Shown piece by piece: positions 1 through 39,565 of a stretch of DNA of 39,565 nucleotides. This DNA comes from an uncultured Bacteroidales bacterium. Lineage in GTDB: Bacteria > Bacteroidota > Bacteroidia > Bacteroidales > F082. The notes beneath the pieces were generated by a model. The model had not been told where the DNA came from. It saw only the letters and a program-made list of their open reading frames with translations, and searched no databases. The first letter of the stretch is position 1, and each line of letters starts with the position of its first letter. The stretch lies in contig CAMYXV010000008.1 in assembly GCA_947303055.1 (NCBI GenBank), positions 1 through 39,565 of the forward strand, read 5' to 3'. A program made the position numbers and the translations under genes.

Positions 1-2
1 AG

Positions 3-1487
3 CTTTCAGAAAGAAACATCACTGAAAATCAAGTAATAAACCAAGTCGCCCAACTGAAAAGAGGCACACAATACGTCCAACTGATGCGCCCCGCCACCCT
101 CGGCGACGGCATCCTGCGTATGGATGAAGAAAAGGTGAACATGATGACTGCCGTCTTCGACGCCGACAAGGAGTTCTACCAGTTTACGAAGTTTGTGCCC
201 GCCTCAGGTGCGGCCTCGCGTATGTTCAAAGACCTTTTCGCTTTCGTCGAGACTGCCGAAGAGACCAAATTCACGGAGATTTTCTTCGCCCACATCCACA
301 ACTTCGCCTTCTTTGACGACCTCAACGCCGCCGCGAAACGCCTCAATGGTGCCGACATCGACAGCCTGCTTCAACAAGGCCGCAAGGTAGACGTCGTGAA
401 AGCCCTGCTCCTCGAAGACGGATTGAACTACGGTAAGCTGCCCAAAGCCCTGCTGAAGTTCCACCACTACCCCACTTTCAACCGCCTTGCCTTGGAAGAG
501 CATCTGGTAGAGGCCGCCCGCTATGCCACCGACAACGAAGGCGTGGCCAAGCTGCACTTCACCGTCTCGCCCGAGCATGAAGAGCCTTTCAAGAAGACCG
601 TAAACGCGCTGAAAGCCGATTACGAAAAGAAATACGGCGTGCGCTACGACATCACCTATTCCTGCCAGAAGCCTTCCACCGACACGGTTGCCATCGACGC
701 TGAAGGAAACTTGTTCCGAGAGGCCAACGGCAAGATTCTATTCCGTCCCGGCGGCCATGGCGCACTCATCGAAAACCTCAACGACCTCGGCGAGGAAATC
801 GTCTTCATCAAGAACATCGACAACATCGTGCCCGAGACCAAAGCGGAAACAACCATCGTTTATAAAAAGGTATTGGCGGGTCTCCTCCTCCACCTGCAGC
901 AGCGCACCTTTGAGTACCTTGAGATGCTCGACCAAGGTGCCGTTTCGGCAGAAGAGTTGGCCGAAGTCTATAGTTTCGCCAAAGAAGATTTGATGATTGA
1001 CATCCCCGACTTCGTGAACGGTTACAATGACATCGAGAAGATTGACTATCTGTACAATAAGCTCAACCGACCGATGCGCATCTGTGGCATGGTGAAGAAC
1101 GAAGGCGAGCCCGGCGGCGGTCCCTTCTGGGTGAAGAACCTGGACGATGAGGTGTCGCTGCAAATCATCGAGTCGTCGCAAATCGACCACAAGAACGCCC
1201 AACAGGAGGCCATCTTCCAAGGCTCGACGCACTTCAACCCCGTCGACCTCGTGTGCGGCTGTTGGAACTACAAGGGCGAGGCCTTCTGCCTGACCGACTA
1301 CGTGGATGCCAACACAGGCTTCATCTCCAACAAGTCGAAGGACGGCCGCGAACTGAAAGCCCTCGAACTACCCGGCCTTTGGAACGGCGCCATGGCCGAC
1401 TGGATCACCATCTTTGTCGAAGTGCCCATCGAGACCTTCAACCCTGTGAAGACGGTGAATGATTTGCTGAAGCCGATGCATAGTTAA
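3..1487 (+). CDS. DUF4301 family protein, 5'-truncated by the window edge
   Basis: The reading frame is open from base 3 and reads through the first ATG at 84. The residues before that ATG (LSERNITENQVINQVAQLKR) look like the usual N-terminus of DUF4301 proteins, so the gene starts left of the window and the ATG at 84 is internal. Recognisable stretches are PASGAASRMFKDL and FRPGGHGALIENLNDLGEE, typical of this Bacteroidota family; the second resembles a nucleotide-binding loop, but no reaction is established. No signal peptide or membrane segment is seen. Codons are GC-rich, unlike the genes that follow. It lies 38 bp upstream of the MscS gene and could be cotranscribed with it, but the change in composition suggests the downstream cassette arrived separately. 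The family call is firm; the function is unknown. Confidence 0.85.
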   Translation, partial: LSERNITENQVINQVAQLKRGTQYVQLMRPATLGDGILRMDEEKVNMMTAVFDADKEFYQFTKFVPASGAASRMFKDLFAFVETAEETKFTEIFFAHIHNFAFFDDLNAAAKRLNGADIDSLLQQGRKVDVVKALLLEDGLNYGKLPKALLKFHHYPTFNRLALEEHLVEAARYATDNEGVAKLHFTVSPEHEEPFKKTVNALKADYEKKYGVRYDITYSCQKPSTDTVAIDAEGNLFREANGKILFRPGGHGALIENLNDLGEEIVFIKNIDNIVPETKAETTIVYKKVLAGLLLHLQQRTFEYLEMLDQGAVSAEELAEVYSFAKEDLMIDIPDFVNGYNDIEKIDYLYNKLNRPMRICGMVKNEGEPGGGPFWVKNLDDEVSLQIIESSQIDHKNAQQEAIFQGSTHFNPVDLVCGCWNYKGEAFCLTDYVDANTGFISNKSKDGRELKALELPGLWNGAMADWITIFVEVPIETFNPVKTVNDLLKPMHS

Positions 1488-1525
1488 GTAACGATAACAT
1501 GGAAAAACAAACACAATAAACGCCT

Positions 1526-2590
1526 ATGGGAAAAAAGAGCAACTCGGAACCGAGAAGTTTGAGTCTTCATTTCTGGCTGAAGCCGATCATCTTTCTGACA
1601 CTTCTGTTGGCGTTGTGTTTGGTTCCGTTGTGCTGCGGAGTCTTCACCAAGACCGTTGAAGCGTCTTGGTTTCAAATATTGGCACTGACCTTGTTCATGT
1701 GCACTATCATTTCGGTTTGCAACAAACTGACGGACATCTTCATTCTACGCAAAAAAGAAAGCGGCATTACATGGTGCCAAATCTCCATTATCTTAGTCGC
1801 TGTATTGTGGATTATCGGATTCCTTCTCATCTTCAATATCCAAAAAGACTCCCGTTATTTCTTGGCTATAGGCATTGTGGGCACCATGCTCGGCTGGGTC
1901 TTCCAAGACACCCTGAAAGGCGTGGTAGCGTTCCTTCACGTGCGACTGAACCACTTGCTAAGCATTGACGATTGGATTCAGGTGCCTAAATATAACGTCG
2001 ATGGCGAAGTGAAGCGCATCACTCTGACGACGGTCACTGTCTACAATTGGGATACAACCACCTCATCCATTCCTACCAGTGTGCTGCAATCTGACCATTT
2101 TGTCAACCTCCAAAAGATGTCGGATGGAAAAACCTACGGACGACTGATGGAAAAGGCCTTTATCCTAGACACAAGCAAAATTCATCCCATCTCCACAGAT
2201 GAGGCCGAACAACTGAAACACGAAGAGGAGATGCGACATCTTGTTCCCGAAGAGGAAATCAAAGAAGGCGTCCTCAATGCCCACCTGTTTAGGCTTTACG
2301 TATATCACTGGATGATGAACAACCCACATGTGTCGCAACTTCCTCGTCTAGTAGTGCGCTGGATGGAGCAAAAAGAGACAGGGCTGCCTCTACAAGTGTA
2401 TGCATTCATTCTGGACACTAGTGTCACTGCTTTTGAATGGCAGCAATCGCTAATCATAGAACACATTGTGGAATCGCTAGATTGGTTCGGACTCAGACTC
2501 TACCAAAATCCGTCAAGTTATGACATCCACAGTTGCATGGACTGCCTGGCCAACAACGAGGTAACAAAAAGAAAGGAGACCGCATCATGA
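1526..2590 (+). CDS. MscS-family mechanosensitive channel, YbdG-like
   Basis: A 354-residue inner-membrane protein. Hydrophobic helices lie near residues 20-40, 48-68 and 83-103, followed by the MscS pore-lining helix and its exit around 112-139 (FLAIGIVGTMLGWVFQDTLK). The beta domain that follows (DDWIQVPKYNVDGEVKRITL, then TVYNWDTTTSSIPTS and VNLQKMSDGKTYGR) is the signature of the YbdG/MscM branch rather than of small MscS. Family members form heptameric channels that open under membrane tension or, in some branches, on ligand binding. The C-terminus (about 210-354) is a soluble mixed alpha/beta region. The stop codon overlaps the start of the RyR gene (ATGA), so the two are probably translationally coupled. 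In this setting it may be an effector or sensor channel rather than an osmotic safety valve; that is inference. Confidence 0.85.
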   Translation: MGKKSNSEPRSLSLHFWLKPIIFLTLLLALCLVPLCCGVFTKTVEASWFQILALTLFMCTIISVCNKLTDIFILRKKESGITWCQISIILVAVLWIIGFLLIFNIQKDSRYFLAIGIVGTMLGWVFQDTLKGVVAFLHVRLNHLLSIDDWIQVPKYNVDGEVKRITLTTVTVYNWDTTTSSIPTSVLQSDHFVNLQKMSDGKTYGRLMEKAFILDTSKIHPISTDEAEQLKHEEEMRHLVPEEEIKEGVLNAHLFRLYVYHWMMNNPHVSQLPRLVVRWMEQKETGLPLQVYAFILDTSVTAFEWQQSLIIEHIVESLDWFGLRLYQNPSSYDIHSCMDCLANNEVTKRKETAS

Positions 2591-3690
2591 GCAATCGTTT
2601 CTGCAAAGAAAAGCCTTTTGAGTATTTGAGGCGGAAAAATGGCGACAGGTTTTCGGAAGAAACAATCAAAAACTGGTATGTTGCGCGTGCATACGTCCTT
2701 GAAAAGCTGAAGAATGTAGCCATCGGTCAAGGGTCAAAAGAGCACTTACAGGTAGTGGTCACTAACGATAGTCCTTTGATGCTCTCAGTCGTCCGACATG
2801 TGGCATTATTGGCCCACTTTGCTAATTTCGACGAAACTCAGCCTAACAGAACCATAATCACCATCGTAAGCAGGGACAGGCAAATCGTTGAGGAGTTGGG
2901 AAAAGAAGAATATCTATGCAACCTTCCGACCTATTCCAAGCTTTCAGTCAACGGGTCAACGCCGATGAATACGGACTCTTACACTGACATTGAACTTCAA
3001 ATAGTGGAAACATGGCAAGATAGCGACTCTGTTGAAACCATTATGATGTCAGAAGACGACATAAAAGCATTCCTCAGCAACAAAAGCGAAGGAGACATCT
3101 ACAGTATCGATACTCGCAAGGCCGTCTTGTCCCAAAGAATGTATTCTTTAGGGTCGTGGATCGACAATCTACCCGCTGAAGACATCCATAACTTTGAACG
3201 ATACGCCATGGCCCTTAACGTCTTCCAACGCAGCCTTATAAGAAAGCCTATGAGCCAATTGGTTGACGAAAAGACATGGGAATCCGACTTAACTACTGTC
3301 AGAAATGGTTTGTCGAGCATTTTCTGCTCCGACTGTTTTGAGTCGAGGGCAGCTGGGGTGAAACGGTATGCCCAGACTCAGGGCAAGACCGAGAAAGAAG
3401 CGTGGAAAGAATGCGTCGAAGCACTGTCAAAGAGCGAACATGCCAGATGGGTAGTTGAAAAGCTCATCATGGGTTTCAGACCTTTAGACGAAAGAGAGCG
3501 CATGAAAGATGAGTGTTTGTTCGGAGACGAAAAAAGACGGTATCGCAACCAATTGAAAAAGGACCCTCGCGATCCCGTCCATATCGACGTGTGCTCCTTT
3601 GCTGAATTGCGCCGCATCAACCCCTTCGACATGAAATACGACAGCTTTTTGATGCTAGCCATACCTGGAATCTTAAAAAACTATTCATAA
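2587..3690 (+). CDS. RyR-domain protein with a Rossmann-like N-terminal region
   Basis: I chose the ATG at 2587, not the upstream in-frame ATG at 2533, because it forms an ATGA overlap with the channel stop codon and has an AGGAG ribosome site just before it. The product is 367 residues, with no signal peptide and no membrane segment. Residues about 45-120 alternate hydrophobic strands and helices (LQVVVTNDSPLML, RTIITIVSRD), like a nucleotide-binding Rossmann fold but without a clear GxGxxG. The C-terminal 90 residues (SEHARWVVEKLIMGFRPLDE, then HIDVCSFAEL and DMKYDSFLML) match the pattern of the RyR domain, named from ryanodine receptors and present in many bacterial signalling and conflict proteins. 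It is likely a cytoplasmic ligand-sensing partner of the channel or of the TIR protein; the ligand is not known. Confidence is good for RyR and moderate for the N-terminal fold. Confidence 0.65.
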   Translation: MSNRFCKEKPFEYLRRKNGDRFSEETIKNWYVARAYVLEKLKNVAIGQGSKEHLQVVVTNDSPLMLSVVRHVALLAHFANFDETQPNRTIITIVSRDRQIVEELGKEEYLCNLPTYSKLSVNGSTPMNTDSYTDIELQIVETWQDSDSVETIMMSEDDIKAFLSNKSEGDIYSIDTRKAVLSQRMYSLGSWIDNLPAEDIHNFERYAMALNVFQRSLIRKPMSQLVDEKTWESDLTTVRNGLSSIFCSDCFESRAAGVKRYAQTQGKTEKEAWKECVEALSKSEHARWVVEKLIMGFRPLDERERMKDECLFGDEKRRYRNQLKKDPRDPVHIDVCSFAELRRINPFDMKYDSFLMLAIPGILKNYS

Positions 3691-3733
3691 TCTTGGTTGG
3701 ATATTTGAAATCCAATTGACAAACACCTTCCCT

Positions 3734-4678
3734 ATGAAGAAACTTCTGCTTATCTGCGTCACATTACTTAGCCTCATGGCTACTGCCCAAACGCAGAAGG
3801 GCTATGTGAAAACCATAGGGCGTCCGGGAAAGCCAGGCATTAACTTAAGCAATGTGATGATTCAGGCAAAAGGGATGGTCAACCCTGTAATCAGCGACAC
3901 CACAGGTGAGTTCAACATTTCCATACCCAATAAAAACGATGGCGATCCTATAGAATTCTTACGCATTAAAAAAAGCGGATATGAACTAAAAGACAAAGGG
4001 TTGGTTGGCCGCCAACATGTTTGTTCCTCTCGCGTACCTATCATCATACAAATGGTGGATTGTCAACAACTGGCAGCAGACAAAAAACGTATCGAAGACA
4101 ATGCTTATCGTGTGGCTGAAGAAAACTATCAGAAAAAGTTGTCAAAACTTGAAAAACAGCAGCACGAGAAAGAAATTTCCGCCGAAAAATACCAGGAAGA
4201 ATTATTGGGGCTGCAGAATAAATACGAGCAGTATTTGTCACTGATTTCCGAAATGGCCGACCGTTACGCACGAACTGATTATGATCAATTAGACTCCATC
4301 GACATCCAGATTAACATTTGCATTGAGAATGGCGAACTCGATAAAGCCGATTCGCTCATCCATACGGTGTTTGACCCTGAGACTGTCGTTGAACGAAACC
4401 GAGCCGCAAAGCAGGAGATACAGGAAAGGATTGCCTTTGCACAAAGCATCATCGACAAAGCCAATGCTGACAAGGAAGCCATTCTACAAGACATCGAATA
4501 CGCAAAGAAAGTGACAGCCTTGTGCGAGAACCTCTCAAGAGAATACCTACTCTCGGGCCAACAGCAACGAGCCATTGATTGTCTGGAGAAAGCTTTGGAA
4601 ATCAAGAAAATCCTATACGGAGAAGAAAGTGTAGAAACTTCAGAAATAATACAAACCATCAATACTATAAAACCATGA
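3734..4678 (+). CDS. Exported TPR/coiled-coil protein with a carboxypeptidase-regulatory-like domain (short paralogue)
   Basis: A 314-residue protein. The ATG at 3734 is preferred to a TTG at 3716 because it opens directly on a signal peptide (MKKLLLICVTLLSLMATA, cleavage predicted before QTQ). Residues about 20-110 form a beta-rich module (GYVKTIGRPGKPG, NPVISDTTGEFNISIP) resembling the carboxypeptidase-regulatory-like or SusC N-terminal fold. Next comes a charged coiled coil (about 112-165: ADKKRIEDNAYRVAEENYQK) and a C-terminal TPR-like helical pair (LSREYLLSGQQQRAIDCLEKALEI). The protein is predicted to act in the periplasm. It is a paralogue of the next gene, which begins with the same module and continues into a long TPR array; the start and stop codons of the two overlap as ATGA. 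Function is unrecognised; a scaffold or sensor role is inference. Confidence 0.7.
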   Translation: MKKLLLICVTLLSLMATAQTQKGYVKTIGRPGKPGINLSNVMIQAKGMVNPVISDTTGEFNISIPNKNDGDPIEFLRIKKSGYELKDKGLVGRQHVCSSRVPIIIQMVDCQQLAADKKRIEDNAYRVAEENYQKKLSKLEKQQHEKEISAEKYQEELLGLQNKYEQYLSLISEMADRYARTDYDQLDSIDIQINICIENGELDKADSLIHTVFDPETVVERNRAAKQEIQERIAFAQSIIDKANADKEAILQDIEYAKKVTALCENLSREYLLSGQQQRAIDCLEKALEIKKILYGEESVETSEIIQTINTIKP

Positions 4679-6888
4679 AAAAACTGATTTACATTATACT
4701 ATTACTGCTATCGCTTTCTTCCCAGCCTTTGTTGGCTCAGACCCAAAAAGGTTATGTGAAGACATTAGGCCGTCCCGAAAAAAAAGGAGAAGCCCTTGCT
4801 GGAGTATCCATCAGAGTAAAAGGAGAGCACAATCCCGTTTTAAGTGATAATGACGGTACATTTTCTTTACTGTTGCCCGGTTTAAAAAACGGTGACGCAT
4901 ACACCCTTCAGCAAGTGCAAAAACCAGGATACGAGCTGAACGAGACAAACTTAATAGGACAGCCAAATGCTTTTTCCGACAAAGTGCCGCTAACGATTGT
5001 CATGGTTTCATCCCTACAACTGCAAGCCGACAAACAACGTATCGAAAACAACGCCTTCAAAGTTGCGGAAAAAAACTACACCGCCAAATTACAGCAACTG
5101 GAAAACCAAATCAACAGCAATTCGATTTCTATCGAGCAATATCAAGAAGAGCAGAAAAAACTACTAAGCAAGTTCGAAAATTATCAGTCGCTCATCGACG
5201 GCCTTGCCGAACATTTTGCCCATACCGATTATGACGGACTAGATGAAAAAGACAAAGAAATCAATCTCTGTATTGAGAATGGCGACCTTGAGCGTGCCGA
5301 CTCGCTCATCAACCTTCTTTTTGACCCTCTCGACGTGCTCAAGCGCAACAAAGACGCTCTTGCCAAAATTGATCGACAAATCGCTCAAGCCAAAGGCATG
5401 CTAAAAAAGGCCAATGAAGACATGGCTGCTATTCAAAAACAACAGCAGAAAGATGCAGAATACCTTTATCAGCTTTACACCATCGCGTTGGCAACACTTG
5501 ACGATGAAAAAGCGCAATATTACATTGAAACAAGAGCGGAACTCGACACTACCAACGGAAGATGGCAAATCGATGCTGCTACATTCTTTTCCAGTCACTT
5601 ATTGTACCAAAAATCAATAGTCTATTTCTCAAGAGCTGTAAACATCTTCCGCAGTGAGAACCGAGAATATGACCTTTCATACGCACTTTATGGCTTAGGT
5701 TCCCAATTGCAAGCGGCAGACCATAACCATAAGGAGAAAAACCCTGCAGCAGAAAACGCCCTAAATGAAGCTGTGGAAATACAACGGCGGTTGGCCGAAA
5801 CCTATCCTTACGTTGAGCAAAGTCTTGCCGTCATGATGATTAACCTTGGCGAACAATATCTTGCCACAGAGCGATATGAGGAAAGCAAACGTATCTTGGA
5901 AGAAGCCGTGGAAATACTACGCCGTGTAGATGAGAACAACCCGTCCGACCAATTCATTTATCGGTTAAGTCATGCCTTGAATATCCTTGGCGAGCTAAAC
6001 CTTACCTTAAAACAATACAAGAAGAGCGAGGACTGTTTTACGGATGCATATAAATACAGCATTAAGGTGTCCAACAACAATCCTGACTATGAATATGCCG
6101 TAGCGGAAGTATTGACAAAGATGGCAGCCCTTTATGACGAGACCAAAAGAAGCGAAAAATGCAAGGAAGTATCCAAAAACGCCATAAACATCTATCGTCG
6201 ACTTGCCGAAACAAAACCGCGTTTCTACGAGCCGTATCTCGCCAGCGCACTCGTCACATTAGGAACGCGAATGGTCAATTCCATTGATTTCAATAAAATA
6301 GACAACAAAACCAATAAAAATAATAAAGAGATGGCATTATTAGTTGAAGCGATTGGTTATATTGACGAGGGAACAAAAATCTATAAACAAAACATTTCAC
6401 TTGGTCCTATGTATGAAGAGCAATACGAGATGGCTTTGATAACGCTCGCCTATCTTTATATGGCTTTTGACACGGACAAGGCTTATATAACTCTAGAAGA
6501 TCTCCTGCCTCTAATGAAAAAACACTATCAAGACATAGATTACGTCAACCCTCTTTTCAGCGACAGATATGAGCAAATAGAATTCTATCTGCTTGCGTTG
6601 AAATACCAATCCGTTATCGGCTTGTATAAAAACCAACCTGAAAAATCGGAGCAATACGCCAAAGAGATTCTGTCGGTAAACCCATTCATTAAAGAAATTA
6701 TTCCAACTCTTGCCGCTTCACTTTTGATTCAAGGGAAATACGAAGAGGCCGAAAAATTGTGTCGTAACAATAAAGGCACGCTCAAAAATGACTTCAATCA
6801 ATTGTTGAATGGTCTTAACAAAGCGAATCTCATCCCCAAGGAGCACCAAGATGAGGTAAAACGCATCAAGAAAATACTCAAAGAATGA
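4675..6888 (+). CDS. Exported long TPR protein with a carboxypeptidase-regulatory-like domain
   Basis: The start is the ATG at 4675, overlapping the previous stop codon; the upstream in-frame ATG at 4579 would bury the signal peptide (MKKLIYIILLLLSLSSQPLLA, cleavage before QTQ). The product is 737 residues. It repeats the layout of the upstream paralogue: beta module (GYVKTLGRPEKKGEALAGVS), coiled coil (ADKQRIENNAFKVAEKNYTA), then from about 285 a TPR solenoid with clear units (LYGLGSQLQAADHNHKEKNP, MINLGEQYLATERYEESKRI, ALNILGELNLTLKQYKKSED) running to about 720 (ASLLIQGKYEEAEKLCRNN). It is predicted to be periplasmic, where it could present binding surfaces to the periplasmic part of the TIR protein encoded 32 bp downstream. 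No enzymatic motif is visible. The domain layout is clear; the role is inferred from neighbours. Confidence 0.75.
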   Translation: MKKLIYIILLLLSLSSQPLLAQTQKGYVKTLGRPEKKGEALAGVSIRVKGEHNPVLSDNDGTFSLLLPGLKNGDAYTLQQVQKPGYELNETNLIGQPNAFSDKVPLTIVMVSSLQLQADKQRIENNAFKVAEKNYTAKLQQLENQINSNSISIEQYQEEQKKLLSKFENYQSLIDGLAEHFAHTDYDGLDEKDKEINLCIENGDLERADSLINLLFDPLDVLKRNKDALAKIDRQIAQAKGMLKKANEDMAAIQKQQQKDAEYLYQLYTIALATLDDEKAQYYIETRAELDTTNGRWQIDAATFFSSHLLYQKSIVYFSRAVNIFRSENREYDLSYALYGLGSQLQAADHNHKEKNPAAENALNEAVEIQRRLAETYPYVEQSLAVMMINLGEQYLATERYEESKRILEEAVEILRRVDENNPSDQFIYRLSHALNILGELNLTLKQYKKSEDCFTDAYKYSIKVSNNNPDYEYAVAEVLTKMAALYDETKRSEKCKEVSKNAINIYRRLAETKPRFYEPYLASALVTLGTRMVNSIDFNKIDNKTNKNNKEMALLVEAIGYIDEGTKIYKQNISLGPMYEEQYEMALITLAYLYMAFDTDKAYITLEDLLPLMKKHYQDIDYVNPLFSDRYEQIEFYLLALKYQSVIGLYKNQPEKSEQYAKEILSVNPFIKEIIPTLAASLLIQGKYEEAEKLCRNNKGTLKNDFNQLLNGLNKANLIPKEHQDEVKRIKKILKE

Positions 6889-6920
6889 CTTGTGTAACAA
6901 CAACTTAATGAAAATTCGAC

Positions 6921-8051
6921 ATGGAGCCACAATATAAATACTTTGCCTTCATCAGTTACAACTCGAAGGACACCGCTTGGGGCAAAAAGTTACAGAAGAA
7001 GCTGGAGCACTACAAACTGCCCTCCACGCTGTGTAGCGAGCATGGTTGGGAACGAAAACCTATCAAGCCTGTGTTCTTCGCCCCAACCGACATTCAACCT
7101 GGAGGCTTGTCCAACGAGTTGCAAGAACGGCTGAAAGCATCGCAACACCTCATCGTCATCTGTTCACCCAACTCAGCCAAATCGGAATGGGTAGGCAAGG
7201 AAATCGAGTTCTTCTACAACTTAGGACGGACCAACAATATCCACTTTTTCATCGTGGAAGGTTCTCCTCACAGTGGCAATCCCGATACGGAATGCTTTAA
7301 CCCTGTCATCGACAAGTTGGGACTTCCCGAAATCCTTGGCGCCAACATCAATGAAAAGATTTACCGCAGACCATGGCTCAACCGGGAACGAGCTTATGTG
7401 CAATTGGTCTCCAAATTGCTTGGCGTGGAGTTTGATGCTATTTGGCAACGACATAAGCGACAACTCATTCGCAAGATTATCGCATGGAGTTTAGGGAGCA
7501 TTGCGGTTATCGCTGCTCTGGTTATTGTTTGGCGAAACAGCCAACCCTTTGACGCAGAAGTGCATTTAAACGAAGCATCTCCCCATAATGCACAGCTTCC
7601 ACCATTGCACAACGCCATTGTCACACTGACCTTGGATAACGAATCCAAAACCGACACTATTCCCTCTTTGGACGGCAACTGCATTTTTACCAATATCCCT
7701 CACCGGTTTTTGAACCAAAATGTTCAAATCACTTTGACATGTCCAAATTGGCTCAATACCGACACGGTTGTTGCTCTATCCCCAAACCTGACTTTGGACC
7801 TATTCAGAGACCCTGCTGTTTATGGCGACATCCGTTTTAAGTTGTGGAACATCAATGAAGAAAAAACCTTATCACAAGTAAAGGTTGACATAAATGGATT
7901 TGATGCCTTTTCTGACGAAAATGGAATAGTATCGTTGTTTATCCCCTTGGAGAAACAACAAAAGGCATACAAAATCAAGGCAGACCTTATAATGCTCAAC
8001 GATTCCGTTTTCATGCCTTGTGGAGAAAACGATGTGGTACTGGTGGAATAA
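6921..8051 (+). CDS. TIR-domain protein with one membrane helix and periplasmic beta-rich modules
   Basis: A 376-residue protein. Residues 6-165 are a TIR domain: strand A and box 1 (YFAFISYNSKDTAWGKKLQK), a BB-loop region (DIQPGGLSNELQERLKAS), strand HLIVICSPNSAKS, and SEWVGKEIEFF with W90 and E94 at the place where NAD-cleaving TIR domains carry their catalytic glutamate. A single membrane helix follows at about 185-204 (KIIAWSLGSIAVIAALVIVW), and the remaining 170 residues hold two predicted Ig-like or carboxypeptidase-regulatory-like beta units (around 212-300 and 305-376). The expected orientation is TIR in the cytoplasm and beta modules in the periplasm. It ends 6 bp from the convergent transketolase-LOG gene and is the last gene of the cassette. 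TIR enzymes cleave NAD or make cyclic-ADP-ribose-type signals; whether this one is catalytic is inferred from E94 only. Confidence 0.85.
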   Translation: MEPQYKYFAFISYNSKDTAWGKKLQKKLEHYKLPSTLCSEHGWERKPIKPVFFAPTDIQPGGLSNELQERLKASQHLIVICSPNSAKSEWVGKEIEFFYNLGRTNNIHFFIVEGSPHSGNPDTECFNPVIDKLGLPEILGANINEKIYRRPWLNRERAYVQLVSKLLGVEFDAIWQRHKRQLIRKIIAWSLGSIAVIAALVIVWRNSQPFDAEVHLNEASPHNAQLPPLHNAIVTLTLDNESKTDTIPSLDGNCIFTNIPHRFLNQNVQITLTCPNWLNTDTVVALSPNLTLDLFRDPAVYGDIRFKLWNINEEKTLSQVKVDINGFDAFSDENGIVSLFIPLEKQQKAYKIKADLIMLNDSVFMPCGENDVVLVE

Positions 8052-8057
8052 TCTTCC

Positions 8058-9938
8058 CTACTTCCCCTCCCTAAACCTCACAATCGCCTCGATAATCTCA
8101 TCGTTGTCATCGGAAATCGTCAGCAACAGGTTCTTGAAGACGCCACGATCGCTTAAGTCCTTGAGCATCGTATAGGCAGGCATGTATTTCGTGTAATATT
8201 CCTTGCCCATGAAGATCATCGGACTAGCATAACCTACACTCTCATAATGGTTTTGTCCTGCATCTTGGAAGATTTCCTGCATGGTACCTGCACTTCCCGG
8301 CGTATAAATGATGCCGCCCTTGGCCACCGTGACGATACCATCCTCGCGAATACTGTTGTCGAAGTATTTGGCGATGTCGGTAGCAAACGGCGTTGACGGC
8401 TCATGACCATAATACCAAGTGGGTATGGCCAGACTGCGATACTCCGATGTCAGTGGGAAAAGTTCCATTACTTCAAAGGACCGACGCAACCAACCTTCGT
8501 CTTTGTACGTTGGCGCTGAAGAGAGAATGAGCAAAGCCTCCTCCACCTCACTGTCGGGACGCCCCGCCATGTAAGCGCCGAGATGCGCTGCCTCCATGGC
8601 ACCAGGCCCACCGCCCGTGACCATCAAGCGACCCATCTCAGTGAGCTTCTTGCTCAGGTACACGATTTGACGGTATTGCGCGTCATCGCGCCGCTTGGCA
8701 TGACCGCCCATGACACCAATCACCATCTTTTCATCATAGTGATCCAAGAGACGATACAAGAAATGAGTGATAAAATGATCATGCAACGCCCTTGCTAGAG
8801 TCTCGCGTACACCATGTCCACGCTTTCCGTAACTGATGTAATGGTCATACACCTTAGTGTCGAAACAGGATTTGAAAGTCTCATCCTTATGATAATCATA
8901 GCCATTATAAAGTATCTTGCTATTATACAAACATTTAGGATATGTTGAAAAAGGTTTCCCCATCTCAGGGATAAACAAGCTGAGGTCGGCCTTGGATACA
9001 TCCTTGAGGATACGCTGAACAATGCCAGCAGCGTCCAATCCGAACTTGTGCATCAAGGTTGCAGGCTGGCCCGACTCTCCAAATTGGTCGTTCATACCAA
9101 TACGATGCACCCTGATGGGATGGTTTTCGGAAAGGTATTCTGCCACTGCACTCCCCAGTCCACCTGCAATTTGATGCTCTTCCACCGTGAAAATCATACG
9201 GGTCTCATCAGCAGCTTTTTCCAAGATTTTGCCATCCAAAGGCTTGATAGTATGCATATTAATAACACGAACAGATACACCCATTTGCTTCAGCAGGTGT
9301 GCCGCTTTGAGGCATTCCCAAACCTCATGACCCGTAGCCACAACGGTAATATCGGTTCCATCCCGCATCAGTTGGGCCTTCCCGATCTCAAAATCCTGGT
9401 TCTCATCCGTAAAATCCGGCACCGCCTCACGCCCAAAACGCACATAGACTGGACCTTCACATTCCAGAATAGCCTTTTCGGTAGCAATTTTGGCTTGTGT
9501 GGCATCGCAAGGCGAGATAACCGTCATGTTAGGGAGCACACGCATGACGGCAATATCTTCCAAAGCTTGGTGCGTGGCCCCATCAGGACCTACCGACACT
9601 CCTGCATGAGCACCTCCGATGACAACATGCACATTATTGTAACACACCGAGATACGAATCTGGTCGTTGGCACGGTGGGCTGCAAACACACCATATGTAC
9701 TGAATACTGGAATCTTTCCGCTCAACGCCAATCCAGCCGCCGTTGCCACAGCATCCTGCTCGGCAATACCCATGGAGAAAAACCTTTCAGGGAAAGCCTC
9801 TGCAAAAAGATTCATTCCCACCGAGTTGGTGATGTCGGCACCCAAACCGACTACCCTATTATCTTTTTGAGCCGCAGCAAGAACGCCCTCGCCGAAACCT
9901 GATTTTGTGGGTTTGTTTCCTTTGTTCGTGTAATTCAT
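8058..9938 (-). CDS. Transketolase C-terminal subunit fused to a LOG-family domain
   Basis: A 626-residue open frame. Residues 1-316 are a complete transketolase C-terminal subunit: the pyrimidine domain with SMGIAEQDAVATAAGLA (E60 is the TPP-activating glutamate) and the C-terminal regulatory domain (FTVEEHQIAGGLGSAVAEYL, RIGMNDQFGESG). After a linker of about 50 residues, positions 370-626 are a LOG/lysine-decarboxylase-like Rossmann domain with VMGGHAKRRDD, VTGGGPGAMEAAHLGAY and PGSAGTMQE (547-555); the last is the LOG motif PGGxGTxxE with the second glycine changed to serine. LOG enzymes hydrolyse nucleoside monophosphates to base and ribose 5-phosphate, itself a transketolase substrate, so the fusion makes metabolic sense (inference). 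The N-terminal half needs the subunit encoded just upstream on the same strand. The usual family length for the C-terminal subunit alone is about 310 residues. Confidence 0.85.
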   Translation of the reverse strand: MNYTNKGNKPTKSGFGEGVLAAAQKDNRVVGLGADITNSVGMNLFAEAFPERFFSMGIAEQDAVATAAGLALSGKIPVFSTYGVFAAHRANDQIRISVCYNNVHVVIGGAHAGVSVGPDGATHQALEDIAVMRVLPNMTVISPCDATQAKIATEKAILECEGPVYVRFGREAVPDFTDENQDFEIGKAQLMRDGTDITVVATGHEVWECLKAAHLLKQMGVSVRVINMHTIKPLDGKILEKAADETRMIFTVEEHQIAGGLGSAVAEYLSENHPIRVHRIGMNDQFGESGQPATLMHKFGLDAAGIVQRILKDVSKADLSLFIPEMGKPFSTYPKCLYNSKILYNGYDYHKDETFKSCFDTKVYDHYISYGKRGHGVRETLARALHDHFITHFLYRLLDHYDEKMVIGVMGGHAKRRDDAQYRQIVYLSKKLTEMGRLMVTGGGPGAMEAAHLGAYMAGRPDSEVEEALLILSSAPTYKDEGWLRRSFEVMELFPLTSEYRSLAIPTWYYGHEPSTPFATDIAKYFDNSIREDGIVTVAKGGIIYTPGSAGTMQEIFQDAGQNHYESVGYASPMIFMGKEYYTKYMPAYTMLKDLSDRGVFKNLLLTISDDNDEIIEAIVRFREGK

Positions 9939-9950
9939 AAGCTTAGTTGC

Positions 9951-10018
9951 GGCCCTTAGACTGGCTCAGAAGCCTTAGCACCTCAAAAAGCGAAGGTCGT
10001 TGAGCCTGTCGAAACGCC
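9951..10018. repeat. Pair of 24-bp palindromic repeats, opposed, between the transketolase genes
   Basis: Two 24-nt copies of the same element lie in opposite orientation at 9951-9974 (core GACTGGCTCAG, degenerate) and 9995-10018 (core TGAGCCTGTCGAA), separated by 20 bp. Related copies occur inside coding sequence at 13580-13642 and 15718-15741. They fill nearly the whole gap between the two transketolase subunit genes and could fold into a stem-loop in the transcript, perhaps adjusting the ratio of the subunits. Confidence 0.75.
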
Positions 10019-10022
10019 GACT

Positions 10023-10832
10023 TCAATTATTAAGTTCTTCAATAAACACTTTTAATAGTTCCTTACTCGACACCTTACCATGCCATTGGTTGTTGTCTTC
10101 AATGCTCTTCACGCCCTTGCCCATAATGGTGTCGGCAATGATAACCGTTGGTCTACCCTCTTCCTTATCAGCCAATTCCAATGCCATCTTGATTTGACTC
10201 ATGTCGTGTCCATCAATCTCGATCGTATGCCACCCAAATGCGGCCCATTTGTCGCGCAACGGGTCGATGGCCATTACTTTCTCCGTTCCGCCATCGATTT
10301 GCAAACGATTACGGTCAATGATGGCGCAGAGATTGTCTACCTTGTGATGAGTCGCTGCCATGGCTGTTTCCCAAACACTCCCCTCCTGCTGCTCGCCGTC
10401 GCCCATGATGCAAAAGACACGGTTTGGCATGCCGTCTATTTTGGCCGCCAATGCCATGCCCAATGCCACACCGAGACCTTGTCCCAAACTACCAGAACAG
10501 GTTTCCAGTCCCGGCAAACGAAATTCATAGCTCGGATGCCCTTGCAGTCGGCTACCCAACTTCCGCAAAGTCAGCATCTCCTCTTCAGGGAAATAACCCG
10601 CAGCAGCCAAGGTCGCATAGAGCACTGGTGCCGTATGCCCGATGGAAAGCACCACCTTGTCGCGGCCCTCCCATTCAGGATGCTTGGGGTCGTGACGCAA
10701 ATGATTGAAATACAATACGGTGAAAATATCCACCAAGTCGAGAGAGCCGCCCGTATGTCCCGAGCCAGCCTCCGCCAAAGCGGTCAATATCAACTCGCGA
10801 ATATGCCGCGCCTTTTCTTCCAAATTTATCAT
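10023..10832 (-). CDS. Transketolase N-terminal subunit
   Basis: A 269-residue thiamine-diphosphate-binding subunit. The start at 10832 (MINLEEKARHIRELILTALA) matches the family and overlaps the DUF456 stop codon as ATGA; a longer frame to 10943 would run back into that gene. Visible motifs are GSGHTGGSLDLVDIFTVLYF, GHTAPVLYATL, HPSYEFRLPGLETCSGSLGQ and the TPP/magnesium motif GDGEQQEGSVWE ending in NLCAIIDRNRLQ. With the C-terminal subunit it forms a split transketolase that moves two-carbon ketol units between sugar phosphates in the non-oxidative pentose phosphate pathway, in the cytoplasm. The usual length for this half is 270-285 residues, so it is complete. The partner gene follows 84 bp downstream on the same strand, after a repeat pair. 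Confidence 0.93.
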   Translation of the reverse strand: MINLEEKARHIRELILTALAEAGSGHTGGSLDLVDIFTVLYFNHLRHDPKHPEWEGRDKVVLSIGHTAPVLYATLAAAGYFPEEEMLTLRKLGSRLQGHPSYEFRLPGLETCSGSLGQGLGVALGMALAAKIDGMPNRVFCIMGDGEQQEGSVWETAMAATHHKVDNLCAIIDRNRLQIDGGTEKVMAIDPLRDKWAAFGWHTIEIDGHDMSQIKMALELADKEEGRPTVIIADTIMGKGVKSIEDNNQWHGKVSSKELLKVFIEELNN

Positions 10833-11329
10833 AGAATAGCGATTAATTCTTTGACAATGAAATAAATACACACACAAGCATAAATCACTTTGATGCCTGT
10901 GCCGCACAAAAATCCGATAAACGAACCGAAGGCTGAACGCCAAGCCTTATGGTCGTCAGTGCCTGCTCTTTTCTCACCGATATAGGCTCCAATAAAAGGG
11001 CCTAATAAAATGGCGATGAAACCAATGGGCATGGCCAAAGTGACCAGCAAGCCCATGAAAAGGCCTATCGTGCTGCCCCGAACGCCTGCCTGTGTACCAC
11101 CAAAATGCTTCGTACCCCAAACGGGAACGATATAATCCACGGTAAAGACGATAGCGCCAATCACACCCATGATAATCAAAAACCTGGGCGAGAAATTGGC
11201 CCCTTCAGCAAACGACAGGGCCAACAAGGCAAGAAAGCTGAACGGCGTCCCCGCAATGCCTGGCACGACCGCCCCTACAAGGCCAACCAAAGCCAAAATG
11301 ATAGTCAAAGCAATAAGAAAGTACAACAT
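10829..11329 (-). CDS. DUF456 family membrane protein
   Basis: A 166-residue, very hydrophobic protein with five or six membrane helices. I start it at the ATG at 11329 (MLYFLIALTIILALVGLVGA); an upstream ATG at 11359 would add ten unconserved residues. Typical DUF456 features are the glycine-rich first hairpin (GLVGAVVPGIAGTPFSFLAL), VDYIVPVWGTKHFGG and the glycine-zipper-like segment LLGPFIGAYIGEKRAG. The function of the family is unknown. The stop codon overlaps the transketolase N-subunit start, so it heads a three-gene operon with the two transketolase genes. It is divergent from the outer-membrane protein gene at 11441. Confidence 0.88.
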   Translation of the reverse strand: MLYFLIALTIILALVGLVGAVVPGIAGTPFSFLALLALSFAEGANFSPRFLIIMGVIGAIVFTVDYIVPVWGTKHFGGTQAGVRGSTIGLFMGLLVTLAMPIGFIAILLGPFIGAYIGEKRAGTDDHKAWRSAFGSFIGFLCGTGIKVIYACVCIYFIVKELIAIL

Positions 11330-11389
11330 AATGTCGTCGATGATTAGTGAGAATAACAAGCTATTTGCCTGCGAAAATAGGAAAAATGT

Positions 11390-11420
11390 TTTGTTTTTAT
11401 TAAAAACGCCCTTACATTTG
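11390..11420 (+). promoter_or_regulatory. Bacteroidota-type promoter (TTTG, 19 nt, TACATTTG)
   Basis: TTTG at 11390-11393 and TACATTTG at 11413-11420 are separated by 19 nt. This is an exact match to the -33/-7 consensus of the Bacteroides primary sigma factor. The start codon at 11441 lies 20 nt beyond the -7 box, giving a short leader of about 13-15 nt. Confidence 0.75.
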
Positions 11421-11440
11421 CACGATAAAACCTCCTCATC

Positions 11441-12265
11441 ATGAAGAAACTCCTATTTCTACTCATACTAATCCTTTCAACCTCAAGCATTTTCGCGTAC
11501 GACATCGTCCACCCCATCGGAGGCCGTGCTGCTGCCATGGGCGGTTCCTCGGTGGCCTCGCAGGGATTGTGGGCCATGCAGAATAACCCTGCTGGGATGG
11601 CCAATTTGGAGAAAATCAGCCTTGGCTTGTATTATGAAAACCGTTGGTTGCTGCCTGAAACAGCCTATAAATGCGGTGCCTTTGCCCTGCCCACTAAATT
11701 CGGCACTTTAGGTCTGAGCTTCAATCAGTTCGGCTCTTCAAAATACAACGAAAACAAGTTTGGTCTCGCCTATGCTAAGGACTTCGGACGCTATCTGCAA
11801 ATCGGCTTACAACTCGACTACCTCCTGCTCAAAATCGGCAACGACTACGGCAAATTCAGCGCGGTCACTTTTGAGTTGGGTTTGCAGTCGCACATCACCG
11901 ACAAGCTGACTTTAGGCACTTATATCTTTAACCCCGTCAACTTCAGTTTCGAACAAACTTTAAACCATGAGAAGTTGCCTATCGTGATGCGTTTTGGATT
12001 AGATTACCAATTTACCAAGGATTTCATTGGACAGTGCGAGATTGAAAAAGACACCGAGCGCGAAGGCGTCAGCTTACGTGGCGGATTGGAATACGAAGCC
12101 ATCAAGAATCTCTATATCCGTGCAGGCGTTCAAACGAATCCTGGCATCTTGAGTTTCGGCCTTGGATATGCCATCCGCTTCGCGCAAATCAACGTTGCGG
12201 CACAACTACACAATGAGTTGGGTGCTTCCATACAAATCGGCATGATTTTCAGCATTGGAAAGTGA
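11441..12265 (+). CDS. Outer-membrane beta-barrel protein, PorV/PorQ-like
   Basis: A 274-residue protein with a signal peptide (MKKLLFLLILILSTSSIFA) followed by YDIVHPIGGRAAAMGGSSVA and WAMQNNPAGMANLEK. This GxRxxGMG...NPAG start is shared by the FadL/PorV/PorQ group of Bacteroidota outer-membrane barrels. The rest alternates amphipathic strands (SLGLYYENRWLL, IGLQLDYLLLKIG, LYIRAGVQTNPG) and ends IQIGMIFSIGK as barrels do. PorV and PorQ help move and attach type IX secretion cargo, and the window encodes such cargo, but I cannot say which subfamily this is. The next gene starts one base after its stop codon. A strong promoter match lies just upstream. Confidence 0.75.
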   Translation: MKKLLFLLILILSTSSIFAYDIVHPIGGRAAAMGGSSVASQGLWAMQNNPAGMANLEKISLGLYYENRWLLPETAYKCGAFALPTKFGTLGLSFNQFGSSKYNENKFGLAYAKDFGRYLQIGLQLDYLLLKIGNDYGKFSAVTFELGLQSHITDKLTLGTYIFNPVNFSFEQTLNHEKLPIVMRFGLDYQFTKDFIGQCEIEKDTEREGVSLRGGLEYEAIKNLYIRAGVQTNPGILSFGLGYAIRFAQINVAAQLHNELGASIQIGMIFSIGK

Positions 12266-12266
12266 A

Positions 12267-14471
12267 ATGAAACGGCTGGTTATCTTCATATTATCTTTGT
12301 TTACCCTCTCTTTTGCGAAGGCGCAAATCGCTATTGACACGCTCAGTACCGAGGCCTTGAACAATCTGCTCATCGAGCAAGTGGAAAGACTGGCCGAAGA
12401 TAGCGATGAAGACATCGATTATGAAGATCTTCTGGAGAATTACATCTTCTTCAGCGAGAACCCTGTCAACCTCAACAGCGAAGAGGTCATGCAGTTAGTA
12501 GAGTTGCGATTGCTTACCGTGTTCCAATATGAGGAATTGCAGAAATACCGTCGCTATTATGGTGATTTCCTGTTTCTCGACGAGTTGGAGATGGTGGAAG
12601 GCTTCGACGAGCCGACCATAGCCATCATACGCCCCGTGGTTTGCATCGAAAAAGACCAAAGCAAGGATAAAATCACACTCAACAAAATGGCGCGCTATGG
12701 CAAACATCAGATTGTGGGTCGCTACGAACAAATCCTTGAAAAACAGCAAGGTTACTTACCCATTGACGACTCAACATTGCTGGCCAAGCCCAATTCACGT
12801 TACCTCGGCAGTCCACAGAAATACCAACTCAAATACACCTATAATTATAGGAATAAAGTGAGGGCGGGATTTGTATTGGAAAAAGATGCCGGAGAAATGT
12901 TCTTCACCGACAAGGTCAGCGACACCATCCAAAAACTTCTGGGAAGCCAATACCATCGCGGTTTCGACTTTGTCGGTTTCCATCTCTATGCCAAGGACAT
13001 GGGGATCGTGAAAGCCGCTGTTTTGGGCGATTACCAGTTGGCCTACGGTCAAGGCTTAACGCTGTGGTCGGGCATGAGTTTCGGTAAGGCAGGTGCAGGC
13101 AGTAGCGTGATGAAGCAAGGACGCGGCATAACACCCAAAGGCTCTGCCAGCGAGTATGCCTTCATGCGCGGCGCGGCCGTCACCCTTGGTGCCGGGCCTT
13201 TCAGTGGCACCGTTTTCTACTCCAACCGTTTGGTCGATGCCAATGTAAGCGTGGCTGACACCTTGGAAAGCGAAGCCGAGTTCGTCAGCAGCTTGCAAGA
13301 GACGGGATATCACCGAACCATTGGCGAGTTGCAAGACCGCCACGCCATACGGCAACAAGTCGTTGGTGGGCATCTGGCTTTCGCCATCGCCCACTTCGAA
13401 GTAGGCTACACCGCCCATCACACTTGGCTCAGCGTGCCACTTGAACTCAAGCCCAGCCATTACAACCAGTTCTATTTCCAAGGACAAAGGCTTACCAATC
13501 AAGGTATTGATTTCAAGTATGTGAAAGGCAAATATGCGGTATTTGGAGAGTTAGCTATGAGTTATAACAATAAAGCTAAGGTCGTTGAGCCTGTCGAAAC
13601 GCCGACACTGACACAGACGGCCCTTCGACGGGCTCAGGGACCTGCGTATGCTGGTTTGGTCGGCTTGACTGTAAAGCCTGCCGGCTATTTGAACTTCACC
13701 ATCATGTATCGCGACTATGGCAAAGCCTACCAAAACCTCATGAGCAACGCTTTCGGTGAAGGTAGTCGCAACCAAGGACAACAGGGCATCTATCTCGGCG
13801 TGGAAGCCGCTCCTGCACCTTATTGGAACATCCTCGCCTATGCCGACCAGTTCCAGTTCACTTGGCTGACCTCACAAGTCAACGCACCAAGCCGAGGACA
13901 CGACTATTACCTGCGCATCAGCCACAGCTTCAACAAACGCGCCAACGCCTACCTGCAATTCCGCTCCAAAACCAAAATGAAGAACTCGACCGATGCTTTT
14001 GTTTTCAGCCACTACCCTATTATCTACACCAAGAATGCCGTTCGTTTCAACATCAACTATCAGATTGGCCGAGACTTCCATGGCAGCAACAAAGCTGAAT
14101 ACGCCCACTACTATAATGAAGACGGCAGTAACGAGCACGGTTACTTCCTCTGCCAAGACATCGCCTATAAACCCGAATACAAACCTTATAGCCTCAGTTT
14201 CCGTTACGCCATCTTCGATGCCAAGGACTACAACGCCCGCATCTATGCCTATGAGAGCGACGTGCTTTATTCCTTCAGCGTGCCTGCACTTTATGGCAAA
14301 GGTATGAGGATATATCTGTTAGGTAAAGTAAAGTTATTCAACGCGCTGACCCTTTATGCACGCATAGGTCGCACTATATACAGCGACCGAGACGAAATCG
14401 GCAACGGACTGACGCTGATTGAAGAAAATCATAAGACGGATATAAAAATCGAAATGATATGGAAAATGTAG
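12267..14471 (+). CDS. Helix-hairpin-helix and beta-barrel protein carrying a repeat insertion
   Basis: A 734-residue protein with a signal peptide (MKRLVIFILSLFTLSFAKA). The start at 12267 is chosen over 12255 because it begins the signal peptide and lies one base past the upstream stop codon. Residues about 60-125 hold ComEA-like helix-hairpin-helix units (PVNLNSEEVMQLVELRLLTV, GDFLFLDELEMVEGFDEPTI); the rest is a large barrel-like region of alternating strands, the usual layout of a Bacteroidota family of unknown function. Residues about 438-459 (starting KVVEPVETP, ending LRRAQGP) are encoded by two inverted copies of a 24-bp mobile repeat, 63 bp in total, so the frame is kept. The stop codon itself (TAG, 14469-14471) is supplied by a RAYT palindrome, so the original C-terminus may have differed. 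Confidence 0.78.
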   Translation: MKRLVIFILSLFTLSFAKAQIAIDTLSTEALNNLLIEQVERLAEDSDEDIDYEDLLENYIFFSENPVNLNSEEVMQLVELRLLTVFQYEELQKYRRYYGDFLFLDELEMVEGFDEPTIAIIRPVVCIEKDQSKDKITLNKMARYGKHQIVGRYEQILEKQQGYLPIDDSTLLAKPNSRYLGSPQKYQLKYTYNYRNKVRAGFVLEKDAGEMFFTDKVSDTIQKLLGSQYHRGFDFVGFHLYAKDMGIVKAAVLGDYQLAYGQGLTLWSGMSFGKAGAGSSVMKQGRGITPKGSASEYAFMRGAAVTLGAGPFSGTVFYSNRLVDANVSVADTLESEAEFVSSLQETGYHRTIGELQDRHAIRQQVVGGHLAFAIAHFEVGYTAHHTWLSVPLELKPSHYNQFYFQGQRLTNQGIDFKYVKGKYAVFGELAMSYNNKAKVVEPVETPTLTQTALRRAQGPAYAGLVGLTVKPAGYLNFTIMYRDYGKAYQNLMSNAFGEGSRNQGQQGIYLGVEAAPAPYWNILAYADQFQFTWLTSQVNAPSRGHDYYLRISHSFNKRANAYLQFRSKTKMKNSTDAFVFSHYPIIYTKNAVRFNINYQIGRDFHGSNKAEYAHYYNEDGSNEHGYFLCQDIAYKPEYKPYSLSFRYAIFDAKDYNARIYAYESDVLYSFSVPALYGKGMRIYLLGKVKLFNALTLYARIGRTIYSDRDEIGNGLTLIEENHKTDIKIEMIWKM
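13580..13642. repeat. In-frame inverted pair of 24-bp repeats inside the helix-hairpin-helix gene
   Basis: Copies lie at 13580-13603 (core TGAGCCTGTCGAA) and, inverted, at 13619-13642 (core TTCGACGGGCTCAG), with a 15-bp spacer. The total is 63 bp, or 21 codons, with no stop codon in the host frame. The order of the two orientations is opposite to that of the pair at 9951-10018. Confidence 0.85.
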
Positions 14472-14540
14472 AGACGCAAAATTTTGCGTCTCAAAAACGT
14501 AAAATGCAATAATAACCAGAGACGCAAGATTTTGCGTCTC
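14468..14540. repeat. Two RAYT-associated palindromes upstream of the transposase
   Basis: A perfect 22-bp palindrome with arm GAGACGCAAAA occupies 14471-14492, and a second copy with one mismatched position occupies 14519-14540. The two sit 26 bp apart just before the transposase start. The GTAG at the edge of copy 1 (14468-14471) provides the stop codon of the preceding gene. This pairing of a palindrome family with an adjacent HUH transposase is how REP/RAYT systems look. Confidence 0.85.
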
Positions 14541-14558
14541 TACAACAAACGAAAAACA

Positions 14559-15152
14559 ATGGCAGACCTATATAAAAACAAATACCGAATTCCGACCGCA
14601 CGCGCCACGTGGCATGATTACAATGGCGGATCCTATTTTGTAACCATGTGTACAAAGAACCGTGAATGCTATTTCGGTCATATCTCAAATGGGGAAATGG
14701 GATATTCAGACCTTGGACAATCTGTAATCTATTGTCTCGAACAAATTCCAGCACATTTCCCACATGTGGAAATTCCTGTATTCATCGTGATGCCCAACCA
14801 TATCCACGCCATAATTATCATCAATGCCCTCGACCCCAACATGGTAGAGACGCAAAATTTTGCGTCTCTACATAATGAAACCAAACAAAAATTCGGGCCA
14901 CAATCCAAAAACCTTGCTTCTGTCGTGAGGGGATTCAAAATCGGCGTAACCAAATACGCCAACGACCAGAATTTTTCATTCGCATGGCAACCTCGTTTCC
15001 ATGACCACATTATCCGTAATCACAATGAAATGGACCACATTGCCGATTACATTGAAAACAACATAATCCTTTGGAAAGAAGATTGCTATAATGGTCTCAG
15101 AAGTCAACCGATAAGCAATAATCCAGAAAAACCGTATCTAAAGTTTTTCTAA
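14559..15152 (+). mobile_element. REP-associated tyrosine transposase (RAYT, Y1/HUH family) gene
   Basis: A 197-residue protein. The ATG at 14559 (MADLYKNKYRIPTARATWHD) is used; a longer frame to 14484 merely translates the upstream palindromes. Family features are GGSYFVTMCTKNRECYFGHI, the HUH motif in MPNHIHAIIII (H81-I-H83) and a C-terminal helix FHDHIIRNHNEMDHIADYIE with the candidate catalytic tyrosine in DYIENN. RAYTs are single-copy, domesticated relatives of IS200/IS605 transposases that act on nearby palindromic repeats through single-stranded DNA. One palindrome lies inside this gene at 14844-14871 and is translated as part of VETQNFASLH (residues 96-105) without breaking the frame. 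It falls between the HUH motif and the tyrosine helix, so whether the enzyme still works is uncertain. Confidence 0.85.
14844..14871. repeat. Third RAYT palindrome, inside the transposase gene
   Basis: A perfect 28-bp palindrome, arm GTAGAGACGCAAAA. It is the longest of the three copies. It lies within the transposase coding sequence, in a frame with no stop codon, and looks like a self-insertion. Confidence 0.9.
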
Positions 15153-15181
15153 TTCACACCATTATCGCATCCTCTTCAGTA

Positions 15182-15337
15182 TCAATCTTCTTTGACAGTC
15201 CCTTTGTCGCACATTTTTTTGGCCTTCTCGGCAAAATACCTAGCCACCAAATCCTTGAACTCATTTAATTCAGCTTCAGAATCGATGCTGTTCAAGGCAT
15301 TCATCAACTCGAGTTGCGCCAATTCACTATACGACAT
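15182..15337 (-). CDS. Small antitoxin-like protein, 51 residues
   Basis: The ATG at 15337 is preceded by an AAAGGAG ribosome site and, further up, by TATTTTTG, so I use it rather than the longer frame to 15439. The product (MSYSELAQLELMNALNSIDS then EAELNEFKDLVARYFAEKAK) is a short helical protein of a type common in Bacteroidota. From memory, such proteins often sit beside toxin genes, but I see no toxin partner here: the neighbours are the RAYT gene and the CotH gene. It may be an orphan antitoxin-like remnant or an unrelated small protein. Confidence 0.5.
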   Translation of the reverse strand: MSYSELAQLELMNALNSIDSEAELNEFKDLVARYFAEKAKKMCDKGTVKED

Positions 15338-15360
15338 ATTGTTTTTCTCCTTTCTCGTTG

Positions 15361-15368
15361 CAAAAATA
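15361..15368 (-). promoter_or_regulatory. -7 promoter box TATTTTTG for the 51-residue protein
   Basis: The minus strand reads TATTTTTG 23 nt before the ATG at 15337, matching TAnnTTTG. A partial -33 element (TTGC) lies about 18 nt further upstream. Confidence 0.45.
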
Positions 15369-15482
15369 AACATTTTTCTCGAAAAAGCAACATGCCTTTC
15401 CATCAAAAAAACTACATTTCCCTTCCTCCTTTGAAACAAAGTGTATCTGTGCCTTGATAATCCTCAAAAAGCAACAATACAA

Positions 15483-17129
15483 TCATTCTACAACAATCCG
15501 ATCTATCTGCTGCTTCCCGTCTACATTTGTGACCAAAGTATAAACCCCGTGTCTCAAACCCTGTGTGGATATGACAAAGGTTTGCGTGTTTGAAACATTG
15601 GAATGCACCAACCGTCCCATCATGTCATACAACCTTACGGATGCCTCGCCCGCCTCCGCAAAGCGGATGTTGATGCGGTCTTTGGCCGGATTGGGGAAAA
15701 CCTCTACACATTGGTTCGGCCCTTCGACAGGCTCAGGGGCCTCTGGGGCCTCAATGCCCCAAGTGCCGCAACCTGCATTAATTTCGCCATCCAGATAGCT
15801 GAAACGGTCGTCCAACCATTCGCGCAAATAAGTGAGCTGATTCTCATCGACAGTGAAATCGGGCCAGACCTCATGCTCACGCTCGTATGCACCGCTTTCC
15901 ACCAATGCATCATATTGGTTTTGAACCATTTCCATGATATGCTCAGTGGTCAGGATGTCATTGCGCAAAGCATTGTAACGGGTCTGGGCGATGGCCACAA
16001 AACCGTTCTCATTGCAGTCTTGCATCAAGCGGTCGAAGAAGCCGTTGGTCTTTAGACCAGCCGTGTTGTAAGTTTTGTTGCCATCGGTGTCCAAGCCCCA
16101 AATGGCATCCAAGTCCCAAGGCAGGTACATATAGGTGCTCGATTTCTTGTAACGGGCCAAAAACAAATTGCGTCCCATATTGTCCATAGCCATCAAGCTG
16201 TTGATAAACAGGTAGTAATTTATGGCATTGTCCGTATCGAACTGGGCGGAATACTGCGAATAAAACACATTGTCTGAAGCATTCATCACGAAATTGGTGA
16301 AGCTGTAGAGATGGTTCCAATTGATGGCCGTATCGCTCTCGTTGGGGTACACCCACTCGTAGTTGTCCCAAGTGTCTTGCGTATTGTCATAATCGGGCAA
16401 GCTGTCAAAAGTCGGTGCACCAGGGCCATTGCCCTTATACAACACGCCCCTAATATCACCGTTGTATTTGCGCAGGCCAAGTTGCTTGCGATCCATGCGC
16501 TCGGTCAAGGCATAAACGCCTAAGTACTCGTCATTGATGAACAAATCGGCATAGACCATACGGATACCAGGTCGTGCATCAGGCTCGCTCTCAGCATAAG
16601 GCAACTGATACATCTCCATCCAAAGCTCGTTGGCCACTTTGTCGCGGAGACGCAGCGGCTGTGCCCACATGGCCTCAAGATTCCAGTCGTCGTCACTACG
16701 CAAACCGAGGAAGGTAGTGTCGGCCATCAAAGTGCCGGTTTCATCTGCCCACAGCTCCACACGATACGACTTCTTGTCATATTGTTGCGAAGAAGTACCC
16801 CTGATCTTGAATCCAGCGTGCATCGTGATGACATTGCCGTCGGCATCGGCCACATTGATGATGCCATGCACCGCTGGCGAATTGACAATCGGGCCATCGG
16901 TTGTAATGGTAATCAAGGGCATCTCACTGCGATAATAAGTATAGGTCTCGCCATCAAGCTCCATCAGCTCCTTATATGGCTTCAAACCCTCAAGCAGCCG
17001 TCCCGTGACCACGATGATCTTTTTCTCATGGTCGACACCAACCATCTTCTGGTTTTTCTGCACTTCTTGTGCCATCATCACACCTGAGACACAAAGCAAA
17101 AAAACGAAAACAAAAAACTTTTTCATCAA
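15483..17129 (-). CDS. CotH kinase-family protein with a type IX secretion sorting domain
   Basis: A 548-residue protein with a signal peptide (MMKKFFVFVFLLCVSGVMMA). The CotH core spans about 90-440, with FKIRGTSSQQYDKKSYRVEL, DDDWNLEAMW, YLGVYALTERMDRKQLGLRK and YMYLPWDLDAIWGLD, the last holding the metal-binding acidic residues of this atypical kinase fold. The C-terminal 75 residues (VEVFPNPAKDRINIRF to GKQQIDRIVVE) are a type A sorting domain, so the protein should pass through the type IX system to the surface. Family members phosphorylate proteins (spore coat CotH) or serve as surface structures; the substrate here is unknown. Just before the sorting domain, residues about 463-470 (PEPVEGP) are encoded by the 24-bp mobile repeat at 15718-15741. 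It is the last gene after clpS and relA on this strand. Confidence 0.88.
   Translation of the reverse strand: MMKKFFVFVFLLCVSGVMMAQEVQKNQKMVGVDHEKKIIVVTGRLLEGLKPYKELMELDGETYTYYRSEMPLITITTDGPIVNSPAVHGIINVADADGNVITMHAGFKIRGTSSQQYDKKSYRVELWADETGTLMADTTFLGLRSDDDWNLEAMWAQPLRLRDKVANELWMEMYQLPYAESEPDARPGIRMVYADLFINDEYLGVYALTERMDRKQLGLRKYNGDIRGVLYKGNGPGAPTFDSLPDYDNTQDTWDNYEWVYPNESDTAINWNHLYSFTNFVMNASDNVFYSQYSAQFDTDNAINYYLFINSLMAMDNMGRNLFLARYKKSSTYMYLPWDLDAIWGLDTDGNKTYNTAGLKTNGFFDRLMQDCNENGFVAIAQTRYNALRNDILTTEHIMEMVQNQYDALVESGAYEREHEVWPDFTVDENQLTYLREWLDDRFSYLDGEINAGCGTWGIEAPEAPEPVEGPNQCVEVFPNPAKDRINIRFAEAGEASVRLYDMMGRLVHSNVSNTQTFVISTQGLRHGVYTLVTNVDGKQQIDRIVVE
15718..15741. repeat. Single 24-bp repeat inside the CotH gene
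   Basis: The plus strand carries the core CCCTTCGACAGGCTCAG, a full copy of the element at 13619-13642 and 9951-9974. It sits in the linker between the kinase domain and the sorting domain and encodes PEPVEG in frame. Confidence 0.85.
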
Positions 17130-17152
17130 ATAAAAATCTATTTATCAACAAT

Positions 17153-19372
17153 TTAAATATCTATTCTACGCACATCAATAATACCTTGGATAGCCTTGAT
17201 CTTCCCCATCAGCTGCTCCAACGCCTCCACATCGGAAATCTGCAACACGATTTTACCCTCGAAGAAGCCTTCCTTGTCGGAGTTGAACACGATATTTTTC
17301 ATGTTGACTTCCAAATCTTCAGAGATGACCTTCGTGATTTTGCCCAATAAGCCAATCACATCGCGACCATAAATACGAATGGTAGCCTGTGAACCGTCAG
17401 CCTCCACGCCATTCCATTTCACCTTGATGATGCGGTAACCGTAACGCTCCTGCAAGCCCTTGGCATTGGGACAGTTTGTGCGGTGAATGCTGATGGTGCC
17501 TTCGTTGGTGACAAAACCAAATACTCGGTCGCCCGGAATGGGATTGCAGCATTTGGCCAGTTTGTAGGTCACATTGCTGATGTCCTCACCAATGGAAAGC
17601 GATTCCTCCATCTCAGCATTCTGATCCTTCCTTGACATCCCAATAGTCTCAGGCACAACCTTCTCCCCTTTTTCAACATTCTCACCAAACTTGGAAGTCA
17701 GGAAGCGTTTTACATCGGCAATGTCGATTTTCTCGGTGGAAATCTGATGATAAAGCTGCAAGGAGTTTTCCAACTTAAACTCTTTGACCAGCATGTCGAT
17801 CACAGTCTCCGAGAAAGGCAGTTTCCAATTCTTCAGTCTTCGCTGCAACATGCCCTTACCCATCTCCGACTCTTTCAACTCCTCTTCCTTGAGGTAACGA
17901 CGGATTTTGTTCTTGGCCTTTTCCGTAACCACCACATTGAGCCAGTCGGCACGCGGCGACTGTTTCTTGCTCGTGATGATTTGCACCTTGTCGCCGTTAG
18001 TCAGCTCATGACGTATGGGTACCATGCGACCGTTGACACGCGCGCCATTGCAGGTCTCACCCACACGGGTGTGTACCTCGTAGGCAAAATCAAGCACCGT
18101 AGAGCCTATCGGAAGCTGTTTCAAGTCGCCTTCAGGCGTGAAAATGAATATCTTATCGGACTTATGTATCTTCTTGTACGAGTTCTCAAACGACACCATA
18201 CCAGGATTTTCCAGCACTTGGCGCACATTGAGCAGCCATTCCTCAGAAGTCTCCTTTTCACCTTTATAAAGATAGTGTGCTGCCTGACCCGTCTCGGCAA
18301 TCTCGTCCATGCGGGTGGTACGAATCTGTACCTCAAACCACAATTTGTCGTCATATTTCACCGTGGTGTGCAGCGACTCATACCCCGATGCTTTCGGCTT
18401 GGTGATCCAATCACGAAGGCGTTCCGGCATAGGATCGTAAATATTCGTGATGGCCGAGTACACCATCCAGCAACACTCCTGCTCGTCTTTCAAGGCACAA
18501 TGGATGATGACCCTCGCCGCCATCAGGTCGTAGACCTCCTCAAAAGGCACATTCTGCGCCTTCATCTTGGCATAGATGGACGGGATGGACTTCAGTCGCC
18601 ACTTGATTGTATAAGCGAACTTGTTTTTCCCGTTTTTCTTCGTCCTTTCAAGCTCAGCATCAATGCTTTCCGAGATTTTGGCGACAAACTTCTCCGCAGT
18701 CTGCCTACGGGCTTCCTGTGTAGCTTGGATTTTGCTCTCAATATCGTGAAACAAAACCGGGTTCTCAAAAAGCATCAGCTTCTCTTCCAGCTCTGCCTTC
18801 AGTTTGTACAAACCTAACCGGTGGACGATGGGAATGTAGATATATTTGATTTCATGAAAGTATTTCGCCAAACGGTCGGCATCCACATCCTGCTGATTAC
18901 GAACATCATACACACGATGCACCACTTTCAGCAGCACCGAGCGCATGTCGTCAATCATGGAAAGGAATAGCACCTGGAAGTTATCCGAATTGTAGGCCAC
19001 CTTTTCCGTGTCCAATTGCGAAATCTGGGTAAAGTCTTCGAGGATGATAGCCACGGTCTTGCCGAACTGGTCTTTCAACTCATTGCCACTCACACCCGTT
19101 TTGTAATCAATGCCATGGAGGAAAGCGGCCACCACAGAGATGTAGCCCAAGCCCACCTCCAGCACAGCGATACGCCCCAATTCAATCAGGTGAAACATAT
19201 AGGCCTTGCCCGACAACAGGTATCGGCCGTCATATTTATCCAAACAATAACGGTAAGCCTTGTCAATCAATTCCAACTGATTGTGTGCACTGATGAAAGG
19301 CTGGATGTCTTTCAGCATCGATTCGTAGGCCTGCTGAATAGCCAATATTTCCAATGAAGTGTAACCTGCCAT
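17153..19372 (-). CDS. relA: RelA/SpoT-type (p)ppGpp synthetase with a degenerate hydrolase domain
   Basis: A 739-residue protein with the full long-RSH layout. The N-terminal HD region (about 45-195) has lost key residues: the HD pair is H86-G87 (AAFLHGIDYKTG) and the LADRLHNMRT stretch reads KVVHRVYDVRNQ, so (p)ppGpp hydrolysis is probably lost. The synthetase domain looks intact: EEVYDLMAARVI, PKASGYESLHTTVK and EVQIRTTRMDEIAETGQAAH. Next come a TGS domain (KIFIFTPEGDLKQLPIGSTV), a conserved cysteine region (KCCNPIPGDRVFGFVTNEG) and a C-terminal ACT domain. It should make the alarmone at the ribosome during starvation, with a second RSH or another enzyme elsewhere to degrade it. It lies 11 bp after clpS and 23 bp before the CotH gene. 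Whether to call it relA or rel is a naming choice. Confidence 0.92.
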   Translation of the reverse strand: MAGYTSLEILAIQQAYESMLKDIQPFISAHNQLELIDKAYRYCLDKYDGRYLLSGKAYMFHLIELGRIAVLEVGLGYISVVAAFLHGIDYKTGVSGNELKDQFGKTVAIILEDFTQISQLDTEKVAYNSDNFQVLFLSMIDDMRSVLLKVVHRVYDVRNQQDVDADRLAKYFHEIKYIYIPIVHRLGLYKLKAELEEKLMLFENPVLFHDIESKIQATQEARRQTAEKFVAKISESIDAELERTKKNGKNKFAYTIKWRLKSIPSIYAKMKAQNVPFEEVYDLMAARVIIHCALKDEQECCWMVYSAITNIYDPMPERLRDWITKPKASGYESLHTTVKYDDKLWFEVQIRTTRMDEIAETGQAAHYLYKGEKETSEEWLLNVRQVLENPGMVSFENSYKKIHKSDKIFIFTPEGDLKQLPIGSTVLDFAYEVHTRVGETCNGARVNGRMVPIRHELTNGDKVQIITSKKQSPRADWLNVVVTEKAKNKIRRYLKEEELKESEMGKGMLQRRLKNWKLPFSETVIDMLVKEFKLENSLQLYHQISTEKIDIADVKRFLTSKFGENVEKGEKVVPETIGMSRKDQNAEMEESLSIGEDISNVTYKLAKCCNPIPGDRVFGFVTNEGTISIHRTNCPNAKGLQERYGYRIIKVKWNGVEADGSQATIRIYGRDVIGLLGKITKVISEDLEVNMKNIVFNSDKEGFFEGKIVLQISDVEALEQLMGKIKAIQGIIDVRRIDI

Positions 19373-19383
19373 GATAAGTACGC

Positions 19384-19656
19384 TTAATCAATCTTGACCG
19401 TGAGCTGATGAGCAAGCAGGATATCGTAATAAGGCTTCAACTCCTCGAAGCTGCCATGCATGACGGCGCATTTGCCCTTGTAATGCGTTATCCAGGCGCA
19501 GGTCTCGGCCTGTTCGCGGGTATGGTGGCACACCTTCATCAAGGTTTCGATGACATATTCAAATGTATTCACGTCGTCGTTGATGAGCAGCAGACTTTTC
19601 TCATTCTCAACAAGTTCCTCTTCCAATACTTCGATATCTTCCTGTTCCTTGTTCAT
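19384..19656 (-). CDS. clpS: ClpS, ATP-dependent Clp protease adaptor
   Basis: A 90-residue adaptor that binds the ClpA/ClpC N-domain and hands N-degron substrates to ClpP. Motifs: NDDVNTFEYVIETLMKVCHH (the substrate-pocket NDxxTxxxxV/L signature and the following histidines) and THYKGKCAVMHGSFEELKPY. I start at the first ATG (19656); a TTG at 19665 would add three residues. The acidic N-terminal tail (EQEDIEVLEEELVENEKS) is typical of the flexible entry segment. It is the first gene of a likely clpS-relA-cotH operon and is divergent from the flippase gene. Confidence 0.93.
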   Translation of the reverse strand: MNKEQEDIEVLEEELVENEKSLLLINDDVNTFEYVIETLMKVCHHTREQAETCAWITHYKGKCAVMHGSFEELKPYYDILLAHQLTVKID

Positions 19657-19738
19657 TTCTTGCAATCAAAATTCGGTGTAAAAATACATATAATTTCCAA
19701 AATGGAGTCCGAAAAGGGCTTCAAAGTGTTTTTTTTCC

Positions 19739-19746
19739 TACTTTTG
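19739..19746 (+). promoter_or_regulatory. -7 promoter box TACTTTTG for the polysaccharide genes
   Basis: An exact TAnnTTTG match 22 nt before the flippase ATG at 19769. No convincing TTTG lies at the expected -33 distance. Confidence 0.5.
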
Positions 19747-19768
19747 CCCTCCGAACAACAACGCCTCA

Positions 19769-21253
19769 ATGCAGAACCGCTTCATCAAGAATATCATCTT
19801 CCTATTGTTTCTCAACCTGTTGGTGAAGCCGTTCTGGATTCTCGGTATCGACCGTGAGGTGCAGAACCTGCTTGGCGACGCTTCCTACGGCACATACCAG
19901 GCCCTCTTCAATTTCTCCTACCTCTTTTATATCCTGCTCGACCTCGGCATCACCAACTTCAACAGCCGCAACATCGCGCAAGACCCGAAAAACCTCTCCA
20001 AACATTTCGGCGGACTCACCGAAATCAAGCTCTTGCTTGGAGTGCTTTATGCCGTCGTCATCTTTGTGGTCGGCTATTTTTGCGGCTACAACGAAGGTCT
20101 GAAACTCAAGCTGTTGTTCTGGTGCGGCCTCAACCAAATCCTGCTCTCCTTCATCCTCTTCCTCAGGTCGAACATACAGGGGTTGTTGCTGTTCAAGCAG
20201 GACAGCATTTTGAGTGTCTTCGACCGCGTGCTGGCCATCGTCATCATGTGCCTCGTGCTGTGGAGTGGCTGGTTCCCAAAAGAGAAGTTCAACGTCATCT
20301 GGTACCTGCAAGCCCAGACTTTGGCCTACATCGTTACCCTCGTCTTTGCTTTGACCATCGTCCTGCGCCATGCCGAGCACCTCAGCTTCAAGCTCAACTT
20401 CCAGTTTTTCAAGGAAATCCTTCGGCAAAGTCTGCCTTTCGCTGTGCTTGTCCTGCTGATGAGCGTTTACAGCCGCATTGAACCCGTGTTGCTGGAGCGC
20501 CTCTTAGACGACAAGGGCGTGCAATCCGGCATATACAGCCGCGCCTATCGTCTCTTCGACGCAGGCAACAATATCTCCAACCTCTTCGCCATCATGCTGC
20601 TGCCCATGTTTGCCGCCACACTGACGAAGAAACTGGAGTTGAACAACCTAGTCAAAACCTCGTTCAACGTGATTGTGGCCATGGCGGGCATCGTCATGAT
20701 TATGTGCGTTTTCTATCGCCAAGAAATCATGCAAATGATGTATAACCCCGAAGAAGCCGAAACCGAAGCCGCCTACCTTTTGCGCCTTGGACAATACGCT
20801 AAAGTATTCCCGCTTTTGATGGGCAGTTTCTTCTGTCTTTCAACAACCTACGTTTTTGGCACACTTCTCACTGCCAACGGCAGCCTCAAACAGCTCAACC
20901 TCGTGGCAGCGGCAGGTGTGGTCATCAATATCTTGCTGAACCTCATTGTCATACCTCGGTTCAAGGCTGTCGGTGCGGCCTGCACCAGCCTTTGCGTCCA
21001 AACCGTTACGGCTTTCCTGCAATATCTGCTCGCCAAGCGCATCCTGAAACTGGAAATAAGCGGGCGATATTGGCTTCACATCCTCCTTTTCCTGGCCACC
21101 ATCACTTTGGTCACCTTCCTCTTCAAGCAGTTGAATCTCAACTGGATGGTTGGTTTCGTCATCGCCTTTGCCATCAACTGCGGTGCCATCTTCTTCACCC
21201 GACTGCTCAGCCTCAAGGAAATCGTCAGCCTCGTCCTTCCCAAGGAAAAATAG
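19769..21253 (+). CDS. Polysaccharide flippase, Wzx-like (MOP superfamily)
   Basis: A 494-residue integral membrane protein with about 14 hydrophobic helices and no signal peptide. The N-terminus (FIKNIIFLLFLNLLVKPFWI, GIDREVQNLLGDASYGTYQA) and the helix-7 region (QSLPFAVLVLLMSVYSRIEP) match polysaccharide transporters that flip lipid-linked repeat units across the inner membrane. FVFGTLLTANGSLKQLNLVA near residue 365 is the start of the second half-bundle. The next genes are chain-length regulators and a ligase/polymerase, so this is an O-antigen or capsule export locus. No glycosyltransferases lie within the window. Confidence 0.85.
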   Translation: MQNRFIKNIIFLLFLNLLVKPFWILGIDREVQNLLGDASYGTYQALFNFSYLFYILLDLGITNFNSRNIAQDPKNLSKHFGGLTEIKLLLGVLYAVVIFVVGYFCGYNEGLKLKLLFWCGLNQILLSFILFLRSNIQGLLLFKQDSILSVFDRVLAIVIMCLVLWSGWFPKEKFNVIWYLQAQTLAYIVTLVFALTIVLRHAEHLSFKLNFQFFKEILRQSLPFAVLVLLMSVYSRIEPVLLERLLDDKGVQSGIYSRAYRLFDAGNNISNLFAIMLLPMFAATLTKKLELNNLVKTSFNVIVAMAGIVMIMCVFYRQEIMQMMYNPEEAETEAAYLLRLGQYAKVFPLLMGSFFCLSTTYVFGTLLTANGSLKQLNLVAAAGVVINILLNLIVIPRFKAVGAACTSLCVQTVTAFLQYLLAKRILKLEISGRYWLHILLFLATITLVTFLFKQLNLNWMVGFVIAFAINCGAIFFTRLLSLKEIVSLVLPKEK

Positions 21254-21272
21254 GTCTAAATTGTCTTTTTTC

Positions 21273-21303
21273 ATTGCCAATTCAGGGGAATTCCCTATTT
21301 TTG
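21273..21303 (+). promoter_or_regulatory. Promoter before the first Wzz-like gene (ATTG, 19 nt, TATTTTTG)
   Basis: TATTTTTG at 21296-21303, with ATTG at 21273-21276 exactly 19 nt upstream. The ATG at 21326 lies 22 nt downstream. It may allow the chain-length genes to be transcribed apart from the flippase. Confidence 0.55.
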
Positions 21304-21325
21304 GCAACTTATTCTATACATAAAT

Positions 21326-22396
21326 ATGGACGAACAGACACATAACACCTACAGTTCCAAATACTTATGCAGACTATTGGTGGATTATAGAAAGCCCATT
21401 CTCTTTATTTTAGCGGTGGCCGCCCTCTGTGCCATCATTTTCAGCGCTCCCTTTTTTATCACGCCGCTATACAAGTCCACGACGGTCATCTACCCCACAT
21501 CCAGCAATTCCATCTCCAAAGTATTGATTAGCACGACTTATCAGTCTGACAAGGATCTGATGAACATTGGCGAGGACGAGCAGACCGAACAGATGCTGCA
21601 AGTATTGAACTCGAACCGCGTGCGCGACAAGGTCATCAGCCGCTTCAACTTGATGGAGCATTACGACATCAAGGCGGACAGCAAATACCCCATCACGAAG
21701 CTCAACAAACTTTATGATGCCCGCATCAAGTTCCGCCGCACGGAATACAACGCCGTGAAAATCACTGTCTTGGACTCAGATGCTGCCCTTTCCGCCCGCA
21801 TCGCCAACGAGATTGCCGAGATATTCGACAGCACCATGAACGAAATGCAGAAGGAAGTGGCTGTAGAGGCCTACCGCATCGTGGAACAGGAATACAACAC
21901 CCTCGTTGCCGAGATGGACATGCTTGAAGACTCGTTGAACACCCTGCGCAAGCTTGGTGTGTTCGACTACGAATCGCAAGTCGAGATGCTCAGCCAACAG
22001 TTGGCCGTTGAATTAGGCAAAGGCAACGCACAGGGCGTCAAGAACATACAAGACCATTTGGACATCTTGGCCGAATACGGCGGTGCCTCCTACGCCATCA
22101 ACGAGCGTCTGGACAACGATCGTCTACAACTCTCCTTGGTCAAGTCGAAATACGAGGAAGCCAAGGTCGACGCCACCGAGTTTATCCCGCACAAGTTCGT
22201 CGTCACCTCAGCCTTCAAAGCCGAGCGCAAGAGCTATCCCATCCGCTGGATTATTGTGGTAGTCACCCTCTTAAGCACCTTCCTGCTGCTCATCTTCTGC
22301 ATCGTCTTCTACGACCGCTCGAAGGGCTTTTTTCGTCGCGAGGCCGACAAGGAAGCGGCCACGAAAGGAAAAGGAAAAACCTCTGGCAAAGAATGA
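21326..22396 (+). CDS. Wzz-like chain-length determinant protein (first)
   Basis: A 356-residue inner-membrane protein. One helix lies near 25-45 (ILFILAVAALCAIIFSAPFF) and one near 308-330 (WIIVVVTLLSTFLLLIFCIV), with a large periplasmic region between them that is helical in the middle (MQKEVAVEAYRIVEQEYNTL). FITPLYKSTTVIYPTS after the first helix is the Wzz motif region. There is no C-terminal tyrosine kinase; the tail is a short lysine-rich stretch. It should set the length of the exported polysaccharide together with its neighbours. The next gene is a diverged paralogue. Confidence 0.82.
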   Translation: MDEQTHNTYSSKYLCRLLVDYRKPILFILAVAALCAIIFSAPFFITPLYKSTTVIYPTSSNSISKVLISTTYQSDKDLMNIGEDEQTEQMLQVLNSNRVRDKVISRFNLMEHYDIKADSKYPITKLNKLYDARIKFRRTEYNAVKITVLDSDAALSARIANEIAEIFDSTMNEMQKEVAVEAYRIVEQEYNTLVAEMDMLEDSLNTLRKLGVFDYESQVEMLSQQLAVELGKGNAQGVKNIQDHLDILAEYGGASYAINERLDNDRLQLSLVKSKYEEAKVDATEFIPHKFVVTSAFKAERKSYPIRWIIVVVTLLSTFLLLIFCIVFYDRSKGFFRREADKEAATKGKGKTSGKE

Positions 22397-22451
22397 GTTA
22401 AAAGCAACACCGAATATCAATTACAATACTCCGAAAACAACACAAACAACA

Positions 22452-23384
22452 ATGGATAACAATTTCAACAACCTTTCTTTAGTGCAACTCATCCTGAAAT
22501 GGAAATGGCACATCATCATCATCACCTTGGCAGCCGCCCTATGTGGTGCCATTTTCTCAAGTTCCATGTTCATCACGCCGCTCTACAAGTCGGTGGCCGT
22601 GGCCTATCCTGCCAACATCAGCCCCTACTCCGATGAAAGCGAGACCGAGCAGATGCTCGAAATCATCAACTCCAGGTCCATCATGGACTCCATCATCGAG
22701 AAATACGACCTATGGACGGACTATAAGATCGACAAGAACTACAAGTTTGCCAAGACCTATATGATCAACGAGTACCGCAGCAAGATCAAGATTGGCAAGA
22801 CCCCTTACGAAGCCGTCAGCGTCACCGTGATGGACAAAGACCCCTTTGTGGCCTGCGACATCGCCAAGGACATCTTGAACTTCTACGACGAGAAAGTGCA
22901 TGACTTGCACACGACAAAGGTGGCTGAAGTGGTGGCTATGTACGACATGCAGCTCCACATGAAACAACACGACATCGACTCCTTGAAGCAGGCCCTCACC
23001 GACCTTGCCACCAACTATGGCGTGCTTAACTACTCGGGTCAGCTGCGCGAAGTGACGAGAGGCTTCATCAACGGCTCCGCCAAGGCCAACGAACTCAAGC
23101 AGAACCTTGAGCAATACGGTGCCGATGCCGTCGACCTGGAGACCAAGATCATCGCCGAGGCCAACACCTACTCGCTCATCAAGAAAGACTACGAACAGAA
23201 CCTGCGTTTCTTCAACTCGCACCTCACCTATTCCAACATCGTCACTGAGCCTTTCCCCGCCGACAAGAAAGCCTTCCCCGTACGCTGGGTGGTGGTCGCG
23301 CTGAGCGCCTTGGGAGCCCTGCTGCTTTCCATCGTGGTCATCTTCATCATCGAGAACAGAAAACGTTTCGTTGCCGAAAAATAA
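22452..23384 (+). CDS. Wzz-like chain-length determinant protein (second)
   Basis: A 310-residue paralogue of the preceding gene with the same layout: helix near 18-42 (HIIIITLAAALCGAIFSSSM), the motif FITPLYKSVAVAYPANISPY, a helical periplasmic body, and a C-terminal helix near 279-300 (VVVALSALGALLLSIVVIFI). It is shorter in the N-terminal extension and the periplasmic part and also lacks a kinase. The start is the ATG at 22452 (MDNNFNNLSLVQLILKWKWH). It ends 6 bp before the GTG of the ligase gene. Two Wzz-like proteins side by side could form a mixed oligomer or give two chain-length modes; that is inference. Confidence 0.82.
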   Translation: MDNNFNNLSLVQLILKWKWHIIIITLAAALCGAIFSSSMFITPLYKSVAVAYPANISPYSDESETEQMLEIINSRSIMDSIIEKYDLWTDYKIDKNYKFAKTYMINEYRSKIKIGKTPYEAVSVTVMDKDPFVACDIAKDILNFYDEKVHDLHTTKVAEVVAMYDMQLHMKQHDIDSLKQALTDLATNYGVLNYSGQLREVTRGFINGSAKANELKQNLEQYGADAVDLETKIIAEANTYSLIKKDYEQNLRFFNSHLTYSNIVTEPFPADKKAFPVRWVVVALSALGALLLSIVVIFIIENRKRFVAEK

Positions 23385-23390
23385 CCTGTC

Positions 23391-24827
23391 GTGGAGAAGA
23401 AAGCGAAAATAGCCTGGCTCTATCTCATCGCGGCACTCTTCGTGGCCGTGGGGCTGTTTCTTGTGGTGAAGAAGAACACCTACCTCTTCTTTGCCCTTCC
23501 CGTCGTTTTAGGCGTGTTGCTGCTCTACATCTTCTCCCTCGACAAAGTGTTGTTGCTCACGGCTTTCACCGTACCGCTTTCGGTCAACCTGAAAGCCCTT
23601 GAGGCGGGCTTGGCCATCTCGCTGCCATCCGAGCCATTGTTGATGGGCATATTGGTTTTGTTTGTGGCCAAAATGCTCTACGACGGCCAATACGACAGGC
23701 GCATCTCGCGACATCCCATCGCCATTGTTATCTATTGTATGTTCGCTTGGATGCTGGTCACCACCATCACGAGCGAGATGCCCGTGGTGTCGCTTAAGTT
23801 CATCGCTTCGAGGCTGTGGTTTGTCGTGCCGGCTTTCTTCCTTTGCGCCATCCTCTTCAAGACCCCCAAGAACATCCACCGTTTCATTTGGCTCTACATC
23901 GCGGCATTGTGCATCGTTTGCGTCTACACCATCATCCACCATGCGCAGTTCGGCTTCGACGGCGACTCGGCCCACTGGGTGATGACACCTTTCTATAACG
24001 ACCACACGGCTTATGGTGCAGCTCTGGCCATCTATCTCATCCTCGCCCTCACCTATGTCTTCGTGCCGGGCGTGAAGAAGAGCCGCAAACTCATTATCAT
24101 CGGCGTGGTTGTCCTGCTCAGCGTCGCCTTGATGCTCTCCAACTGCCGTGCCGCATGGCTGAGCGTGATTGCCGCCTTGGCCGTCCTGGTTTGCGTGTTG
24201 CTGAAGATCAAGTTCCGCTGGATTGCGGCAGCCATCGTCATCCTGGTAGGCCTGTTCTTCGCCTTCCAAAACCAAATCATCGATGCCTTGGAGAAGAACA
24301 ACCAAGACGCTTCGGGCGACCTTGTGGAAAACATCCAATCCATCACCAACATCTCCACCGATGCCTCCAACCTCGAGCGTATTAACCGCTGGCAGTCGGC
24401 CTTCCGTATGTTCAACGAGCGACCAGTCTTTGGTTGGGGTCCTGGCACCTATCAGTTTGTCTACGCCCCCTTCCAGATGTCGAAGGAGAAGACCATCATC
24501 AGCACCAACGCCGGCGACGGCGGCAACGCCCACTCCGAGTATTTCGGTCCCTTGGCCGAGCAGGGCTTGGTGGGCTCGCTCATCATGGTCGTGCTCGTGG
24601 TTGTCACGGTGACCTGTGGTTTCAAGACATACACCCGTTGCAAGAACAAGACGGCCAAAGTACTCGTCTTGGGAGCCACACTAGCTTTCTTCAGCTACTT
24701 CATCCACGGCTTCCTCAACAACTTCTTGGACACCGACAAGTTAGCCATCCCCGTGTGGAGCCTCGCCGCCTTGATTGTGGCGATTGACGTGTTCTATGCG
24801 GACAAGGAAGAGTTTGTTGAAGAATAA
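23391..24827 (+). CDS. O-antigen ligase/polymerase (Wzy_C/WaaL family)
   Basis: A 478-residue membrane protein starting with GTG at 23391, the only good start near the N-terminus. It has about 12 helices and a large periplasmic loop with the family signature ERINRWQSAFRMFNERPVFG, WGPGTYQFVY and, after a 30-residue gap, NAHSEYFGPLAEQGLVGSL (the catalytic-loop arginine and histidine are present). Enzymes of this family join the polymerised glycan to its acceptor or polymerise the units, on the periplasmic face. The last 49 bp of the gene (from 24779, encoding IDVFYADKEEFVEE and the stop codon) occur again at 28850-28898 as the left edge of the second unit of the tandem array. Confidence 0.87.
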   Translation: MEKKAKIAWLYLIAALFVAVGLFLVVKKNTYLFFALPVVLGVLLLYIFSLDKVLLLTAFTVPLSVNLKALEAGLAISLPSEPLLMGILVLFVAKMLYDGQYDRRISRHPIAIVIYCMFAWMLVTTITSEMPVVSLKFIASRLWFVVPAFFLCAILFKTPKNIHRFIWLYIAALCIVCVYTIIHHAQFGFDGDSAHWVMTPFYNDHTAYGAALAIYLILALTYVFVPGVKKSRKLIIIGVVVLLSVALMLSNCRAAWLSVIAALAVLVCVLLKIKFRWIAAAIVILVGLFFAFQNQIIDALEKNNQDASGDLVENIQSITNISTDASNLERINRWQSAFRMFNERPVFGWGPGTYQFVYAPFQMSKEKTIISTNAGDGGNAHSEYFGPLAEQGLVGSLIMVVLVVVTVTCGFKTYTRCKNKTAKVLVLGATLAFFSYFIHGFLNNFLDTDKLAIPVWSLAALIVAIDVFYADKEEFVEE

Positions 24828-24985
24828 CTTCTTTTTCCTATCTTTGCCAGCATGAAAGCAAGGCTTTATATATGGGTTTTGCCACTGTTGCTCGCTTTGG
24901 CTGCCTGCGACACCACCACGCGTGAGGCGCGCCGCATGGTGAAACGGGCCGAACAGCTAGCCGACACCCTACCCGACAGCACCGT
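24779..24985. repeat. 207-bp perfect repeat, copy 1 (ligase tail, promoter, regulator start)
   Basis: Base-for-base identical to 28850-29056. It covers the last 49 bp of the ligase gene, the regulator promoter and the first 44 codons of the TPR regulator. Left of it the two loci share nothing; right of it similarity remains high for about 330 bp and then falls sharply. Confidence 0.92.
24816..24846 (+). promoter_or_regulatory. Promoter of TPR regulator 1 (GTTG, 19 nt, TATCTTTG)
   Basis: TATCTTTG at 24839-24846 fits TAnnTTTG; TTTGTTG lies upstream with 19 nt from GTTG to the box. The box ends only 5 nt before the ATG at 24852, so the message is probably nearly leaderless or starts a little further upstream. 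An identical copy is at 28887-28917. Confidence 0.55.
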
Positions 24986-26654
24986 GCGCTTGATTGACAG
25001 CGTGCTACGCATGCCTGCGAGCTTCAGTGAGCGGGAGCGCATGGACATGGCCCTGCTGCAGGCCGAGGCCCTTTTTGGCGACCATGGGCAGGACATCTCC
25101 CCCGTGATGGACGACGATTTCTTCGACGACCACGACAACATTTCCACCAGCCCCGAACTGGAGCGCGCCGCCGCCTATTATGCCAAGAAAAAACAATACG
25201 ACAAGGCCGCCCATGCTGCACTCTACAGCGGATTTGTGCAACAACATTACAATGAAAAGGGAAATGCCATGCGGTCGTTTAAGGAGGCTGAGCAGTTTGG
25301 AGGTCTGGCGGGAGATAGCCTTACCATGGCTCTGGCGGAATACAGGATGGGGAAAACACTCTATGATGATTATATGGAAAAAGAGTCTGTTGGTTTGTTT
25401 AAATATGCAAATTCTAGTTTTGGAAACCACTATAACGAACGTGCTCTTGCATTAAACATGGAAGCTGTTGCATACATGGTATTGAAACAATTCGACAGTG
25501 CTAACTTTTGTCTGAAGAAAAGTCTTGCTTATGCAGAAAAAAGCCAATCTAACAAAGCAAAACGAAAAGTTTTGAACAATTATGCCGTGTTTTACCGACT
25601 GCAAGGGAACCATGTCCAAGCCATTGAAAGTCTAAGACAGATAGCTAGCGAACCTGATTTGACAAACACTGAAAAAACATTGCTCTATCTGAATTTGGGT
25701 AATTCATATGCCGCTTTTGGAGAAACAGACTCTGCCTCAGTATATTACGAGCGTTTAGAAGAATCTCTTTCAACTACCAATTTAAGAGATGACACCAAAG
25801 TATCCGCTTATGGTGCTTTGTCTCGATTTGCCGAAAGCCAAGGAGACACTGCTTTGGCACTTCAATACCTTAAAGTTCATGGAAACTTAATGTCAGGTAT
25901 ACAATCAAACATTGAAAAGAAATCAATTTTCCGCATCCAACGGCAATACGATTTTGAAAGTCTTCAAAATGAGATGAACCGAAAACTTATTCAGAGACAA
26001 CATATTATTACCATATTTGGCATATTTGCTATCATTGGTTTAACGGCATTGGCAATTTCACAAATTCGTTTAGCGAAGACAAGGAAACAAGAAGCTGAAG
26101 CCAAAGCTAATTTGTTTCATTTCATGCAACAGAACAAGGAATTGGCACAAAAACATGAATCCAGCGAAAAAGCTTTGGCTGACCTTTCAATGATGCACAA
26201 AGCCGATGAAAAGGCTTATCAAGACTTGATACAAAAGAACTCCGAGATTGAATCTGCCTGCAACTCTTACGCTCAACAGCTTTCGGATGCTTTGAACAAG
26301 GAGGCACTTACCATGCGAAAACTCGACATCTTTTTGAAAAACAGAGAAGAAAAGGCCTATTTGGCAGCCTTGAAAGACGCTGTTTTCAACGATGAAGATC
26401 CTTGGGATGCATTGATGGGAATTTTTGACTTGCTTTACCCCAATGTCAGAACCAATCTGACGATGCAATATCCTGAATTGACTGAAATGGAACAGAAGGA
26501 TTTCATCTTGTCCTATTTCAACGTTTCAAGAGATGAAGAAGCACGCCTGTTTCAGAAAAGCGTACACTATGTGGATAAGTTACGTTACACAGTCAGGCAA
26601 AAAATGAAACAATCTGTAACAGAACCAGCACCAAAATCAATAGAACAAGCATAG
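24852..26654 (+). CDS. TPR sensor-regulator lipoprotein with LuxR-like C-terminal HTH (regulator 1)
   Basis: A 600-residue protein. It opens with a lipoprotein signal (PLLLALAAC, Cys19) and continues as a TPR solenoid (about 105-345: AKKKQYDKAAHAALYSGFVQ, LNNYAVFYRLQGNHVQAIES, LYLNLGNSYAAFGETDSASV). Then come a membrane helix at 385-405 (IITIFGIFAIIGLTALAISQ), a coiled coil (410-500), and a C-terminal region at 540-585 (YPELTEMEQKDFILSYFNVS, then HYVDKLRYTVRQKM) with the spacing of a LuxR-type HTH. This is a one-piece membrane regulator: sensing outside, DNA binding inside. Codon use changes from GC-rich to AT-rich near 25330, well inside the gene. It is the first gene of tandem unit 1 and probably acts on the motifs at 26712-26795. 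A close relative lies at 28923. Confidence 0.82.
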   Translation: MKARLYIWVLPLLLALAACDTTTREARRMVKRAEQLADTLPDSTVRLIDSVLRMPASFSERERMDMALLQAEALFGDHGQDISPVMDDDFFDDHDNISTSPELERAAAYYAKKKQYDKAAHAALYSGFVQQHYNEKGNAMRSFKEAEQFGGLAGDSLTMALAEYRMGKTLYDDYMEKESVGLFKYANSSFGNHYNERALALNMEAVAYMVLKQFDSANFCLKKSLAYAEKSQSNKAKRKVLNNYAVFYRLQGNHVQAIESLRQIASEPDLTNTEKTLLYLNLGNSYAAFGETDSASVYYERLEESLSTTNLRDDTKVSAYGALSRFAESQGDTALALQYLKVHGNLMSGIQSNIEKKSIFRIQRQYDFESLQNEMNRKLIQRQHIITIFGIFAIIGLTALAISQIRLAKTRKQEAEAKANLFHFMQQNKELAQKHESSEKALADLSMMHKADEKAYQDLIQKNSEIESACNSYAQQLSDALNKEALTMRKLDIFLKNREEKAYLAALKDAVFNDEDPWDALMGIFDLLYPNVRTNLTMQYPELTEMEQKDFILSYFNVSRDEEARLFQKSVHYVDKLRYTVRQKMKQSVTEPAPKSIEQA

Positions 26655-26960
26655 TTATTTTCTTTCATCAAAAGACAAATAGCATTTTATCTCGTATTTT
26701 GTGATAAAAAAGTTCGTAATGTGAAATTCATATTTTTCACATTAACAAATTGTTATGATTAATTTCCTTAGAAAAAGTTCGTAATGGGGTTCGTACACTG
26801 TCTTGAATCTGTTTTAAATTTTTACATTTGCATTGTGAATTCACACGAAACTACAAAGCAATATATAACAATTAAAACAATAACAACGCTAGAAAACAAT
26901 ATCATACAAAAGTCATTAAGTATTAGAACAACCACTTATTAACCCCAAAAAACAGAAATA
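26655..26960 (+). promoter_or_regulatory. 306-bp AT-rich control region of unit 1
   Basis: No gene is seen. It holds a half site GTTCGTAATG at 26712-26721, a perfect 9-bp inverted repeat AATGTGAAA/TTTCACATT (26718-26726 and 26735-26743, loop 8), the direct-repeat motif at 26777-26795, and TACATTTG at 26823-26830 as a -7 box. A leader of about 120 nt, rich in A, precedes the ATG at 26961. Confidence 0.6.
26777..26795 (+). promoter_or_regulatory. Candidate operator of unit 1: GTTCGTAATGGGGTTCGTA
   Basis: Two GTTCGTA half sites in direct orientation, start to start 12 bp apart, end 27 nt before the -7 box TACATTTG at 26823. The motif at 30847-30865 in unit 2 differs by one base. Direct half sites on almost one helical turn suit a dimeric or repeated binding protein; the adjacent TPR-HTH regulator is the obvious candidate (inference). 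Confidence 0.6.
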
Positions 26961-27584
26961 ATGAAAAAGTTATTAATCACCTTGATGTTGTTACTCACCG
27001 TAATTCTACCCTTTGGCTGTGGCAAAAAAGCCGAAAATTGCACCTATGATGCTTACCGTTTCCCCATACGTCTATGGCAAGCGTTTTTCCCTTATCAAAC
27101 GGGCCAGAATTTGACATTTGTCAATGAAGAAAACGACACGCTGCATGCAGTTGTCACTTTTGCCAGCAATCCTCAATACAACAACGAGTATTACACTTTT
27201 GAAGAAACCTGTGGTCTTTCGAATCCTATCAACAATAAAGCGTCTTTCCATCGTGTTGTTCTTGAAATGGACAACGGCATCTCTGTTGAAATGAGAGGAG
27301 AGGACGAAGATGCTGGTGTTTCCCGTTTCACAATCGCGACGAAAGATGCTGCTGTTCACGAGATGAGGGGCATCGATTATTCGTTCAAATATTATGGCTA
27401 TTCTGGTACAAGAGAGCAATTGGAATCCAGAATCCAAGAATTTGAGATTGCTTTAGGCGATACCATCAAATATGAACTAGTAGGAATGGATGATATAGTC
27501 AAAGATGTTTGCCATATAAAAAGCAGGGGGCTGCTCGGTTTTTACGATGTAAAGAGTCAATGCAGATGGGAGGCTTTAGAATAA
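26961..27584 (+). CDS. Predicted lipoprotein, unknown function (unit 1)
   Basis: A 207-residue protein with a lipoprotein signal (MKKLLITLMLLLTVILPFGC, Cys20). The mature part is acidic and predicted beta-rich (LTFVNEENDTLHAVVTF, SFHRVVLEMDNGISVEMRGE, FTIATKDAAVHEMRGI), with cysteines that could form disulfides (CTYDAY, EETCGLS, VCHIKS, QCRW). I do not recognise the family. It is the first gene after the unit 1 operator and is followed 46 bp later by the remnant and second lipoprotein. AT-rich codon use sets it apart from the polysaccharide genes. A surface or periplasmic effector controlled by regulator 1 is a guess from position. Confidence 0.65.
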   Translation: MKKLLITLMLLLTVILPFGCGKKAENCTYDAYRFPIRLWQAFFPYQTGQNLTFVNEENDTLHAVVTFASNPQYNNEYYTFEETCGLSNPINNKASFHRVVLEMDNGISVEMRGEDEDAGVSRFTIATKDAAVHEMRGIDYSFKYYGYSGTREQLESRIQEFEIALGDTIKYELVGMDDIVKDVCHIKSRGLLGFYDVKSQCRWEALE

Positions 27585-27630
27585 AACGTTTTGCCATGAC
27601 AAAAAAAACATCACAGCATAACAAATAATT

Positions 27631-27717
27631 ATGACGACACAAGAGGAAATATCCGAGTTGACCACGGAGGGAGGAAATGTCTATTATAATTTGAAGACCC
27701 TCATTGTTGCCGTTTTT
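27631..27717 (+). pseudogene. Remnant related to the middle of the next lipoprotein
   Basis: The frame here reads TTQEEISELTTEGGNVYYNL, which resembles SQEEVPELTTEGYNT inside the next gene; about 24 of 33 bases match in the core. It has no signal peptide and runs without a stop into the upstream side of the next start. It looks like a leftover of a tandem duplicate. An alternative is that the next gene really starts at 27631 with an odd N-terminal extension, which I think less likely. Confidence 0.45.
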
Positions 27718-27753
27718 TTATCTTTACAGCGTGAAACGATTAAAAATACAATC

Positions 27754-28218
27754 ATGAAAAAGTATCTATTGTTAATGGTGTTAGCACTGTTTGTCTTATC
27801 CAGTTGCAATAAAATCAAAGGCTGCCAACAGCCTTATTCCCAGGAAGAGGTACCTGAATTAACCACAGAGGGCTACAACACCTGTGAAGCAGTCATTAGA
27901 AACTACACATATAGAATTTGCGATGGAGATTTAAGAAATTATCCCCATTGGTCACACAAAGGTGACACCATTAAGGTGTGCGGTTACATCCATAAAAGTC
28001 ATTGGGAAACAGGACACGGCTCATTACCTCTATATGATGGTGCGTCGGACAACCATGATCTTTTTGTATCTTATGTATTGGAGCAACTTCCTGATACGCT
28101 TGATTACACTAAGAAATGCTTTATTGAAGGGATATTAGGACTCAATCCACATTATCACACGGGATCTTATAATATAGTGCCGGTTGTTATGCCCTATAAA
28201 AAAATCGTTTTTGAATAA
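27754..28218 (+). CDS. Predicted lipoprotein, unknown function (second of unit 1)
   Basis: A 154-residue protein with the start taken at 27754 because it opens a clean lipoprotein signal (MKKYLLLMVLALFVLSSC, Cys18). The mature part holds EEVPELTTEGYNTCEAVIRN, CDGDLRNYPHWSHKGDTIKV and CGYIHKSHWETGHGSLPLYD; the small beta-barrel look of the KGDTIKVCGYI stretch recalls OB-type folds, but no family is recognised. A strong hairpin terminator follows at 28230. It belongs to unit 1 of the tandem array and has no counterpart in unit 2. Confidence 0.62.
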   Translation: MKKYLLLMVLALFVLSSCNKIKGCQQPYSQEEVPELTTEGYNTCEAVIRNYTYRICDGDLRNYPHWSHKGDTIKVCGYIHKSHWETGHGSLPLYDGASDNHDLFVSYVLEQLPDTLDYTKKCFIEGILGLNPHYHTGSYNIVPVVMPYKKIVFE

Positions 28219-28229
28219 TTACACCAAAA

Positions 28230-28259
28230 AAGATGCCGCCAAAGATTTAGCGGCATCTT
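28230..28259. terminator. Hairpin terminator between unit 1 lipoprotein and FKBP fragment
   Basis: Perfect 10-bp stem AAGATGCCGC/GCGGCATCTT with a 10-nt loop, followed by TCTTTGTTT on the plus strand and preceded by a run of A that gives U on the minus strand. It can serve both converging genes. Confidence 0.75.
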
Positions 28260-28302
28260 CTTTGTTTACAAACGATTTGCGTCAGATTGGTTCCCCAACA
28301 CC

Positions 28303-28849
28303 TTACTTCACCTCCACCAGCTCCAATTCAATCTTCAAAGGCGAATAAGGTGGCAAGGTCTCGCCCAAGTCAACCTCACCGAAAGCCAAGGCCGACGGCG
28401 TAATCAAGGTGACCTTCGCACCAGGTGCCATGGTCATCACGGCCTCCTCGATGGCGGCAATCATCTGGCCGCTGCCCACTTTGAAGTACATCGGACGCTC
28501 GTAGTCGTAGCTCGATTCCAGCTGCTCGTCATCCAGGTTCTTCAGCACATAATGGACCGCCACTTCGTCGCCCCATTGGGCCACATCGCCCTCGCCTTCT
28601 TCCTGGCGAAGGATGTAAAGGCCGGTTTCCGTCGGGGTTTCAGTGATACCTTTAGCCTTGATGTAATCGGCGATGGCCTTGCTCTCCAAAGCCAACTTGC
28701 GGTCTCTCTCGGCTTCCTTCTGGGCTTCCAAAGCAGCCTGACGCTTTTCGTAGGCCGCCTTGTCCATCACTCGGTTCATCTTCAACTTGACGACCAAAGG
28801 CGTGTAAGGAAGGATAAACTGCTCGTAACCTGTGCTGTCAAAGGCCAAC
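28303..28849 (-). pseudogene. 5'-truncated copy of the FKBP lipoprotein gene
   Basis: It encodes the last 180 or so residues of the FKBP protein at 33366-34679, starting abruptly at AFDSTGYEQFILPYTP with no proper start codon (only a TTG), no signal peptide and no lipobox. Bases 28397-28849 are identical to 33460-33912 over 453 bp, while the 3' end (28303-28396) differs at many positions, so this end belonged to a different allele. Immediately right of 28849 the sequence changes to the ligase tail. It still encodes a whole C-terminal FKBP domain, so translation is possible but unlikely to yield an exported protein. Confidence 0.85.
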
Positions 28850-29056
28850 GGCGATTGACGTGTTCTATGCGGACAAGGAAGAGTTTGTTGAAGAATAACT
28901 TCTTTTTCCTATCTTTGCCAGCATGAAAGCAAGGCTTTATATATGGGTTTTGCCACTGTTGCTCGCTTTGGCTGCCTGCGACACCACCACGCGTGAGGCG
29001 CGCCGCATGGTGAAACGGGCCGAACAGCTAGCCGACACCCTACCCGACAGCACCGT
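28850..29056. repeat. 207-bp perfect repeat, copy 2
   Basis: Identical to 24779-24985. It contains a 49-bp orphan tail of the ligase gene fused to the truncated FKBP fragment at 28849/28850, then the promoter and first codons of the second TPR regulator. No microhomology is seen at the junction. Confidence 0.92.
28887..28917 (+). promoter_or_regulatory. Promoter of TPR regulator 2 (copy of 24816-24846)
   Basis: GTTG, 19 nt, TATCTTTG, identical to the promoter of regulator 1 because it lies inside the perfect repeat. Both regulators should therefore start from the same signal. Confidence 0.55.
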
Positions 29057-30710
29057 ACGCCTGATTGACAGCGTGTTGCACATGCCCGTGTATTTCAGCG
29101 AGCGGGAGCGCATGGACATGGCCCTGTTGCAGGCCGAGGCCTTGTTTGGCGACCGTGGAACCGACCTCTCCCCCATCATGGACGACGATTTCTTCGACGA
29201 CCATGCCGACCTCTCCACCAGCCCCGAGCTGGAGCGTGCCGCCACCTATTATGCCAAGAAAAAACAATACGGCAAGGCCGCCCATGCTGCACTCTACAGC
29301 GGCTTTGTGCAACAGCACTACGATGAAAAGGAAAATGCCATGCGGTCGTTTAAGGAAGCGGAGCAGTATGGAGGACTGGCCATTGATAGTCTTACAGTGG
29401 CGCGGGCGCAGTATAAAATAGGACGGTTGCTGTTTATCGACGGAATGAAAGAAGAAGCAACAACATTGTTACAAGCAGCAGATAAAGGGTTGGGGAACCG
29501 CCTTGCCGAAAAAGGCTTAGCGGAAAACATGTTGGCTGTTTGTCATATGGTTCAAGGTGATTATGAAAAAGCAGAAATCTGCCTGCAACAGAGTTTGTTG
29601 TATGCAGACAAAGGCCATTCTACCAAGGTGAAGCGAAAAGTCCTAAATAATTATGCAGTGCTTTACAGTTTACAAAAACAGCATGCCCAAGCCATCACAT
29701 GTCTTAGAAAAATAGCCGAAGAACCCGATATTGACGACACAAAACTGCTGTTACTAAGCATGAATTTAGGCGATGTGTATTATGAAATGAATGAATTGGA
29801 TTCTGCTGCTTTGTATTATAAACAAGTTGATACACTTCTTCCTGAAACCCAAACAAAAATGGAAACAAAAGTTTCGGCATATAAATCTCTTTCTAAGTTC
29901 GCAGAAAACCAGAATAATACAGCATTAGCTCTTCAATACTGGAAACAATACAATTATTGGCTAAATGAAGTAAGAGACATGCGTGAGCAGAATAATGCAT
30001 ATGCTATCCAAAAGAAATATGATTATGGTGCCTTACAAAACATGATGAACCAAAAGACCATTCGCCGTCAACGTCTTATCATTTTCTTGAGTGTTGTGGT
30101 TGTACTTGTTTTGCTGGCATTCACCATATCTCAAATCCGTTTGGCAAAAATCAGGAAGCAAGAAGCTGAAATTAAGGCAAGTCTTCTCCGCTTTATGTGC
30201 GAGAATGAGGCACTGACCAAGCAAAGCGAGATCTACAAGATAGCACATCAGGATTTGGAACAAAAACAACAAGAAACAGAAGAGGCCCGTCAAAGCCTTG
30301 CCTGTCAGGTAGAAGAGTATAGAAATGCTTACGAAGCCGTTGATAAAAAACTTTCAAAAGCATTATTAAAGGAGCAGCAGATAATGCAAAAAATGGCGGT
30401 TTATTTAGGCAACAAAGATGAAACGGCTTTGTTCGATTCGCTAAGATACAGCGTATTAGGAAATCAGGAATATTGGGATGCTATGCTTAAAATATTCGAC
30501 CAACAGTTTCCTGGTATGAGGAGAGAATTGTCTGTTCAGCATCCTGATTTGACAGACGTGGAACAGAAGATTCTCCTCTTATCGTATGTGGATGCTTCTA
30601 GGGAAGACACCGCATTGTTGCTGGGCATAAGCATATTTATGGTGGACAAATTACGCACAAGCGTGAAGAAAAAAATGGCAACGAAGGCTGCAAAAACTCT
30701 CTACAAATAG
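28923..30710 (+). CDS. TPR sensor-regulator lipoprotein with LuxR-like C-terminal HTH (regulator 2)
   Basis: A 595-residue paralogue of the protein at 24852. The first 52 residues are identical (lipobox PLLLALAAC, Cys19) and similarity is very high to about residue 155, then drops to roughly half. The layout is the same: TPR repeats (LNNYAVLYSLQKQHAQAITC, LSMNLGDVYYEMNELDSAAL), a membrane helix near 384-404 (LIIFLSVVVVLVLLAFTISQ), a coiled coil, and an HTH-like end (HPDLTDVEQKILLLSYVDAS, then ISIFMVDKLRTSVKKKM). The C-terminal HTH here is closer to the LuxR pattern than in regulator 1. Base composition turns AT-rich near 29400. It heads unit 2 and is followed by the operator motif at 30847. 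Confidence 0.82.
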   Translation: MKARLYIWVLPLLLALAACDTTTREARRMVKRAEQLADTLPDSTVRLIDSVLHMPVYFSERERMDMALLQAEALFGDRGTDLSPIMDDDFFDDHADLSTSPELERAATYYAKKKQYGKAAHAALYSGFVQQHYDEKENAMRSFKEAEQYGGLAIDSLTVARAQYKIGRLLFIDGMKEEATTLLQAADKGLGNRLAEKGLAENMLAVCHMVQGDYEKAEICLQQSLLYADKGHSTKVKRKVLNNYAVLYSLQKQHAQAITCLRKIAEEPDIDDTKLLLLSMNLGDVYYEMNELDSAALYYKQVDTLLPETQTKMETKVSAYKSLSKFAENQNNTALALQYWKQYNYWLNEVRDMREQNNAYAIQKKYDYGALQNMMNQKTIRRQRLIIFLSVVVVLVLLAFTISQIRLAKIRKQEAEIKASLLRFMCENEALTKQSEIYKIAHQDLEQKQQETEEARQSLACQVEEYRNAYEAVDKKLSKALLKEQQIMQKMAVYLGNKDETALFDSLRYSVLGNQEYWDAMLKIFDQQFPGMRRELSVQHPDLTDVEQKILLLSYVDASREDTALLLGISIFMVDKLRTSVKKKMATKAAKTLYK

Positions 30711-30730
30711 GAGTAAAATGCCATTTACTC
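30711..30730 (+). other. Weak hairpin after regulator 2
   Basis: Inverted repeat GAGTAAA/TTTACTC with a 6-nt loop starting at the base after the stop codon. There is no U tract after it, so it may be an RNA stability element or a weak terminator. Confidence 0.3.
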
Positions 30731-30846
30731 TGCCATAAATCCCACGAAATAATACAAGAATTCGGAAAAACTGAAAAATAGTTCAGAATAGGAATTGGAC
30801 TATTTTTCAATATATCAGTGTTTTACAATCCATAAGAATGTAAAAA

Positions 30847-30865
30847 GTTCGGAATGGGGTTCGTA
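30847..30865 (+). promoter_or_regulatory. Candidate operator of unit 2: GTTCGGAATGGGGTTCGTA
   Basis: It differs by one base from the motif in unit 1 and is again a direct repeat with a 12-bp period. It ends 17 nt before the -7 box TACTTTTG at 30883-30890, ten bases closer than in unit 1, so the two sites sit on the same face of the helix relative to the promoter. The second half site overlaps the -33 position. Confidence 0.6.
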
Positions 30866-30882
30866 ATCTTCATTCGGCATAG

Positions 30883-30890
30883 TACTTTTG
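30883..30890 (+). promoter_or_regulatory. -7 promoter box TACTTTTG of unit 2 surface genes
   Basis: An exact TAnnTTTG match 52 nt before the DUF3244 start codon. The -33 position reads TTCG (30860-30863), which is part of the candidate operator; the poor -33 element would fit a promoter that needs an activator. Confidence 0.5.
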
Positions 30891-30942
30891 TTTTTACAAA
30901 GAATTAAACATATTCAATAATTACTTTCAAAATTTATTAATT

Positions 30943-31353
30943 ATGAGAAAAAAAGCATTTATCCTCGCAAGCCTTTGCGTCATTTGTTTCTTTATTATGG
31001 AAGCAAACGCATCAAGCAATCAACTGATTCCTATTGTTGTTGGCAATGTGGAAAACAACATTCCCAATGGAGCAGATGAAATCGAATTAATCGGCAAATT
31101 GGATTTCAATGCAGGTCCTGATGACATTGAAGCGGGTGCAACTGACAATGCCGTGTACATCCAGTTCAACCGAAGCTTTGGCAACGTGAACATTACCCTT
31201 TACAATGCAACAGGTAACATCATTTATAATTGTGTAGTGGACACTTCTATGCAGCAGTTGGTGGTTATTCCCATCACAAGTATGGTAAGTGGCACCTATA
31301 CTGTAGTCCTCAGCAACGCCAACGGTATTGTCGAAGGCGATTTCAACCATTAA
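30943..31353 (+). CDS. DUF3244-like secreted protein
   Basis: A 136-residue protein with a signal peptide (MRKKAFILASLCVICFFIME, cleavage near ANA). The mature part ends in a beta-sandwich-like stretch (AVYIQFNRSFGNVNITLYNA, TGNIIYNCVVDTS, GTYTVVLSNANGIVEGDFNH) in the pattern of DUF3244, a Bacteroidales family whose fold resembles the sorting domains of type IX cargo. It is probably periplasmic or surface-exposed; function unknown. It is the first gene of the unit 2 operon downstream of the candidate operator and is followed by a short lipoprotein gene. Confidence 0.7.
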   Translation: MRKKAFILASLCVICFFIMEANASSNQLIPIVVGNVENNIPNGADEIELIGKLDFNAGPDDIEAGATDNAVYIQFNRSFGNVNITLYNATGNIIYNCVVDTSMQQLVVIPITSMVSGTYTVVLSNANGIVEGDFNH

Positions 31354-31402
31354 ATCATAATATCATTCAACCCAATTATCAACAATCTAAAACTAATTCA
31401 TC

Positions 31403-31585
31403 ATGAAAAAAAATTATTTATTCTTTGCCACATTATTAGTGGTCGCAGCCGTTTCGGTTGCCGTGGTTTCCTGCAAGAAAGAAACACAGAGAGCAACAGT
31501 AAACCCAACCGAATCATTACAGGCTTTCAATCCGTTAGAGATTGAAGACATGAATGTATTCTGCCACCTATTACCACAAACTTAA
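31403..31585 (+). pseudogene. Short lipoprotein, probably truncated
   Basis: Sixty residues with a good lipoprotein-type start (MKKNYLFFATLLVVAAVSVA then VVSC, Cys24) and the sequence ESLQAFNPLEIEDMN. I recall longer Bacteroidales lipoproteins that begin this way and continue well past the EDMN stretch; here the frame goes NVFCHLLPQT and stops. That suggests a deletion or frameshift just after 31550. It could also be a genuine short lipopeptide. No counterpart exists in unit 1. Confidence 0.5.
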
Positions 31586-31682
31586 AGTCATCTATTGCGA
31601 ACCATACTCCAATAATTCTCACTATTGATGCCATTGTTTTATAAAAATGTGAACACCTATATCTCACTTTCACAAAAAACCA

Positions 31683-31690
31683 TATTTTTG
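31683..31690 (+). promoter_or_regulatory. -7 promoter box TATTTTTG before the type IX cargo gene
   Basis: An exact TAnnTTTG match 19 nt before the ATG at 31710. The -33 region shows no clear TTTG at the right distance. Confidence 0.45.
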
Positions 31691-31709
31691 CAAAAAAAAT
31701 CCATGTCAC

Positions 31710-33266
31710 ATGAAAAGATTACTTCTATCCTTAGCTTTTGCTCTTGCGGCCATTCATGCCCAAGCCCAAGAAGTCCATATGGACTTCATACCGTTCCATT
31801 ATCCAGGCTACGAACTTCCGCAGTATGAAAATAAGATTCTGCAGCAACGCAACGGTGAACTTGTCGCCAATGTATTGATGATGAGCCCCAGCGGCGATAA
31901 CCACATTCCTCCGATTATCGAAGGTCTTTGTTTTTATAAGGTTTCGCCCACTGCACTACAATTCACCGATTCTCTGTTTGTTGCCGACACCACTCCTCCG
32001 TCGTGGTATCTGTTCGCCCAAGACCCACGTGGCGAAGGCAATCTGCGTGTCAACATCGAGCCTGACAGCAATGGCGGCACAGCATTGCGCATCTCTCATT
32101 TCCCCGACAACGACCTCCGCATCAATCCCGACGAAGACGTGGTGGCTCACCTTTTCGACTCGGCGGCTGGGGATTATATCGACAGCTATATGATTGACAG
32201 CCAATACGATTTGATTCTGAAATTCTATACAGCTAAGCCCAATGGAGGTTACCTTTGTCATATTGCCCGTTGTGGTCTTGACGGAACAGTGAAACATCTC
32301 ACCACGCTTCCCGGAAATATGAATTTTTTGCGTGCAATGGAAGAGTTTGAGTCGACGCCTAAGCAGTATTTCCAATTGACGAAAAACGAAGGCAATCTCT
32401 TCATCCATGTTTTCGATTCCACATTCCATGAGGATAACTCTTATGTTGTTAACAAGCAATTGTATTATGCGTGGTATGGCGAACCTTTTTTTACAGAAGT
32501 GGAGGAGATTTTCTCTTTTAGCCTCTCTAACGTCATTCCTGATGGAGGGGATGTTTTCATTGCCGCCCCTTTTGATTATGATTCAGCATGGGTTTATGAC
32601 TACCGTGAAACCGGAGTTGCAGTAGCGCGATATGAACTGCGCACTATGCAACGCAAGGCTTTGGTACACTTCAACGACTATCCAGGACCCACAACCGATG
32701 CTCGCATTATGTGCTTTCAGAAATCGTCTTACGGAGACTTGTACCTTGTATACTGGGAACCTGATCCGCAACATAAAAACCCATCTATGACAGCAGTGAA
32801 AATGGATCGTGACTTGAATGTGATTTGGAAACGCTATTGCTATGAGTTGCACGAGCTTGAGACAGAACCTGATTGGAGCTGCTATTCCGATATGCTGAAA
32901 GATGAGTACGGGAACGAGATTGGCGTTTATATCGCTGGTTATAGTAACAGGGAAATCGAACCTTATAATGGGCTTTTCTTTTTCTTCCTCACCGACGAAG
33001 GTCTGGACTTCGTTGAAGAAGGAAGCATCGAAATCCGTCCCTATGCATATTACCCCAACCCCGCCCAAGACCGGCTCCGCCTACAATACTCGCCCGACGT
33101 GAAGCCCGCCAGAATCGAGCTTTACGACTTGCAAGGGCGGCTTGTGTACTTGCAGAGCCATAGCTTGGAAAGCGTGGAGATGCAAGGCCTCACTGCGGGG
33201 CAGTATCTGATGAAGGTCACTTTGGAGGACGGGAAGGTGTTTACGGATAAGGTAGTGAAGGAATAA
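31710..33266 (+). CDS. Secreted protein with a type IX sorting domain (unit 2)
   Basis: A 518-residue protein with a signal peptide (MKRLLLSLAFALAAIHAQA). The body is beta-rich with repeated strand-turn patterns (GELVANVLMMSPSGDNHIPP, YDLILKFYTAKPNGGYLCHI, YGDLYLVYWEPDPQHKNP), like a propeller, but I recognise no enzyme family. The last 75 residues (YYPNPAQDRLRLQYSPDVKP, IELYDLQGRLVYLQS, GLTAGQYLMKVTLEDGKVFT) are a type A sorting domain, so the protein should be exported through the type IX system and attached to the surface. It is the last gene of unit 2 and ends at a hairpin terminator. It has no counterpart in unit 1, where two lipoproteins occupy the same place. Confidence 0.8.
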   Translation: MKRLLLSLAFALAAIHAQAQEVHMDFIPFHYPGYELPQYENKILQQRNGELVANVLMMSPSGDNHIPPIIEGLCFYKVSPTALQFTDSLFVADTTPPSWYLFAQDPRGEGNLRVNIEPDSNGGTALRISHFPDNDLRINPDEDVVAHLFDSAAGDYIDSYMIDSQYDLILKFYTAKPNGGYLCHIARCGLDGTVKHLTTLPGNMNFLRAMEEFESTPKQYFQLTKNEGNLFIHVFDSTFHEDNSYVVNKQLYYAWYGEPFFTEVEEIFSFSLSNVIPDGGDVFIAAPFDYDSAWVYDYRETGVAVARYELRTMQRKALVHFNDYPGPTTDARIMCFQKSSYGDLYLVYWEPDPQHKNPSMTAVKMDRDLNVIWKRYCYELHELETEPDWSCYSDMLKDEYGNEIGVYIAGYSNREIEPYNGLFFFFLTDEGLDFVEEGSIEIRPYAYYPNPAQDRLRLQYSPDVKPARIELYDLQGRLVYLQSHSLESVEMQGLTAGQYLMKVTLEDGKVFTDKVVKE

Positions 33267-33292
33267 CCATATTCCAACAACCGACATAAACA

Positions 33293-33325
33293 AAAGAGAA
33301 TGTCGTCATCAACGGCATTCTCTTT
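33293..33325. terminator. Hairpin terminator between the type IX cargo gene and the FKBP operon
   Basis: A 10-bp stem AAAGAGAATG/CATTCTCTTT, extended by up to three more pairs, lies between two converging genes, with a T-rich stretch after it. It takes the same place as the hairpin at 28230 in unit 1, with a different sequence. Confidence 0.65.
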
Positions 33326-33365
33326 CTGCTTTATTCCACAAACGCTATACGTATGGATTTGCTTC

Positions 33366-34679
33366 CTATTTCACCTCAACCAGCTCCAATTCGATTTTCA
33401 AGGGAGAATAAGGCGGCAAGGTCTCGCCCAAGTCAAACTCGCCGAAAGCCAATGCCGAAGGCGTAATCAAGGTGACCTTCGCACCAGGTGCCATGGTCAT
33501 CACGGCCTCCTCGATGGCGGCAATCATCTGGCCGCTGCCCACTTTGAAGTACATCGGACGCTCGTAGTCGTAGCTCGATTCCAGCTGCTCGTCATCCAGG
33601 TTCTTCAGCACATAATGGACCGCCACTTCGTCGCCCCATTGGGCCACATCGCCCTCGCCTTCTTCCTGGCGAAGGATGTAAAGGCCGGTTTCCGTCGGGG
33701 TTTCAGTGATACCTTTAGCCTTGATGTAATCGGCGATGGCCTTGCTCTCCAAAGCCAACTTGCGGTCTCTCTCGGCTTCCTTCTGGGCTTCCAAAGCAGC
33801 CTGACGCTTTTCGTAGGCCGCCTTGTCCATCACTCGGTTCATCTTCAACTTGACGACCAAAGGCGTGTAAGGAAGGATAAACTGCTCGTAACCTGTGCTG
33901 TCAAAGGCCAACTCTGAGGGAATTACGAAACGCATCGTGCCTCCTTCGGGCACCATGCCGACGGCCTCGGTGAAGCCTTCGCCCAAGAACTCTTCGCCAT
34001 ACTGAATCTCAACCGGTTCAACACCGAACGAGTTCATGATGGTATCGCCCTTGGGGTTGCACATCGTGAAGTCGAAGTCGACATACTCACCCATCTTGGC
34101 CACCTTGCCTTTGCCGGTCTTCTCCATGACGATGATACCTGACTCGGTCAAGCTGTTCTTGGCGTCGTTGCGCAGTGAGCTCAGGAATTCCTCTTCTTCC
34201 ATTCTGAGGCTGTCCAACAGGGCCTTACGTTCTGCTTCAAGCTCTTCGAAGGGTTTCACGGAGAGGAGCTTCAGATCGTAATAGATGGGCTTGCCTGCAT
34301 ATTCCTCAGGGATTTCCTCCATCTGCAACATGATGGTGAACACCGAATCGGCCAACACCATGAGACGGGCGGAGTCGCCCACATGCATCATCAAAAGGGC
34401 ATCGGCCACGTCACCCACAAAGTCGGGCTTGGTCAACACGATGCGCATAGGCTCATCGCCAACAGTGGTAAACAGCAGGGAGTCATCGAAATACTGAGTC
34501 ATCTCGAAAGTGGCCTCGTCGTTCAAACGAGGCATCACTTCCGAGTTGCCCTTGCTGTAAAACTTCATATAGGCTCCGCTCTCCATCTTCTCAAAGCCCG
34601 AGTAAATGCCCTTATTACCACATGAGGCGAGCATCAAGAAGACGAAAAGCGTGGAAACCCATTTAAGATGATGTTTCAT
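33366..34679 (-). CDS. FKBP-type peptidyl-prolyl isomerase lipoprotein with three FKBP-like domains
   Basis: A 437-residue lipoprotein (FVFLMLASC, Cys20). The start is the ATG at 34679, one base after the upstream stop codon; a TTG further up is not needed. Three FKBP-like units follow: about 30-145 (degenerate, GVGDS-type loop LLMMHVGDSARL), 180-284 (VDFDFTMCNPKGDTIMNSFG, PSELAFDSTGYEQFILPYTP) and 325-437 (VAVHYVLKNLDDEQLESSYD, VGSGQMIAAIEEAVMTMAPG, LPPYSPLKIELELVEVK). The pocket residues of FKBP12 (FDS, the IxGW tryptophan) are only partly kept, so binding or chaperone activity is likelier than strong isomerase activity. It is the last of four FKBP lipoprotein genes. Its 3' part is duplicated at 28303-28849. 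Confidence 0.87.
   Translation of the reverse strand: MKHHLKWVSTLFVFLMLASCGNKGIYSGFEKMESGAYMKFYSKGNSEVMPRLNDEATFEMTQYFDDSLLFTTVGDEPMRIVLTKPDFVGDVADALLMMHVGDSARLMVLADSVFTIMLQMEEIPEEYAGKPIYYDLKLLSVKPFEELEAERKALLDSLRMEEEEFLSSLRNDAKNSLTESGIIVMEKTGKGKVAKMGEYVDFDFTMCNPKGDTIMNSFGVEPVEIQYGEEFLGEGFTEAVGMVPEGGTMRFVIPSELAFDSTGYEQFILPYTPLVVKLKMNRVMDKAAYEKRQAALEAQKEAERDRKLALESKAIADYIKAKGITETPTETGLYILRQEEGEGDVAQWGDEVAVHYVLKNLDDEQLESSYDYERPMYFKVGSGQMIAAIEEAVMTMAPGAKVTLITPSALAFGEFDLGETLPPYSPLKIELELVEVK
33460..33912. repeat. 453-bp perfect repeat inside the FKBP gene (right edge of unit 2)
   Basis: Identical to 28397-28849. It marks the right end of the tandem unit, while the last 94 bp of the gene, closer to the variable genes, differ between the two copies. 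Confidence 0.92.
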
Positions 34680-34680
34680 C

Positions 34681-35601
34681 TTATTTAGCTGTTTCGAAGT
34701 CAATCAATTCGACATCAAAGATCAAATTGGAGAAAGCAGGAAGTTTGTCTCCATTTTGACGGTCGCCGTAGGCCAAGTAATAAGGGATGTAAAGCATAGC
34801 CTTTTCGCCTTTCGACATCATCATAATGCCTTCGTCCCAACCAGGAATGACATTGCCAACTCCAATCGGAATGGAAATAGGCTCACCACGTTCTACTGAG
34901 GAATCGAAAACCGTTCCATCAAGCAGTTTGCCTGTGTAGTGCACTTTCACAATCTGTCCAGCTTCCGGCTTCTCGCCGTTGCCTTCCTGAGTCATCACAT
35001 AGTAGAGGCCCGACGGAGTAGGTTCAACCTCGATCTTGTTCTTTACCAAATACTCTGCCAGTTGCTGAGCGGCAATGGCGGTCTCCTCAGGGTGTTCTTC
35101 CTTCAACTTGGCGCTACGCTCTTCATTGGCCTTCTTTACTTTGGCAGCATAATGCATGAGATATTCGCTCTCCGGATAGAAGTCGTTCACACGAACATTG
35201 AAACGCATCACATCTGTTGAGGTGAAGCCTTCAGGTAACTGAGGTTGTCTCATCATTTTCTTGAAAGTGGAGTCAATGTTGACGATGAACGAAGCGGAAT
35301 CGCCTTTGTGCATCATGGCAAGACCCTCAAAGAGGTCGCCAGGGAACGATGATTCCTGCAACTGAATGATATTCGGCATGGCAGGAATGTACACATTGGT
35401 GTCGTTGATAATACAAGCAAAAAGCACTTCCAACAGGTCGCCGTTTTGAGGCTGGGCGCCCTCGTTCTTCTCGAAGAACTGGTAATACAATCCGTTTTGT
35501 GTTTTTTGGAATCCCGGATAAGGACTCTTCTCACCGCAAGCACACATCGTGCCTAACAGCAGCATGGCCACAACAGCCATTGATAAGATACTTCTTTTCA
35601 T
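34681..35601 (-). CDS. FKBP-type peptidyl-prolyl isomerase lipoprotein with two FKBP-like domains
   Basis: A 306-residue lipoprotein (VVAMLLLGTMCAC, modified cysteine probably Cys22, possibly Cys20). The N-terminal unit (about 30-145) is degenerate, with the family's LAMMHKGDSASFIVNID loop. The C-terminal unit (about 195-305) is the most canonical FKBP domain of the array: VKVHYTGKLLDGTVFDSSVE, GNVIPGWDEGIMMMSKGEKA and YLAYGDRQNGDKLPAFSNLI carry the tyrosine, FD, IPGW and AYG pocket residues of active isomerases. This gene therefore likely supplies the real cis-trans prolyl isomerase activity in the periplasm. It lies 29 bp after the upstream FKBP gene and 1 bp before the next. Confidence 0.92.
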   Translation of the reverse strand: MKRSILSMAVVAMLLLGTMCACGEKSPYPGFQKTQNGLYYQFFEKNEGAQPQNGDLLEVLFACIINDTNVYIPAMPNIIQLQESSFPGDLFEGLAMMHKGDSASFIVNIDSTFKKMMRQPQLPEGFTSTDVMRFNVRVNDFYPESEYLMHYAAKVKKANEERSAKLKEEHPEETAIAAQQLAEYLVKNKIEVEPTPSGLYYVMTQEGNGEKPEAGQIVKVHYTGKLLDGTVFDSSVERGEPISIPIGVGNVIPGWDEGIMMMSKGEKAMLYIPYYLAYGDRQNGDKLPAFSNLIFDVELIDFETAK

Positions 35602-35630
35602 TGTTAGTACTATTTAAATTGTTGATTGAT

Positions 35631-36944
35631 TTATTGATTATTATCTATAACATCCAGTAATTCAACGTCAAAGACCAAGTTGGAATAGGCAGGGATGCTG
35701 CCGTAAGGATTGGCGCCATAAGCCAAAGTGTAAGGCAACACAAACCGAGCCTTCTCTCCCACTCTCATCAAACCGACACCTTCCTCCAAGCCCTTCAACA
35801 CCTTACCTTCTCCATAAACCAAATCGTATTGGCCACCCAACTGCTCGGAATCGCCCAACGGTGTGCCGTCGAGATAGGAAGCCTCAAACTTGATGCGGGC
35901 CGTCTGTCCTTTTTGAGGCTGCGCTCCCTCAGTGACCACCGACTTGGCAAAAAACAGTCCTGATGCCGTATAATCCGTGATGTCGTTGGCTTTCAAGTAA
36001 TCGAAAAATGCGTGCTCAGATTCTTCCCTCAGGGCTTTCATGGCCTTTTCAGCTTCTGCCTGCAACTCAGCTGCCGTGGTGATTTTCAGCAACTTGATGT
36101 CGTAAACCAGGTTGGCATAGGCGGGAATCTCTCCCACGGAATGCTCACCGTACGCCATATCAAAGGGGATGATCGCCTTCACACGCTCGCCGAGGTGCAT
36201 CTTCGGCACAATCTCTTCCCAACCAGGAATGGTATAGCCCTCGCCCAAGACAAAGGAGAACTTTTCGGGGCTGTCGAAAGTGGAACCCACCGGCTGACCG
36301 TTCAGCAGGGTAGCCGAAAAGTCGAGTTCGACCTTCTCTCCCTTCACTGGACAACGGCCCTTGCCCTTTTCCAGAGGAATGATGTAAACCCCTGAAGATT
36401 CAGGCGTTACGTTGATATTATTGTTAGCAACATAGTCCTCTAAAGCCTTCCTCGACTCCATTTTCATGGCTTCCTTCATCTTCTCGATGCTTGCCTGAAA
36501 TTCCTCAGCCGTCTTCACATCCACCAATTTCACCTCATAGCGGAAATAGTCCTCAGAGGTCAATCCCACCGCATTTGGATCCTGCTCATAATACAAAGCC
36601 GCAATCGAATCCGCCTTCACATAGAACGAAGCCGAATCGCCCACATGCATCATGGCATAGGCCTCCTGCAAGTCACCCGCAAAAATAGGCTCTTGCAATT
36701 GAGTGTAGACCTCATGTTGCGTTCCTTGCCAGTCATAATACAGAGAATCATGCAGATAGCATTTCATCTCAACTCTCATGAAATCGGTCAATTGGGGCTG
36801 TGTGACCGAGACATCGCGATGATGGAACTTATAGTACAAACCACTTTGCGTCTTTTTGTAGCCAGGATACTTCTGGGTACAGGCCGTAAACAGCACCATC
36901 GCCGAGAGGCAAACCAATGCAAAAACTAAACTATGTTTCTTCAT
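35631..36944 (-). CDS. FKBP-type peptidyl-prolyl isomerase lipoprotein with three FKBP-like domains
   Basis: A 437-residue lipoprotein (VCLSAMVLFTAC, Cys22). The domains are about 25-148 (degenerate, with the AYAMMHVGDSASFYVKAD loop), 165-283 (VELDFSATLLNGQPVGSTFD, GYTIPGWEEIVPKMHLGERV, FDMAYGEHSVGEIPAYANLV; pocket largely intact) and 315-435 (ARIKFEASYLDGTPLGDSEQ, GEGKVLKGLEEGVGLMRVGE, LAYGANPYGSIPAYSNLVFD). The linkers between domains are charged helices (EASIEKMKEAMKMESRKALE). It has the same three-unit plan as the last gene of the array but a different distribution of intact and degraded domains. It lies 3 bp after the first FKBP gene. Confidence 0.92.
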   Translation of the reverse strand: MKKHSLVFALVCLSAMVLFTACTQKYPGYKKTQSGLYYKFHHRDVSVTQPQLTDFMRVEMKCYLHDSLYYDWQGTQHEVYTQLQEPIFAGDLQEAYAMMHVGDSASFYVKADSIAALYYEQDPNAVGLTSEDYFRYEVKLVDVKTAEEFQASIEKMKEAMKMESRKALEDYVANNNINVTPESSGVYIIPLEKGKGRCPVKGEKVELDFSATLLNGQPVGSTFDSPEKFSFVLGEGYTIPGWEEIVPKMHLGERVKAIIPFDMAYGEHSVGEIPAYANLVYDIKLLKITTAAELQAEAEKAMKALREESEHAFFDYLKANDITDYTASGLFFAKSVVTEGAQPQKGQTARIKFEASYLDGTPLGDSEQLGGQYDLVYGEGKVLKGLEEGVGLMRVGEKARFVLPYTLAYGANPYGSIPAYSNLVFDVELLDVIDNNQ

Positions 36945-36947
36945 AAC

Positions 36948-37475
36948 TTATTGATTGTCTAATATTTTTATCGTATAAACCAAAGTTGCGTATTCCGGAA
37001 TGCGATTGTCGTCGCCATGCAAGCCATACGCCAAATGGAACGGCAGTATCAGTTTGGCCACATCGCCTCGATGCAGGTAATTCATGGCCTCTTCAAGTCC
37101 AGATTCCACACTGCCTTCACCCACCACAAACGACTTAACGCCATCGTTATCAGACGAATAAATCAAATCACCAGCGATGGAATGAAGCTCATATTCCAAA
37201 GTGACCTTTTCGCCTTTTTCAATCGGTTTTTCTGAACCTTGCTTTAGGATCTGATAGCGCAATCCCGTTCCCGTGGAAGTCATCTCCAATCCATGCCGTT
37301 TGATGTAATTCGCGATGTCCTCCTCCTCCTCATTCAGCAAATACCGGTTGGCTGTCTCCATGCTGTTCTTCATCTCGCTTTTCGACACGGGATTTTGCTG
37401 CTTCGGGGTCTTTTCACCACAAGCAAAAAACGCTATCAAAAGCAACAGCATCAGATATTTACAACACTTTCTCAT
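36948..37475 (-). CDS. FKBP-type peptidyl-prolyl isomerase lipoprotein with one FKBP domain
   Basis: A 175-residue lipoprotein (LLLLIAFFAC, Cys19), the simplest member of the array. After a helical linker it has a single FKBP domain (about 75-173): VTLEYELHSIAGDLIYSSDN, GEGSVESGLEEAMNYLHRGD and LAYGLHGDDNRIPEYATLVY. The usual tryptophan after the IxG turn is replaced by leucine, as in GldI-type proteins of gliding Bacteroidota, which support type IX secretion and motility. The start codon overlaps the nrnA stop codon (ATGA), so nrnA and the array form one operon. A role as a folding helper for exported proteins is likely; specific clients are not known. Confidence 0.9.
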   Translation of the reverse strand: MRKCCKYLMLLLLIAFFACGEKTPKQQNPVSKSEMKNSMETANRYLLNEEEEDIANYIKRHGLEMTSTGTGLRYQILKQGSEKPIEKGEKVTLEYELHSIAGDLIYSSDNDGVKSFVVGEGSVESGLEEAMNYLHRGDVAKLILPFHLAYGLHGDDNRIPEYATLVYTIKILDNQ

Positions 37476-38494
37476 TCCGCTTGATTCAACCTTTCCTGGT
37501 ATTCGGGCAACACCGCTTTCAACTGTGCCACAGCTTCCTCAAACGAGCAAGTCAACGTGCCGCCTGCTGCGTTGGTATGTCCGCCGCCTTTAAAATACTT
37601 GTTGGCCAACTCATGCACCGAGAAATTGCCTTTCGACCTAAACGACAATCGTATCTGGTCTTGACGCTCGGTTACTAAAACGGCCATATTAATCTTCTTC
37701 ATCGAAAGCGGAAAATTGACCACGCCTTCCGTGTCGCCCACTTGATAGTTGAAACGATCCAAATCTCTCTTATTCAATGCGATAATGGCCGTTGAATAAG
37801 CATCAAGTACCTCCATCCTATTGTTGATGGCAAAGCCCAACAAACGCAGACGGTCTTCCGACATCGTATCATAGACCATCTCGTGAATCATGGAATAGGG
37901 CTGCGACTTTTCCACCAAATAGCCAACCAACTCAAAGGTCCTGGGATGATAGATGGAATGCGCAAACGACCCCGTATCCGTCATGATGCCCACCATCAGA
38001 TTGGTACAAATACTTTCCGTCAGGTACTCTTTCCCGTAATGAAGGATGATTTCTGTCACTATCTCGGAAGTACTTGAAACGCAAGTGCTTGAATACATGC
38101 AATAAAACTGGCTCTCCTCGGGGTCTCTATGATGGTCAATCAACACGCGCGGGCAACGCGTTTTACCAATTTCATTGTGCAGGATACCACCACGCGACAA
38201 GTTGTTGAAATCCAACATCATAATACACTCAGCTTCGGCAATAGCTTCCTTACAGCGTTCAGCATCCTTCTCGAAAACCAGAAAGTCATCCGAGCCTGGC
38301 ATCCAATGCAGAAATTCAGGAAAATCGTTGGCAACCACCATCTTAACCTCTTTACCTCTGCCTTGAAGGAACTCAGCCATGGCCAAAACCGATCCAACGG
38401 CATCACCGTCCGGATTGACGTGGCAAGCCAGAACAATGCGTCTATTCTGCTGAATCACAGCATCAAAGCGTTCAAAAAAGGTATCCGTTTGCAT
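37472..38494 (-). CDS. nrnA: DHH/DHHA1 phosphoesterase, NrnA-like (oligoribonuclease/pAp phosphatase)
   Basis: A 340-residue cytoplasmic enzyme with all family motifs: CHVNPDGDAVGSVLAMAEFL (metal-binding DGD), MMLDFNNLSRGG, LIDHHRDPEESQF (DHH), GIMTDTGSFAHS, and in the DHHA1 domain FKGGGHTNAAGGTL. Family enzymes degrade nanoRNAs and 3'-phosphoadenosine 5'-phosphate, using manganese. The length matches other Bacteroidota members. It heads the operon with the four FKBP lipoproteins, and TACCTTTG on the minus strand at 38513-38520 is a -7 box just before it. The pairing of nrnA with an FKBP gene has no obvious mechanistic link. Confidence 0.93.
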   Translation of the reverse strand: MQTDTFFERFDAVIQQNRRIVLACHVNPDGDAVGSVLAMAEFLQGRGKEVKMVVANDFPEFLHWMPGSDDFLVFEKDAERCKEAIAEAECIMMLDFNNLSRGGILHNEIGKTRCPRVLIDHHRDPEESQFYCMYSSTCVSSTSEIVTEIILHYGKEYLTESICTNLMVGIMTDTGSFAHSIYHPRTFELVGYLVEKSQPYSMIHEMVYDTMSEDRLRLLGFAINNRMEVLDAYSTAIIALNKRDLDRFNYQVGDTEGVVNFPLSMKKINMAVLVTERQDQIRLSFRSKGNFSVHELANKYFKGGGHTNAAGGTLTCSFEEAVAQLKAVLPEYQERLNQAE

Positions 38495-38512
38495 TACTTA
38501 AATAAAAGCCTG

Positions 38513-38520
38513 CAAAGGTA
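38513..38520 (-). promoter_or_regulatory. -7 promoter box TACCTTTG for the nrnA-FKBP operon
   Basis: The minus strand reads TACCTTTG, an exact TAnnTTTG, 18 nt before the nrnA ATG. The -33 region is poor. Confidence 0.5.
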
Positions 38521-38564
38521 CAAATTTTTCCGATGCCACACCTATTTAAATTAATAGAAACGCG

Positions 38565-39002
38565 TCATCGGGGAGAAATCAGCTCAAAAGTGTTGTCGGA
38601 ATACACCAAAATAATCTGTTTCAGCACCGACTCAGTCGAGGAGACAAGCTGTTTCACCGGCACATCAACATCCACTGGTTGACTGAAAAGAGAACCTTCA
38701 GACAAATGCTCTTCGCTTTTTTCTTGTTCTTCCATTGCTGGAATCTGGCCGATAGGGGCAGGTTCAACAAAAGGTTCAGACACTGTCACGGGTCCACGAC
38801 CAAAAATAATCCAATCCAAATTGTACTCAGGGAAGGTCTCCTTTAGCTTTTTCACAAAGTCCAAACTCGGGTTGTTGCGCCCCGAAAGAAGGTGAGAAAT
38901 ATTCGACGGCTGGATGCCTAACCTTAGGGCAAACTCGGCAGCGGTCAAATTCTTCGCCCGGATGATGTGGGCAATTCTGTCTTTCATTTCCGTATTTTCC
39001 AT
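38565..39002 (-). CDS. XRE-family transcriptional regulator
   Basis: A 145-residue protein. The N-terminal 65 residues are a helix-turn-helix of the XRE/Cro type: MKDRIAHIIRAKNLTAAEFA, RLGIQPSNISHLLSGRNNPS, LDFVKKLKETFPEYNLDWII. The Bacteroidota form, ending in NLDWIIFGRGP, is common. The remaining 80 residues are acidic, low-complexity and then helical (VPVKQLVSSTESVLKQIILV), with no known domain. The start at 39002 is preceded by TACTTTTG on the minus strand and by several dyads that could be self-regulatory sites. It is separated from nrnA by 70 bp with a promoter of its own and is probably a single-gene unit. Confidence 0.85.
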   Translation of the reverse strand: MENTEMKDRIAHIIRAKNLTAAEFALRLGIQPSNISHLLSGRNNPSLDFVKKLKETFPEYNLDWIIFGRGPVTVSEPFVEPAPIGQIPAMEEQEKSEEHLSEGSLFSQPVDVDVPVKQLVSSTESVLKQIILVYSDNTFELISPR

Positions 39003-39509
39003 GGTTGTATCCTCCCAAAAATATCAATTTCATGTCCAATTTTGATTCACAAAAGTAAACAATTGTTTGTTACAAAACACAAATGACAAATATTTATTTT
39101 TGTAAACTATTACAAAACTCACAACAATTTGACACAATATTTCAAATTATTGTATTTATTATTTTGGTAATCAATTATTTAAATAATACATCTAAGAATA
39201 ATCTAATTATTGCCAAATAACGGCAAAACATTACTATTTTACTTGAAATATTATATTCTAAATAACTGAAAAACTATATTTTGCATCACAATGTTGAGTA
39301 TTATTCCATTATTATCCATTCTTCAACTATTTACACATGTATATCAGTAAAGTTTATTTGTGTAAATTTGTTATAATCTATTGATTATTAGTTTAGTATG
39401 AAATACTTGTTTATTTCTGTAAATTTGCAACAGCTGAGACAATTGTCAAAATAAATGTCTCCAAATTCGCGTTTTTCACTGCCTGTTGGGTCTTAGATTC
39501 ATCCAAAAA
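39003..39509. promoter_or_regulatory. About 500-bp AT-rich region upstream of the XRE gene
   Basis: No gene is found. On the minus strand TACTTTTG (39050-39057) is a -7 box for the XRE gene. Dyads lie just upstream: a 12-bp palindrome AAACAATTGTTT (39057-39068) and TTTTGTAA-ACTA-TTACAAAA (39098-39117); TTACAAAA recurs at 39070-39077. On the plus strand TAAATTTG occurs at 39363-39370 and 39420-39427, possible -7 boxes for nothing visible. The rest is A/T-rich without clear repeats. Confidence 0.5.
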
Positions 39510-39565
39510 TCAAATGCGCTCCAGCGGCCTAAAAATGCCCTCTCCTACTTTTTCGGTTTTCTCCC
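39510..39565 (-). CDS. Possible 3' end of a gene entering from the right edge
   Basis: On the minus strand one frame is open from the window edge and ends at a TGA at 39510-39512, reading EKTEKVGEGIFRPLERI. The other two frames stop at once. Composition is less AT-rich than the region to its left, which fits a coding end. At 17 residues it cannot be identified. Confidence 0.25.
   Translation of the reverse strand, partial: EKTEKVGEGIFRPLERI

Follow-up and report, generated by a model that had tools for sequence, protein, structure and literature searches.

Five consecutive genes on one strand lie between a DUF4301 gene and a transketolase gene in an uncultured Bacteroidales bacterium of the F082 lineage (contig CAMYXV010000008.1; the window is the whole stretch of 39,565 nucleotides that was analysed). 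The question raised by this locus is whether the five genes work as one membrane signalling or defence cassette, as a preliminary description had proposed, and what the parts would contribute. All five genes were confirmed (Table 1), and the order, the shared strand, the two ATGA overlaps and the gaps of 43 and 32 bp were reproduced exactly as first described. The accompanying statement that the genes are more AT-rich than their flanks holds against the DUF4301 gene (GC 0.55 versus 0.41-0.46 across the five genes) and weakly against the transketolase genes; with the latter at a GC of 0.49-0.51, only the DUF4301 flank contrasts strongly, and a compositional island, weakly supported given the transketolase values, was set aside.

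Table 1. Features of the locus and the evidence for each assignment
Feature	Position	Strand	Evidence or remark
DUF4301 gene	84..1487	+	Pfam PF14134 5.6e-209; left edge of hotspot
MscS-type channel subunit, 354 aa	1526..2590	+	PF00924 MS_channel_2nd 5.8e-9; hydrophobic N-terminal stretches
Soluble RCK-like/RyR-like protein, 367 aa	2587..3690	+	Profile and family alignment evidence
TPR1, probably exported, 314 aa	3734..4678	+	Signal-peptide-like N-terminal stretch (by eye); one marginal TPR
TPR2, probably exported, 737 aa	4675..6888	+	TPR_12 4.2e-12; several TPRs
TIR protein, 376 aa	6921..8051	+	TIR_2 PF13676 2.5e-11; TM helix
Transketolase C-terminal gene	8058..9938	-	Right edge of hotspot

Two modules at a variable site

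The five genes are two separable modules rather than one cassette: module A consists of the MscS-type channel and the soluble RCK-like/RyR-like protein, and module B of the exported TPR protein or proteins and a TIR protein with a TM helix and beta-sandwich regions. In 21/21 same-genus copies the MscS and RyR genes are neighbours with a common orientation; the count may be 20/20, because C1 and C5 of the draft genome G326 (8% contaminated) look like duplicates of a single locus. Within 15 kb of 11 of these 21 pairs no TIR of the window kind was detected, and one pair belongs to a 100% complete genome (G358) that gave no match to the window TIR query and carries another TIR_2 protein. Conversely, an MscS of the window kind is visible at only 4 of 34 TIR loci (a count made apart from the partial match at L050, with several stretches ending at contig ends). 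The genes thus largely occur independently in relatives as far as the set of five is concerned, though not inside module A, and the cassette as a unit was rejected on these grounds.

The link between TIR and RyR genes far exceeds the chance estimate (computed after removal of 24/77 TIR rows, weak or C-terminal-only, and 3/52 RyR rows below the cut-off). An RyR gene is absent from 5 of 20 well-flanked TIR loci, one TIR locus (L027) has neither RyR nor TPR genes, and a long-flank survey covering 27 of 32 near-full-length TIR genes found three without RyR nearby; among these the L121 TIR was lost by the gene caller, the L128 TIR lies ~1.3 kb from a contig end, and L122 is a true miss. The search of relatives for the five-gene order, suggested at the outset, found it identical in G326 (locus L109) and rotated in G373 (locus L118), and the set is therefore more than chance. 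The gene caller was crude and missed some overlapping genes (e.g., the MscS gene of L109, which was recovered separately).

In the window's lineage the modules occupy a hotspot between the DUF4301 and transketolase genes, and in other genomes they are located outside this home site. Forty hotspot sites were selected, mainly the best-matching ones (the close sites G307 C5 and G314 were left out), and gene content was called by six-frame translation. Amongst the 27 sites that could be read across, 7 are empty, 15 carry an RyR-domain gene and 8 carry a window-type TIR; at all 8 of the latter, RyR-like and TPR genes are also present, and another site (L080) holds a TPR gene without TIR or RyR. Since 7/27 readable sites are empty and modules also lie elsewhere, the possibility that the genes are a housekeeping operon, universal at a single fixed locus, was rejected.

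The cargo varies widely between sites, its first gene begins 38 bp downstream of DUF4301 in the window, and it includes an unrelated secreted C10 peptidase. Such proximity, variability and unrelated content are what would be expected if accessory genes with no common pathway had gathered at the hotspot and were co-transcribed from the DUF4301 promoter. This explanation is very improbable, as it does not account for the pairing in 21/21 MscS-RyR copies, for the RyR gene alongside all 8 hotspot TIRs, or for the finding of the same partner genes at further sites (L116-L120, L123, L124).

A divergent RyR domain paired with a channel

The first product qualifies as an MscS channel by its Pfam match and hydrophobic stretches. 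The second gene, taken alone, gave no match in Pfam, NCBIfam or PADLOC and nothing better than E 0.48 against the PDB, so that reading it as an RyR protein required relatives. Through these the original RyR assignment was borne out: some few relatives in the RyR-like set match PF02026 directly, the window domain aligns to PF02026 in profile-profile comparison at 95.4%, and its pairwise E to PF02026 members is 1.9e-8. By this evidence the C-terminal domain (about residues 231-364) is predicted to be a divergent RyR (R12) domain. Phage R12 proteins bind 2'/3'-cADPR through H, W, H and D residues (PMC13232231, a 2026 preprint), and the putative counterparts in the window are H285, W288, H332 and D352, which are conserved across the family (50/50, 50/50, 49/50 and 46/47 aligned, respectively). 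The window domain thus shares the H-x2-W, H and D pattern with RyDEP and PF02026 but diverges in having 47 (not 25) residues between the first and second His. Stand-alone RyR genes at related loci clearly belong to PF02026 (3e-34) and match B. theta 3nrt at 3.3e-31, and the genes described here differ from RyDEP in being chromosomal and lying beside TIR or channel genes.

In many relatives the RyR domain sits on an RCK-like part fused to TM stretches, and these TM-RCK-RyR proteins have a second RCK-like region that is the apparent homologue of the N-terminal Rossmann-like part of the window protein. At the hotspot, a single TM-RCK-RyR protein, Slo channel-like, can stand in place of MscS plus RyR. 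A profile that includes the long relatives matches Slo1/BK over the TM and RCK region and DMI1/POLLUX at 0.075 only; unlike either, the bacterial proteins have an added C-terminal RyR domain, and the window protein, in contrast to RCK-gated channels, lacks both the pore and the first RCK, its partner being a separate MscS. The R12 repeats of the animal ryanodine receptor likewise place this common domain family on a channel protein, whereas the pore here is Slo/DMI1-like or MscS-like and the putative gating part RCK-like. We interpret MscS plus RyR as an RyR-gated channel that was split and whose pore was exchanged. In the predicted model of the RyR protein the RyR part is of low confidence, which leaves the pocket geometry provisional, and the best 50 fold matches, covering residues 17-180, include no RCK or R12 structure, a result that excludes nothing.

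RyDEP itself is a phage hydrolase with the catalytic dyad H75 and D117 (PMC13232231), and the corresponding H and D might let the RyR domains described here degrade the signal instead of sensing it. The RyR protein would then be an off-switch that hydrolyses or soaks up the TIR product, with the TIR killing by NAD+ depletion and MscS relieving osmotic stress. The dyad is kept as H285/D352 in the window and in 14/14 unique stand-alone RyR proteins, as this would require; yet 6 of 8 tested homologues bound the signals and none but RyDEP degraded them (PMC13232231), and the placement of RyR on RCK-like parts, TM-fused in many relatives, is the build of a ligand-gated channel. An off-switch is accordingly quite unlikely, and the reading as a gated channel is retained below.

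TIR and TPR proteins and the proposed signal

The claim of a membrane-anchored TIR protein stands, with a TIR_2 domain (2.5e-11) followed by a TM helix (about 186-204) and two beta-sandwich regions (about 210-294 and 303-375), both CnaB/pilin-like by predicted model and fold matches, which we infer to be periplasmic. Glu94 is invariant in 35/35 aligned TIR sequences, the window included, so that the protein has the NAD+-processing Glu of Thoeris TIRs; PADLOC ThsB models match it weakly (best 1e-6). TIR_2 domains are common in the examined genomes (7/8 and 11/12), with six in the window's own. A viral origin of the TIR was rejected, as a pattern scan of viral_contigs gave 15 stretches and none was a confirmed relative. 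The matching N-terminal modules ascribed to the two TPR proteins were likewise found, with 49% identity over about the first 250 residues; in TPR2 this module is CarbopepD_reg_2-like (1.2e-3, below cut-off), and TPR1 has one TPR match, also below the Pfam cut-off. The TIR C-terminus and the TPR N-terminus may have a module in common, with an hhalign match of 62-67% over 33 columns only.

These features suggest a bacterial version of "make nucleotide signal, open channel". The exported TPR proteins would respond to an event at the envelope by acting on both beta-sandwich regions of the TIR protein, whose cytoplasmic domain may convert NAD+ to a signal of the ADP-ribose type, with 2'- or 3'-cADPR as the likeliest product. 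The divergent RyR domain, if it behaves as its phage relatives do in the preprint, would bind this signal and move the RCK-like part, opening the MscS-type pore, and the resulting ion flux could arrest or kill the cell. The gating step is proposed because of the constant MscS-RyR pairing and the one-piece TM-RCK-RyR replacement at the hotspot. We give about an even chance to this modular membrane signalling locus of Thoeris-like logic, running from sensing through TIR signal and RyR receptor to channel opening. Weighing against it are the 11 MscS-RyR pairs with no nearby TIR of the window kind, the TIR loci that lack RyR, the lone TPR gene of L080, the commonness of TIR_2 domains in these genomes, and, as described below, the scarcity of TIR_2 domains near distant RyR-channel loci and the unclear defence signal among neighbours. 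The division of labour first proposed is consistent with the kept RyR residues, the invariant Glu94, the TIR-TM-beta-sandwich layout, MscS-RyR adjacency and TIR-RyR linkage, and thus survives in part, without the single unit.

Thoeris and the defence question

Thoeris, in outline, joins a ThsB TIR to a ThsA SIR2-SLOG or TM-macro effector (PMC11204291, in part). The present locus resembles it in having a TIR enzyme with a conserved Glu near an effector and the gene of a plausible ADPR-isomer receptor, and differs in its candidate RyR/R12 receptor on an RCK-like part, putative channel output, putative exported TPR sensor and presumptive signal. It is filed as Thoeris-like only, because Pfam and PADLOC gave no match in the five genes to SLOG, macro or other established ThsA-type receptors. 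In a literature search that reached few subscription papers, Thoeris and RyR were found together, among the papers listed, only in the RyDEP preprint (PMC13232231), and RyR/ryanodine does not occur within PMC7159879 or PMC9503650.

If the proposal is true, TIR immune signalling would include RyR/R12 as an added class of receptor and the ligand-gated channel as an added output, phage RyR proteins would gain a class of host pathways to target, and a small expressible system would become available for asking whether ryanodine-receptor R12 domains are channel-gating cADPR receptors. A link between cADPR and the ryanodine receptor has been proposed in animals. The locus might be its prokaryotic counterpart, in which TIR enzymes controlled by periplasmic sensors produce an isomer of cyclic ADP-ribose, and this product opens channels by way of an RyR R12 receptor domain, the same receptor serving two unrelated pores (Slo/DMI1-like and MscS) and the stand-alone RyR proteins of hosts and phages acting as dampers; this wider reading is somewhat less likely than not.

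A defence role is plausible. The defence-island setting looked for around these loci gave no clear signal among 95 neighbour proteins scanned (from 100 sampled of 274 eligible), and a classical defence island was set aside. The control comprised 80 scanned proteins (100 of 169 sampled; 20 removed by hand, mostly repeated DUF4301/transketolase), a set that is not clean, as L070, L079, L081, L091, L092 and L102 carry cargo. Neighbours reach at most 3 members per family (SAVED-TIR), with 2 for methyltransferase families, among the best 25 of 224 families, and the control has PDC-S, viperin-like and CARF-AAA-HTH members among the best 25 of 60; because only these best families are compared, no total and no enrichment are claimed. 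Many neighbour families are metabolic (best 25 of 106).

Neighbours without a clear defence signal would also suit envelope or osmotic stress signalling, in which the RyR-channel would respond to an ADP-ribose metabolite of the host by tuning ion flux, the TIR and TPR genes being regional add-ons. MscS-RyR without TIR or TPR (L091-L093) and TM-RCK-RyR plus stand-alone RyR without TIR (L082, L086) agree with this, as does the stand-alone RyR gene of distant families, which adjoins a channel gene (L133, L135, L136) or lies one gene away (L131). Across the wider order, a TIR_2 domain lies within 5 kb of only 2/10 distant RyR-channel loci. Stress signalling is nevertheless unlikely, since presence or absence at a hotspot with empty sites and mosaic gene sets fit conflict better than housekeeping, as do cross-family copies (the TIR of G003, from another family, is 76% identical) and the linkage of related loci to SIR2-TIR, nSTAND1 and caspase genes. 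Type IV Thoeris is a TIR-caspase system. The caspase-cluster gene, absent from the window, is present in five related loci and adjoins the TIR gene in four (by clustering, with one member scanned).

Gene run and RyR-like domain

The five genes are flanked by a DUF4301 gene and a convergent transketolase gene, and the positions, overlaps and gaps given in the preliminary description are borne out by the gene coordinates on the window, whose source draft genome is 58% complete.

Coordinates and database support of the five genes
Gene	Position	Strand	Database support
MscS	1526-2590	+	Pfam
RyR-like	2587-3690	+	zero matches in Pfam, NCBIfam or PADLOC when searched alone
TPR1	3734-4678	+	
TPR2	4675-6888	+	Pfam
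TIR	6921-8051	+	Pfam

A PDB search with the RyR-like protein gave a best E of 0.48. An iterated profile search of the collected related loci found 55 sequences (50 unique) sharing its C-terminal region, and these loci also encode stand-alone RyR proteins of ~97 aa. The stand-alone protein of locus L018 is an RyR family member (PF02026 at 3e-34), and the stand-alone proteins match a B. theta structure (3nrt, 3.3e-31), animal RyR repeats and, as a set, the window-type RyR-like proteins (profile match 95.4%; pairwise E 1.9e-8). According to a 2026 preprint (PMC13232231), phage RyDEP uses H75, W78, H100 and D117 of its R12/RyR domain to bind and cleave 2'/3'cADPR; binding of these signals was seen for six of the eight homologues tested, and the tested homologues other than RyDEP are described there as not cleaving them. 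The stand-alone proteins retain these residues with identical spacing (+3, +25, +42; e.g., H38, W41, H63 and D80 in locus L034), and the equivalents in the window protein are H285, W288, H332 and D352, the mapping onto RyDEP being based on order and spacing rather than direct alignment. Across the 50 unique domains, the first H and the W are conserved in 50, the second H in 49 and the D in 46 of 47 aligned.

Channel and TIR modules

Among 99 same-genus genomes, the window's own included, there are 21 close copies of the MscS protein (identity at least 46%) and 21 near-full-length copies of the RyR-like protein (at least 43%), encoded by neighbouring genes on one strand in 21 of 21 copies; other MscS matches in same-genus genomes are just 23-37% identical. 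Longer RyR-like relatives (TM-RCK-RyR; mostly about 690-720 aa) consist of N-terminal TM stretches, an RCK-type region and the RyR-like domain; one (L017) matches Slo-like_RCK at 2.3e-5, and their profile matches Slo1 at 1.3e-4 and DMI1 at 0.075. The window RyR-like protein, in which no TM stretch was found, aligns to their second RCK-like region plus RyR. An identical genomic site holds a TM-RCK-RyR gene in L078 and MscS+RyR in L073 and L074. The TPR genes closest to the window's (TPR1 77-79%, TPR2 61-62%, accompanying TIR 67-68%) are those of L077, L103 and L104, where they are linked to TM-RCK-RyR, and of L109, where they are linked to MscS+RyR. Together these arrangements suggest a pore swap between the two forms. 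Soluble RCK-RyR-like proteins of ~520 aa without TM stretches also occur (L076, L088, L090, L126), and in L090 the next genes are one of trypsin-like type and one with weak similarity to kinases; the RyR receptor may thus drive other effectors as well.

Glu94 is retained in all 35 aligned TIR sequences, including the window's. The predicted model of the TIR protein (pLDDT 84, pTM 0.51) comprises a TIR with fold matches to SPARTA, SARM1 and, lower down, EcThsB2, a TM helix, and two beta-sandwich regions resembling pilin/CNA-B domains. A TPR gene lies within 300 bp of the TIR gene in 23 of the 34 genome_contigs loci, and anywhere in the locus in 19 of the 20 that are well flanked. A second class, TIR-WD40 (WD40 repeats in 4 of 4 scanned; a TM stretch after the TIR in two, L110 and L129, and none in two, L112), is likewise found near RyR genes. 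Five loci (L030, L032, L034, L037, L042) share a caspase with BspA-type LRR and an unknown ~285-aa protein around the TIR gene (by clustering, with the L034 members Pfam-scanned), and four of them a metallophosphoesterase-PQQ. A PrsW-type intramembrane protease gene immediately follows TIR in L039, L041, L043 and L045, and a PrsW-type gene follows the TM-RCK-RyR gene in L134.

Linkage, hotspot and probable transfer

A TIR gene of the window class or TIR-WD40 lies within 15 kb of 26 of 49 PF02026 matches against ~0.6% expected, an excess inflated by shared ancestry. RyR-domain genes are present at 24 of 27 same-genus TIR loci; among the genome_contigs loci they are present at 19 of 34, and at 15 of the 20 whose flanks are ample. 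These samples overlap, and the expected rate of ~0.6% applies to the count of PF02026 matches alone. The best reading is a modular Thoeris-like pathway from TIR to RyR receptor to channel, for which the analysis shows the genes, their pairing, the conserved residues, the hotspot and the linkage, and for which we infer the signal's identity, the gating and the purpose. Alternatively, the RyR-channel may be an independent ligand-gated unit exploited by TIR modules, because no such TIR was detected within 15 kb of 11 of the 21 MscS-RyR pairs, some on short contigs, and TIR_2 lies within 5 kb in 2 of 10 distant RyR-channel loci (a stand-alone RyR gene adjoins the channel or is one gene away in 4). 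The same 11 pairs tell against the five-gene unit of the preliminary description, an MscS-RyR-TPR-TPR-TIR cassette proposed as a candidate signalling or defence system, an interpretation that stands in outline. TIR_2 domains are common in genomes carrying these loci, so a signal could have its origin elsewhere. In the wider order, the RyR-like protein was matched in 13 and the TIR in 16 of 295 genomes, some of the latter weakly. Sampled neighbour proteins, compared with a control over the best 25 families of each, gave no clear enrichment of defence genes near the loci.

DUF4301 was detected in 88 of the 99 same-genus genomes, and 41 DUF4301 sites (the window and 40 chosen from this survey) were compared, 27 with transketolase inside the fetched stretch. 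Seven of the 27 are empty, with 2-45 bp separating the two matches; 15 hold an RyR-domain gene and 8 a TIR gene of the window class, accompanied by RyR-like and TPR genes at all 8. Further cargo includes TerB-like genes and, in L079 and L088, a large secreted peptidase of the C10 type that carries both InlB-type repeats and a Por sorting tail; a gene in L081 is, by its size, probably of the same kind. In L088 the MscS-RyR pair adjoins a gene for a TIR-type protein that combines FGE and WD40 parts. In L090, a stretch not reaching transketolase, the genes after TM-RCK-RyR encode SIR2-TIR and nSTAND1. The caspase, metallophosphoesterase and PrsW genes of related loci are at other sites. In a genome of a different family (G003), the MscS, RyR and TIR proteins are 71%, 69% and 76% identical to the window's, in a locus apparently divided between two contigs, and neither DUF4301 nor transketolase was seen in a scan of the stretches carrying them; this similarity outside the hotspot context points to transfer of these genes between lineages.

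Viral RyR proteins and other window features

No viral relatives of the window TIR were confirmed in a pattern scan of viral contigs. Of 50,697 phage records, 215 have an RyR-type match at E 1e-3, and for 17 of these the match spans at least 80% of the query. Four of the 59 fetched viral contigs with such matches encode RyR proteins that share 56-60% identity with the stand-alone kind of Bacteroidales. Those of L144 (60%) and L145 (56%) are counter-defence candidates; on these two contigs, 6 of 8 scanned neighbours matched PHROG families, among them a Lar-like restriction-alleviation protein in L145. These findings fit a possible role of the viral proteins as decoys or degraders of a host signal.

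Elsewhere in the window, a 546-bp repeat pair (28304-28849 and 33367-33912; 98%) and a 559-bp pair (28850-29408 and 24779-25337; 91%) abut exactly at 28849/28850, a recombination or assembly junction at which the duplicated 3' portion of an FKBP-like gene (recognised by eye) meets the duplicated beginning of a TPR/regulator-like gene. At 14484-15152 lies a gene that, by eye, resembles a REP-associated (RAYT-type) transposase.
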